Shown here: one piece after another, positions 1-64,000 of the stretch | Numbering within the stretch: the first letter of the stretch is position 1 | Layout: every line of letters begins with the position of its first letter | Assembly (NCBI GenBank): GCA_029339505.1 | Contig: JAQISU010000026.1 | Span: 538,501 to 602,500 of the forward strand | Direction: 5' to 3' | DNA length: 64,000 nt | From: Unio delphinus | Taxonomy: Eukaryota; Mollusca; Bivalvia; Unionida; Unionidae | Translations under genes and position numbers: made by a program | Notes under the pieces: model-generated | Seen by the model: only the letters and a program-made list of their open reading frames with translations | The model's database searches: none | What the model was told of the DNA's origin: nothing

Positions 1-99
1 TTTACGTGACCACCCCCCTCAAGAAATTGCCGCATATTAGGTTATTTGACTAACTCGCTTATGTAAAATATAAAAACATGCTAGCGAACAAAAAAAAAT

Positions 100-465
100 T
101 CCTGCAGGTCTTGCTGTAACACTCAAATGTAAACATCTTACTGAGAAGATAAATAAAATTAATGAGAAACTTAATATTGTGCAGAACGAGAAAGAAGAAA
201 CAAGAAGCAAATATGATAAATAAAACTTGAAAAATGAAAAACTTGAAACCGATTCTTATAGCAAAATAAGAGAGAAAAAAACTAAAGCAAAATACGAGAC
301 TTTCAAAGCAGATGTTGAAACACTTAAAATTCCTAAAGATGAATACTAACGGTTTAAAACAGACCTTGATAATAAAATTAAAGATCTTAAAGCTCGTGAA
401 GATGAATATGAAAAGTCTAAAGTAGATCTTGACAACGAAATTAAAAGATTTAAAATTTCTGGAAG

Positions 466-524
<59 letters not shown>

Positions 525-736
525 CCCACAAAGATAATGAATAATACATTTAAAAAACCTAATTTAAAAAACTTGAGATTAATCTTGAAATATTTAAACA
601 GAATTGTAAACCGTGAGGATCAAATTAAGAATCTTGATACAATGATAGTCAAAAAAGACAAATTATGTGACGAAAAGAATTTCAGAGTCATATCAGAATG
701 GCACTTGGAAATAATAACGAAAAAAATCAGACGCTG
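100..736 (+). pseudogene. Decayed coiled-coil protein gene, left part of relic D1
   Basis: I see broken open frames rich in Lys, Glu, Asp, Asn and Leu with heptad-like spacing, including a repeated pattern of the form FKxDLDNxIKxLKxREDEYEKSK around 350-450. Frames are interrupted by stops near 222 and 348 and by an AT microsatellite at 467-523, after which similar Lys/Asn-rich coding resumes to about 736. This would have been a long alpha-helical coiled-coil protein, perhaps a fibre or scaffold. The better-preserved elements in the window have no rightward gene in the matching place. Family and function are not recognised; it could also be a degraded host gene. That it belongs to D1 is inferred only from its position next to the D1 small-protein relic. 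Confidence 0.4.
467..523. repeat. (AT)n microsatellite
   Basis: About 57 bp of uninterrupted AT dinucleotide, lying inside the decayed coiled-coil gene. Confidence 0.95.
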
Positions 737-815
737 AGAAATATACAAAAACGCTGTGGAATCACCATAATAATTTATATTACAAATTTAAATCTGCGTG
801 TTGCGACACTACATT

Positions 816-1178
816 TTAAAACGTTTTGTCATCATCTTGATCATTAGCATCACCACCATTATCATTACCACTATCCTTAATCAATTCCTTAAGGTTATTT
901 GCATGATCAATAATTACGCTTTCACGTTTAAAGTCAACGCCTAATGTTTTCCTAATTATTTTTATACTCTTAGTAAGAGGAGAACATTTTTCAATCTCAT
1001 CATCATCTTTTATGAAACCTAATGAACGAAATATTTTCTTTCCAATATCTGAAACGATACGCCATTCGTATGATAAAGAGCGTCTACTGTATGATTTCAT
1101 TATTTTTAACGATTTAAAATCAGCGCTTAAATTTTCGGGGTTAAGTTTTTTAACTCTGAGAGAAATTAGTTTTTTTAG
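816..1178 (-). pseudogene. Relic D1 copy of the small viral protein (119-aa family)
   Basis: The leftward frame matches the 119-residue protein of element A and the 118-residue protein of element C in spacing and character. Near 1115-1135 it has LNPENLSADF, against LNPDQIMSDF in C. Further on it has a CSPLTKSIKIIRKTLG segment matching the PLCSIVERVRKQLG segment of A, then a basic helical tail ending LKELIKD. Its last residues are an Asn/Asp/Gly-rich extension absent from A and C. No intact start is visible. It is followed, in D1 order, by the HNH-nuclease relic, just as in A and C. Function is unknown. Confidence 0.6.
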
Positions 1179-1260
1179 ATATCAATTTTTTGAATGTATA
1201 GATTATTCTGTTTATGTCGGAGTGTTGCATGTTTGTGTTTTATATAATATTATCATTTGT
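1101..1260. other. AT-rich spacer and 5' part of the D1 small-protein relic
   Basis: This AT-rich stretch holds the 5' end of the small-protein relic and then a spacer before the D1 HNH relic. I see nothing else in it. Confidence 0.5.
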
Positions 1261-1460
1261 TTAAATTATAATAAAAATATATTCATTGATTATAATTTTT
1301 TGAAAAAGCCGATTTGGTAACACCATCGGAACAAACTTTACTAAGCGTGGATTAATGTTAAAATTTTTAGCAGCTGCGCACATTAATTGAAATTATATTT
1401 TCTCGCATCCGATAACAGCAACTACAGGTCTAGTAGGATTTTTTTTCAAATATCTAACGA
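1261..1460 (-). pseudogene. D1 HNH nuclease relic, C-terminal third
   Basis: Read leftward from 1460, this frame continues the HNH gene fragment found at 17020-17220 on the far side of element A. It contains a KxxTRPVVAV segment matching KNARPVKSF of the A copy, and an AAAKNFNINPRLVKFV segment matching the NUMOD-like helix SASRYFDICISSVRFV. One internal stop lies near 1390. The fragment ends exactly at the AACGA target duplication of element A, so A inserted into this gene. It is one of three pieces of the same D1 gene (1261-1460, 17020-17220, about 20827-20935). Confidence 0.75.
1456..1460. repeat. Target-site duplication of element A, left copy (AACGA)
   Basis: AACGA directly precedes the left TIR and recurs at 17020-17024 directly after the right TIR. 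Extending to six bases gives a mismatch (TAACGA against AACGAC), so the duplication is five bases. Confidence 0.85.
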
Positions 1461-1724
1461 AGCAGCATAGAGGGTGAACAGACCAACTTTTTAAACAAAA
1501 TATTTCGTAAGCGTTTCGTTACAAAACCGAAACAAAAAAAAATCTTACGATGATAGTTGCCAATTTAGTTGTCACAAACAACGGCTGCGACACTGCAACG
1601 TCCCAAGGCAACGTTGTAAGCGGTCGTCGTGAAAATTCTTCGAATTTCAACAATGAAAAAAAATAATCTTACAATTTAGTTGGCGTTCACACTCTCTGCT
1701 GCTATGCGCTAACAATTTTTTTAC
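1461..1724. repeat. Element A left terminal inverted repeat (264 bp)
   Basis: This matches the reverse complement of 16758-17019 with only a few differences that I can see: two homopolymer length changes and at least two substitutions, roughly 98% identity. Its outer end is AGCAGCATAGAGGGTGAAC. Near its inner side, at 1685-1703, lies the inverted counterpart GTTCACACTCTCTGCTGCT, so the repeat is itself bounded by an inverted motif. Confidence 0.92.
1631..1648. repeat. Short palindrome within left TIR of A
   Basis: GAAAATTCTTCGAATTTC: near-perfect 7-8 bp arms around a 3-nt centre. Its reverse complement recurs at 1756-1773, and the family recurs in several genes of A. Confidence 0.7.
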
Positions 1725-1755
1725 GATGAAAGTCCTAGGACGAAAATCCTTTGCT

Positions 1756-1773
1756 GAAATTCGAAGAATTTTC
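1756..1773. repeat. Short palindrome between left TIR and first gene of A
   Basis: GAAATTCGAAGAATTTTC, the reverse complement of the palindrome at 1631-1648. It lies just downstream of the penton-like gene, where it could form a hairpin in the transcript. Confidence 0.7.
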
Positions 1774-1786
1774 ACGATGAAAGTCT

Positions 1787-3119
1787 TTAAGACTTTACAA
1801 ACAGACTAATTTGCAAAACCTCACCTCGCAGATCAATCAAATTATTAGATTGGTCAGTGAGTTTGAAATTAATTCTCGTTAAAAAATTATTATGACATCG
1901 CATATAGACTGGATTAGTTGGGTCTTCAATAATTAGAAATCCTGGAGGAGCCGTTGGTGCAAATGAATATAGAATATATCCTTGCTGAGCTTGATTTGAT
2001 TGCTCAAGATTTATTTGATAGCTTCCTTCGATAACGTCACATACTAAATTCAATGATATCACCGAGGATATATTTACGTTGTTCGGAGCGATATGTCTAC
2101 CGCCGCCTTCTGGATCATTATTGTGTTTAAGGGTTTTTATTTCCGGTGATGTTGTTTTTTTTCCATTCATCGTTAATTTTCTTAAACCCGATATCGATGG
2201 CATAACTGAGATATTTTTTTAATTCGTCGGGGTTATATCCTGGAAGCTTAAACGTGGAAATATCTTCATGGATCTTATACTTCCCTCTAAACATTTCCAT
2301 AAATTTTTCATCTGATAACACCTCTTGAATAATTTTCTCATGAAATATTTCCATATCGTTGATGATTTTATTACATGTTTCTACGACGCTGATAAATTCA
2401 TCTCTGGTGAGAAAGCCAGATTTGAGAGATATTAATAGCAGTGATAGATCGTTATTAAACGCTGTTAAATTTTTTTCGATAGACCCAAAGTGTATAGTTG
2501 GTAACAAATCTGGGCGATTATTCATGAATTTGTTAGGGGAATGATCTTCATAAGTTTTTATTACACTATCAGGTTTTATCCTGTCGGATACATAATCAGA
2601 TTTTTTTGGTTCTGGTATATCAACGGTTTTTTCTTCTCGTCGAGGTGGTAGTTCGGGCCATCCTAACACTGATCTTATAGAACTCTGATAAATATCTACA
2701 ACATACCCAGGGGAATTAATCTCGATCGCAGATGATAACGTCGGCTCGTGAACCGTTATAGCGATTTTTGATTCTTTTCCAGTGATAGATTTTATTCTTC
2801 GTTGTAATTCGTTATTGATTTGTTCGATTTGATATGACCCTGTTGGTAACGAGACAACGTTCCAGTCTGGGGTTCCGTCTTCACGATTTTTCCACGCGAA
2901 CACCAAGGAATTATTTGGTTGTTGACCACCAAATGCTACCGATCTGATATTGGGCCAGCTATGATACACTCGTAGTTTTGCTAACGCGATCTCGCTCACT
3001 GGAACGGGAATCGGGAAATTCACACTGAATTCAGGACGAGTTGAGGTTACTGATATCATGCTTGTTTTCACCGGTGTTGTATTTGTTACTATTTGTTGAA
3101 GGAGTTTTTGCGACGACAT
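1787..3119 (-). pseudogene. Penton/minor-capsid-like virion protein, frameshifted
   Basis: Two overlapping leftward frames (2127-3119 and 1787-2203) together match the single 459-residue protein of element C (38594-39973). The N-terminal part has IALAKLRVYHSWPNIRS, a PTGSYQIEQINNEL segment and QSSIRSVLGWPELPP. The C-terminal part has SYQINLEQSNQAQQG, then APTAPPGFLIIEDP, and ends LRGEVLQISLFVKS. Proteins with this plan are widespread in invertebrate Polintons, where they are usually uncharacterised; a beta-rich penton or spike is my inference. The break is an extra base in a T run near 2150-2161 (as written on +), a homopolymer slip or possibly a sequencing error. The N-terminus overlaps the upstream membrane-protein gene by 89 nt in another frame. 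Confidence 0.75.
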
Positions 3120-3588
3120 TGTTATTATTATTTTTCTGCTCTAATTTTAGCATTGTCTGTTTATACAATTGAGCCATCGTTGAAAATTCGCTATCTGATA
3201 TTGTTGTGTCGTCGAGTGACGATGATATCAACGAGGATAATTGCGAGTAACCGGCAGATGCAATGTGAAATTTAATTACATAATCGTTTAGTTTACTCTG
3301 GCTACACGATGATAGTTTTTTTGTGATCCCGGTTAATATACCCGCAATTGTAGCCACCGCGGAAATAGCGATTGGAACTACGACCGGAGCAATCATTGTA
3401 ACTGAAGATAGTATTATCCCAGCAGCAGTGATTACTTCCGACACCGAGTACACGGTGATATCAACTGCGGTTATTCTTCGTTGGTATTTTTTGATTTTTA
3501 TTTGATACTCCTCACAGAGAGAACTGAGTTTAGTTTGAAATTCTCTGACTTGATCATAGCGATACTGATACACTGAGGGGATCGTCAT
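3031..3588 (-). CDS. Membrane-spanning virion-associated protein, Polinton type
   Basis: 185 residues. The N-terminal third is basic and helical (residues 1-40), then a long hydrophobic stretch at about 45-95 (ITAAGIILSSVTMIAPVVVP onward) could form two membrane segments with a tight turn. A helical region follows, with ISDSEFSTMAQLYKQ near 150, and a low-complexity Asn tail. Proteins with this plan (helix, hydrophobic Gly/Ala hairpin, ISDxEF helix) are recurrent but uncharacterised in invertebrate Polintons. A role in membrane interaction during assembly or entry is inference. The start MTIPSVYQ is chosen because the C copy begins at the equivalent place. The 3' end overlaps the penton-like gene by 89 nt. 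The C copy carries a nonsense codon. Confidence 0.75.
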   Translation of the reverse strand: MTIPSVYQYRYDQVREFQTKLSSLCEEYQIKIKKYQRRITAVDITVYSVSEVITAAGIILSSVTMIAPVVVPIAISAVATIAGILTGITKKLSSCSQSKLNDYVIKFHIASAGYSQLSSLISSSLDDTTISDSEFSTMAQLYKQTMLKLEQKNNNNNVVAKTPSTNSNKYNTGENKHDISNLNSS

Positions 3589-3596
3589 TTTATTTT

Positions 3597-3647
3597 AAAA
3601 GCGCTAGCATTTTCAATTGTGATTTCCCTTAAAAACGCTAGCGTTTT
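3597..3647. repeat. Pair of CGCTAGCG palindromes in the intergenic gap
   Basis: Two related palindromes, one centred on GCGCTAGC (3597-3613) and a perfect AAAACGCTAGCGTTTT (3632-3647), fill the short gap between the fibre-like and membrane-protein genes. The same core is found in C at 40586, 44772, 45036 and 50539. Confidence 0.75.
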
Positions 3648-4681
3648 CAATTTAATTGTTTACTTAAATCCACTACGAATTCTACGTACCACGTTACTGA
3701 AACCCTGACTAGATTTCTATCTGTGGTCGTTATCGTGAATTGTTCAGATACATCCTTGTCGATGATCGTTGATATCGTATTATTGACTCCAGATGAACTA
3801 CTTGATGATATATTAAACTGATTCGGTGATACTATTGTTAATCGATAAATACCCTTGACGGTTGCGGTTACGTGTAAAATGTTATTTGTGGGAGTCCACG
3901 CAAATGATCCGTAATGGATTGTGTATACGTTGTTGACAATGATTTTTTTATCATGAGGAATTTTTATTTTTTCAACAACGCTTATCATCCTCGTTGCATC
4001 ATCTTTCATTGCATTGTTGAATGTTTTAAGCTCATCGATGGATTTTTTAATATCAGGAAGGGTTATTTCAATTTTATCAAATGGGGTTCCAATAAACTTG
4101 TCAATGATGTTTTTACGAAACATTGAAAACTGTTTCACGTGTTTATCATATTCGGATTGAAGAGTTGCTAGTTCCAACATAGAATCTTTTATCGAGGTGA
4201 GTTTTGGTGTGGTCACTGGTGGATTTCCAAAAAATTCTAGCAGGGGTTTATCAATTTTGTCAATTGTATTTCTTTGTAATTCAGAAAACTGATCAAATAC
4301 AACTATATGATCGTCATACTTATCATTGAGTGATTTCAATGAATTCGCCGTGTTATCGAATGTTGCTAATTTATCCGTAATTGTTGAAACAAGTACACCT
4401 GGTTTGAGTTTACCCTGATCGGAAAATAACGCGATAGCATCCTCTGCTGCGTCTCGTCGTTTAATTAAAATATCATCGAGGGAGACATTACTAGTTTTCA
4501 ATTTACCCTGACGATCGCCAAATATAACTATTTCACCAGGATCAACACTTGCTAAGTTCAACGTTTCGGCTATTTCATCTTCGATTAGTTTTTTAATACC
4601 CTTGATTTTATCAAGGATTTCAACTCCACCAGGTTCGGGTTTCTTCAGCGTTTCTTCAGGTCGTCCCCAAATATCAATCAT
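3647..4681 (-). CDS. Fibre-like protein: coiled-coil stalk with beta-rich C-terminal head
   Basis: About 344 residues from the MIDIWGRP start. I prefer this to an upstream Met because the C copy also begins MIDIWGR. After a variable leader comes a VDPGEIVIFGDRQGKLK block (about residues 50-65), conserved in B and C. A long helical, coiled-coil-prone region with repeated FFGNPPV-type spacers follows (about 100-235). The C-terminal 110 residues are beta-rich, with YTIHYGSFAW, GIYRLTI, a Ser run and WYVEFVVDLSK. Stalk plus compact head suggests a receptor-binding fibre or spike, which is inference from architecture alone. The gene lies between the protease and membrane-protein genes in the leftward virion block. 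Confidence 0.7.
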   Translation of the reverse strand: MIDIWGRPEETLKKPEPGGVEILDKIKGIKKLIEDEIAETLNLASVDPGEIVIFGDRQGKLKTSNVSLDDILIKRRDAAEDAIALFSDQGKLKPGVLVSTITDKLATFDNTANSLKSLNDKYDDHIVVFDQFSELQRNTIDKIDKPLLEFFGNPPVTTPKLTSIKDSMLELATLQSEYDKHVKQFSMFRKNIIDKFIGTPFDKIEITLPDIKKSIDELKTFNNAMKDDATRMISVVEKIKIPHDKKIIVNNVYTIHYGSFAWTPTNNILHVTATVKGIYRLTIVSPNQFNISSSSSSGVNNTISTIIDKDVSEQFTITTTDRNLVRVSVTWYVEFVVDLSKQLN

Positions 4682-4710
4682 TGTTATCATAAAAATCTTT
4701 TCTCTGTTTA

Positions 4711-4723
4711 AAATCAAAGATTT
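4711..4723. repeat. Short palindrome upstream of the fibre-like gene
   Basis: AAATCAAAGATTT, with a second partial copy at 4727-4737, in the gap between the protease stop and the fibre-like start. Confidence 0.6.
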
Positions 4724-4725
4724 CA

Positions 4726-5151
4726 TCAAAGATTTTCAATCCAACGACCGCTAGTATACTCATTTACTACTACATGGGGTGGTTTTGATTGAGGAATCTT
4801 TGATTCCTTTGAAATAGCATCAAGTACGTTTAATACTTCATTGCCACATATGGGTGGGTCAAGCATTGTTTGTGTTGGTAACGTGGAATACCAACGGGTT
4901 TTTTTTAATTTACTTACATAGCGGTTAAATTCCTTCGGAGGCGCTAATCCATATGAGTCAAAATAAATAACCCCGCGTGGATCAATCGCGTATGCAACCC
5001 AGTGAGTTCCAGGTCCATCGCTGTTATCTAGATTAATAATACCGGTTTCAACATCATTTGGTTGTGCCGGTAATTGATCTTTCATAAAAACACCTCTGAA
5101 GTTTTTAATCGCGAGTTTTTTAGCGGCATCAATTAAATCAAAATTGGACAT
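4726..5151 (-). CDS. Adenain-like cysteine protease (capsid maturation)
   Basis: About 142 residues from MSNFDLID. The longer open frame upstream runs over the pX-like gene, and FRGVFMKDQLP near the N-terminus is the usual start region of Polinton proteases. The catalytic pattern fits the adenain/Ulp1 (C5) family: GTHWVAY supplies His, YFDSYG supplies the acidic residue, and TQTMLDPPICG supplies Gln and the nucleophile Cys. In adenoviruses this enzyme cuts virion precursors at (M/I/L)xGG-x or (M/I/L)xGx-G sites; such motifs are present in the pX-like and pVI-like proteins here. Two short palindromes lie in the open frame (4793-4807 and, in the upstream extension, 5168-5182). The C copy is frameshifted in an A run near its start. 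Confidence 0.88.
   Translation of the reverse strand: MSNFDLIDAAKKLAIKNFRGVFMKDQLPAQPNDVETGIINLDNSDGPGTHWVAYAIDPRGVIYFDSYGLAPPKEFNRYVSKLKKTRWYSTLPTQTMLDPPICGNEVLNVLDAISKESKIPQSKPPHVVVNEYTSGRWIENL
4793..4807. repeat. Short palindrome inside the protease gene
   Basis: GGAATCTTTGATTCC, 6-bp arms around TTT, encodes the variable KESKIP segment. The C copy has a different sequence here. Confidence 0.6.
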
Positions 5152-5167
5152 TGGAACCATCGGTTTG

Positions 5168-5182
5168 GAAATCGAAGATTTC
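5168..5182. repeat. Short palindrome at the protease/pX junction
   Basis: GAAATCGAAGATTTC lies in the short gap between the protease start and the pX-like stop. Confidence 0.6.
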
Positions 5183-5186
5183 TGAG

Positions 5187-5648
5187 TTAGTAAACCGGTC
5201 CTAGTCTCAGGCCGCTTCCGCCGTACCATGAATACGGGGTTCCTGGTAGTCTTAGACCCTTTCCCTTTCTTTTATAACCCTGCCCAGTTGCTTTCTTTAG
5301 TGCCATTCCTGCCGCGGTACCAACGGCTCCTAACGCTGCCGCTTTAGCCACCGCTGGGGCCGCTGCGGCAATCAACCCTGGAATCAACCCTAAGAGCGGG
5401 AATATACCACCAGTCTTTTCCATGTTTTTAATCGCGCTCGCAGAAAGAGTAACCTGAACTCCCTTTTTTTCTTTAAACGCTTTATTAAAATGATTAATCT
5501 GAGTTTTCGTCAGCGATAGTTTATTCCCTCCGCCATTCATTTGATTAGGTTTCAGCGTTATTGTGGTCCCACATTGCTTAGCTGATTTGGATTGTAATTT
5601 TTTTAACTGACCAGGTGTCAACGTAACATTGATATTACTATACGACAT
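5187..5648 (-). CDS. pX-like minor core protein (adenovirus-like)
   Basis: 153 residues from MSYSNINVTL; this start is shared with C. Residues 1-75 hold two TLxxxQxxxL-type segments. A hydrophobic Gly/Ala/Pro stretch follows at about 80-120 (KTGGIFPLLGLIPGLIAAAA onward), and the C-terminus is basic and Gly-rich with GLRLPGTPYSWYGG. A hydrophobic GGxxP segment plus basic regions resembles adenovirus pX/mu and the core protein reported from adintoviruses; the assignment is by architecture. QMNGG followed by G near residue 38 fits the adenain cleavage pattern, and matching motifs occur in the B and C copies. The gene lies between protease and capsid genes in all copies, including relic D2. Confidence 0.75.
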   Translation of the reverse strand: MSYSNINVTLTPGQLKKLQSKSAKQCGTTITLKPNQMNGGGNKLSLTKTQINHFNKAFKEKKGVQVTLSASAIKNMEKTGGIFPLLGLIPGLIAAAAPAVAKAAALGAVGTAAGMALKKATGQGYKRKGKGLRLPGTPYSWYGGSGLRLGPVY

Positions 5649-5669
5649 TGTACAAAACAGATTGATTCT

Positions 5670-5700
5670 AAATCGCAAGCGATTTTCATTGCACAGCAAT
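5670..5700. repeat. Two short palindromes upstream of the pX-like gene
   Basis: AAATCGCAAGCGATTT (5670-5685) and ATTGCACAGCAAT (5688-5700) fill the gap between the pX-like start and the capsid-gene stop. Confidence 0.7.
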
Positions 5701-5706
5701 TTTCAA

Positions 5707-7125
5707 TCAAATATTTTCCACTGGTGCATCTACCAGTCTCATTCGTCCACCAACACCCTCGAGTATCATTGATTTATCACTGAGAATGACAGCAACCGCT
5801 CTATAATTAACAATACCACCAGGACGGGTTACACGAGCTCGGAAGTGTATATCAACGACGGATTGTCTCATCAAGTCAAGATGTTCCAACGAAAAGTAAT
5901 AAATCGGATATAGATTTTTAAAATCCAACTGTGATATTTGTAGACCAGTATCGACATTTTGATCGCGTCCCATATACGACAGCAACCGATGATAAACTCG
6001 TGCAATATGGTTTTGACCGTAATTAAGTTGTATATCCTCTGATGGTTCTTGCTGTCCGTTTATTCTCAGCGAGACTTCACTACACCCAATTTGATCAAAT
6101 ATCATGTGGGAACGTTCTTGATTGTCTAATCGCGCAGTATTCTGTAGCGCAACAAATATGTGACGTGGAGCTGAAATACCCTGTTTTGATGCTAGATGCC
6201 ATGTAAGTGTACCATCAATATTAGAATCCATGGTATCTGTGGACGTTGACAACCAACTTAATAATCTCTTCCCCCCTTGATCCATAAATGATAGTAACCG
6301 CGGTTCTGTTGACAACGACGGAGTCAACACTGGCATCCACAGTGTTAGTTTTGATAAAACGACTTTACCCGCAGCGGCGCCAGTGCGCCAGATTGCATAA
6401 TTATCAGTACCCCTTCTCATTAGCGTTATAGTATGCTTTACTCCATAGATAACTTTTCTGACGTTTCTACAAAATCCAAATATGTGATGGAGCGGAATCG
6501 CGCATGAAAACCCTCGATTCTGTCCATGCAACGTTGCTACTCGTGTTGCAAATCCTAGGTTGTAACTGGTAATATTATTTATGACATCAAATTCAGCAGC
6601 TGGTCTTACATATCCGGCTGGTGCTGGATCAACTGCAGTAGCTCGTGTTGCTTTTACTCTAGAATACTGGACGTGTTCGGCGTTATCAGTAATATCCTTC
6701 GCGAACATCATAGACGGACCCGCTGATCTAGTATAGTCATCAGAGTATCTCGCTAACCCGATTATTCCCGTAGCAATATCAACCTCGCGTTCAATAGATT
6801 CGATTTCTCTTCCATCAATGAGATATCTAGCACTTTCAAATAAAGCCATGATGCCATTTTTAACAAAACCAACTCGGATAGTTGGGTCATTTGCATATGG
6901 TGGATCATTATGAGCTGCATCATCTGTTACGAGTTCACCTTCGACTTCAATAAAGGCTTCAGCGGGTAAAAAGTATTTACTGGTATCATGAACTTCAAGT
7001 TCAATTCTCCCCCGAAGATCAGGTTGTACTGCGTGATAGGCAAAAAATTGATAATCACGTACAGAATCATCTTTAAGTACTGGGGCGTCCATGTCAAATG
7101 CACTATCAGGGTTCTGTTTGAACAT
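5707..7125 (-). CDS. Major capsid protein (Polinton double-jelly-roll type)
   Basis: 472 residues from MFKQNPDS, a start shared with C. Conserved blocks run in the order seen in invertebrate Polinton capsid proteins: DTSKYFLPAEAFIEVEGEL (about 45-65), NGIMALFESARYLIDGREIE (about 90-110), PLHHIFGFCRNVRKVIYG (about 210-230), LTLWMPVLTPSL, then IFDQIGCSEVSLRINGQ and YPIYYFSLEHLD (about 400-415), ending near VEGV-type residues. The alternation of beta-strand-like segments fits a double jelly roll, but no structure was computed. It forms the icosahedral shell. Copies occur in C (487 aa, intact), B (decayed) and D2 (split by B). Confidence 0.85.
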   Translation of the reverse strand: MFKQNPDSAFDMDAPVLKDDSVRDYQFFAYHAVQPDLRGRIELEVHDTSKYFLPAEAFIEVEGELVTDDAAHNDPPYANDPTIRVGFVKNGIMALFESARYLIDGREIESIEREVDIATGIIGLARYSDDYTRSAGPSMMFAKDITDNAEHVQYSRVKATRATAVDPAPAGYVRPAAEFDVINNITSYNLGFATRVATLHGQNRGFSCAIPLHHIFGFCRNVRKVIYGVKHTITLMRRGTDNYAIWRTGAAAGKVVLSKLTLWMPVLTPSLSTEPRLLSFMDQGGKRLLSWLSTSTDTMDSNIDGTLTWHLASKQGISAPRHIFVALQNTARLDNQERSHMIFDQIGCSEVSLRINGQQEPSEDIQLNYGQNHIARVYHRLLSYMGRDQNVDTGLQISQLDFKNLYPIYYFSLEHLDLMRQSVVDIHFRARVTRPGGIVNYRAVAVILSDKSMILEGVGGRMRLVDAPVENI

Positions 7126-7195
7126 TTTTTATTATATATCCGATGGTTTAAATTGGAGATGAAATCGTGAAAATTCTTTGAAATTGCTTGGATTT

Positions 7196-7696
7196 TCATC
7201 GACGTCTTTGACGTTTGTAGAAATTCTTTGAATTTCCAAGGCCACTTCCCGCTATCATATTTGCTATTATATTATCTTGGGCGTTAGTCAACGATGACAT
7301 CATTGACTGTAGTTTTTCATCTACTGCGTTGTTTATTATTTTACTAACTCGCGCAGGCATAACCTCAGTAGATGGCAGTGATGAAATCACCGCTGGTTTC
7401 TTTGATTGGAAATTCTTCGAATTTCGCCGTCGAACTAACGCTGTTATTTTATCCTTCGCGGCTGAAAACGCCTTCGTGGCAAGATCACCAACAGCGTTAA
7501 TACCCTTATCCCTGATAACATCAATTGCTTTCATCGATAATTGTTTTACTAGCGGCGCTACTTTTGGAGCCATTCTTGAAAATAATCCCATTATAGTATT
7601 ACCGAGACCATCTCCATAGTATGCTCGGTATTTTGGCAATCGTGAGTTTACCACGTAGACGTTAGTTGGTTTATCATGGTTGTAGTGTATGATCAT
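7196..7696 (-). CDS. pVI-like minor capsid protein
   Basis: 166 residues from MIIHYNHDKPT. A YGDGLGNTIMGLFSRMAPKV segment (about 25-45) begins an amphipathic, Lys-rich helical region, followed by a basic linker, a second helix (about 115-150) and a short very basic tail KRQRRR. The Gly-rich motif followed by amphipathic helices is typical of the Polinton protein compared with adenovirus pVI, which is lytic for membranes and supplies the protease cofactor from its C-terminus. Here MIAGSGLGN fits an adenain site and would release a basic tail of about 15 residues. Two in-frame palindromes encode NSKNF twice (7409-7425, 7220-7236). The C copy is frameshifted. Confidence 0.72.
   Translation of the reverse strand: MIIHYNHDKPTNVYVVNSRLPKYRAYYGDGLGNTIMGLFSRMAPKVAPLVKQLSMKAIDVIRDKGINAVGDLATKAFSAAKDKITALVRRRNSKNFQSKKPAVISSLPSTEVMPARVSKIINNAVDEKLQSMMSSLTNAQDNIIANMIAGSGLGNSKNFYKRQRRR
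7220..7236. repeat. Short palindrome inside pVI-like gene, 3' end
   Basis: GAAATTCTTTGAATTTC, encoding NSKNF on the leftward strand. Same family as 7409-7425. Confidence 0.65.
7409..7425. repeat. Short palindrome inside pVI-like gene, middle
   Basis: GAAATTCTTCGAATTTC, encoding NSKNF. The C copy lacks this segment and is frameshifted at the same place. Confidence 0.65.
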
Positions 7697-7732
7697 TCTC
7701 TATTCAATTGATATTTATCTAATGTGATGACA

Positions 7733-8803
7733 TTAGTCACTATGATAACCGTCCACTAACTCTTCAATGAAATCTCGATATGTTGCAATATCCATGATAC
7801 CACCTTGAAATAACTTCCTACAGATATCAGCTGCTTCATTGATTATTTCCAGTGAGTTATTCCCAGCTCGTTTTCCTCCTAAGAGTACTTCTAATCGTGC
7901 TATATCACCGAGAATATTACCAGGACATGTTACACTAGCGTGAAAATCCATAGGATTTTTCCCAACTAAGCCACTACCCTTTTTTTTAGTTGTACCAGTT
8001 GCACCCTTCTTAGAATCAGCCTCTGCCATTATTTGTATTTCATCAGGGATTGGGTCTGCTGTGTATACTGGTGGTGCTGATGTGACTCCCTTTACCATAG
8101 CTAGAAATTGATTATAATCACTACTTATTTCTCTTGTGATTTTATTTTTCCTGCGATTTGCTAAAAACACCTTATTTGCCCAAACGGTTTCACCTTTTAC
8201 AAAATCTTTAGACGTTTCGTCTATTAAATACTTATCCCTTTTCTTTTTTTTAACGTTGTCTTTGGTAAATTTAGCTAATTCAGAGTTTGTTTGGATATTT
8301 CTGATTGTATTTAACGCATCAACTGTAAATATATTTTCAGGAGAATAATCCCCTTTTGAAACAGCTCCCTCTTCTTCTTCTTCTTCTTGAAATTCTTCTT
8401 GAAATTCTTCAGGTGGTGGTGAGGAAATATCAACATCACCTAATCGTTCAATTTCTTCCTGAAGTTCTCGTTGTTGTTCTTCTTGTCGTCTTGCAGTAGT
8501 TATTATATCACCAGGAAGTGTTTTTAATGATTTTTTTGTTTGTTTAGTTCGTTTTGCTATTTTCTCTAACACAGGGAGAAAGGACTCTTTCTGCGCGCTT
8601 TCTTGTTTAGAAATTGCAGTTTTCACATCTGTAGTTGCAGTAACGATCGGCTTAAAGAGCTGTTGTGTATCCTCTGTAAAATCAGTCTGAAGTAATTGCC
8701 GTTGTTGAAGTTTTTCACGTATACGATCACGAAGGGGTAATATTTTATTAAGAGCGCTAAGTCGTTCTTTTGTGTTCCGTGTGGTCATTGATTGTCCTAC
8801 CAT
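7733..8803 (-). CDS. Large scaffold-like Polinton protein
   Basis: About 356 residues from MVGQSMTT. The open frame extends further upstream, but C begins at the matching MVNEALTT. The N-terminal part is helical (LRDRIREKLQQRQ), with a QLFKPIV block and a Lys-rich coiled coil. The centre is acidic and variable, with a poly-Glu run. The C-terminal 60 residues are the best conserved: CPGNILGDIARLEVLLGGKR, AGNNSLEIINEAADICRKL and TYRDFIEELV. A terminal domain with AGN and an NEI-type helix recurs in a large uncharacterised Polinton protein family. A scaffold or internal virion role is inference. A palindrome at 7942-7959 lies in frame, and C has a related palindrome at the same site. Confidence 0.65.
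   Translation of the reverse strand: MVGQSMTTRNTKERLSALNKILPLRDRIREKLQQRQLLQTDFTEDTQQLFKPIVTATTDVKTAISKQESAQKESFLPVLEKIAKRTKQTKKSLKTLPGDIITTARRQEEQQRELQEEIERLGDVDISSPPPEEFQEEFQEEEEEEGAVSKGDYSPENIFTVDALNTIRNIQTNSELAKFTKDNVKKKKRDKYLIDETSKDFVKGETVWANKVFLANRRKNKITREISSDYNQFLAMVKGVTSAPPVYTADPIPDEIQIMAEADSKKGATGTTKKKGSGLVGKNPMDFHASVTCPGNILGDIARLEVLLGGKRAGNNSLEIINEAADICRKLFQGGIMDIATYRDFIEELVDGYHSD
7942..7959. repeat. Short palindrome inside the scaffold-like gene
   Basis: GAAAATCCATAGGATTTT, 8-bp arms around a 2-nt centre. The C copy has AAATCCAAGGATTT at the equivalent position (45006-45019). Confidence 0.65.
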
Positions 8804-8837
8804 TATTGAAAGAGTATCAGTATTGTTAAATTGCAAT

Positions 8838-8854
8838 GAAAATCGAAGATTTTT
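8838..8854. repeat. Short palindrome upstream of the scaffold-like gene
   Basis: GAAAATCGAAGATTTTT, located 35 nt before the chosen start of the gene. Confidence 0.6.
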
Positions 8855-8985
8855 AATTGAAACTCGTTGCATTTCACAAGTAAAAAAAAAAGAATACACT
8901 AACTTGTTATACTTCCCTGTTGTTGCACATACACATAATTTTACTTCCTCGTTTGCCCAGGTGGTGATTAAACAAAGGAGGCTCT

Positions 8986-9345
8986 CTACGCGTGGGGCTC
9001 ATCTTGCTCCATTAACATTTTTAATTGTCTCGCCTTATAATTAATAAGCTTCCTTTGTTCATAATCTAAGCCTAATTGCTTTCGTACACGTTCAACGATG
9101 CTACATAATGGTACGAATACATTAACGTCTTCGGTATTGACTAAACTTTCACGTATAAGTTTTTGTATCCGCTTAGTTAAAAAATATTTCTTAGCGAGGA
9201 CGTATTTTCCATTTTGTTCTGAAAATAATATGTCCTCGAAATCGGTCATAATTTGATCACAATCTAACCCTGAACATAATTTTACATTTTGATCTTTAAG
9301 CTTGTTGATTTCAATAATAATCAATTTGAGATTTTCAAGATTCAT
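8986..9345 (-). CDS. Small viral protein of unknown function (119 aa)
   Basis: 119 residues, largely helical and charged, with no recognised domain. It matches the protein at 46103-46459 in C and the relic at 816-1178 in D1. Shared features are an LxPDQIMxDF-type motif near residue 30, a KKYxLxKRIQ helix near 55, a PLCSIVERVRKQLGL-type helix near 85 and a final basic helix. Conservation in three elements shows that it is real. It is the last gene of the leftward virion block before the HNH nuclease, so it may be a virion or regulatory protein; I cannot tell which. Confidence 0.65.
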   Translation of the reverse strand: MNLENLKLIIIEINKLKDQNVKLCSGLDCDQIMTDFEDILFSEQNGKYVLAKKYFLTKRIQKLIRESLVNTEDVNVFVPLCSIVERVRKQLGLDYEQRKLINYKARQLKMLMEQDEPHA

Positions 9346-10190
9346 ATTATATAAAAATATATTTGCTGAATTGCTTGAATGAAACTTCTTTAGAATTTTT
9401 CACAAAATGAATTCTGGACATGCTAAGGTGTTGATCATCTTAGCAGCCCAGAAGCTTAGTGCGATTATAGGTGATTATGATTATAGATGACGACGGCACT
9501 TGCAACCCCATTATCTAGTCATGTAGGCGGTTGTATTATACACATACGACGGTACAACAATAGATTATAGGTGATTATGGTATTTACAATGACAATGACG
9601 ACGGTACAACAATAGATTATAGACGATTATTTACAATGACAATGAATGACGACGGTACAACAATAGATTATAGGTGACACAATGAATTGATTTCAATGAC
9701 AATGGATGACGCGGGCTATTCTACATTCAAGTGTAAAACCAAACCTGAAATCGAAACCTGGTTTGAATGTCAATAATAACGTTCACGCCACGTGTGATTT
9801 CAGGTTTGGTTTTACAATTAAATTTCGGATAAGCCCAATTATAACAAAGACGGATTTGTATATAACCACTCATTACAACGAAGTGACATAAAGAGGTGTA
9901 GTGCTTGTAATTGTTTGTTTTGTTTATTAGCGATCACTGATAACGTTGAAAACACGCATAATACTTGAAACAGACACTAAAAAAAATGTTTAAATACGAC
10001 GTGTATATGAAACAGTTCTGTTAATACTTGAAAAAAAAACGAAATTGATTATATTCTGTTCAGATTTATAATAGCGAAACTAACCAATCAAAATCAATGA
10101 CTGTGTTTAAGATCCGTAACTCTGTCATTGGTGATTTATCACACACGCGTTACCTAACGGAGTTATTTCCCGTCAATGCAAGTTTACGTA
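9346..10190. other. 840-bp non-coding insert specific to element A
   Basis: In C the same two genes are about 45 bp apart, so this stretch is extra in A. It contains three imperfect tandem copies of about 50 bp carrying GACGGTACAACAATAGATTA (roughly 9548-9675). A 20-bp inverted repeat follows: GTAAAACCAAACCTGAAATC near 9733-9752 and its complement near 9797-9817. Two AATACTTGAAA motifs lie near 9959 and 10023. No open frame here looks like a gene. It may be a small non-autonomous insertion or a replication/regulatory region. Confidence 0.55.
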
Positions 10191-10682
10191 TTATACATAA
10201 GAAAACTGAATTTTTTGTCCGTTTTTTCTGGAAATCGCCGATTTTTGTACTCGTTCTGCAACGAATCGTACTGATGATATACAAATATCGAAATACCTAC
10301 TGGCGCTATTCAAAGATTGAAATACTATCTCCGTGTTATTTGCCGTATTAAACGACTTTACTGGTCTAGCATTTTTCGAGTATTTCCCAGTCCCACCTCG
10401 TTTGGAGTTTTCACGTTGTGAAATAGCTTGTAGATTCGATAAAGAATTATCAGTCTTAATGCTATTTATGTGATCAATAACAAAACCATCATTGATCAAT
10501 CCGTTAAATACTTCATAGACGAAACGGTGATTGAGATACTTCCCCCCTCCAGCGCCAAATATCAAATATCCTTGATTATTCACAACACCAACAGATTTCT
10601 TGAGTCTACAGTGTCTGACAATACCATCACGAGAAGCTTCGTAATTTTCAATAACAGGATGTCTTTGGAATTCTTGGTTAAT
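10191..10682 (-). pseudogene. Stand-alone HNH homing-type nuclease with NUMOD-like domain, start codon lost
   Basis: The leftward frame encodes HRFVYEVFNGLINDGFVIDH followed by NNSLSNLQAISQREN, the His/Asn core of an intron- or phage-type HNH nuclease. It is followed by a NUMOD1-like helix-turn-helix (IVFQSLNSASRYFDICISS). Compared with B, where the gene starts ATG AAC CAA GAA, codon 1 here is ATT (10680-10682). The frame stays open, and GTG at 10581-10583 is the first alternative start, inside the domain. In C codon 3 is a stop, so both good copies are damaged at the very 5' end. It lies between the small protein and the zinc-ribbon gene in A, B, C and D1. It may act as a selfish nuclease or in DNA processing. 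Confidence 0.78.
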
Positions 10683-10699
10683 TTGTATACATAATATAT

Positions 10700-11041
10700 C
10701 TATTTGTCTAATTCGTTAATTGGCTGAATTATAACATTGGCAAATCTTTTTATGTAGTCGTTGGCAGTTTTTATTATTTTGCCGTTGACGTTGTCATTGA
10801 CAGAGTCAGAATTTTTGATTCTTCGCTTGTCATAATAACGCTTCAACTCTCTAGAACGCTTACCCCCGCAATTAACGCATAACTGCGACTTGCCTCTTAC
10901 ACCTACCTCACAATACAGACACGGAAGAGGGCCTTTTGAACCGTTTCTCGCACTTTGCATATGATACCCACAAAATTCATTTCTGCATGATTTGTTACAC
11001 GGAGTCTTTGATCCAATCATGAGCCATTTGCAATGATTCAT
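10700..11041 (-). CDS. Zinc-ribbon protein
   Basis: 113 residues from MNHCKWLMIG. Paired cysteines and a histidine suggest at least two zinc sites: C-x3-C and FCGYHM in the first 30 residues, then PCLYC and LCVNCGGKR at about 40-60. A basic helix (RELKRYYDKRR) and a charged tail follow. It is conserved in A, B, C and D1, always directly divergent from the replication gene. Nucleic-acid binding, perhaps as a regulator or partner of the HNH nuclease, is inference. The family is not recognised. Confidence 0.65.
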   Translation of the reverse strand: MNHCKWLMIGSKTPCNKSCRNEFCGYHMQSARNGSKGPLPCLYCEVGVRGKSQLCVNCGGKRSRELKRYYDKRRIKNSDSVNDNVNGKIIKTANDYIKRFANVIIQPINELDK

Positions 11042-11084
11042 TATATAAAAAACTTTTTATTTAAATACTTGTTTTAATTATAAT
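11042..11084. promoter_or_regulatory. Divergent promoter between zinc-ribbon and replication genes
   Basis: Only 43 bp separate the two start codons. The gap has TATATAAAA near 11043-11051 and an ATTTAAATACTTGTTTTAATTATAAT stretch that is almost the same in C (47425-47466). The TATA-like and Inr-like character is visible; promoter activity is inferred from the divergent layout and the conservation. Confidence 0.5.
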
Positions 11085-14000
11085 ATGAAGGAATTCAAGA
11101 GATTATCGAAAATTACGCCTTGGAAAAATACTAGATTTAATCTCGATAGAATCTCTGATAAACCAAAAAGTCTAATAGATGACAAAACCATATTGAGTAA
11201 AATCAGTGACTGTTTTAATGAGTTTAAGCGCGATGGAGCATCTCATACGTGGTCGACATTTCGAATTATCAATGATGATGTCAATGTACCCGTAATTGAT
11301 GCTACTATGAACGATACAAGAGCAGCTGAGATACTTTCACACCTTGGCGGGAAATACAAGGGTGGAAATCCAAGAGGGTATTTTTTTAGAATAAAATTCA
11401 TTATCGAAGACCAAGGTGAATGGGTTATCAGAGATAAATTTGAACCAATCCTCAAGGATAAAAAAACTGTTATTGTGAGTAGAGATTCCAAACCAGGAAT
11501 TCTAACTGGAATTGACAAACCATACTACGCGAACCGTTACCCTGTAACAGTAGTTGTTTACGGAATATACCCACTAAATGATAAGCCAAGTATTGCAAAA
11601 CTAGCTCCAATGTTTTCATCGTCGAAATCACAAGGTGATTCAACGTTGAATTGTATAGCAACACGGGTAATGGAACACTTCACAAATGCATCCCGGGGGA
11701 ATAAACTAACTGAACAACGACGAAAAAAAATAACCGAATGGGAACTGACAGTGAAACAGCGCGGGGCAAAGATTTCCGATATAACCAAATTAGAAGCATC
11801 ATTAAAATTTCCAATATCGGTAGCAACGATAACCGGAGAAGTATTATACGAACCGAAATATCAATCGCGAGGAGCTCCAATTGAAATTATTGATCATAAC
11901 AAACACGCGTGGACACCTGCGGTAAATATATTTCCACGAGAACGAATCGTGAGATATATCCCCGGGGAATTTCTCAAGGATGTGTTCTATGAAGAGAAAT
12001 TATTTGATGCTATTGTTACGTTGTGTAAAGATGATCCCGTGTCAGTGTGGTTACTTCGCAGCGCTGAAGATTCCGAATCAGGATTTGATCAGTTTGTAAG
12101 ACCAAATGGAGAATTATATCGCGTTGAAGAATTAGATAACAGAATGAGAAAAATCGCTAATGAATTTTCACCGGAGAGTTTCCATGAAAAACTACTCACG
12201 GATAGTTTTACAATTCCATCAGTGGTAGCTCATTTTGCAAGAGAAAAGAACTCATGGCGTCCAACACGAAGTGATTTTCTCGAGGATGTCAAATTGAGTT
12301 GCGTCGAATTAGGTCATGGAGGATTGTGGAATACGAAATACTCACGTGATGGTATGATTTCAATTGATATATCCGCGTGTTATCCTGGAAGTTTTCTCGG
12401 GTATGGAGAATACTCTGAGTATTTTAAACGATTTGGACACCCCACGCATAAAATGACTCGTGTTGCGATTAATGGTCGTTTGCCTGATTTTGATTTAACC
12501 GGGTTCGCTCGTGTGATATCATTTGAACTCGCTGCAGGGTTACATCCGTGTAGTTATGTTTGGCTTGGTAGACATATGTCTGAAAAACACTGGATGCCAA
12601 TAGTGCTATTGAGATATATGATCGATTGTGGTATGCTAATATCGTTAATTGTCAGTGAAGCGATTATATGCTATCACGCGCAGAAGGATGTTTGGTTACC
12701 AAAACCTGATCTAGATCGTATAATTGATGAAATACGAAAACAGTTTCCTAATTTCAGCGAGGAAGAAATCATGAAACTATCTAGGCAGTTATTTGAGATT
12801 AAAAACAAAGAAGCCAAAGATTTCGGACGAAAAATAATTGGTAAATTCACTCAAGGTGGAAGATTTGACAATGCAAAATACTCTTCGAGGTTGATCATAG
12901 ACAACGCAGAATACGATTTTATTGTAGCGGATTTAACGAAACAGGGAAAACTTGTATCCCGTAGGGATGCTTTTCTATCCAATGGTGAGAAATTAGGTAC
13001 GGTTGTTACCTACTGTGATGGATATAGTTGTCAGTACACACATTTGAGAAGTTCTATGCTAGCCTATGCTTGTATTAATCTATTTTCGATGATAAATAGA
13101 TTTCCAGATACCGCGGTTAGAGTAGCTACTGATTCGATGTATATCCACAACAAATACAGATCAGATGTAGCGGTATTCACAGGTCCCGAGGAAGCGTGGG
13201 GGCGTTGGCGATTTAAAAAGGAAAAACTACATGAGTATTGTGAATCCGCAGACGTTGCCATCGACGATAAATACTTGAAAAGCAACCATAATCTCTCAGA
13301 GATTCAATCAGAATTTTCTAATGCACCACCCGTATCTGATCCCGTATGTAGATACAAGACAGTTTATTTAAACGGTTGTGGTGGGTCAGGAAAGACAACT
13401 CGTGCAATTGAATTATTTCGTCGGGAAAATCCTACGGATTTCACAAACATGATTGTGCTAACACCAACTCACAGATTCGCCAGAGAGATGATAGCGCGGG
13501 GAGTAAAAGCCTGTACTTATCATAGCTTCTTTCGATGGAAAGGCTATACATGGACTCCTGATCGAATGGGCGATAAATTCATTCCTGAAATCATAATCTG
13601 GGATGAAATATGCACGGTATCGTTGACAGTATTACAGACATTTCTTGAATGGTTGTTATTGAAAACTACAAAAGTCGTCATGTGCGGGGATCACGGCCAA
13701 CCACAGCCATTTGTTGGTGGATCTCCACATGAATGGCTAAAGGGATTTGTAGATTATTATGAAGAAATTAATACCGACCATAGATCACTTGATGAACAAT
13801 TACGAGAATTCAAAGCGCTAATTAGATTACAACCGGATAAAATCCAATGTGAAATAGCGCGTGAAATAATTTCAGAAACTCCCATGAATGATTTTTGGGA
13901 AACATGGAAGCCAGATGATTTGATATTCGCAAGTAGAAAAATAGTCAGAGACGCATTTCAGATGAAGTTATTTGAATTGCATAAATGTAAATTTGCAACA

Positions 14001-14618
14001 CTTCCAGTACCGTTGTGTTATAGGCCAAAAGATACACGAAAGCAGAATATCGACGTTGACATTCCTGGACAACAACAAAAGCAGAATTTAGTATTAAATG
14101 ATATTGTGCTGGTTGATATCAGCGTCGTCGAAGATGCATTGCGTGCTGATAAATCCCCATGGACGTTAGGTTATGCAGCAACAATACACTCTTCACAGGG
14201 ATTAACTATCACAGACACAATTGTTTGGATAGTAGATAATCACATTGAGTGGTCAAATTTAGTTTATTTTGCAGTGTCCAGAGTACGGCGAATAAACCAA
14301 CTTCGAAGAATTGTTTTCGATGATGCCAGTGACGATATTGTCAGCGCCGATGATATAATCAGAAAAAAACTCTCTGGTTATAAACAACAGGATAAAAAAA
14401 ATAAACGAGAATTTGACATTGATGCTGAATTAATAATTACGCTGAAGCAACAACAGAATAATCACTGCGCGAGTTGCAATTGTATAATGCGTTGGCAGTA
14501 TTCGGATAAAGATCCTCGCCAATTTACCGTAGACAGAAAAAATAACAATCTCGGTCATGTCAGAAACAATGTGAGGTTGACTTGTCTTGAGTGCAATAGA
14601 CGCAAAGGTGCTAGTTAA
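11085..14618 (+). CDS. Replication protein: family B polymerase-like palm + SF1 helicase + HNH nuclease
   Basis: 1177 residues, intact. The N-terminal 400 residues include an LNCIATRVMEHF block near 190 and HNKHAWTPAV near 270 and show no clear exonuclease motifs. The palm has SIDISACYPGSF (motif A, Asp 428), an AKDFGRKIIGKFTQGGR segment in the motif B position, and VATDSMYI (motif C, Asp 683; DTDS is reduced to ATDS, keeping the second Asp). The helicase has Walker A GCGGSGKT (764-771), Walker B IIIWDE (Asp 840), GDHGQ (868-872), and ATIHSSQGLT then AVSRVRR near 1032-1065, an SF1 Pif1/RecD-like set. The C-terminus has CxxC, TVDRKNN and LTCLECNRRK, an HNH fold with zinc cysteines. It probably replicates the element. 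The domain order is unlike the usual Polinton polymerase seen in D2. Confidence 0.88.
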   Translation: MKEFKRLSKITPWKNTRFNLDRISDKPKSLIDDKTILSKISDCFNEFKRDGASHTWSTFRIINDDVNVPVIDATMNDTRAAEILSHLGGKYKGGNPRGYFFRIKFIIEDQGEWVIRDKFEPILKDKKTVIVSRDSKPGILTGIDKPYYANRYPVTVVVYGIYPLNDKPSIAKLAPMFSSSKSQGDSTLNCIATRVMEHFTNASRGNKLTEQRRKKITEWELTVKQRGAKISDITKLEASLKFPISVATITGEVLYEPKYQSRGAPIEIIDHNKHAWTPAVNIFPRERIVRYIPGEFLKDVFYEEKLFDAIVTLCKDDPVSVWLLRSAEDSESGFDQFVRPNGELYRVEELDNRMRKIANEFSPESFHEKLLTDSFTIPSVVAHFAREKNSWRPTRSDFLEDVKLSCVELGHGGLWNTKYSRDGMISIDISACYPGSFLGYGEYSEYFKRFGHPTHKMTRVAINGRLPDFDLTGFARVISFELAAGLHPCSYVWLGRHMSEKHWMPIVLLRYMIDCGMLISLIVSEAIICYHAQKDVWLPKPDLDRIIDEIRKQFPNFSEEEIMKLSRQLFEIKNKEAKDFGRKIIGKFTQGGRFDNAKYSSRLIIDNAEYDFIVADLTKQGKLVSRRDAFLSNGEKLGTVVTYCDGYSCQYTHLRSSMLAYACINLFSMINRFPDTAVRVATDSMYIHNKYRSDVAVFTGPEEAWGRWRFKKEKLHEYCESADVAIDDKYLKSNHNLSEIQSEFSNAPPVSDPVCRYKTVYLNGCGGSGKTTRAIELFRRENPTDFTNMIVLTPTHRFAREMIARGVKACTYHSFFRWKGYTWTPDRMGDKFIPEIIIWDEICTVSLTVLQTFLEWLLLKTTKVVMCGDHGQPQPFVGGSPHEWLKGFVDYYEEINTDHRSLDEQLREFKALIRLQPDKIQCEIAREIISETPMNDFWETWKPDDLIFASRKIVRDAFQMKLFELHKCKFATLPVPLCYRPKDTRKQNIDVDIPGQQQKQNLVLNDIVLVDISVVEDALRADKSPWTLGYAATIHSSQGLTITDTIVWIVDNHIEWSNLVYFAVSRVRRINQLRRIVFDDASDDIVSADDIIRKKLSGYKQQDKKNKREFDIDAELIITLKQQQNNHCASCNCIMRWQYSDKDPRQFTVDRKNNNLGHVRNNVRLTCLECNRRKGAS

Positions 14619-15556
14619 GACCACGCGGTGGCAATTGAGTATCCTCGGGAATCACTTGTAACTGTTGTCGAGTAAATCCTCGCTGAGGAGCAGTTGAATC
14701 CAGTTTATAGATTGCTGGTCTACCAGTTGATCGTGTTATGCCGGATATTTTATGCGTAGTGACGCTCCAAATAGGATCAGTAGCTCTTTTTTTTACCACC
14801 CTCAAGCTCTCCTGGTTCGTATAAGTACCTCACAATGACATTACTACTAAGAATTAGTTCTTTGAAATCTTTTTGTGGTTGTACGGGTATATACTTCTTT
14901 TTAATAGCGTTGACAGGTTTCATATTAATTGTTCTAGTAATCTCATTATTGATTGCGGTAACTACACCTGGTAATCTCTTGACCCATTCACGGGATCGTT
15001 TATCCTGGATGAATTCTTTCGCGTATTGATATCCAAATAACCGCTCAGCAAGTGTCCGATTAAACCGTTCTACAATTGCCTGATCGCGATGTAGCGCAGT
15101 ATGCCCTCGTCTGATGGCGACATTATGATGTTTCATCATTGTTAAAACAGCGCCTTGAAATTCCTTGCCAGGATCAACTTGTAACAGATTTGGCCAGCGC
15201 AGAGGACCTCGTCGATAAATTTTTTCAAATGCAGAAGCTACTTCAGTAGATGATTTTGTCCTTAGCGGTTCTGCTTGTTTGTATCGACTCGCAATATCAA
15301 CTAACGTTAACGCGTATTTGTAACCGTTGTCATGCGGCAGAAATAGTATATCAGCTTGATGAACTTCATTAGGAACGGTCACATCAAAATGCGAGTAGTT
15401 AATTTGTTTAGGCGCTGGTAGATAAATTTGCCATATTGCCTGTTTGGATAACCAGTTAGCTGCAGTGGTTTTTTTCACCTTTGATGCGCTAGCGAGTTTA
15501 TTGATTGCTGCGTAACCTCTCCAGTATCCTCTCGGAGAATAATAAATAGATTCCAT
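14611..15556 (-). pseudogene. Retroviral-type integrase (rve, Polinton), C-terminus frameshifted
   Basis: The start MESIYYSPRGYW is shared with C and typical of Polinton integrases. The catalytic core shows the D,D(35)E pattern: HQADILFLPHD, LQVDPGKEF and HRDQAIVERFNRT. RLFGYQYAKE and WVKRLPGVVTAINNE follow, then RYLYEPGELEGG. A homopolymer change near 14790 (T run on +) shifts the frame after EGG. The remaining C-terminal segment (ATDPIWSVTTHK to the end) continues in another frame to 14611. It would insert the element into host DNA, making the 5-bp duplication. Its stop overlaps the convergent replication gene by 8 nt. The C copy is intact at 315 residues. Confidence 0.9.
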
Positions 15557-15560
15557 ATTT

Positions 15561-16076
15561 TTAATTACCAGCACCTAACACCAATTTACCCTTCATAGCA
15601 GATTTTACCAACCACGAAGCCAATTTTTCTTTGAAGGATTTATCAGGAATAGCATTTAACGCATGAATTAATTTTACATCTGCTAGATGTCTATGCTGCA
15701 AATTGCTGCTTTTATAAGCGACATCATGAGCATGACACGCCTTATCAATAGCGTTTATTGGATACTCGCCGGGTCGGGGCTGATTTTGATCATCAAGTCT
15801 GATATCTAATCGTGTTCCCGATCCACAGTAGCTATATCCTGGAAGGTGCTTTTCTCCTGGATACTTTGCCCACGGTGTTCCTGGGAGTTTTGCTAACTTG
15901 GCTGCAATATCACCTCCTCGTTTTTTTTTTAAAGGTTTCGTGGAAACAAATCTAAATTTCTTTGTACTACATTGTACGCATTTACCAGAAAGCGCTGATC
16001 GATTATTTTTCGTTGTAATCGTCGTCAAGTCATTTGTGCCAGTACGCGTCCTACATTTCACACAATATAGATCCAT
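15561..16076 (-). CDS. Zinc-ribbon plus parvovirus-type phospholipase A2 domain protein
   Basis: 171 residues. Residues 1-48 form a zinc ribbon starting MDLYCVKCRT with a second CxxC at GKCVQCSTKK, resembling DUF5679 of large DNA viruses. From about residue 75 a PLA2 domain has LPGTPWAKYPG, then YSYCGSGTRLD (calcium loop, YxGxG), then KACHAHDVAY with the catalytic His-Asp pair. The helical tail is LADVKLIHALNA. Such domains in parvovirus VP1 breach endosomal membranes, and PLA2 genes have been reported from adintoviruses. A membrane-breaching virion protein is the likely role. The gene ends 4 nt before the integrase start and diverges from the ATPase. The C copy is frameshifted between the two domains. 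Confidence 0.85.
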   Translation of the reverse strand: MDLYCVKCRTRTGTNDLTTITTKNNRSALSGKCVQCSTKKFRFVSTKPLKKKRGGDIAAKLAKLPGTPWAKYPGEKHLPGYSYCGSGTRLDIRLDDQNQPRPGEYPINAIDKACHAHDVAYKSSNLQHRHLADVKLIHALNAIPDKSFKEKLASWLVKSAMKGKLVLGAGN

Positions 16077-16093
16077 AATTTATATATAACGAC
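16077..16093. promoter_or_regulatory. Compact 17-bp divergent promoter region
   Basis: The start codons of the PLA2 gene and the ATPase are only 17 bp apart. The gap is AT-rich with TTTATATATAA. In C the equivalent gap is also 17 bp (53211-53227). Confidence 0.45.
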
Positions 16094-16758
16094 ATGAATG
16101 TAATTGATTATTCAGCTACGAGACGACGGGAACCTATTAGACACCATGCAATGTTACCAAATTCTATTCGCGCGATTATCATCGGACCATCTGGATCCGG
16201 CAAGACACAATTGCTACTTAATTTGATAACGAGATGGATGGCGTGGGATAAGTTGTATATGATTGCTCCGAGTGTAGATGATCAGCGATGTTATGAAGTG
16301 TTAAAGGATTTTAACGAAGCCGCGCGAGAAATTAACGGCGATGATATTATTGAGTTTATAACCGATATTGAAGAGGCACCTAGCATTGACTCCATCGACT
16401 GAAGTATTAACAATTTAGTCGTATATGATGATATCATGTTAGATAATCAAAAAAAAATCCTGCTAGAATATTTTCCCGAGGCAGACATAAAAACACCGAC
16501 GTGATATATATCACTCAACGTTACACTCAAATACCAAAAGTGATCCGAGATAACTGCAATATGCTGTGTGTATTTAACGGAGTTGATACTCATACTCTTA
16601 GAAATATTTGGCAAACTTGGTGCGGTGGCGATATGGATCATAATCAATTTAGAAATTTCTTTAGCCGCGCTCAGACAATCCCACACGGATTTGTAACGAT
16701 AAATTTATCAGACCCTCGGGCAAGATATCGTGTCGGACTTGACCAAATATTTAATTAG
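16094..16758 (+). pseudogene. A32/FtsK-HerA-type DNA-packaging ATPase, broken
   Basis: The N-terminal part reads MNVIDYSATRRREPIRHH and has Walker A IIGPSGSGKTQ near residue 40 and APSVDDQRCYEVLKDF. A nonsense TGA replaces the Gly of SIDDIDGD at about 16400, and a one-base deletion in an A run near 16450 shifts the frame. The downstream part (VIYITQRYTQIPKVIRDN, NGVDTHTLRNIWQTW, YRVGLDQIF) continues to 16758. In Polintons this ATPase pumps DNA into capsids. The C copy (53228-53887) is intact. The 3' end abuts the right TIR. Confidence 0.9.
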
Positions 16759-17019
16759 TAAAAAAATTGTTAGCGCATAGCAGCAGAGAGTGTGAACGCC
16801 AACTAAATTGTAAGATTATTTTTTTCATTGTTGAAATTCGAAGAATTTTCACGACGACCGCTTACAACGTTGCCTTGGGACGTTGCAGTATCGCAGCCGT
16901 TGTTTGTGACAACTAAATTGGCAACTATCATCGTAAGATTTTTTTTGTTTCGGTTTTGTAACGAAACGCTTACGAAATATTTTGCTTAAAAAGTTGGTCT
17001 GTTCACCCTCTATGCTGCT
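16758..17019. repeat. Element A right terminal inverted repeat (262 bp)
   Basis: Reverse complement of 1461-1724 with a few differences. The outer end is GTTCACCCTCTATGCTGCT; the inner bounding motif AGCAGCAGAGAGTGTGAAC lies near 16779-16797. Confidence 0.92.
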
Positions 17020-17220
17020 AACGACATGGACATATTTACAATTTTGACTCTCTGTAACAGATCTTAAATTTGGTATTTTATTATCAGTTGTAATTCCATT
17101 AATATGATCGATAACAAAACCGTCCTTAATCGGTACGTGAAAACCTTCATAAACAAATCGATGTGAATAAATTGGTTGTCTTTTATGAACACCAAACATC
17201 ATATAACCGGTATATATCAT
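17020..17220 (-). pseudogene. D1 HNH nuclease relic, middle third
   Basis: The leftward frame has GYMMFG, SHRFVYEGFHVPIKDGFVID, then TDNKIPNLRSVTESQN, the HNH core. It begins at the edge of the LINE (17221) and ends at the AACGA duplication of element A. The remaining pieces are at 1261-1460 and about 20827-20935. The first five bases are the right copy of the A target duplication. Confidence 0.8.
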
Positions 17221-17733
17221 CCGGAAAAATGGCTGCCATCGCTTAACTGCTCGAGAAAGGCTCTTCCGATTTTGTGCTATTTTTATGATATTTGTGCTTG
17301 TTTATTTTCGTCTACATTATTGTGTTTCATCATGCATTGACTGTTCCGTTCGTATGTGTTAATTCATCTCCTTGTTTTGGAAACGAGAACAATTAGAAAT
17401 TTTCTCAGCTGTTTTGTTCCACTGTTAAGACGTCATTTGTTTTTTAATAAACCGCCGTCACCTGACCGCTTACAATATGACGGACCCTCATTAATTGGAT
17501 TAAATGACCACACCTTGGTTCTAGATACTGCATTGTGCTCAAGATTGAACGAACTAGGAATACATTCATCATTACTTAGATGTAAACGGAAGCGAACGTT
17601 GTTTCAAAGCTGGCCGTCGTAGAACAGGAAGAGAAGAAGAATTCCAGTTATCTCCCTTTCGCCCGTAACGGATAAACAATTTTATAATAATTTTAATAAC
17701 CTGGTTCAAATTCCTCTTAAACCGTCAACCGTT

Positions 17734-18480
17734 GTGTCAATTGTCCCAGGGATACCACTACGTATTGCATTATTCAACGCTCAGTCAGTAGGATCACCGG
17801 AAAAGCGCACAGAAATTGTTAATTTTATCAACGACCAGAATATCGACGTCTTCTTCCAGACAGAAACATGGTTACAATATTCAGGTGATGAACATAAGTG
17901 TGCGAATTTAACACCCAGCGATTACTCCATCAAGTCGTTACCCCGCAACTCTCGAGGAGGTGGAATTGCTGTAATTACAAAGAATTCAATGATCAAATGT
18001 CTTAAGTACAACACAACCTTCAATTTCTGCCACACCTCGTTTGAACTAGTCCGAACAACGCTCACATTGGAACAAAGGTCAGTTCATTTTTTCTGTCTGT
18101 ACCGCCCTCCTCCTAGTAGGAAAAACAAGCTGACTGAATCTCTCTTTTTGGAGTAGTTTCCAAATCTTCTGGAGTATGGAAATTCGATAGGTGGTAGCCT
18201 AATTATTCTTGGAGATTTCAAATTTCACTTTGACTGTCCTGGAAAACCATACACGACTTAACTCCTAGATTCCATTCATGTTTTCAATCTTAAACAGTCA
18301 GTTAACCAACCCACCCATAAACTTGGTCACATTTTAGACTGGTTTCTCTATAGACCTGATGATAATATTCCGCAATCCACCCTTGCATCCCACGAACTTG
18401 CATCGGATCACCTCTGCATGGTATGCCATCTCGACGTATCAGTCCCTAACCCACCACCTCTATTTGCTATTAAGAGAAAC
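17734..18480 (+). pseudogene. LINE AP endonuclease domain, interrupted
   Basis: RIALFNAQSVGSPEKRTEIV opens an exonuclease-endonuclease-phosphatase domain, with FQTETWL (catalytic Glu), RGGGIAVI and LYRPPPSRKNK. A stop at 18154-18156 is followed in frame by LIILGDFKFHFD, then a further stop near 18260 and ASDHLCMVCHLDV. Nicking of target DNA is its family role. Confidence 0.82.
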
Positions 18481-18868
18481 CTCCGTATGATAAATAGAAC
18501 CAAATTCATGCATGACATCCAGGAAAGCCTAACAACTTTCCTACATCCAACATCGGATCAACTTGATAACTGCCTGCGTTCATTGCTTGAAAAACATGCC
18601 CCAGCCACCAAATGCTGAGTATCAATTAAAAAAATAGTCTTCTCCATGGTATAGCAGTGTTAGGGACCAGCTTCGCACTGCTAAAAGACATCGCCGAAAA
18701 GCAGAGAGGCTTTGGCTTTCCACCAGACTCACTATTCATAAACAAATCAATGAAGCCGCTAAGAAGAACGTCACAAACATAGTACATTCAGACAAATTAT
18801 CCCACTACAGTACTAAGATCACGGAGAGTTCCAGCTGCAAAAAGCTCTTCGAGATAACTAACAAACTA

Positions 18869-20615
18869 ATGTCAAGGAACAAATGTACACCACTTCCAAC
18901 AACCTTCTCTCCACTAGACCTTCCGGACCAATTTGCAAATTTCTTCCGTGACAAAGTACAAACCATTAGAAATTCGCTTGACAGAACAATTTCAACTGAC
19001 TCATCACCATACATTTATGATGCAGAATTTCAGCGACAACCATTAGGAGCATTTGAACATGTTTCTATTGATTTAGTACGGACAATCGTGATGAAAAGTG
19101 CACCAAAGTCTTGTGAACTTGATCCAATTCCGACATCACTGCTGCTTGAGTGCTTAGACCCAATATTGCCTTCACTAACTGATGTTATTAATATCTCTCT
19201 CTCATCGGGGGAATTCCATCATTTTTCAAAACTGCCATCGTAAAGCCATTGCTGAAGAATCCAACACTGGACCATAATGATTTAAAGAACTACCGCCCAG
19301 TTTCTAATCTCCCATTCATATCAAAAATCTTAGAAAAGGTTGTTCTAACCCAACTTGTGTCTCATTTGAATTCAAACAGTCTTTTTAGCAATGTACAGTC
19401 TGCATATCACCCTTGCCACAGAACTCAAAGTATTTAATTGCATTCTGTTTGCTTTGGATAGTGGAAAAGATTACAGTCCTCACTCTCCTAGATTTATCTG
19501 CAGCATTTGACACAATAGACCATGATATATTACTTCACCGTCTCCAGCATGTATTTGGCATTCAGAATATAGCCTTACAGTGGTTCAAGTCCTACTTAGT
19601 CAACAGGGCACAAATTATATCTGCAAATGGAATACACACCAGCCCAGTTGACGTATGTTGTGGTGTTCCACAGGGATCTGTTCTTGGACCCGTCCTCTTC
19701 ATCCTGTACACTCAGCCGCTCTCAAGTGTCATAGATCATCACCCAGTGTCGCACCAATTGTATGCTGATGACACCCAAATATACAAGTCTAGCCACCCAA
19801 CTGAAGTTGATGCTACCTTCCATGGAGTAGACAGGTGCATTTCTGGTGAGATATCATGGATGACATGTAACAAGCTGCAGATGAATGATGATAAAACTGA
19901 GGCTATTCTGTTCACAACATAAAGACTTTCTCATTCACATCCTTTACCTCAGACAATAAATATCAGCAACAGCAACATTAAATTCTCAAAGTCAGTACGA
20001 AATCTAGGCGTTACTCTAGACAGTACTCTCACATTGCACCAACATATCAAGAACATATGCAATGCTGCATATCTTGAATTGAGACGCATCAGTTCCATTC
20101 GTAAACATCTTTCAGTTGATGCCACTAAAACACTTGTGTGTTCATTAGCACTTTCAAGACTGGACTATTTTAACTCAATTCTGTCTGGTTCGTCACAATA
20201 TTTACTCCAGAAACTTCAAAAAGCTCAAAACACAGCTGCACGGATCATCTTTAGACTACCACGATCAGAGCACACCTCACTACTGCTCTGTACCCTACAC
20301 TGGCTATCGATTCGATACAGAATCAAACACAAAATTTGTTCTCTGTGCTATATTTCAATGACAGACTCCAGTCCAACATACCTATCCAGCCTCACCCATA
20401 TGTATACACCAGCTAGATACTTACGCTCTTCTTCTGATCATCGTATACTCATTGTTCCCACGGTGAAAACAGTGTCATATGAACAACGTTCGTTTGCATA
20501 CCAGGGCCCGGCGACGTGGAACGAATTGCCCATTGAAATTAGACACAAAGACACAGTGGTCCACTTTAAGAGTGCTCTTAAAACTCACCTGTTTCGACTG
20601 GAGGGACAAACTTAG
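18869..20615 (+). pseudogene. LINE reverse transcriptase domain, frameshifted
   Basis: Successive frames give IVMKSAPKSCELDPIPTSLL, LKNYRPVSNLPFISKILEKV, LLDLSAAFDTIDHDILLHRL, GVPQGSVLGPVLFILYT and the active site LYADDTQIY, then the thumb and a C-terminal region ending HFKSALKTHLFRLEG. Frame changes lie near 19240 and 19430-19460 and a stop at 19920. The motifs are those of the jockey/CR1/L2 group. Confidence 0.88.
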
Positions 20616-20771
20616 AAACCTAATTGTGTTTTGTATCTTACATGTTTTCAGCATGTTTTTATGTTTTCCAATTTCATTGTTTTTGTCATTTGTTTTTCTG
20701 CAGTGTAGTCATATAATTATTGATGGTGTAAAGCTCTTAGAGCTTCGAAAGATTAGGCGCTATACAAAGTC

Positions 20772-20826
<55 letters not shown>

Positions 20827-20828
<2 letters not shown>

Positions 20829-20935
20829 TATAACAGTAACACCTGTTTTGTTTTCAGTCTACAATAACACCATCACAAATTGCCAAGTAATTTGCATTGT
20901 AGGATCTTCTACAAACTTGTTTAGCTCTATTTATA
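20827..20935 (-). pseudogene. D1 HNH nuclease relic, N-terminal part
   Basis: In mixed frames this reads NKFVEDP and ICDGVIVD, then TVINN at the LINE edge. It matches the start of the B copy (QEFVKHP, SCDGAIRN, FVINNAYL). Short and decayed, but positioned exactly where the N-terminal part should be once the LINE and element A are discounted. Confidence 0.6.
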
Positions 20936-20989
20936 CAACAAATGTTTTTTTCTTGTTTTATTATTATTATTTGTTTTTGGTCTAAATAA

Positions 20990-21274
20990 TATTCTTCTTA
21001 AAATCTGTTAAATAATCCTCTACGGTTCTTTTAATTATCATTATCTGTTTATCATAATGTCCTTTTAATTCTCGTTATCTTGTACCGCCACATTTCAAAC
21101 ATACTTGTGTTTTACTCTGACTCTAACACCACATGGTAAACTTGGTTTAGGCACCAAACTTCCATTACGCACGCAATTTGAATTATGTCCGCACAATTCG
21201 TTTACACAGGATTCATTACAAAGAGTTGTAGAACCTATCAGTATCCACTTACATTTGTTATTTGCTTGAATCAT
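20990..21274 (-). pseudogene. D1 zinc-ribbon relic
   Basis: From an ATG at 21272-21274 the frame reads NKCKWILIGSTTLCNESCVN then ELCGHN and RNGSLVPKPSLPC, a clear match to the zinc-ribbon protein of A. A stop and frame change follow near the second zinc pair. It keeps the gene order HNH, zinc ribbon, polymerase. Confidence 0.75.
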
Positions 21275-21339
21275 ATATCATCACACAAATAATTGAAGTC
21301 ATACGTGGAAATAATTAACAAACTTACGACGTGAAAATG

Positions 21340-21450
21340 AAAAATCATACTAATGATGTTGAAAAATTACTAAATAATTGTTTTACAATTCCGTCAGCCA
21401 GAAGTAATTCAGAATGGTCACATACTTGGGAATACAATCCCATTAAAATT
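21340..21450 (+). pseudogene. Scrap of D1 replication gene
   Basis: VEKLLNNCFTIPSA matches HEKLLTDSFTIPSV, which lies near residue 370 of the A replication protein. It is in the expected place and strand, but everything upstream is deleted and no further match is evident downstream. Short, so only moderate confidence. Confidence 0.45.
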
Positions 21451-22330
21451 AATTTTCTCTCACCACCATAGACGCTGGTCAACACATATAATTTTCATTC
21501 GCACGTGCGATGATTCCATGCTGTCCACGAGTTGTTATTGGTACAGCACGGTGATTCTAAATATCATTTTCTATTTGACCCTTATGACAAGGGTTTGGTC
21601 ACACCACAATGAAGCAGATATTTATTGGCAAGTGGAATAAAATTGTTATTGATGTAAATATTTGCTGCCAGTTGGTCCATCACATCACCGCAGTCAGATT
21701 CCATTACTTATATAATAATGGTAACATCTAGTCTTAAAAACAAATACTAAATATTGTTAAGAACCCATCAGGATAAGCTATGATTGCTTCAATCAGAATT
21801 TTGTCTCCGATGACTAATGATTTTGTTACTCTATATGTCAAGAAAGCTACATGACCAGAATTGTCGATACGTGATTTAAAAGACAAAATCCAAATGCCGC
21901 TGATTATTTATCGACATTACTTACCATTCTACCCCATCCACCTTGACATACAGCTATGATAAACAAGTATGATCCAGACCCGCGCACCTTAAGTTGTGAC
22001 CTTAGGGTATCAAAGCCACTTTCACCAAGAGGACCTAACAAACGTAGGCCTTATGCCAAGGTTTAGAAGCCAGTGTTTGCCTCTCCTTTGATTTAATATT
22101 CCGGTAATTGCGCTCCGTAAAGTCACTATGCATGGAGATTTGATTAAAGTATACACGTATATTGTCTTCTTTGCAATATTGACAAATACGACATTGTCTT
22201 TGATAAATGCAACCGACACGCCGCTGTCTTTCTTTGATTCCATCATTTCATCGACCAGAGTAACGAATATAAATGTTGATAGACATTGTTATATCACATC
22301 ACACATACTTTAATGTGAAATCAGCTGGTG
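21451..22330. other. Unassigned stretch between relics D1 and D2
   Basis: No recognised gene. A 74-codon leftward frame at 22022-22246 could be a decayed beta-rich virion segment but matches nothing I can name. The junction between the two relic elements should lie here. Confidence 0.3.
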
Positions 22331-22479
22331 TTCGTGGGGTTGGTGAGCGCTCCACTACGCATAATGGTTCAATGACAAGATGAATGTACATGGGACCGTA
22401 CAATTGTGTTTGTATTTGTATGGTCGAATGAAACAACGACAAACGACTCTATCGTCCACATCCACCTTGCCTGTATAAA

Positions 22480-22565
22480 TAATTACGCACATCGACTGGC
22501 GATGCATGTTCATACGAGTCAAAATACAAACTATATTGAGTCGTTAACCCGTGAGTGCCAGGGCA
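22480..22565 (-). pseudogene. D2 adenain-like protease fragment
   Basis: Leftward frame with PGTHGL, then YFDSYEHAS, corresponding to GPGTHWVAY and YFDSYGLAP of the A protease. Surrounding sequence is too decayed to follow. It lies downstream of the D2 pX-like relic as in the intact elements. Confidence 0.55.
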
Positions 22566-22849
22566 TGTTCATGTATCCAGATTGATGATACTAGTTTTAT
22601 TTGTGCTTGGCATCATCGATGCAAGTTCATCTTGCATAAAACACCACAAAAATGTGTGATTCATTTTGCCGTCATATTGATTAATCGATGCTTTAAAAGA
22701 TTTGCTTCAGTCATAATAGGCGTGATATTCTGCCAACGGGTAATTGAAGACCTCTGCCTGAGGGTATTTGACGACTTGTGCCAAATAATCGAAGGCCTCT
22801 TCCTTTTTATGCGTCTACAGACTGCTTTTTTCTAGTCATTCATGATGCA

Positions 22850-23223
22850 GTTCTGAAAGTTCCCAACACTACAGTTTTTGCAAATGTTGAAACTCGTGGA
22901 GCTGCTGCTGGGAAAAATACCTGAAATGGAAATATTCCACCAGTCTTTTGCATTTTTTTGGTACCACCTATTACTTGGATAATTTTAATATCACTGTGAT
23001 GTTATTATATTTTGCCGAATTATGCTGAGCGAGCTGTGTTTTGGGTAGTCAAATAGGGGCATTTCCATTTGATTTTTTTGCAGAAAGCTTCAGTGTTACT
23101 CCATATATGTTTTTGATTGCGTATTTGATATTTCCCAGCTGACGTTGTTGATATTTCCCAGCTGACGTTGATATTTCCCAGCTGACGTTGAGCAAGGTTT
23201 ACCTTCAATTTGTGATAGGACAT
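22850..23223 (-). pseudogene. D2 pX-like relic
   Basis: Begins MSYHKLKVNLAQRQLG (compare MSYSNINVTLTPGQLK in A) and later has QKTGGIFPF, then PAAAPRVSTFAKTVVLGT, matching the hydrophobic core. In between, a TTTCCCAGCTGACGTTG-type unit of about 18-30 bp is repeated three times (about 23135-23190), a local expansion. Confidence 0.65.
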
Positions 23224-23339
23224 TATTCTTCAAATACGAAACAACTTCAATGTTGATTTCTTGACAATTCTACGCATTATCGACACTTGCAATTATTAAT
23301 TTAATTCCACCAACAGCTCGTTCCAATAACTGTCTTTTC

Positions 23340-24006
23340 AGAAAGCATTAATAGCCACCACCAGCGTTACCGAATTTTGCATTCAAATACATGTCAACAA
23401 CGAATGGCCTGAATAATCTTAGATGTTCCAATGAAAAGTAATAAATCAGATACAATGAACGAAAGTCTTGTTGGAGATCAGCAGACCCATGTAAACGTTT
23501 AGATGCCGATTCTTGTGCGACCACAGGTTGTGGTGACCGTGCAATATATGGCGTGGAATCTCCATTGCTTAGCCGAATTTCTCCAGAGTTTTCCTGCGGA
23601 CTGTTTAACCGAAAAGAGACCTCAGTCACTTCTAAATTATCCAATGTCATTTTACTCTGTGTCTAATCAATATCTCGCGCTGTAATTTTCAATGCCAAAA
23701 ACATCGTTTTGGTGCAGTAAGACACTATTGTGTATTTATTTGCCAAGTAAACTCTCCCGCAATAGCAGTTGATGTGTGCGTCTGTGATATGCGTGAGGAA
23801 GAACAACATTTACGTAGTTCCCGACTACATAGACAATAACAAGCGTGATACTGGGGTAGGGTGGGGGTGGATAACACATGAATCCACAATATTAATGTAT
23901 CTACCACAACCTTGCCAGCAGCGGCACCTGCATCACGCCTAATGGCATTGTTAGAGTTGGTTTAACGAACAAAGTGACTGTGTGTTTAGCTCAAAATATC
24001 CGCTTA
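23340..24006 (-). pseudogene. D2 major capsid gene, C-terminal half
   Basis: VTEVSFRLNSPQENSGEI matches VNEVSLRINGQQEPSEDI of C, and LYLIYYFSLEHLRLFRPFVV matches the PIYYFSLEHLDLTRQSVV block. At 23930-24000 the sequence still aligns with the capsid gene around ACTGTGTGTTTAGCTC. The gene is cut at 24006 by element B and resumes at 35125. Confidence 0.75.
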
Positions 24007-24232
24007 TACAGCAGAGAGGGTGAACCCACCTCATAATAGAACCGTTCGCTTATTAATCTAAGGCTTCTTACAAAAACGGAAAGAAATAACGTCTATAAGA
24101 ATGAACCGAAGCCTCTAACTAACCGAGAAAGTCATTTGTTTTTGTTTTATGTGATTGTGTATGTTTTTTTTTTTTAATGCGCGCGATGTTTACCCGTTGA
24201 TATGTTATCGAGGTCACACCGTCTCTGCTGCT
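24007..24232. repeat. Element B left terminal inverted repeat
   Basis: The outer end CAGCAGAGAGGGTGAACCCACCTCATAATAGAA matches the complement of the right end (CTTCTATTATGAGGTGGGCTCAC) but for a few bases; the inner end CACACCGTCTCTGCTGCT matches AGCAGCAGAGAGGGCGTG at 34971. The middle is poorly alignable. Confidence 0.75.
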
Positions 24233-24262
24233 GTGAATTACATCAGTATTATATATCATAAA

Positions 24263-25296
24263 ATGCTTAATGAAGAGAATACAACTAGATGAGCTCATGA
24301 GCGACTAGAAGCAATTATTAAATTTCTACCAGTCCGTGATTCTGTCAGGCAAAAATTACAAGCGCGTCTGGAGTTACAGGTGGAATTTGCAGAAGGTTCA
24401 GAACAGTTATTTAGACCCGTTATAAAAGTTACTGAAGGAATTACAACTGCCATTAAGGAGGATCTTCTTCCAGTATCAAAAGAAACCGCTGAGCAACTTG
24501 CAAAAATAGCAGAAAGAACTAAACAAGCAAAATCGATTTTACGAGATCTTCCAACTGATTATAGCTGCAGCTTAACTTAAAGAGGCAGTGGGAGAACCAA
24601 AAAACAAACAAAGGGGTATTAGTTTTACGGAGACATTTACTGAAAACGGAATACAAAAACTAAAAGAGATGTTAATAATAACAAATAATTATATAACTGA
24701 GTTTGATTCGTTTGCTGTTTCAAGTTATCGTTCAAGAAAACAATTTTTAAAACCTGAACATGTTAAGTGTGTAAGTCGTGAAATGTGGATCGATTGGGTG
24801 TTTAAAAAAACAAAATATTAATCAAATAGACAAACAAGATTACCTTTATAGCAGAGTTTTAGAAGGACTGGTTATTCATGATGAATTACAACAGCAAATA
24901 AAAGAAAAGAAAAAAAACAGTAGATAATGAAAAACAACAAGAAAAAAGAAAGGACAAAAAACTTGCAAGCAAGAGTCTTCTTTTCAACTTCCTCCACCTT
25001 TACAACAAAGGGAAGAAACGGATGAATTTCACGATGCATCTGACACTAGTACTACTGGTAGTGGTATTCCAAGCATTACTTGGGGAAGTGGTCTTATTTC
25101 TTGTCCTAATAATATTCTTTCGGACATAGCACGATTAAAAATTCTCATAGGAGGAAAACGATTTGGAAATAACACACCAAAAGAAAATTAATGCAGCCGC
25201 TGATATTTGTCGACTATTATTTCCAGGTGGTATCATAGATATTAGCATTTACCGGGAACTTGTCAATGAACTCGTTGATGACTATCATGGTCATTA
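24263..25296 (+). pseudogene. B copy of the scaffold-like protein
   Basis: Starts MLNEENTTR, with a stop soon after. FLPVRDSVRQKLQARLELQ matches the A and C N-termini, then EQLFRPVIKVTEGI, a decayed middle with GISFTETFTENGI, and finally SCPNNILSDIARLKILIGGK, CRLLFPGGIIDISIYRELVN and ELVDDYHGH. It is the clearest rightward homologue of the leftward A/C gene. Confidence 0.8.
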
Positions 25297-25320
25297 GATA
25301 TAACGATAACAAATAAGATG

Positions 25321-25752
25321 ATGATACATCAACGACACCGTGGACCTCTAATGATCAGAGTAACAAATTCACAATTACCAGTCTATTAAACAACTTACGG
25401 TGATGGTCTTTGTAGTGTTATGCAGGGTTTATTTGCAAGAATGGCTACAAAAATAGCTCCAATAGCAAAACAATTATCAATGAAAGCTATTAGTGCCATT
25501 AGTGAAAAAGCTACTGGTGATATTGGTAATATTGCCAGAAAGGCGTTCTCTGCAGCCAAGGAGAGACTAGCACGATTATTACCGACGAAAACCACCGTCA
25601 GTAAAATTACCATCTACTGAAATTATGCCCGCGAATGACAGTAAAATAATGAACCAAGCCGCGCATCAAAAACAAGCAGCCTTGATAAAACAAGAAGCAT
25701 AGCAAAGTATAAATACTAGCTTTACCGGAGGTAGACGTCGTAGGCGACTTTG
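25321..25752 (+). pseudogene. B copy of the pVI-like protein
   Basis: From an ATG at 25321, with YGDGLCSVMQGLFARMATKI then PIAKQLSMKAISAISEKATG; after a frame change TEIMPANDSKIMNQA is visible and the end is FTGGRRRRRL, a basic tail as in A. Frame breaks near 25615 and a stop near 25700. Confidence 0.75.
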
Positions 25753-25778
25753 ATTTAGATCGAAAAATATATAATAAA

Positions 25779-26607
25779 TTGTTTAAACGTGTATCTGACT
25801 CATCATTCGACATAGACTCACCGGTTCTCAAGGATGAATCTATACGCGATTATCAATTTTATTCTTATGACAGCCAAATTAACGAAGCAGAACTGAATTA
25901 CATGTTCAGGATAAAAGTAGATATTTTCTACCCGCTGAAACATTTATCGAAGTAGAAGGTGAAATTATACAAAATGAGACAGTATATAGAGGTGCTGTCA
26001 TTGCTGAAAATAAATTGTTATAATGTATGGATACAGGTAGTAAATCGTTTATTTTGGCTCACAAGAATAACAGATATTATTCAGAGTAGTATTAATGGTA
26101 TATTTACATGGCATATAGCATCACAACAAGGTGTTTCTGCACCACGACAAATATTTGTTGCGCTACAAGATTACACACGATAAAATTTGCAGACACGCAG
26201 CCATATGATATTGGATCAACATGATGTTTCTGAGGTTTCGTAGAATAAACAAGAACCAACTGAAGATATTTTACTTTGATTTTGCACAAAACCAAGTAGC
26301 ACGTGCATATCATCGTTTGATGACATTTATGGGACGTGATCAGAATATAGATACCGGTCTGCAAATATCACAATTAGATTTGACAACATATTATCCGATT
26401 TATTACTTTTCATTAGAACATCTTGACTTAACCAGACATACTGTCATTGATATACACTTCCGAGCTCGTGTAACTCTTCATGTTGCTCCAGACCCACTTA
26501 TCTCTAATTACAGAGCAATTGCTATTATACTCAGTGATATATCGATGCTACATGAAGGTGCTGATGGACGAATGAGAGTCATTGATGCACCATCAGAAAA
26601 TGTGTAG
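25779..26607 (+). pseudogene. B copy of the major capsid protein, internally deleted
   Basis: Begins LFKRVSDSSFDIDSPV with TTG in place of ATG, continues YRDYQFYSYD and PAETFIEVEGEI, then is truncated: the region for residues about 75-270 is missing or scrambled near 25970-26080. IFTWHIASQQGVSAPRQIFV and YPIYYFSLEHLDLTRHTVID to the C-terminus SENV remain. Confidence 0.8.
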
Positions 26608-26639
26608 CACAATTAGATCACTCGTAATATTATAGCTGT

Positions 26640-27157
26640 CACATCATCATGTGAATGTTACTCTGACTCCGGGTCCGATTAAAAACCTAAAAACCACGTT
26701 AGTGAAAAAATCCGGAAAAACAATGACGCTAAAACAGAATCAGATTAAAGGCGGTAAAAAAAAATTTCGTCGACAGAACGGCAGCGTAAACATTCTATGA
26801 TGCTACACATGACAAAACCCAGAATAAAAATAACTATCTGCGGGTGTTATTTCAGATATAACCCTATTAGGTGGTATATTTCCACTCCTCGCGTCAATAC
26901 CAGCATTAATCGCAGCCACGAATCCTGCTGTCGCAAAAGCGGCCGCATTAGGGGCTGTCGGGACAGCGGCAGGAATGGCATTAAAAAAAGAAACCGGAAA
27001 AGGATATAAAAAGGTAAGGGGTCTAAGGTTATCAGGGACTCCACAATCATGGTACGGAAATGGTCTAAGGCTACCAGGGACCCCTCCCCTATCGGTATGG
27101 AAAAGGTCTGAGACTTCCAGCGACGGTTTAAGAATACCAATGCCAAATATTGATTAA
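26640..27157 (+). pseudogene. B copy of the pX-like protein
   Basis: HVNVTLTPGPIKNLK and MTLKQNQIKGGKKKF open it (IKGG followed by K is the adenain-type site). After a decayed middle come GGIFPLLASIPALIAATNPA in another frame, then GTAAGMALKKETGKGYKKVR and three imperfect GLRLPGTP-type repeats near the end. Confidence 0.7.
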
Positions 27158-27229
27158 ATAGATACTGCTAAAAATTATTAATAAAATTCTTTAGATATGT
27201 TTATATGTGAGATCAATTAATCAACCAAA

Positions 27230-27552
27230 CAATATTGAAGCGGTATTATAAATCTCGATAATTCCACCAAACCATTAACTGACTGGACCGAATACGCGGT
27301 TGTCCACATGGATTTGTTTATTTTGATTCGTACGGGTCAGCACTGACAAAATAGTTTATCGAGTATGTCAGCGTAGAAAATGCTCCTCACAAGGTGAGGA
27401 TCTGGTCTTCAACATTACCAACGCAAACAATAACCGACCCTCCAATATGCGGCCAAGACGTAATTCCTGTACTTGATGAGGTATCAAAATCAACCAAATT
27501 ACCTCATAAAATTGAATACAAATACACGAGTAATCGCTATCGTTTTAAATAG
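27230..27552 (+). pseudogene. B copy of the adenain-like protease
   Basis: Fragments read NLDNSTKPLTDWTEYA, then GCPHGFVYFDSYGSALT, then TLPTQTITDPPICGQDVI, ending EYKYTSNRYRF. The His motif is degraded; the Asp, Gln and Cys positions remain recognisable. Confidence 0.65.
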
Positions 27553-27565
27553 ATCTTTAAAATTA

Positions 27566-28020
27566 TAATGGTAGACATGTTCAAAAAATCACTCTCAAAA
27601 AACCCCCACAGAAATAAGGGAAATATCAAAAGAGAGTGTAACAAATATCATTATTATATTTATCATATAATTATCAGAATTTCTAAATCTTGAAATGTAG
27701 ATCCAAATGAAATGGTTGTATTTCAAGATAAGCAAGGAAAATTAAAAACGAGTAATCTTTCATTGCAGGATATTATCGTTAAAATTAATGGAGTAACCGA
27801 AAACAGTATATCCTTGATTGATAATATCGGACAAATTTAATCCAATGTTATAATATCAACGATTCGGGATAATATATACGCGCAAGTACAAACTTCCGGT
27901 GATACAATACAGGCAACCTCAACATGAACGGAAATAAAATAACCGTCCTTGGAGATCCAGTATCTGACAAGGACGCTGCAACAATCAATTATGATGATGT
28001 TAATACATTAACCCCTAGCA
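27566..28020 (+). pseudogene. B copy of the fibre-like protein, N-terminal remnant
   Basis: VDPNEMVVFQDKQGKLKTSN followed by LSLQDIIVKI matches the conserved block of A and C. The rest is stop-ridden, and the beta-rich head is not found. Confidence 0.6.
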
Positions 28021-28854
28021 CCGAGTTTACTAGGCATGAGGTAGTAGACTAATTCCAAGGTATGTAGCGTCGAGGTCATGCATGTTGCTCTAAAGTGGAT
28101 GGTATTATAAAACGGGAGACAGATTTAGCTCTATAATGATAGCAAATAATCTGGACACTACAAAATACAGAAGGGAAAACCTACTTTTTGGACTCATTTT
28201 TTTTCACACAAACTTCGCACATGAACAGATTTTTTGTTCAGATTTTAGACTTTATGCCCTCAGATCTAAGTCAGACAGGTGAACCTCCTGTGCAAAATGT
28301 AGGATAAAGTGGACATTTTGAATAAAGAAAAAAAACAACAAAAAAAAAAACTTTGCACCTTCTGCTCATGCGCCAGCAAACTACCGAATGGAAAAAACCT
28401 TTTTAATACGGCATGGGATTTGGCTAATGGAAAATTACTTGGAAGTCGATTTATTAGGATGTATTCAGAAATAGTCCCCAAAATGTGTTTCCTGCACGCA
28501 TTTCATGTGAAAACAGCAAAGAACCTCCAGAGGTGAATATGTATACTACAGCACCGTAGACAATACACTATCAACGTTGCGGGCCGAGTATGAGGTTCAT
28601 GTGAGCTTCTTTGCAATAAACTACTACATAATTATTTCGCTTTACTCAAATGGAAAGAGGAGTAGTATGCAAATGAACATATCTGAAATAGAGAGTTATC
28701 TCTCTTCAGTTGTATATTCAACCAAACTTGTTTCTGCATTTTCTTCGAAAAATAGGATTTGCATATATTTTATGCTACACGCTGAACGAACGGAATGCAG
28801 ATATCTAGATATTTGCCGGCTTCATTCATTAATTTAATCATTCTCTTCACCAGT
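28021..28854. other. Unassigned region of B between fibre-like and HNH genes
   Basis: By comparison with A and C the membrane-protein and penton-like genes could have been here, but I recognise neither. A-rich stretches and small unsupported frames only. It may hold an unrelated insertion. Confidence 0.3.
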
Positions 28855-29184
28855 TTATATATTTATAGATTTGATATGTCTCCTTTTAATTGTTTTACAA
28901 ACACCGGTAAGACCCCGTATAGTATTCTCAATTTGTGTGATAGCTTGAAGGTTATTTAAGGAGTTATTTACAGGATCTGAATCAATAAGGTCAATTACAA
29001 GACCATCTTTGATTATCCCATAAAAAGTTTGACAATAATACTTTTTCTTCCCAACACCAATAATTAGATAAGCATTATTAATGACAAAAACAACTGGCCT
29101 ATTCAACGGACAGTTTCTGATTGCACCATCACAAGATGCGTCATAATTCGCTATCATAGGATGCTTTACAAATTCTTGGTTCAT
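28855..29184 (-). pseudogene. B copy of the stand-alone HNH nuclease, truncated
   Basis: Begins MNQEFVKHPMIANYDASCDG, preserving the start lost in A and the codon that is a stop in C. The HNH region is worn (VIDLIDSDPVNNSLNNLQAI, with Leu for the His of IDHID), and the frame ends early, without the NUMOD-like part. Confidence 0.75.
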
Positions 29185-29229
29185 TTATACTAATATAATT
29201 TATTTAAATCATTATTTGTCTAAATTGTT

Positions 29230-29515
29230 ACTTTCATAATGAAGACAAATAATTGTCTTCACTTGTTATAGCCTTGTCACTGTTTATATTTATTTTATCT
29301 TCATACTTTTAAAGTTCTCTATATCTTTTACCGCCACATTGCAAACATAATCGTGTTTATCCTCTAACTCCAACACCACATCGAAAACATGGTTTAGGTC
29401 CTAAACTTCCTCGTCATACACTTTGCAAATGATGTCCGCATAATTCATTTGCACAATATTTATTACAAGATGTTGAAGACCCTATCATCAACCACATGTA
29501 TCGATTCTTTAAGTC
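29230..29515 (-). pseudogene. B copy of the zinc-ribbon protein
   Basis: Leftward fragments with MWLMIGSSTSCNKYCANELC, then GHHLQSV and GVGVRG-like remnants near 29360-29430 and a CGGKRYRELK-like segment near 29320. Frames are broken. Position and strand match A and C. Confidence 0.6.
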
Positions 29516-29563
29516 ATTATATGTGCACTATTTTTTAATTTAAGTATTTGTTTAAAATATAAA

Positions 29564-32500
29564 ATGGAAGAGTTTGAGAGATTATCCAAAATCAAGCCTT
29601 ATAAAGATAAATGTAATCTTAATATAATATCTGTTGATTTTTTACCATTTAAAACTGTGGTTGATCCGAAGAATAAAAATCTGATTAATAAAATTCACAA
29701 TTCCAAAAAGGAATTTTGCAAAAATGGCGCATCTCACGTATGGTCGACGTTCAAAATCATGCGCAATGACAAAGTCATTGATACTACGATGAACAACAAA
29801 CATACCATCAATTATCTCGACAACAGAACATAATTTTTTAGAGTAAAATTTATTGTACGAGCAGAAACAGATAATTGGATTATTAGTGACGATTATGATC
29901 CTATTCTTCATAACGAAAAAACTTTCATAGTGAGTAAAAATTCCATACCAGGAATGTTAAGTAGTATTGACAAACCGTATGATGAAAGAGCGTATCCAGT
30001 AACCGCGGTTATTATGCAATTTATCTAATAAATGAAAAATCCAATGTTGATAATCTGAAACCGATGCAATTTTCAAAACGAAATTGTTTAGCCGAACGAG
30101 TAAACGAACATTTTTCAAACGCGATACGTAAAAACGAGTCAACTGATCAACGACTAAAAAAAGAGTGGGCTGAATTAGCACAAAAAAAATACAGAAGCTA
30201 CAACTAATTATGTATCTAAGTTAGACAAAATACTAAAGTTTCCAATATTAGTAAATATGATAACCAGAAAAATGTTTATACGATTTGAAATATTATAAGA
30301 AAAGGAGGAGATCCAATAAATATCGTTGATCATAATGCCCGCGCATAGAAAAATGCTGTGACAATAGTTCCACGAGATCGAACCGTAAGATTTTATCCAG
30401 AGAAAGACTCTTGAAGAAACAAATTTGATTTTTTCACTAGATAAGTAAATATGCTCCTGTGTCAGTATGGCTATTTCAGAGTTGTGAAAACGACGTTGAA
30501 CTTTTTAGACCAAATGTAAGTATTTGTATCAAAGAAAAAAAAAGTTTGATCAATTTTTAAACGGCGAATGTATCGTAAAAAATCTCTTCATGAAGTAATG
30601 AAAAATCTTGCGCAAATATTTTCAACAGAAAATATTGAGCAATAAGTAACACATTGTTTTACAGTTCCGTCAGTTGCAGCTCACTTTACAAGAGAAAAAC
30701 ATTCCTGGAACCCAACACGATTTGAACTTCTCTAAGACGTTCAATAAAGTTGGATTGAGGAGTACCAAGTATAATTACAACGACATTATTTCTGTAAAGT
30801 TGGTCGCATGTCATCCGAGAAGTTTTGTTGGCTGCTGAGAATGTTCTGGATATCAGAATATATTTGGACACCCCTGTCACGAAATGACCAGAGTATCGAT
30901 AAATGGATCACTACCCTATTTTATCTAACCGGATTCGCTCGTATTGTATCATTCAAAATTACTTTGAGTCTTCATCCAATTTGTTATTATTTGGATTGGT
31001 ATGCACTTTTCAGGAAAAACTCTGGGTACCAATAGTTGTATTACGATATATGATTGATTGTAAAATATTGATATAATTGATTGTAAGTAAAGCAATTATA
31101 TCGTATCAGAAGCAGACCGAATTTGTTTACCACTAGATGATGATAAATCCGCAAAGGATCTAGGTAGAAGAATAATCGATAAATTTACTCAAGGTTGGCA
31201 TATGGTCACAAACGACATTATGCACCATTATTTCTAGATGATGCTGAATATGATTTTATAATCACAGATGCGACAAAGAAAATGCTTACTTGTCTAACGG
31301 AACACGGTTAGGTACAATTGTTGGCTATATCTATGATATATCGCCTCAGTAATAACATCTAAGATCGCCTGTTCTCGCTTATGTTTCTATGAATTTGCTA
31401 TCGATGATAAGTAGATTTACTGACACTGCTGTTAGAGTTGCAACGGATTCATTTTGTATCGAAAAGAAATATATAGAATTAGTGACTCGTTTTACAACTA
31501 CGGATGGACCGTGTGTTTCGTATAGAATAAACCAAGAAATTTTATAATATTATTCTGAATTCGCAGATGCTGATATCAAAGATACTTACCTGATAAATTC
31601 AGCAAAAAGTAATCAGATATCAGAATTATCGTCCCCGCTATCTGTATTCGATCAAATATCCAGACAAAAGACTGTTAATCTAAATGAACCTGGTGGTAAA
31701 CCGTGTTATTAAATTATTTAGACAGAGTTCGGATGATATTGTTGTTTTAACACCTACACACAGACTCGCAAGAGAAATGAAACAACCACGAGTGCGATCA
31801 TGTATTTATCACAGCTTGTTTCGGTGCAAGGTGATAAACGCACACCTGAACGAATCGGCGAAAAATATGTTCCTAAACTAATAATTTGGGATGACAGTGT
31901 CGCTAGATACATTAAAAATGTTCCTTGATTGGCTATTGCTAAGGAATTGCGGTGATAATGGATGACAATCACGGTCAACCACTACCATTTGTGGAATTGT
32001 CTCCGCACGAATGGTTAAAAAAGTTTTTAGATTAGTATGAAGAGATAAATAATGATCATAGATCGCTTGATCCGAATTAAAAGAGTTTAAGAATTTACTC
32101 ATATTACAGTGGAATATAGTCCAGTGTAAAATAATGCGTGAAATAGTTCCAGAAACGTCCATAAAAGATTTGTGGAATAATTGAAGACCACACGTTTTGA
32201 TAGTGGCAAGTAGAAAGATAATTCGTGATACACTTCAGCAGCAATTATTTCAGTTACCTAAAGAATTTGTTTTAGAATTTCCCGTATCGTTGTGTTATCG
32301 ACCAGCAAATATGTGGCTAGAAAACATTGATGCTGAAATTCGAGGATTGTATAGAAACTGAATATTGTGTTAAATAATATTATTCTAGTTCCTGTAAGTG
32401 TTGCTGATGATGCGTTAAAAGACAAAGCTTCATGGACGCTAGGATATGCAAAGACAATCCACTCGTCTCAAGAATTAACTATTCCTGACACAGTTGTTTG

Positions 32501-33141
32501 GATTATTGATGGTCGTATTGAGTGGTGAAATTTAGTCTATCTTTCATGAGTCAGAAAAATAACTCAGCTGCGCTGAGGGTTAACGTAGACTTCGCAGAAA
32601 AAACTCGCGATGATGTTGACAATGATATAGTTAGATAAAAACTCGCTAGTTATAAACAAAGTGACAAACATAATCGTGACTTTTTGATATTGATACTGAA
32701 TTTATCAACACTCTGAAACATAATAATGATTATGTGAGCTGCAACAATAATGTTGTGGCGGTATTCAAATAATGATCTGGGTGCCCTGAGTAGCCGAGTG
32801 GCCTAAAGCGCTCTCCGTTACTGATCACTGCTATCTCACCTCTCTCTGCGTGGGTTCGAGTCTCAGATTCGGTCAATGTGGGTATGGGAGAAAGCTTGCC
32901 AGAAGCATCTCGTGGGTCGATGGTTCTTTCCGTGGGTTTCCTGGGGTCTCCTCCACCAATAATACTGGCCGCCATGGTTAGCCTATCATGTCATGAAAAA
33001 TGTCGTTAAACCCTATAAGAACAACAACAACAAATAATGTTCAAAGACAATTTACCGCAGATAGAAAAGATAGTAGTCTTCTTTACACGCGTGAAAGTAC
33101 GATGTTGAGCTTTCTTGAATGTAATAGACGTAAAGGTTCTA
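29564..33141 (+). pseudogene. B copy of the polymerase-helicase-HNH protein
   Basis: Begins MEEFERLSKIKPYKDKCNLN. Recognisable pieces include ASHVWSTFKI, FTVPSVAAHFTREKHSW (about 30660), GFARIVSFKITLSLHP (about 30940), RVATDSF (motif C, about 31440), VVLTPTHRLAREM (about 31740), LGYAKTIHSS (about 32440) and an HNH remnant. Walker A is degraded (LNEPGGKPC). Many stops. A SINE at 32775-33030 splits the HNH domain. Confidence 0.82.
32775..33030 (+). mobile_element. tRNA-derived SINE (Meta-type-like) in B
   Basis: About 256 bp. The 5' part has a box A-like TAGCCGAGTGGCCTAAAGCG and a box B-like GGGTTCGAGTCTC, as in a tRNA-Ser/Leu-like head. The central/3' region includes CCTCCACCAATAATACTGGCCGCC-like sequence, and the tail is (ACA)n. 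A 9-bp duplication CAAATAATG flanks it (32766-32774, 33031-33039). The 3' domain reminds me of the conserved domain of mollusc SINEs, from memory only. Confidence 0.8.
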
Positions 33142-33154
33142 GTTCAATGAAGAC

Positions 33155-33890
33155 GGTGGGAATTGAATATCTTCAGGACTAACTTGTATTTATTCACGTA
33201 CAAATCCACGTAAAGGAGCAGTTGAATCTAATCCATAGATTGCAGGTCTACCAGTAGATCTTACCACGCTGGAAATTGTATCTGTATTAACAATCATAAT
33301 AGAATCAGTCGCTCTTTTCTACCACCTTCAAGTTCACCTGGCTCGTGCAAGTATCTTACGGTAACATTACCCAATACTGGTTGTTTCGAAAACTCATTTC
33401 GTTGTGCAGGCATATAATTTTTTTGTGATCGCGCTAATAGGTTTCAACGCAGTAGTACGAGTAACCTCATTATTTAATACAGTTGTCATACTTGGAAGTC
33501 TTGTAACCCATTTTCGAGATCTTACATCTTTCTGAAATATTTGCTTCGCGTACTGATATCCAAATAACCGCTCATCAAAAGTTCAATTAAATCGTTCAAC
33601 GATTGCCTGATCACGATGTATTGCAGTATGTCCTCGTCTGATTTTTACATTATGTTTTTTCATCAATGATGATACTACACCAAGTCATTCCTTGCCAGGA
33701 TCGACCTGTAATAATTGTGGCGGTCGCAAGGGTCCTCGTTGATGAATTGGTTCAAAAGCTAAGACAACTTCTGTTGCTGTCTTTGTTGATAACAGCTTTG
33801 CTTATTTATATCTACGTGCAACGTCAAGTGGTAAAAACAATATCTGCTTGATGAACTTCATTATGAATACTGACAAAAAAATGTGCATAA
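33155..33890 (-). pseudogene. B copy of the integrase, truncated
   Basis: Leftward fragments match the A and C integrase: GFVREYKL-like tail, RYLHEPGELEGG, a WVTRLPSMTTVLNNEVTRTT-like segment, HRDQAIVERFN (about 33590), a LQVDPGKE-like segment (about 33690). The N-terminal 60 residues and the first Asp region are missing, as the sequence jumps into the PLA2 gene near 33890. Confidence 0.75.
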
Positions 33891-33894
33891 TTGT

Positions 33895-34262
33895 ATAAGC
33901 TAAATCATGAGCGTGACATGCTTTATCGATTTCATTTATTGGATACTCACCGAGTCATGGTTGATACTGATTATCAAGTTGGATGTAAAGTCTGGTTCCA
34001 GGATCACAATAATTATATCATGGAAGGTTGTGTTTCTTTTGGGTAATTATCCCATGGAGTTCCATGGCAATGTTTTTAATTTTGATGCAATATCACCTCC
34101 TCGTTTTATTTGATTCTGTTTGGACTAGAAATAAATTTAAATTTCTTTGTACCACATTGTTCACACCAACCCGTAAGTGCTGATCTGTTATATTGTTGTT
34201 GTACTTGTTGTTAATTCACCTGTAAGTGTGCTAGTCTTGCATTTTGCACCATACATATCCAT
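33895..34262 (-). pseudogene. B copy of the zinc-ribbon/PLA2 protein
   Basis: EINEIDKACHAHDLAY-like sequence preserves the catalytic His-Asp pair near 33910, a decayed CGPGT-like calcium loop follows near 33990, and an MDMYGAKCKTSTL-like zinc ribbon ends at 34262. Frames are broken. Confidence 0.7.
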
Positions 34263-34285
34263 AGTATTTATTATGTTTATATAAT

Positions 34286-34952
34286 ATGGATGTATTTGGT
34301 GGGGTTTTTTCATCAACAAGAAAACGAGAACCGGTAAAACATCACACAGCGCTACTGAACTATATCAGAATGAATATCTTAGGTCAATCTGGAAGTGGTT
34401 AAACGCAACTGCTACTTAATTTAATAATGAAAAGGTTGTAATGGTATAAATTGTATTTATTTGCTCCGTCTGTGGATGATCAGCGATGCTACGAAGTGTT
34501 ACAAGAGTTTAATGAAAACTCAAAGACGATAAATGAAGATGGTGACGATATTATTATTTATCACTGATATTGATGAAGCACCGTCTGTGGATGACCTTGA
34601 TGGATTTATTAATAATTTAGTTATGTACGATGATATAATGCTGGATAAAAAATCAAATCCGGCAAGACTATTTTCCCGAGGTAGATATACAAACACTGAT
34701 TTGTGATTTTTGTTACTCAGAGGTACACACAAATACCTAAAGTGATTGGAAACAACTGTAATATTTTAGCTGTATTTAATGGTGTTGATATACACACGCT
34801 GAAAAATATTCATCAGACCTGGTGCAGCGGAGAGATGGACATATTTAAGTTTTAAAACTTTTTTCTCACTTGCGCAATATACCCCATATAGGTTTATAAC
34901 GATACATTTACATGATCCTAGACCGAGTCGGTCTTGATAAAATCTTTGGTTA
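34286..34952 (+). pseudogene. B copy of the packaging ATPase
   Basis: Begins MDVFGGVFSSTRKREPVKHH. Walker A is changed (LGQSGSG followed by a stop). APSVDDQRCYEVLQEFNENS, ITDIDEAPSVDDLDG, YDDIMLDKKSNPARLFSRGR and NGVDIHTLKNIHQTW are readable across frame changes. Confidence 0.82.
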
Positions 34953-34970
34953 AGAGGATGATCTAATTAT

Positions 34971-35124
34971 AGCAGCAGAGAGGGCGTGACGTTAAATAAG
35001 TGCCCAAAAGGTAAGTAAATTTGATTAACAAAGCGTTTACTTTCGAAATGGAGAGTATTTTTGAAACTATCGGATTGACAAATGGACGCTTCTATTATGA
35101 GGTGGGCTCACAAACTATGCTGCT
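34971..35124. repeat. Element B right terminal inverted repeat (shortened)
   Basis: The inner end is AGCAGCAGAGAGGGCGTGAC and the outer end CTCACAAACTATGCTGCT. It is 154 bp against 226 bp on the left, so internal sequence has been lost or gained. Confidence 0.7.
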
Positions 35125-35600
35125 TCTTGAGAAATCTCTGCAAAACCCGAATATGTGACGGGGGGGGGGGGGGAATTGCACACGAAAATAGTAATGAAGC
35201 ACAAACAAAGGAGTAGTGATCGACGCTTTGCAACCCAAAGTTGAAATTTTGGGTTAGAACCACTCACCAAACAGGCAGCAGGATCGGGTCTTCGAAGCTG
35301 TGGGTATACTAAAGACTTCCGTACAATTTGCTGAAATTTATGATCTGCGTTATCAGTTAAATATTTGACAAATACCATGGTTCAATTTCATTTCCATCAA
35401 TGCAGTAACGTACACTGTTAAATAATGATATGATGTCATTGTTAACAATCCCACTGTGCTATTGGCATCGTAATTGGTATTCTTCTCATGCACCAATTCT
35501 CCCTCCATTTCCAAAACTGCCTCACATGGAATAAAAAGAATACTTAGACGTGTCTCGCACTTGCAATACTATTTATTGATCGATTATGATCATTGGCTGG
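35125..35600 (-). pseudogene. D2 major capsid gene, N-terminal half
   Basis: Directly beyond element B the leftward sequence resumes alignment with the C capsid gene: CTGCAAAACCCGAATATGTG corresponds to CTACAGAATCCAAATATATG, then a CCATCAATG segment, GTTAACAATCCCAC and CCTCACATGGAATAAAA track the C gene through its N-terminal 150 codons. A 14-base G run at 35160-35173 has expanded in it. Confidence 0.7.
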
Positions 35601-35699
35601 ATATAAGTAATTGTGTCGTCTTATCTTAAAACGGTAGTACAAACCCAAGAAATTTGTCTTGGCAATTCTTGTAATGATCGTATTTGTAATGTGTCTTCT

Positions 35700-36330
35700 C
35701 AACTCTTAATCTTCTTCAATTCTTTCGTTTGCACAAACTGAGCACACCTTATAGCCTTTCTCTTTCCAATAAACTCTGTAAACCATTTTAAGCCATCCCC
35801 TATTTAAATATTTATCATGTGTCTTTGATGCAATTTTTATCACGTACTCTTTCCAATAACGAGGTCTGCTAAGAGCGACAGGCACAGCATTTTCGAACAT
35901 CGCCTAGCAAACTGCTTCATCAAAAGCTTGAGACAGTGTTTACAACTCTAACTTGTATTCTGTTGGCACTTTTGGTATTTCGGAAAGTGCCTCTCTATCA
36001 TCCTTGCTAAGTACCTGGACTCATTTGGCTAGTTTACCCTGGATCTTTCCAAGTTTTTTCATATCTTCTTTAACTTTCTCAATCGCCTCTGACAAACGTA
36101 CGATCGTCTCTACAGTTTTTCTTATGGTTTTGTGGCTATATCACGAACTAGACCAGATGCTTCTTCTGTTCCCGTTAGCGCCACAACTACTTCCGGCTGG
36201 CTTTTTGTGGCCTTTTAAATTTTTTGGCACGTTAAGCATATTCTTTGGTGGGTTTAATCGACGTCACACATATTTATGCAAACTCAACTGTGCTATCTTC
36301 TCATGCAATCTGTCGCAACGGTAACACAAG
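35700..36330 (-). pseudogene. D2 coiled-coil gene relic, unidentified
   Basis: A leftward frame with a few stops reads SEAIEKVKEDMKKLGKIQGK, then LSKDDREALSEIPKVP, then a 64-codon open part (WKEYVIKIASKTHDKYLNRG, CSVCANERIEED). It could be the D2 counterpart of the scaffold-like gene, since it lies upstream of the capsid gene, but no motif proves it. Confidence 0.4.
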
Positions 36331-36489
36331 TTTGAAATTTTTGTGGTCTTAGATTACTTTTTTGATTAATTCTTGCTGTTCACGGTGTTGTCTTTTGCAC
36401 AAATTTATGGTATCGCTGTTGGATATTTTTATATTTTTATATGCTTTTTTAAATTGATAAACGCGTTCCCACTCAAATATGCACGATAC

Positions 36490-36778
36490 TTGCGTGGCCT
36501 ACACGTCAATCAGTCCTGAGAAACTGTACGGTTTTGAAGTAATCTGCAAAAAATGTCACGAAATTTACCCCACAAATGCTTGACAGCATATCAAGTCCAA
36601 TGAACGTTCCCAAAACAATGCGCGTCAATGCCAGAAATAGCACCAGCATGTTAAAGTTGTCATGGTTCACTTTCTGTACAGTGGCGTATCGTCGAGTCAG
36701 ATATATAAGGTTCGTGTCTTTGTGCTTGCCTCGTGAACAAATTGGCTTGATTTTCAAGCATCACATTGTCGTATACCA

Positions 36779-36821
<43 letters not shown>

Positions 36822-36937
36822 TATTCAGATCGTCAATAGAAGAGATGTAGTCAATGGTGGTAAGGAATTCGATGGAATCATTATTACCGCTTCTTAACGG
36901 TCTTTTGTTACTCAACTCTTTTTCAACATCAACAATT
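36490..36937 (-). pseudogene. D2 packaging ATPase relic
   Basis: IEFLTTIDYISSIDDLN, then VVYDNVMLENQA, then CSRGKHKDTNLIYLTRRY match FITDIDEAPSIDDID, VVYDDIMLDKQK and FSRGRHKNTDVIYVTQRY of C. A 37-base T run (36784-36820) has expanded inside it. The Walker A end is missing: the sequence runs directly into the D2 polymerase near 36940. Confidence 0.75.
36784..36820. repeat. Poly-T tract inside the D2 ATPase relic
   Basis: 37 consecutive T on + (poly-A on the coding strand), expanded at the place where the intact copy encodes Asn codons. Confidence 0.9.
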
Positions 36938-36939
36938 TT

Positions 36940-38160
36940 ATATACTCAAAGGCCAGTCTGTCTTGCTCATTATTATCGTAGAGAAGGTCGACACGAAATC
37001 GTGTACCCTGATTCTCAATTATTTTCCCAAATACGACATATTGACCATGGGCTTTAAAAGGTCCTTTTCAAATTCATTGGTGGCCTTTGTATGTAGGTCT
37101 CTAATTCATCTGAACATACGAAGCCATCCAGGCATGCTGACGAATTGTGAACACACGGTGGATCTTGGCGCCACGCATTACCAATCACATGTGTACAATT
37201 GAAAATATCTCACTTGCAGTGCATAGTTGTGGGACCAGTTTGGTGCATACGATGTATTTGCGGCAGGACTCATCAGCAATCGAACCCTGATTCAGTGACA
37301 ACCACGAATTTGTCACCAAACTTGCTTCTGGGTAAGCGTTTAATCGTTATGGGCCTCTCTTAAATGCTATTCTAGCACGACTTCAAAGACGAATACATGG
37401 TCACAGTGGATGTTGTGAACATGCACGTCTTTTTGTAGATCAATGTGCGCAGCATCGACCCTTCTGGAATCCACCAGCCGATGGTATCTGAATCATGGCT
37501 AAACATACAACTTATTGATATCGCCGTTATACCCAGGCACGTTGAGATTATTGGTTCGAGCGTATTTTATGGCTCGCCATGGATATTCCGCTACCAAGTT
37601 AGCGATTGATAAACATAGTGTGGTCAATTTTCGTTAGTAATTCCAGCTCGACTTTGATCATGGACAACAACGTATCCCAGCATACTCGGTGACGAAAAGC
37701 AATGGGGAGGGGGGGGGGGGCATTGAGCTTGTACACGTGCTAGGCGGTGTCACGAAATACCTCGAACACGTCGGCGAGCAACAACACACCCGTGCGCAAA
37801 TATAGATCATGATAGTCACCCAGGATTTTGCACTCGAACACAGACCAAACTTTCTTTGCATGTTCGCAGTAGTCATAGTCGGATCTAAATTCCCTTGACA
37901 ACGTTAATCAGGTCCGTATTGGTTGGATAGTATGGATGAGTGATTTTGATGTTTACTAACTTCTCCAGGGAGGAATTAGTAAACTGTATTAAATCGATTA
38001 ACTTCAATTCTCCCAGGAAATCGGTGAGTTTGACTACTTCTTACATGATCAAGTGGCCATCATACCCATGCATGTTATGAAGAATTAGAAGAATTTGGAT
38101 TGTGTTAGGGTAAATACTCAGCTGCAGATTATCTTCAGCGTTGGATTCAAGTTTATTCAG
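36940..38160 (-). pseudogene. D2 canonical Polinton family B DNA polymerase relic
   Basis: In shifting frames I read LHNMHGYDGHLIM (exonuclease II motif, 38044-38082), DYHDLYLRTGVLLLADVFEV then FRDTA (37741-37822), LLSMIKVELELLTKIDHTMF (about 37640-37700), ANNLNVPGYNGD (about 37540), GAKIHRVFTIRQHAW (about 37130-37175), NEFEKDLLKPMVNMSYLGK (motif B region, 37023-37080) and GKIIENQGTRFRVDLL. This block order is that of protein-primed polymerases of ordinary Polintons. The N-terminus and the motif C end are missing. It shows that D2 used a different replication enzyme from A and C. Confidence 0.85.
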
Positions 38161-38295
38161 AACGTTAACTAATCACTATCTGTGTCTTTAATTTTGGGAT
38201 TTTTAATAAGTAATAATAAATAACCGATTTTAAGTATATATTATATTACCATTGTTAATAATGGCCGAATGTATTTCACACAGTTTTGTTTTTCT
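38161..38295. other. AT-rich stretch left of element C
   Basis: I see nothing coding here. Whether this is D2 or host sequence is unclear. Confidence 0.3.
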
Positions 38296-38300
38296 GTAGT
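38296..38300. repeat. Target-site duplication of element C, left copy (GTAGT)
   Basis: GTAGT precedes the left TIR and recurs at 54141-54145 after the right TIR. Six-base extension does not match cleanly. Confidence 0.85.
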
Positions 38301-38576
38301 AGCAGCAGAGAGGGTGAATCCTACAACGTTTTTAGACAAAATTTGATTGAAATCCTAAAACGAGCCGTCTTATAATCTTATTTTAACCAAAAAAAGGCGA
38401 ACCCTACAACGTTTTCAGACAAAAAATTGATTGAAATCTCCCTACGAAATCATTTTAACTAAAAAAATGAAAACGATTTTTTAATCAATTTTGGTCGCAA
38501 CTTGTTGTCATCCACCCTCTCTGCTGCTATGGGTTAATAATTCTTTTACGATTTTAACCGAATATTTGATCAAGTC
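38301..38576. repeat. Element C left terminal inverted repeat (276 bp)
   Basis: Reverse complement of 53865-54140 with no difference seen by eye. The outer motif is AGCAGCAGAGAGGGTG (38301-38316), with its inverted copy CACCCTCTCTGCTGCT at 38513-38528. Two direct subrepeats containing CCTACAACGTTTT(T/C)AGACAAA lie about 88 bp apart. The last 22 bp correspond to the 3' coding end of the ATPase at the other end. Confidence 0.95.
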
Positions 38577-38593
38577 TTTAGGACGAAAATCAT

Positions 38594-39973
38594 TTATGAT
38601 TTCACAAACAGACTAATCGCTAACACCTCTTCTTGTAAATCAATCAGATTATTTGACTGGTCGGTGAGTTTGAAATTAATTCTGGTTAATGAATTATTAT
38701 GGCATCGCATGTAGACAGGATTAATTGGGTTTTCAATAATTAGGAATCCTGGAGGAGCTGTTGGTGCAAACGAATAAAGAATATATCCCTGCTGAGCTTG
38801 ATTTGATTGCTCTAGATTAATCTGATAGCTTCCTTCGATAACATCACACACTAAATTAAGCGCAATCACTGAGGATATATTCACGTTGAACGGAGCGATA
38901 TGCCTACCGCCACCGTCTGGGTCATTATTGTGTTTGAGGATTTTTATTTCCGGTGATGCAGTTTTTTTCCATGCATCATGAATTATTTTGAAACCAACAT
39001 CGATGGCATCATTGAGAAGTTTTTTTAGTTCTGGTACGTTATATCCTGGTAGTTTGAATGTCGGGATGTCTTCAACGCGGATATTATAGTCTGATGCAAA
39101 TCTTGTTCTCGATTTGGGGTTATCTTCATCTAATATATACTGAATAATTTTTAGGTTAAATGTTTCCATATCGTCGATAATTTTGTTACATGTTTCTACG
39201 ACGCTGATAAATTCATCTCGGGTGAGAGAGCCGGATTTAAGGGGTATTAACAACAGTGATAAATCATTATTTATTAAATAATTCATACTAATGATTTTAG
39301 GTTTGTTAACAAAATAATATTTCTCTAATCTACCCTCCCCAATTGGTTGAAATACGAAATCAAAAAAATCTATAGCGATTATGTGATCTCTATAACTCCT
39401 TATTGGATTATTATTTTTTATCACGTTGGTGACATAATCATTTTTTTGTGGTTCTGGTAAATCAACGGTTTTTCCCCCTGGTGGTAATTCAGGCCATCCT
39501 AGTACGGTTCTAATAGAACTCTGATAGATATCTACGACGTATCCTTCTGTGCTTATTTCAATCGCGGATGATAGCGTCGGCTCATGAACTGTTATAGCGA
39601 TTTTTGATTCTTTTCCAGTAATCGATTTTATTCTACGCGCGAATTCATTATTGATTTGTTCGATTTGGTATGATCCGGTTGGTATGGAAACAACGTTCCA
39701 GTCTGGGGTTCCGTCGGGTTTATTCTTATTTGCAAACACTAAAGAATTATTGGGTTGTTGACCACCAAATGATTTTGATCTGATATTAGGCCAACTGTGA
39801 TACACTCGTAGTTTTGCTAGCGCTATCTCCTTCACTGGGACCGGAGAGGGGAAATTCACACTGAATTCTGGATTCGTTGATGTTATTGATATCATGCTTG
39901 TTTGTACTGGGTTCGTGTTCTCCACTATTCGTTGAAGTAATTCCTGCGGTGTTGTCATTGTTATTATACTCAT
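38594..39973 (-). CDS. Penton/minor-capsid-like virion protein (intact copy)
   Basis: 459 residues, a single frame. It shares with A the blocks IALAKLRVYHSWPNIRS (about 55), VVSIPTGSYQIEQINNEF (about 90), VDIYQSSIRTVLGWPELPP (about 140), a helical middle (about 245-330), and the C-terminal beta-rich region with NLVCDVIEGSYQINLEQ and APTAPPGFLIIENP, ending SLFVKS. The middle region differs most from A. It is the last gene of the virion block and lies 17 bp inside the left TIR. Three nested Met starts occur in the N-terminus (MSIITMTT) because of a local duplication just upstream. Structural role is inferred. Confidence 0.78.
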   Translation of the reverse strand: MSIITMTTPQELLQRIVENTNPVQTSMISITSTNPEFSVNFPSPVPVKEIALAKLRVYHSWPNIRSKSFGGQQPNNSLVFANKNKPDGTPDWNVVSIPTGSYQIEQINNEFARRIKSITGKESKIAITVHEPTLSSAIEISTEGYVVDIYQSSIRTVLGWPELPPGGKTVDLPEPQKNDYVTNVIKNNNPIRSYRDHIIAIDFFDFVFQPIGEGRLEKYYFVNKPKIISMNYLINNDLSLLLIPLKSGSLTRDEFISVVETCNKIIDDMETFNLKIIQYILDEDNPKSRTRFASDYNIRVEDIPTFKLPGYNVPELKKLLNDAIDVGFKIIHDAWKKTASPEIKILKHNNDPDGGGRHIAPFNVNISSVIALNLVCDVIEGSYQINLEQSNQAQQGYILYSFAPTAPPGFLIIENPINPVYMRCHNNSLTRINFKLTDQSNNLIDLQEEVLAISLFVKS

Positions 39974-40135
39974 GATTTATTTCTAATTTTGGTATCGAGG
40001 AATCATAAATACTGACCATCACTGAGAACTCACAATCTGGTAATGTTGATATTATTGAGATCATTTTGTTTTTTGGGTTCGTGTTTTCTGATTCCATCGG
40101 TGTTGTCATTGTTATTATACTCATGTTGTCGCTCT
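39962..40135 (-). repeat. Local tandem duplication at the penton/membrane gene junction
   Basis: The segment coding FSAMVSIFDSAISKLE and HEYNNNDNTDGI recurs as FSVMVSIYDSSIPKLE and HEYNNNDNTAGI immediately downstream, each followed by a MSIITMTTP-type start in another frame. Element A has one copy. Confidence 0.65.
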
Positions 40136-40575
40136 AATTTCGATATCGCGGAATCAAAAATACTGACCATCGCTGAGAATTCACTATCTGATATAATCGT
40201 ATTATCGAGTGACGATGATATCATCAGGGATAATTGCGAGTATGCGGTTGATGCAATATGAAATTGAAGTAAGTAATTCTGCAGTTTACTCTGGCTGCAT
40301 GATGATATCTTTTTTGCTATCCCGGTTGATATACCCCCGATTGTAGCCACCGCAGAAATGCAGATTGGAACTACGACCGGGGCAATCATTGTAACCGATG
40401 CAAGTATTATTCCGGCGCCAGCGAGAACGCTTGACAAAAAGTATATAATAACATCAATTGCGGTGATTCTTCATCGGTATTTTTTTATTTTTATTTGATA
40501 CTCCTCAGTGAGGGTTTTGAGTCTATTTTGAAATTCTCTGACCTGATCATAGCGACATTGAGTTGATGAAATCAT
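40030..40575 (-). pseudogene. Membrane-spanning virion-associated protein, nonsense mutation
   Basis: Starts MISSTQCRYDQVREFQNRLK, matching the A protein. An in-frame TGA at 40471-40473 interrupts it after about 34 residues. The frame then continues through ITAIDVIIYFLSSVLAGAG, the hydrophobic double segment and the IISDSEFSAMVS helix to 40030. Confidence 0.8.
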
Positions 40576-40585
40576 TGTTATTTTA

Positions 40586-40602
40586 AAAACACTAGCGTTT
40601 TC
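40586..40602. repeat. Short palindrome upstream of the membrane-protein gene in C
   Basis: AAAACACTAGCGTTTTC, the imperfect CGCTAGCG-family palindrome, in the same gap as the pair at 3597-3647 in A. Confidence 0.65.
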
Positions 40603-40621
40603 AATTACGATTTCAATTTAG

Positions 40622-41741
40622 TTATTTGCTCAGATCTACTACGAATTCCAGATACCATGTTACTGATGCCTTATTCAAACTTTTATCATCGGCTTTTATC
40701 GTTAACCGTTCAGTTGTATCCTTGTCGATGAACGTTGATATCACATTATTGACCCCGGATGAACTCGACGATGATATATTAAATTGAATTGGTGCTACCA
40801 GCGTTAATCGATAAATACCCTTGATAGTAGCTGTGATGGGTAAAATAGCATGTGACGATATCCACTCAAATGTTCCAGATTGAAGTGTGTATAAGTTATT
40901 GCTGAAGCTATGATGAGGAATTTTTATTTTTTCAAGTTGCGGGAGATTGTTGATCGTAGCGATATATTCAGTGATGTTATCTATAGTTATTTTAACATCT
41001 TCAGGTCTAGTATTTCGTTTACCAAAAAATTTATCAACGATGTCAGTGTTTCTGAGGGTGATCAATCGTACACTGTTAAAAAAACTTGTATGAACATCAT
41101 AATCAGATCGTAGCTTTGTTAAATCATCGATTGCGGTTTTTATCGTTCCAATATTCGGTGCGGACACTGGTGGATCACCAAGAAATTCTTGTAGCGGTTG
41201 ATTGAATTTAGCAATGGCTTCACCGGTTCTGTTTATTCCTCTTCGTAGTGCGTTAAAAGCAGTTATATGAGCATCATAATCAGCTCGTAGCTTTGCTAAA
41301 TTGTTGATTGCGGTTTTTATCGTTTCAATATTCGGTGCGGACACTGGTGGATCACCAAGAAATTCTTGTAGCGGTTGATTGAATTTAACGAATTCATCGT
41401 TGAGTGATTTTAATGAGTTTGCTGTGTTATCTACTGTTGTTAGTTTCTCTGTGACCGTCGAAACAAGTATGCCTGGTTTGAGTTTACCATCTTGAAACAG
41501 TGCAATAGCGTCATCGGCGGCGTCATGTCTTCGTGTTAAAATGTCATTCAATGACACATCACTGGATTTCAATTTACCCTGTTTGTCTTGAAATACAACT
41601 ATTTCATTAGGATCAACATTTGTTAAGTTCAACGTCTCAGCTATTTCATCTTTGATTAGTTTTTTTTACATCTTTGACAGAATCAGGTGGTGCAGTGCCA
41701 TCGGGTTTGGGTTTCAAAGATCTCCCCCAAATATCAATCAT
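40622..41741 (-). pseudogene. Fibre-like protein, frameshifted near its N-terminus
   Basis: Starts MIDIWGRSLKPKPDGT. An A-run length change near 41664 shifts the frame after about 25 residues. The remaining 336 codons are open from MNLTNVDPNEIVVFQDKQGK onward. The stalk has a duplicated block, each copy with KFNQPLQEFLGDPPVSAPN and a KLRxDYDxH helix, so it is longer than in A. The head has GTFEWI, GIYRLTLV, the Ser run and WYLEFVVDLSK. Confidence 0.8.
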
Positions 41742-41765
41742 GTTATTGTAAAACTCTTTCTCTCT

Positions 41766-42206
41766 CTAAAATCGTTTTTGACGACTCTGTCGTTGCCAGC
41801 GATTACTAGTGTATTCATTAACGACAACATGTGGTGGTTTTCCGCTTGGGTTACTCAAGGAGTTAGAAATAGCGTCAAGGACATTTAATACTTCGCTGCC
41901 ACATATTGGTGGGTCAATCATCGTTTGTGTTGGTAGCGTAGAATACCAAGTCTTCATTGGAAATTGTTTTATGTAACGCATAAACTCTTTTGGTGGGGCT
42001 AATCCATATGAATCAAAATAGACAATCCCACGTGGATCAATAGCGTATGCAACCCAGTGAGTTCCAGGTCCGGTGCTGTTATCGAGATTAATAATACCTG
42101 TTTCAGTTTTGTTTGGTTGATGTGGTAATTGATCTTTCATAAAAACACCTCTGAAATTTTTAATCACTAGTTTTTTTAGCCGCATCCATTAAATCAAAAT
42201 TGGACA
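41766..42206 (-). pseudogene. Adenain-like protease, frameshifted
   Basis: Starts MSNFDLMDAAKK, then an extra A in a run near 42172 shifts the frame. The remainder is open with FRGVFMKDQLP, GTHWVAYAIDPRG, YFDSYGLAPP and TQTMIDPPICGSEV, so the His, Asp, Gln and Cys positions are kept. A 139-codon frame lacks only the N-terminal helix. Confidence 0.85.
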
Positions 42207-42227
42207 TTGGAACCATAGACTCCTCAA

Positions 42228-42752
42228 TTAATAAACCGTTCCTGGTAGTCTTAGACCCTTTCCGCTGTACCACGAATACGGGGTTCCTGGTAGTCTTAGA
42301 CCCTTTCCGCTGTACCACGAATACGGGGTTCCTGGTAGTCTTAGACCCAATCCGTGAACGGATCGTCCCTTTTTTTTATATCCCTTCCCAGTTGCCTTCT
42401 TTAGTGCCATTCCTGCTGCAGTACCAACGGCTCCTAACGCTGCCGCTTTAGCCACCGCTGGGGCTGCTGCTGCAATCAATGCTGGAATCGCAGCTAACAA
42501 CGGGAATATACCGCCTGTTTTAATCATATTTTTGATAGCAGCCGCAGAAAGAGTAATCTGAACACCTTTTTTGGCTGCAAGTGCATCATTGAAATGTTTC
42601 ACCTGACGAGTTGTCAGCGATAGTTTATTTGCACCACCAGTCATTTGGTTGGGTTTCAACGTGATTGTGGTTCCACAGTTTTTAGCTGATTCCGATTGCA
42701 ATTTTTTTAATTGACCGGGAGTTAACGCAACACTAATAACACTATATGACAT
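42228..42752 (-). CDS. pX-like minor core protein with triplicated C-terminal motif
   Basis: 174 residues from MSYSVISVALTPGQ. QMTGG followed by A near residue 38 fits the adenain site. The hydrophobic core is KTGGIFPLLAAIPALIAAAA onward (about 85-120). The C-terminus has three GLRLPGTPYSWYSGK-type repeats (the last truncated to GLRLPGTVY), encoded by 48-bp direct repeats at about 42235-42350, against a single motif in A. Repeat expansion without frame loss suggests a tolerant or selected tail. Confidence 0.78.
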   Translation of the reverse strand: MSYSVISVALTPGQLKKLQSESAKNCGTTITLKPNQMTGGANKLSLTTRQVKHFNDALAAKKGVQITLSAAAIKNMIKTGGIFPLLAAIPALIAAAAPAVAKAAALGAVGTAAGMALKKATGKGYKKKGRSVHGLGLRLPGTPYSWYSGKGLRLPGTPYSWYSGKGLRLPGTVY

Positions 42753-42792
42753 TATACATAATTGATTGATTCTAAATCGTTTACAATTTCAA

Positions 42793-44256
42793 TTACATGT
42801 TTTCCACTGGTGCATCTATCACTCTCATTCTTCCACCAACACCTTCGAGTAGCATTGATTTATCACTGAGAATGACAGCAACCGCTCTATAATTCGGGAT
42901 AAGGATAAGAGGTACCCCACCAACTGGTGGACCAGTCGGACGGGTTACACGGGCTCTAAAGTGTATATCAACGACAGATTGTCTTGTTAAATCAAGATGT
43001 TCAAGTGAAAAGTAATAAATCGGATAGAGGCTTTTAAAATCCAATTGCGATATTTGCAAACCAGTATCCACATTTTGATCACGTGCCATAAATGACAACA
43101 GGTTATGATAGACACGTGCAATATGATTCTGACCGTAATCAAGTTGTATATCCTCGGATGGTTCCTGCTGTCCGTTTATTCTCAGCGAGACTTCATTAAC
43201 ACCTAACTGATCAAATATCATATGGCTTCGTTCTTGATTACCAACTCGCGCATTATTCTGTAACGCTACGAATATATGACGTGGAGCTGAAACACCTTGT
43301 TTTGATGCCAGGTGCCATGTGAATGTACCATCAACACTGTCTTGTTTAATATCCGTGGTCACTGATAACCAACTCAACAATGATTTTCCTCCTTGGTCCA
43401 TAAATGATAGTAGTCGCTGTTCTTCTGTGATTGATGGAGTTAATACTGGCATCCACAATGATAGTTTTGTTAAAATGACTTTACCGGGAGCAACCCCAGC
43501 ATTACGCCAGATTGCATCATCATCAGTACCCTTTCGTACAAGCGCTACTGTGTGTTTAGCTCCATAAATAACTTTTCGGACGTTTCTACAGAATCCAAAT
43601 ATATGATGCAGTGGAATCGCGCATGAAAATCGTCGACGCTGCCCATGCAACGTTGCTACACGTGTTGCAAATCCTAAATTGAGATTACCATTAACGCCTC
43701 CGAGAATATCAAACGCAGCTCCGGGTCTAGTTCGACGTTCTGGATTAGCTGCTTCCTGTTGATCGGCTTCTGCATTATCTCTTGCTGTTAACACTTTAAT
43801 GAATTGAAGGTGATCAGCGTTATCAGAGGTATCCTTTGCAAACATCATAGATGGACCCGCTGATCTTGTATAATCATCAGAATATCTCGCTAACCCTATG
43901 ATTGTTGTGGCCACATCAACTTCACGGTCAATGGATTCAATTTCTTTTCCATCAATGAGATATCTAGCGCTTTCAAATAACGCCATTATACCATTGTTGA
44001 CGAAACCAACTCGGATATTTGAATCATTTGCATATGGGGTATCAGCTGCAACATTTGTTACAAGTTCTCCTTCTACTTCAATAAATGCCTCACACGGTAG
44101 AAAATATTTACTGGTATCATGAACTTGAAGTTCAATTCGCGATCGGAGATCTGGTTGTACTGCGTGATAAGAATAAAATTGAAAATCGCGTACAGAATCA
44201 TTCTTGCCAACTGGGGCATCCATATCAAATGCTGGATCAGGTGACCTTTTGAACAT
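42793..44256 (-). CDS. Major capsid protein (intact copy in C)
   Basis: 487 residues from MFKRSPDPAFDMDAPV. It has the same ordered blocks as the A protein (DTSKYFLPCEAFIEVEGEL, NNGIMALFESARYLIDGKEI, PLHHIFGFCRNVRKVIYG, NEVSLRINGQQEPSEDIQL, YPIYYFSLEHLDLTRQSVV). The extra length comes from a loop near residue 160 (ADQQEAANPERRTRPG) and a PTGPPVGGVPLILIPN insert near 445, both probably surface loops. Confidence 0.86.
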   Translation of the reverse strand: MFKRSPDPAFDMDAPVGKNDSVRDFQFYSYHAVQPDLRSRIELQVHDTSKYFLPCEAFIEVEGELVTNVAADTPYANDSNIRVGFVNNGIMALFESARYLIDGKEIESIDREVDVATTIIGLARYSDDYTRSAGPSMMFAKDTSDNADHLQFIKVLTARDNAEADQQEAANPERRTRPGAAFDILGGVNGNLNLGFATRVATLHGQRRRFSCAIPLHHIFGFCRNVRKVIYGAKHTVALVRKGTDDDAIWRNAGVAPGKVILTKLSLWMPVLTPSITEEQRLLSFMDQGGKSLLSWLSVTTDIKQDSVDGTFTWHLASKQGVSAPRHIFVALQNNARVGNQERSHMIFDQLGVNEVSLRINGQQEPSEDIQLDYGQNHIARVYHNLLSFMARDQNVDTGLQISQLDFKSLYPIYYFSLEHLDLTRQSVVDIHFRARVTRPTGPPVGGVPLILIPNYRAVAVILSDKSMLLEGVGGRMRVIDAPVENM

Positions 44257-44296
44257 TTTATTCTATTTATCAGAGTCTAAATCGCGATTTTTCATT

Positions 44297-44742
44297 TCAT
44301 CGTCGTGTTATTTTAAAGCCACTTCCTGCTATCATGTTTGCTATCATGTTATTTTGGTCCCCTTGATTTATCAAGGGAGTCACCATCGACGCTAATTTTT
44401 CGTCTACTGCGTTATTTATAATTCTACTAACACTTGCAGGCATTTCCGCTGTAGACGGTAACGGTTTCTTTTTCGTCTCACTAATGATGTTATTTTATTC
44501 TTCGCAGTTGAAAACGCTTTTCCAGCAAAATCTCCAACAGCACTAATACCCTTATCACGAATAACTTCAATTGCTTTCATTCCTAGTTGTTTAGCTAACG
44601 GCATCACTTTTGGAGCCATTCTCGCAAATAACCCTGCAATGGTATTGCCTAAACCATCTCCGTAGTATGCTCTATAAACTGGAAACCGTGAATTAACTAC
44701 GTAGACGGGGGTTGGTTTATCATGATTGTAGTGTATGATCAT
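44297..44742 (-). pseudogene. pVI-like minor capsid protein, frameshifted
   Basis: Starts MIIHYNHDKPTPVYVV, continues YGDGLGNTIAGLFARMAPKV, then LVRRKRN where the frame shifts near 44465. In the other frame PLPSTAEMPASVSRIINNAV, IANMIAGSGFK and ITRR follow to a stop at 44297. The break coincides with the place where A has a palindrome-coded NSKNFQ segment. MIAGS before G is the adenain-type site. Confidence 0.78.
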
Positions 44743-44771
44743 TATTTGAAATCAGAAACCATTTTTCAATT

Positions 44772-44789
44772 GGAAACGCTAGCGTTTTT
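44772..44789. repeat. Short palindrome upstream of the pVI-like gene in C
   Basis: GGAAACGCTAGCGTTTTT in the gap between the pVI-like start and the scaffold-like stop. Confidence 0.7.
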
Positions 44790-44804
44790 ATTCAGTCTCG
44801 GTGA

Positions 44805-45800
44805 TTAATCACTGTGATACCCACTTTCCACTAACTCGCCAATGAAATCTCGATATGTGCTGATATCCATGATACTACCCTGAAATAATCGTCTACAGAT
44901 ATCAGATGCTTCATTAATTATTTCCGGTGAGTTATTTCCAGCTCGGAACCCTCCTACAAGAACTTCTAATCGTGATATATCACTGAGAACACTACCAGGA
45001 CATGAAATCCAAGGATTTTCCCTCGAAGAGTTTCCAACGCTAGCGTTTTGCAATCCACTTCCGCTATAACCAGTTGCTTCATCTAGTTTTTCTAAATCAG
45101 TTTCTTGGAAATAATCAGAAACAGCACCATCTCGATCAGGTGGTGGTAGTTGTTTTTTAGGTAAAAAAGATATTTTCTTTGCAGGTTGCTGTCTCCTTCC
45201 TCGCAATTTTTGCGGTTTTTGTTGTTGTTTAAACTCTTCGTATTGATTATACACTATATCCACCGCATTTCTATATTCAATATATGATGCGTTATCCTTC
45301 TTCCTAATTCTACCTGTTTTTTCAGTTTTGATTTTGTAGAATATATCAGCCCAATGATCTAAATTTCTAACAAACTTATGATGTTCTGGTTTCAACATAT
45401 TTTTCCTGTTTTCATAAGTCGTAACAACAAGCGCAGGAATTTCTGTTGAATCAGTCTTATTAATCGCTGCTAAACCCGCCTCGTTAAATATCACGCGTAA
45501 ATCATCTACTATTTCTTTTGATTCCATTTGTTTTGTTTGTTCAGTTTTCGCTGCTATTTTTTCGAGTTCACCAATAACAGATTTTCCCGTCTCGGGAACA
45601 TCTCCCAGTATAGCACGCTCTATCCCTTTCGTTGCTGTGGTTACTGGTTTAAACAATTCTTTGGATCCCATAGCAAAATCAGTCTGAAGACTCTGTCGTT
45701 GTTGTAGTTTATTCCGTACAGAGTCACGAATTGGTACAAATCTCCTGATTGCATCCAGTCGTTCACGAGCCAATCGGGTTGTTAATGCTTCATTGACCAT
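44805..45800 (-). CDS. Large scaffold-like Polinton protein (C copy)
   Basis: 331 residues from MVNEALTTRLARERL. N-terminal helical region with VRNKLQQRQSLQTDF and ELFKPVTTATKGI; the middle is unlike A and has TTYENRKNMLKPEHHKFV; a Gln/Pro/Lys-rich linker follows; the conserved C-terminus is CPGSVLSDISRLEVLVGGFR, RAGNNSPEIINEASDICRRL and TYRDFIGELV. Two palindromes (45006-45019, 45036-45047) sit in frame at the linker just before the C-terminal domain. Confidence 0.68.
   Translation of the reverse strand: MVNEALTTRLARERLDAIRRFVPIRDSVRNKLQQRQSLQTDFAMGSKELFKPVTTATKGIERAILGDVPETGKSVIGELEKIAAKTEQTKQMESKEIVDDLRVIFNEAGLAAINKTDSTEIPALVVTTYENRKNMLKPEHHKFVRNLDHWADIFYKIKTEKTGRIRKKDNASYIEYRNAVDIVYNQYEEFKQQQKPQKLRGRRQQPAKKISFLPKKQLPPPDRDGAVSDYFQETDLEKLDEATGYSGSGLQNASVGNSSRENPWISCPGSVLSDISRLEVLVGGFRAGNNSPEIINEASDICRRLFQGSIMDISTYRDFIGELVESGYHSD
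45006..45047. repeat. Two palindromes inside the scaffold-like gene of C
   Basis: AAATCCAAGGATTT (45006-45019) and AACGCTAGCGTT (45036-45047), in frame, encoding NPWI and NASV segments. Confidence 0.65.
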
Positions 45801-46102
45801 TATTTGAAATCAGAAACAATTTTTCAATTGCAAAACAATTTTTCAATCCGACCTAACACCATCGGATGGTCATGGAAGTGTTATTTCATCCTATCAATGA
45901 TGGGGAAAGTATCATAATTGTATAAAAAATAAATAATACTGATACTTTCCCCACTTTGAATTTTTTAGTGTATTTGATACCGGACCAACCAGCCATCAAT
46001 TTTTTATTCACTGATTTCAACAGTTTTAATCAAAAAATGCTAAAAAAATTAAAATCTCTATGATTGACGGTCACAATCAAATAATGATAAATGGTTGGTC
46101 AA
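45801..46102. other. Intergenic region with a strong hairpin in C
   Basis: No gene. A 14-bp perfect inverted repeat, TGGGGAAAGTATCA near 45901-45914 and TGATACTTTCCCCA near 45941-45954, encloses an AT-rich loop with TATAAAAAATAAATAA. It could be a terminator, promoter or replication structure. Confidence 0.6.
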
Positions 46103-46459
46103 TCAAAATTGTTCATTTTCTTGAATTAACGCCCGTAGGTTTCTAACTTTAGAATTAACCTCCTTTTTCAATTCGTATTCGTACCCCAATTCTTTTCGTA
46201 TTCGTTCTACGATGGTATACAACGGAGCGAACACACTTACGTCACTGGAAAATGCGAGAGAGTCCTTAATAGAATTCTGAATTCTTTTGATGAGCGCATA
46301 CTTCTTTGGTAGCATGTATTTATTGTTGTTAACTCCGTATTCTATATCCTGAAAATCAGACATGATTTGATCAGGATTTAACCCATCTGATAGTTCAATA
46401 TCCCAACTTTTCAATTTTGAAATCTCGGATAAAATGCTATTCATGTTTTCAGAATTCAT
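46103..46459 (-). CDS. Small viral protein of unknown function (C copy)
   Basis: 118 residues from MNSENMNS, the start that aligns with A; upstream Met codons are in leader sequence. It shares LNPDQIMSDFQDIEY, KKYALIKRIQNSIKDSL and APLYTIVERIRKELGYEYEL with the A protein. Its stop is 45 bp from the HNH gene. No domain recognised. Confidence 0.65.
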   Translation of the reverse strand: MNSENMNSILSEISKLKSWDIELSDGLNPDQIMSDFQDIEYGVNNNKYMLPKKYALIKRIQNSIKDSLAFSSDVSVFAPLYTIVERIRKELGYEYELKKEVNSKVRNLRALIQENEQF

Positions 46460-46503
46460 TATTCTATAACAATTATATATTTCTAAATGAAAAATATGAC
46501 GCA

Positions 46504-46995
46504 TCAGACATAACTAAATTGAACTTTTTGTCCCGTCCTTTTTGAAATAGCCGTCTTGGTTATTCCCTCTGCAACGAATCGTACTGAGGATATACAAATA
46601 TCGAAGTGCCTACTGGCTTCATTCATTGATTGAAATATTTTTTCTTCGTTAGTTATCGTATTCAAAGATTTCACAGGTCTCGCTTTTTTCGAGTATTTCC
46701 CAGTCCCCCCTCGTTCGGAATTTTCACTTTGTGTGATAGCCTGCAGATTTGATAAAGAATTGTTTTTCGGATTAGAATCGATATGATCAATAACAAAATC
46801 ATCCTCGATCAATCCATTGAAACATTCATACACGAAACGATGGCAGTAATATTTCTTCTTTCCAGCACCAAACATCAAATACCCCATACCATTATCCCAC
46901 CCAACTGGTTTTTTCAGTCTGCGGTTTCTTACAACACCATCACTGGATGCTTCATAATTTGTGATCACAGGGTGTTGTCTGAATTCTTAGTTCAT
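46504..46995 (-). pseudogene. Stand-alone HNH nuclease, nonsense at codon 3
   Basis: The ATG at 46993-46995 is followed by AAC and TAA where B has CAA. Beyond it the frame is open for 154 codons: HRFVYECFNGLIEDDFVIDH, then NNSLSNLQAITQSEN (HNH core) and FQSMNEASRHFDICISSVRF (NUMOD-like). A GTG at 46966-46968 could in principle start it, which would spare nearly the whole protein. Confidence 0.8.
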
Positions 46996-47007
46996 TTATA
47001 TATTATA

Positions 47008-47424
47008 CTATTGTTTGTCTAATTCATCGTTTGGTTTAATGATAAATCTTTCGATGTAGTCTTGAGAAGTTCTTATGATTTTATCCTTGACTCTGTCAAG
47101 GATACTGACTTTGTCAGCGTCAAGAATACTGACTTTGTCAGCGTCAAGAATACTGACTTTGTCAGTGTCAGGGTCAAAATTTCTGATTGATTGTCCATTT
47201 TTTATTCTTTTATCATAATATCGCTTCATTTCCCTGTATCGCTTACCACCGCAATTTAGACACAACTGAGATTTTCCCCTGACCCCAACTCCACATAGAA
47301 TACAGGGTAACGGACCAAGGCTTCCACGTCGAAAGCTTTGCATATGATACCCACAGAACTCATTTCTGCATGATTTGTTACACGGGGTTATTGATCCAAT
47401 CATAAGCCACTTGCAGTGATTCAT
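47008..47424 (-). CDS. Zinc-ribbon protein with tandem SILD repeats
   Basis: About 139 residues from MNHCKWLMIGS. Zinc pairs as in A (PCNKSCRNEFC, PCILC, LCLNCGGKR). The tail holds three copies of an 8-residue DKVSILDA-type unit coded by 24-bp direct repeats at about 47096-47168, absent from A. Divergent from the replication gene. Confidence 0.68.
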   Translation of the reverse strand: MNHCKWLMIGSITPCNKSCRNEFCGYHMQSFRRGSLGPLPCILCGVGVRGKSQLCLNCGGKRYREMKRYYDKRIKNGQSIRNFDPDTDKVSILDADKVSILDADKVSILDRVKDKIIRTSQDYIERFIIKPNDELDKQ

Positions 47425-47518
47425 TATATAAAAATCTTTCATTTAAATGCTTGTTTTAATTATAGCATGAAGGAATTAAGGAAAATGCCTTCGAAAAATG
47501 CTGAATTCAATGCTGATA

Positions 47519-48299
47519 AGGAGTTTAAGAGATTATTAAAAATCAATCCTAGATTTAATCTCGATAAACCCAAAAAACGTCCAATAGACGGAAACATGAA
47601 AGAGTTTAAGAGATTATTAAAAATCAATCCTAGATTTAATCTCGATAAACCCAAAAAACGTAACAAACGTCCAATAGACGGAAACATGAAAGAGTTTAAG
47701 AGATTATTAAAAATCAATCCTAGATTTAATCTCGATAAACCCAAAAAACGTAACAAACGTCCAATAGACGGAAACATGAAAGAGTTTAAGAGATTATTAA
47801 AAATCAATCCTAGATTTAATCTCGATAAACCCAAAAAACGTAACAAACGTCCAATAGACGGAAACATGAAAGAGTTTAAGAGATTATTAAAAATCAATCC
47901 TAGATTTAATCTCGATAAACCCAAAAAACGTAACAAACGTCCAATAGACGGAAACATGAAAGAGTTTAAGAGATTATTAAAAATCAATCCTAGATTTAAT
48001 CTCGATAAACCAAAAAAACGTAACAAACGTCCAATAGACGGAAACATGAAAGAGTTTAAGAGATTATTAAAAATTAGTCCTAGATTTAATCTCGATAAAC
48101 CAAAAAAAAACGTAACAAACGTCCAATAGACGGAAACATGAAAGAGTTTAAGAGATTATTAAAAATTAGTCCTAGATTTAATCTCGATAAACCAAAAAAA
48201 CGTAACAAACGTCCAATAGACGGAAACATGAAAGAGTTTAAGAGATTATTAAAAATTAGTCCTAGATTTAATCTCGATAAACCAAAAAAAACGTCCAAG
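47519..48299 (+). repeat. Nine-copy 90-bp coding minisatellite
   Basis: Units begin near 47519, 47596, 47686, 47776, 47866, 47956, 48046, 48138 and 48228. Each encodes MKEFKRLLKINPRFNLDKPK followed by KRNKRPIDGN. The first lacks 9 bp, and the spacing between the seventh and eighth is 92 bp, causing a frame change. Units are nearly identical, so expansion is recent. Element A has one divergent unit at its N-terminus (MKEFKRLSKITPWKNTRFNL). Confidence 0.95.
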
Positions 48300-50538
48300 A
48301 GATTACCCTGGAAAGATGCTCAATTCAATCTCGATATAGTTTCTAATACACCAAAGAATACAATTCTTGATAAAGCCATGATTAGTAAAATCAGAGACTG
48401 TTTTAATGAATTCAAGCGTGATGGAGCATCTTATTGTTGGTCAACATTTCGAATTGATGGTGTTGTTGATGCTACCATGACTGATGAAAAAGCAGCAGTG
48501 ATAATTTCACGTGTTGGGGAAAAACGGCATTTTTTCCGAATTAAATTCATTATCGAAGTCGATGGCAAATGGATTATTAAGGATAAATTTGAACCAATCC
48601 TCAAGAATAAAAAAGCTGTCATTGTGAGTAGAGATTCCAAACCAGGGATTCTAACCGGCATTGATAAACCATACTACGAAAGATCTTATCCCGTAACAGC
48701 AATGGTTTATGGGATATATCCGTTAAATGATAAACCCGATATCGCAAAACTAGCTCCTATGAAATATTCGTCAGGGCTTAATTGTGTAGCAGAACGAATA
48801 ATAGAACACTTCACAAATGCATCCCGAGGAAATAAACTAACTGATCTGCGACGTAGGAAAATAACCGAGTGGGAACTGACAGTGAAACAGCATGGTGCAA
48901 AGATTTCTGATATAGCTAAATTAGAAACATCATTAAGATTTCCAATAACAGTTATGACGATAACCGGAGAGGTTTTATACGAACCGAAATATAACAAAAA
49001 TGGAGCGCCAATACAGATTATTGATCATAACAAACACGCGTGGACACCTGCGGTAACAATATTTCCACGAGAACGAACCGTGAAATATATCCCTAAGGAG
49101 TTCGTCGGGGATGTTTTCTATGAAGAGAAATTATTCGATGCTATTTATGCGTTGTGTAAGGATGATCCTGTGTCAGTGTGGTTACTTAGAAGTGATGAAG
49201 AATTCGATCAATTTGTAAAACCAAATGGTGAATTATATCGCATTGAAGAATTAGATAACAGAATGAGAAAAATCGCTAGTGATTTTTCACCGGAGAATTC
49301 CCATGAAAAACTACTCACGGATAGTTTTACTATTCCATCAGTGGTAGCTCACTTCGCAAGAGAAAAAATCTCATGGCGTCCAACACGAAGTGATTTTCTC
49401 GAGGATGTTAAATTGAGTTGCGTCGAATTTGGTCATGGAGGACTGTGGAATACGAAATACTCACGTGATGGTATGATTTCAATTGATATAGCCGCGTGTT
49501 ATCCCGGAAGTTTTCTCGGGTATGGGGAATGCGCTGAGTACTTCAAACGATTTGGACACCCCACGCATGAAATGACTCGTGTTGCGATTAATGGACCATT
49601 GCCTGATTTTGATTTAACCGGATTCGCTCGTGTGATATCATTCGAATTAGCTACAGGGTTACATCCGTGTAGTTATGTTTGGCTCGGTAGACACCTATCT
49701 GAAAAACACTGGATGCCAATAGTGCTATTGAGATATATGATTGATTGTGGTATGCTAATATCGTTGATTGTTTCCGAGGCTATTATATGCTATCGAGCTC
49801 AGAAAGAAGTTTGGCTACCACAACCCGATCTAGATAGAATAATCAACGAACTACGAAAACAGTTTCCAGATTTCAGTGAAGAAGAAATCATAAATTGGTC
49901 TAAGAAGTTATTTGAAATTTAAAAAAAACAAGCAAAAGATCTCGGAAGAAGAATAATCGGTAAATTTACCCAGGGTGGACGATACGATAACGCAAAATAC
50001 TCTTCGCGGTTGATCATAGATGTCGCTGAATACGATTTTATTGTAGCGGATTTAATGAAACAGGGAAAACTTGTATCCCGTAAGGATGCTTTTCTATCCA
50101 ATGGTGAGAAATTAGGTACGGTTGTTACCTACTGTGATGGATATAATTCCCATTACACACATTTGAGAAGTTCAATGCTAGCCTATGCTTCTATTAATCT
50201 ATTTTCGATGATAAATAGATTTCCTAATACCGCGGTTAGAGTGGCCACTGATTCGATGTATATACACAATAAGTACAAATCAGCTGTAGCGGCATTCACA
50301 GATCCCGAAGAAAATTGGGGGCGTTGGCGATTTAAAAGGGAGATGCTACATGAGTATTGTGAATCCGCAGACGTTGCCATGGATGATAAATATTTTTGTT
50401 GTAACCGTATTGAAATTCAATCAGAATTTTCTAATGCACCACCGGTATCTGATCCAATATGTAGATACAAGACAGTTTATTTAAACGGTTGTGGTGGGTC
50501 AGGAAAGACAACTCGTGCAATTGAATTATTTCGTCGTG

Positions 50539-50554
50539 GAAACGCTAGCGTTTC
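50539..50554. repeat. Short palindrome inside the replication gene of C
   Basis: Perfect 16-bp palindrome GAAACGCTAGCGTTTC between Walker A and the TPTHRLAREM helicase motif; A lacks it. Confidence 0.75.
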
Positions 50555-51722
50555 TAACATGATTGTGCTAACACCGACTCACAGACTCGCCAGAGAGATG
50601 ATACAACGAGGGGTAAATGCTTGCACTTACCACAGTTTCTTTCGATGGAAGGGTGACAAATGGACTCCTGAGCGTATGGGTGATAAATTCATTCTGAAAT
50701 CATAATTTGGGATGAAATATGCACAGTGTCATTAGATGTATTAAAAACATTTCTTGAGTGGTTGTTAAACAAAAACACAAAAGTCGTCATGTGCGGGGAT
50801 CACGGCCAACCACCACCATTTGTCGGTGCATCTCCACATGAATGGCTAAAGGGTTTTGTAGACTACTATGAAGAAATCACCACTGATTATAGATCACTTG
50901 ATGAACGATTACGCGAGTTCAAAGCGCTAATTAGATTACAACCGGATAGAATCCAATGCGAAATAGCGCGTGAAGTGATTTCAGAAACTCCAATGAATGA
51001 TTTCTGGGAAACATGGAGACCAAACGATTTGATCATTGCAAGTAGAAAAATAGTCAGGGACACACTTCAAATGAAGTTATTTGAATTGCATAAAGAAAAA
51101 TTTGCAACGCTTCCAGTACCCCTTTGTTATAGGCCATCGGATACACGAAAACAGAATATTGAAGTTGATATTCCAGGACAGAATGAAAAACAAATTCTGG
51201 TATTAAATGATATTGTGCTGGTTGATATCAATGTCGTTGAAGATGCATTGCGTGCTAATAAATCCCCGTGGACGCTAGGATACGCAGCAACAATACACTC
51301 TTCACATGGATTGACTATATCGAATACAATTGTTTGGATGGTGGATAATCACATCGAATGGTCGAATTTAGTCTATCTCGCAGTATCCAGAGTACGAAAC
51401 ATAAATCAACTTCGAAGAGTTGTCCTCGATGATAATGACACAACAATAAGTGATATTGATGTTAGCATCATTAATAAAAAAATCTCCGGTTACAAACAAC
51501 AGGACAAAAAAAAACAACGAGAATTTGATATTGATGCTAAATTAATAATCACTTTGAAGAAACAACAGAATAATCACTGCGCGAGTTGCAATTGTATAAT
51601 GCGTTGGCAGTATTCGGATAAGGATCCTCGCCAATTCACCGTAGACAGAAAAAATAACAATCTCGGTCATGTCAGAAATAATGTGATGTTGACTTGTCTT
51701 GAGTGCAATAGACGCAACGGTG

Positions 51723-52667
51723 CTAGTTAAGACCATGCGGTGGCAATTGAGTATCCTCGGGAATCACTTGTAGTTGTTGTCGAGTAAAACCCCGCTGAGG
51801 GGCAGTTGAATCCAGTTTATAGACTGGAGGTCTACCAGTTGATCGTGTTATACTAGATATCTTATGCGTAGTGACGCTCCAAATAGGATCAGTAGCCCTT
51901 TTTCTACCCCCTTCAAGCTCTCCTGGTTCGTATAAGTACCTCACAATGACACTACTACCAAGAATTGGTTCTTTGAAATCTTTTTGTGGTTGTACGGGTA
52001 TTGACTTCTTTTTAATCGCGTTGATAGGTTTCATGTTGATTGTTCTAGTAATCTCGTTATTCAGTGCAGTAATCACAGATGGTAATCTTTTAACCCATTC
52101 ACTGGATCGCTTTTCTTGAATGAATTCTTTTGCGTATTGATATCCAAATAACCGCTCAGCAATCGTCCGATTAAATCGTTCTACAATGGCCTGATCGCGA
52201 TGTAGCGCAGTATGCCCTCGTCGTATGGTGACATTATGATGTTTCATTGTAGATAACACTGCACCCTGAAATTCCTTGCCAGGATCAACCTGCAATAGAT
52301 TTGGCCAGTGCAGAGGACCTCGTCGATAAATCCTTTCAAATGCAGAAGCTACTTCAGTGGCTGATTTTGTTTTCAGCGGTTCTGCTTCTTTGTATCGACT
52401 CGCAACATCAACTACGGTTAACGCATATTTGTAACCACGATCATGTGGCAGAAATAATATATCAGCCTGATGAACTTCATTAGGAGCGGTCACATCAAAC
52501 TGCGAGAATTGAATTTGTTTAGGCGGTGGTAGATAAATTTGCCATAGTGCCTGTTTGGATAACCAATTAGCCGCAGTGGTTTTTTTCACTTTTGCAGCTC
52601 TAGCGAGTTTATTGATTGCAGCGTTACCCCTCCAGTATCCCCTCGGAGAATAATAAATTGATTCCAT
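51723..52667 (-). CDS. Retroviral-type integrase (intact copy)
   Basis: 314 residues from MESIYYSPRGYW. HQADILFLPHD, LQVDPGKEF and HRDQAIVERFNRT give the D,D(35)E triad. WLSKQALWQIYLPPP precedes the core. RYLYEPGELEGGRKRATDPI and a GFTRQQLQVIPED tail complete a C-terminal domain that is frameshifted in A. Length and block order are those of Polinton integrases. The stop overlaps the convergent replication gene by 8 nt, and the start lies 4 nt after the PLA2 stop. Confidence 0.93.
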   Translation of the reverse strand: MESIYYSPRGYWRGNAAINKLARAAKVKKTTAANWLSKQALWQIYLPPPKQIQFSQFDVTAPNEVHQADILFLPHDRGYKYALTVVDVASRYKEAEPLKTKSATEVASAFERIYRRGPLHWPNLLQVDPGKEFQGAVLSTMKHHNVTIRRGHTALHRDQAIVERFNRTIAERLFGYQYAKEFIQEKRSSEWVKRLPSVITALNNEITRTINMKPINAIKKKSIPVQPQKDFKEPILGSSVIVRYLYEPGELEGGRKRATDPIWSVTTHKISSITRSTGRPPVYKLDSTAPQRGFTRQQLQVIPEDTQLPPHGLN

Positions 52668-52671
52668 ATTA

Positions 52672-53210
52672 TTAATTACCAGCACCTAACATCAATTTAC
52701 TTTTCATAGCCGATTTTATCAAAAATGAAGACAATTTTTCTTTGAAGGATTTATCAGGAATAGCATTTAACGCATGAATTAATTTCACATCTGCTAGATG
52801 CCTGTGTTGCAAATTGCTGCTTTTATAAGCAACATCATGAAGGTGACAGGCCTTATCAATGGCGTTTATTGGTTCTTCACCGGGGTTGGGTTGATTTTGA
52901 TTATTGAGTCTGATATCAAGTCTGGTTCCCGGTCCACAGTAGCTATATCCTGGAAGGTGCTTTTCTCCGGGGTACTTTGCCCATGGGGTTCCAGGGAGCT
53001 TTGCCAATTTGGCTGCGATATCACCTCCTCGTTTTTTTTAAAAACATCTCCGGATTGTAAAATCTTTGATTTTGTAGAAACAAATCTGAACTTTTTAATA
53101 CCACATGTTGCACATCTACCAGTAAGTGCTGATCTGTTATTTTTAGTTGTAACCGTCGTCACATCATTTGTGCTGGTACGCGTTTTACACTTCATACAAT
53201 ATAGATCCAT
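52672..53210 (-). pseudogene. Zinc-ribbon/PLA2 protein, frameshifted between domains
   Basis: Zinc ribbon from MDLYCMKCKTRTST with GRCATCGIKKFRFV, then a frame change in a T run near 53030 (on +). The PLA2 half is open: LPGTPWAKYPGEKHLPGYSY, CGPGTRLD (calcium loop) and KACHLHDVAY (catalytic His-Asp). In A the two domains are in one frame. Confidence 0.85.
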
Positions 53211-53227
53211 AATTTATGTATATAAAT

Positions 53228-53887
53228 ATGGATATAATTGATTTTTCAGCGACTAAAACAAGAGAACCAGTTAAGCATCATGCAGCGCTACCAAACTCTA
53301 TCCGGATGATTATAATCGGGCCATCTGGATCCGGTAAAACGCAATTGTTACTCAATTTAATAATGAGATGGATGAAGTGGGATAAGTTGTATTTAATTGC
53401 CCCTAGCGTAGATGATCAACGATGTTATGAAGTGCTAAAAGATTTTAACGAGAATGCATCAGAAATTAAGGGTGAGAACGCCATTGATTTTATAACCGAT
53501 ATCGATGAAGCACCGAGCATTGATGATATTGATGGAGATATTAACAATTTAGTCGTATACGACGATATAATGTTGGATAAACAAAAGAATCCTGCTAGAA
53601 TATTTTCCCGTGGGCGTCACAAAAACACTGACGTGATATATGTCACTCAACGCTACACTCAGGTTCCAAAAGTCATCAGAGATAACTGCAATATTCTTTC
53701 TGTATTCAACGGAGTTGATACTCATACTCTTAGAAATATTTGGCAGACATGGTGTTCTGATATGGACTTCAATCAATTTCGAGATTTCTTTAGTCATGCT
53801 CAGTCAAAACCACACGGATTCGCAACAATAAATCTACATGATCCTCGGACACGATATCGTATCGGACTTGATCAAATATTCGGTTAA
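53228..53887 (+). CDS. A32/FtsK-HerA-type DNA-packaging ATPase (intact copy)
   Basis: 219 residues from MDIIDFSATKTREPVKHH; the frame opens four codons earlier, but this Met aligns with A. Walker A IIGPSGSGKTQLL (about residue 33), APSVDDQRCYEVLKDF, LVVYDDIMLDK (Walker B, Asp-Asp), FSRGRHKNTDVIYVTQRYTQ (sensor-like) and a C-terminus YRIGLDQIFG. It powers genome packaging. Only 17 bp separate it from the divergent PLA2 start. Its 3' end lies within the right TIR. Confidence 0.93.
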   Translation: MDIIDFSATKTREPVKHHAALPNSIRMIIIGPSGSGKTQLLLNLIMRWMKWDKLYLIAPSVDDQRCYEVLKDFNENASEIKGENAIDFITDIDEAPSIDDIDGDINNLVVYDDIMLDKQKNPARIFSRGRHKNTDVIYVTQRYTQVPKVIRDNCNILSVFNGVDTHTLRNIWQTWCSDMDFNQFRDFFSHAQSKPHGFATINLHDPRTRYRIGLDQIFG

Positions 53888-54140
53888 AATCGTAAAAGAA
53901 TTATTAACCCATAGCAGCAGAGAGGGTGGATGACAACAAGTTGCGACCAAAATTGATTAAAAAATCGTTTTCATTTTTTTAGTTAAAATGATTTCGTAGG
54001 GAGATTTCAATCAATTTTTTGTCTGAAAACGTTGTAGGGTTCGCCTTTTTTTGGTTAAAATAAGATTATAAGACGGCTCGTTTTAGGATTTCAATCAAAT
54101 TTTGTCTAAAAACGTTGTAGGATTCACCCTCTCTGCTGCT
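53865..54140. repeat. Element C right terminal inverted repeat (276 bp)
   Basis: Reverse complement of 38301-38576, identical by eye. It begins inside the ATPase 3' end and finishes CACCCTCTCTGCTGCT, followed by GTAGT. Confidence 0.95.
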
Positions 54141-54145
54141 GTAGT

Positions 54146-55880
54146 AATAAAACATGACCACAAATGTATTCTACAAAAATGAATTTTAAAGAGTGGAACT
54201 GTATTCGTGTTTGCCAAGTATTTCGTCAAATCAGATAATTTTAATGTCGTGTCCGTTCTAAATAGCAACAGATGGCTTTATTCACATTCTCCCTACACTA
54301 TTTGGACAAACATTATCAACGATGAAGAAGAGATTGTCCAGCAAAAAAATAAACCAACTACTATTTGAGCTTCATTTTATTATTCGGCCATAAAAAAAAT
54401 GACCATTTTACATTAGATTTCACTGAAAAGATAGTATCGTCAGAGACACGGAGTGGTCTTGCATTGCTGCGTATACGAAAGTAATTTGTAAATATATTAT
54501 TACAATAGGAAAATAATATTATTGACTTGTGCCTTAAGTTCACGTTTTTATTCGACCGTGTTGCTAATAAATTCACAATAACGAGCTCACACTCCTGAAA
54601 ATTTATAATCGACACTGGGTGTGAAATATCTTCACACAACCATCGTTTTATGTGGATGTCATTTTCGCTCAATCAAGCTCCATGAGATATTTGCTATACA
54701 AAGGTCTTATAAACGCTTTCTTTGTAACGCCAGAACTTGGCTCTCCCAAAATTTAGAAAAATTATTTTATTGGCTGATAAGTTATGGTGACATTATGATG
54801 ATGATATATCTCTACCAATTTTGTGGTAACGAGAAATGTCTTTGTAGTTTTTATTCTAAAAAACTTAAAGAACGCGACTTCAGTCAGTTGAAGTGGTCTT
54901 AAATATGTTGCTTGATCTTCTAAAAATGTAAAAGATAGTGTCACACGTACAAGATAAGATAAAAATTGAAACGTAATCAGAACTGTCTATTCCCTGCAAG
55001 AACTAATACTGTTTGGATAAAATGGTACTTTACTTAAAATTGTGAATGGAAAATTAAATAGCCATTGTTTGACACTGATAACGGTATGATATTACCTTTT
55101 GTTATATTCATCCTAAAGACAGACATACGAACATGAACACTCAGCCTCAAAAAATGACTTACAAATACATCATAGTGTAAGGTAACAGTGATAATATTAA
55201 TCAATGTTTAATTGAAATAATTGCATTTTTTTCACAAATTATTTTACATTATTCAAAACGGACATAATTTAAAGACTATTGTCAAGGATTGATCCTCTCT
55301 CATTCAAATCTACTTTTTATAATAAAGAAAATTATTACAGACCTTAAACAATTAGCATTGAGTTACCCAATATACAAAATTTAAACTCTGTTTCCATGCG
55401 ATGAATGTAGATAGTGTCCAAACAGTAAACTATTTAATTCCAGAGTACCCCAGTGTTTCTGTTACTTGTATTTCCAAAATACAGTGTCACTAATTGATAT
55501 GCACTTCAAAAGTCTGAATTCAATGAATGTTTACCATTTACTCGTTGGCTTTTTCAGGTTACGTACGCTGAGTTGTCTATAGGTTTTTCCTCATATTGTA
55601 CCAACTTGCATGAAAACAAAATTTGAAGAGTCCTAACTATGCGTACAGATATTTATATACTTTACCAATGAATGATCTAAACATATCCTTTTCTTTAAAA
55701 ATATTCAAACTATATTGTTTTGGTGAAGCTACTTTCGAACTCTCAAATACCGAAAGCTAGTGTCGTCAATTTGTGCAGCAAATAAATAAAATCCAGAAAA
55801 TGTCAGTATTTTAACGTATCGGTCACGTCTGATTCATACAAATCATCATCGTCTTTCGTTTCATCAATTGCCATCATTAA
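54146..55880. other. Host DNA without recognised genes
   Basis: AT-rich sequence with small unsupported frames. I see no repeat family, RNA gene or viral homology. Confidence 0.5.
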
Positions 55881-55883
55881 TTA

Positions 55884-56361
55884 TTTAAGTAAGTCGCACA
55901 ATTTGCAACACGTTTGGTTGCCGAACTCACAACATTGGCAGGCTTTTGATTTTGCGGGATTCCGTGGATCAGCACGCACCATTCGCCTGTAAACCATGGA
56001 AGTCGGACACGAGGAGCAACAAAAAGCTAACACATTACCTCGGCAGCAAGAACAACGAATGAAATCCTCCCAGCCTCTTTTTGAGCTTTGTCGTAAGACC
56101 TTTCTTTTAGTTCTGTCTTCTTTAATCGCAATGTTACCCAGCAGAATAATATTTCTTTCACCCTCCTCATCAGATCCAAGATTACTCTCCGTTGTGCTGT
56201 AGATAGGAAAATTAGATGACTCGTCGATTGCATTCCTTTGGTGAACATGTTGTCCAGCTCCGTATCGTACCTGAACATCGGATCTAGCATCATCAGCGTT
56301 CTTAGAAGGACTGACCAGCGCTAATTTGTGAATAACCAACGGGGGATGTGCATCACCTAAA
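55884..56361 (-). CDS. Probable terminal exon of a host gene, Cys-rich C-terminus
   Basis: A leftward open region of about 158 codons. Its upstream edge has a T-rich tract then TTTTTTTTAG/G at about 56361, a good splice acceptor, in frame with the coding region (DAHPPLVIHKLALV onward). The first 100 residues are polar and probably disordered. The C-terminal 50 residues hold about 14 cysteines (CSCCRGNVLAFCCSSC, then CQCCEFGNQTCCKLC), suggesting metal binding or palmitoylation, and the stop follows LCDLLK. The family is not recognised. Composition is less AT-rich than its surroundings. It could be an unprocessed pseudogene exon. Confidence 0.45.
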
Positions 56362-56817
56362 AAAAATCTGCAATATTATTTCATTTAATAGGAGTAAGGA
56401 ATAAATTATGCATCATCACTTGTCTATATGGAGATCCATGGCAATACAGATTCGTACAACGTAGTGTATGATGTTGCGTCCTACTTTAAATTGTTATGAC
56501 TGTTGAAGCATATTATCAATCAACCTTGCCGATCTGCTGGTGCAATATTGATCAACTCACAAAGGCAATTTCAAAAGCAAGTGAAAGAAACATGGCGCAA
56601 GGTCATAACTATCATGCACATTTCCGTGTAAGCTGTCGCTAACTTAATATAGGATTCACGGAACTATTGATATGGACGAAGGAACCAGTCTTGAGATAAC
56701 AATAAATTCGAGTGTTAACAGGTTTGCTTGGCCAGGGTTTGTTGATAAAGTAAGATATTATTTTAAAAGTCTAATGAGAGAATATCTTAGTTCTCACTGA
56801 AAAATAAAGAGACAAAG
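56362..56817. other. Host intronic or intergenic DNA
   Basis: Nothing recognised beyond a plausible intron polypyrimidine tract next to the exon at 56361. Confidence 0.4.
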
Positions 56818-57290
56818 TTTCATTGATGGAATTCAATCTTTTGAACCTTGAAAACGCATTACTGAAATTATCACGTGACCCTAAGGTGTGAAGCGGAAAA
56901 CATGTTTTAAAAACATGTTGATCAAAAAATGTTGCATAACATATGGGTTTTCTCAACATTTAAGCTTGTATCATTGATAGGTTTATCATGGAAAATATAT
57001 TTTGATCATGAGCATCCGGAAATGTCAATTTATTGAATTTTTATAAAACGGTTCCATAGATTTACTGTAGAAGTTGAATTAGTACCGTGAGTCCTTTATG
57101 ACTCGCCTATATTTATCATTATATATTTGTCAGCTTCTATATAGAGAAAAGGATATGAGCCGCTGCAATTTTCTGGACCTACATGTTTTTGAAACATGTG
57201 TTTTCAACTCCGCATCAAAGTGTCAGGTGCTACTTTCAGTAATGATTGTTCCAAGCTCAAGACTGTTAAAGGACTAAAATTCCATCAATA
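56818..57290. mobile_element. MITE-like element with imperfect ~100-bp inverted arms
   Basis: ATTGATGGAATT near 56822 and its complement AATTCCATCAAT near 57280 form the ends. Inside, CATTACTGAAA, a CACxTGACxCT-type stretch, a GCGGA-type stretch and AAAACATGTTT(T/C)AAAAACATGT occur on one arm and inverted on the other. No coding capacity in the 470 bp. Confidence 0.6.
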
Positions 57291-59323
<2,033 letters not shown>

Positions 59324-60278
59324 ATGTATGAAAGGTGAAATATTGCACAGTATGGGAACTCTTGTTAAAATGTGATGATGTCATCACATTGTTACGTATG
59401 TTTGATTTAAGTCATTTAATTTTGCTTTAATTGTTTGTTTGTCAAATTCAAATTGGACATATTAAGTTTAAAATTCATTCATTGGGAGATATTTTTTTTA
59501 AAAGTGGGATGACCTGTACTCTACAAATAAACACCAGATGTTGACCTCATTTCTGACCTTGCTTCAAAATTAGTAAACAAGCTTTTAAAATGATTGGTTG
59601 ATTCCAAGGACATTATGGAGCTTTGTTATAAACATCTTTTTATTTTTAGTTGGGTCATACGGTGTGTACGTGATTTTTTGAACGTAAATTTGTTCTAAAA
59701 GATTCAAGAAGATCACGTGACCACTTTCTTGTTTACGTAAAAAACAGGTATATAAATTATGTTTTGGAGCGAACTATTTAGTAGAACTCTGGCTGTAAGA
59801 ATATTAAGTTGTGTCGTTTTGAGTTATTTTGAATTACGTTGTATTGGAAATTATTTCAATTCGTTTGGATCAAGAGGAATTATTTTGTTATTTATCTGGA
59901 AAAGAATTGTGCTCATAGAATTTTATTACCAAGAACTGACTTCATCACGTGACATCGTCTTTCATCTTGCATACTTCACTGGAATTCGAACTTGGAATTA
60001 TTTGGACATTTTATTACCAGGACTTTTGCAATTTCTCTAGTGGATAATATTTTGAATTATTTTTGGATTAATTTTGGAATTGATTCTTAAAACCGTAAGT
60101 TTATTTTTCTTTTCTGGAAAATACTTGTGCTCAATAAATTGTTTATTAAGTTTTTGCAAGCTTGTTATTTTCACTCTTTCTATGTTACTGTTTATTCGAG
60201 CCTAAGCACGTAACAACATGTAATCGTACATTTGAAAAAGAGTCCCATACTGTGCAAGATTTCTCCTTTCAACCTATT
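59324..60278. mobile_element. Non-autonomous element with ~45-bp terminal inverted repeats
   Basis: GTATGAAAGGTGAAATATTG then CACAGTATGGGAACTCTT near 59326-59363 recurs inverted as AAGAGTCCCATACTGTGCAA then GATTTCTCCTTTCAAC near 60238-60276. Between them are a TATATAAAT at about 59750 and an AATAAA at about 60134, but no convincing gene. The TA-rich left flank hides any duplication. Confidence 0.6.

Positions 60279-64000
<3,722 letters not shown>

Follow-up and report, generated by a model that had tools for sequence, protein, structure and literature searches.

The window, a 64,000-nt stretch of Unio delphinus contig JAQISU010000026.1, contains two Polinton-like elements, A and C, with an older element, B, between them. 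Their features are as follows:

1456-1460 and 17020-17024: 5-bp duplication AACGA of element A, outside the TIRs
1461-17019: Polinton-like element A, 15,559 bp
1461-1724 and 16758-17019: TIRs of A, 264 and 262 nt, 98.5% identical
4726-5229, minus strand: adenain-like protease (17.7 bits, under the Pfam cut-off of 21.3)
5707-7125, minus strand: a further feature inside element A
10191-10583, minus strand: stand-alone HNH_3 gene, lying upstream of the fusion gene
11085-14618, plus strand: fusion gene of A, 1177 codons (TP-like, OTU-like, PolB palm, SF1 helicase, HNH)
14777-15574, minus strand: RVE integrase of A
15561-16076, minus strand: DUF5679 and phospholipase A2 (PLA2)-like protein of A
16094-16758, plus strand: A32-type packaging ATPase, its frame apparently interrupted in A
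24013-35043: element B
29564-33143, plus strand: fusion gene of B, decayed
38301-54140: Polinton-like element C, 15,840 bp, with 276-nt TIRs (100% identical) and a 5-bp duplication GTAGT
48228-51727, plus strand: fusion gene of C, broken by one stop and one frameshift
53216-53887: A32-type ATPase, open in C (Pox_A32 match)

Element A has the features of a Polinton, i.e. TIRs, a target duplication, an RVE integrase and a double jelly-roll (DJR) capsid gene, the latter two also being present in C. The target duplication is usually 6 bp in Polintons, whereas that of A is 5 bp. The fully identical TIRs of C and its own 5-bp duplication suggest a recent insertion. Element B has a TIR-tip match at 24013 and a capsid module that is inverted compared to A and C. 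An HNH_3 frame at 16849-17220 lies mostly beyond the right end of A and reaches into its TIR; the insertion of A may have taken place within an older element or next to one. LINE-type frames are located between A and B (17734-20615), with a reverse transcriptase match at 19413-19922. In C, a repeat with a spacing of about 90 nt (47466-48367; eight overlapping copies of a 270-nt reference) is found upstream of the fusion gene and extends into its start. Rfam and tRNA scans gave no matches.

The fusion gene of A is read as a single frame of 1177 codons uninterrupted by stops, which can be divided into the following parts, all on the plus strand:

11232-11582: putative terminal-protein (TP)-like domain, candidate LF/PAD-type fold, residues about 50-166
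11538-11540: Tyr152, proposed priming residue, in the loop that links helix 145-148 to strand 154-163
11580-11909: putative OTU-like cysteine protease, residues about 166-275, with Cys190 and His274
11940-13259: exonuclease remnant and palm, residues 286-725
12366-12368: palm motif A, D428
13125-13133: palm motif C, A681-D683
13335-14333: SF1 helicase of the Pif1/RecD type, residues 751-1083
14442-14615: HNH with two CxxC pairs, residues 1120-1177

The sequence-only reading had proposed that one protein joins a family B palm (D428, D683), an SF1 helicase and a C-terminal HNH, and this is borne out. It had also stated that the layout recurs in C and, decayed, in B; C indeed shares the layout, but in a broken frame, and the copy in B is decayed.

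A database search retrieved 60 relatives of the fusion protein, with others coming from two further searches; in the first profile search, scoring was confined to the 7998 candidates with the most words in common. Named relatives belong to molluscs (Elysia, Sinanodonta) and arbuscular mycorrhizal fungi (Rhizophagus, Gigaspora, Racocetra, Cetraspora, Diversispora, Ambispora), and one is found in a MAG named Candidatus Thiodiazotropha. Weak helicase-only matches in the profile search are partly bacterial (Sharpea). Scans of viral contigs with P0001, A1 and A3 showed no fusion relative, the one match being a lone 447-codon helicase frame (L001), and phage records gave no match. In prokaryote genomes one relative was retrieved, with broken frames on a 3.2-kb contig (L018) of a MAG named Candidatus Diapherotrites, which is probably mis-binned.

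In the host genome (2.5 Gb, 1246 contigs), the fusion is present at 39 places or more, the window's own copy included; this is a lower bound, 39 of the 71,710 first-look candidates having been scored, and the 40 rows obtained are read as 39 places, the last two being neighbouring pieces. The matched frame is without a stop in 20 of the 38 one-piece places. In all eight fetched loci (window's own included), integrase and PLA2-like matches lie on one side of the fusion gene and HNH_3 on the other. This free HNH_3 gene, with 68-100% identity across the eight loci, has diverged more than both the fusion gene and the PLA2-like gene. Six of the eight fetched copies lack stops, and the 15 dependent pairs among these open copies give a dN/dS of 0.33 overall, with 0.18 for the HNH, 0.24 for the helicase, 0.46 for the palm, 0.50 for the OTU-like part and 0.67 for the linker. 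In the palm alone, the pair L002-L003 has 8 replacement versus 2 silent differences. The fusion is seated in a Polinton-like element and forms a recurring lineage, as had been proposed. A chance frame is ruled out by the database relatives and the scored host-genome places.

Genes of the pPolB type (DNA_pol_B_2) occur in at least 75 scored places of the same genome (including L010-L017). An open frame of 1361 or 1362 codons is found in 50 of these 75, many with equal scores, suggesting a recent burst. The one such piece that was read, L013, has the DTDS motif. Ten gene queries (nine from A and the ATPase from C) had no match in eight pPolB-type stretches of about 3.5 kb, and no link between the fusion profile and the pPolB-type gene of this genome was obtained.

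The fusion protein has palm motifs A, B and C. The palm around D428 and D683 was checked by fold comparison, in which the phi29 polymerase match, considered also with regard to TPR1 and TPR2 subdomains, covers residues 286-725 (end points only). It is the sole DNA polymerase among the matches listed (best 50 in each of two fold comparisons), with SF1 helicases alongside. The helicase shares one frame with the palm and follows it on the C-terminal side. In the BFVD comparison, the top match H6WBE3 (999 aa) aligns over 1186 columns with an E-value of 1.2e-27, but with a TM of only 0.22-0.25, and the mavirus polymerase ranks 22nd. In the alignment of relatives, D683 and S684 are invariant and D428 nearly so. 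Where motif C would have its first Asp, 41 of the 42 rows show Ala and the remaining one Val. The absence of this Asp throughout, along with the moderate dN/dS of the palm, would fit a dead palm in a protein serving as helicase only, the view of Krupovic et al. (2016) as retold in PMC11071308. We regard this as quite unlikely, given the conservation of D428 and D683 and the lack of any polymerase-family match among 14 further frames within or adjoining element A. Moreover, the 2024 paper PMC11071308 withdraws this view, as active polymerases without the same Asp exist, and argues that pPolB-S1H fusions with an altered motif C are still active. Within residues 276-405, no Asp or Glu is found among the invariant or nearly invariant columns, which speaks against an active exonuclease there, and there was no PF03175 match. 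Since an ordinary pPolB with exonuclease is absent (neither PF03175 nor exonuclease carboxylates), the elements are called 'Polinton-like'.

Upstream of the palm, position 152 is a Tyr in all 39 alignment rows having a letter there, the adjoining Pro153 is nearly invariant, and so are Cys190 and His274. With the N-terminus alone, 48 of the 50 best listed fold matches are OTU-type proteases or Y-family polymerases, with scores below the tool's noise level. These are the folds reported in PMC11071308 for vOTU and for PRD1-like TP, respectively. According to section 7 of that paper, the priming residue of PRD1-like TP is a Ser or Tyr that follows helix 2 and precedes strand 4, close to a Gly or Pro. 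When helix 145-148 is taken as TP helix 2, Tyr152 would agree with this published loop rule. The two N-terminal domains are therefore putatively named TP-like and OTU-like, and the fusion may keep a built-in protein primer plus the protease that would release it.

In our view the protein functions like a pPolB-S1H fusion (Tlr1-like helicase) and likely is one, encoded by an integrated virus of the Polinton-like type, with its parts arranged as TP-like, OTU-like, exonuclease remnant, palm, SF1 helicase and HNH; confidence is lowered by the N-terminal fold scores lying below noise. The catalytic steps that we infer for it are as follows. At either TIR end, Tyr152 would act as the primer, to which the palm (D428, D683) would attach the first nucleotide before extending, the helicase tethered to the polymerase would unwind the duplex, and the OTU-like protease would release the primer domain.

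The sequence-only reading had instead suggested that the helicase could abolish the need for protein priming. This is not supported: the fusion seems to retain both an OTU-like protease and a TP-like domain whose Tyr is invariant and placed as expected, albeit with weak fold scores. If the helicase fusion did supplant protein priming, the HNH would nick the TIR, the 3' end would prime and the N-terminal domains would be relics. The weak N-terminal folds are compatible with this, as are the presence of the HNH in 39 of the 42 alignment rows and its dN/dS, the lowest among the measured parts. However, Tyr152, Cys190 and His274 are conserved and the palm resembles the phi29 enzyme, which is protein-primed, making such a replacement improbable.

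The HNH persists as a C-terminal part of the fusion protein and lies at the extreme C-terminus in the rows having it, among them the fungal protein P0055 and the mollusc proteins P0044 and P0046. This position argues against a selfish homing nuclease carried on the replicase gene without a role in replication, an explanation that is compatible with the pPolB-S1H fusion proposed above. Two HNH versions (residues 1120-1177) exist among the six open copies (L002, L003, L004, L006, L008 and L009), with a pS of 0.207 versus 0.031-0.094 in the other parts. This high synonymous divergence looks like 3'-end exchange between copies, by homing or gene conversion. With a free HNH_3 gene adjoining the fusion gene, and homing or intein invasion being the published reading of such domains (PMC11071308), we give the selfish nuclease a chance just below even.

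Like element A, an ordinary Polinton with pPolB has TIRs, an RVE integrase, a DJR capsid and an A32-type ATPase. In contrast, the fusion lacks the exonuclease carboxylates, has an SF1 helicase and an HNH added, and shows an altered motif C. The HelPol of adintovirus-like contigs (PMC11071296) is a comparably unusual polymerase; it was set aside as identity, being PolBc/Pol-delta-like and with no helicase fusion described in section 13 of that paper. The Helicase SF1-pPolB of OmPLV from Oxyrrhis marina (PMC12721341) likewise combines both activities in one protein, but with the helicase N-terminal (reversed order), a complete exonuclease and, in the available text, no TP or vOTU found; OmPLV has a tyrosine recombinase where element A has an RVE integrase. 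In cryptophyte PLVs (PMC12220804), an HNH is joined to a helicase beside an RVE integrase, but at the N-terminus.

In the accessible literature, most subscription papers being outside reach, no mollusc or mycorrhizal-fungus case of the fusion was described. What may be new are the host range and the putative PRD1-like TP. These elements could form an animal and fungal lineage that is a living bridge from ordinary Polintons to PLVs or transpovirons, having retained the TP-vOTU-palm-S1H order, which has been put forward as the ancestral one of PLV replicases, alongside the gene set of a Polinton and an HNH turned into a regular replicase part. We advance this tentatively and think it somewhat doubtful, its probability being lowered by reports of early Polintons of Glomus (Rhizophagus), in which a capsid gene was undetected, of a PLV in the fungus Allomyces that encodes an MCP, an ATPase and a DNA helicase (PMC7805220), and of protist elements with helicase domains fused to an unknown domain. 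The analysis adds a multi-copy pPolB-S1H replicase family from a 2.5-Gb eukaryote genome, with about half of the scored copies stop-free, and names a testable candidate priming residue (Tyr152) and protease pair (Cys190/His274).

The closest comparison is with the Tlr1-like helicases, which are pPolB-S1H fusions known from PLVs, from transpovirons and from the Tlr1 element (PMC11071308). No Tlr1 or transpoviron protein is named among the database-search matches, and the BFVD match H6WBE3 is unnamed. As described in PMC11071308, they have in common with the fusion a vOTU (putative here), a palm without exonuclease, an SF1 helicase, a motif C without the first Asp and a C-terminal GIY-YIG or HNH (here HNH), and the Tlr1 element has an RVE integrase like element A. 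The design is thus known from related elements, and the architecture is not undescribed, a possibility that the sequence-only reading had left to be checked. In the available text of PMC11071308, the middle domain of pPolB-S1H fusions is variable and a PRD1-like TP is named only for TvV-S1. Compared with the Tlr1-like helicases at large, the lineage found here may keep a PRD1-like TP; if true, protein priming outlasted the gain of a helicase.
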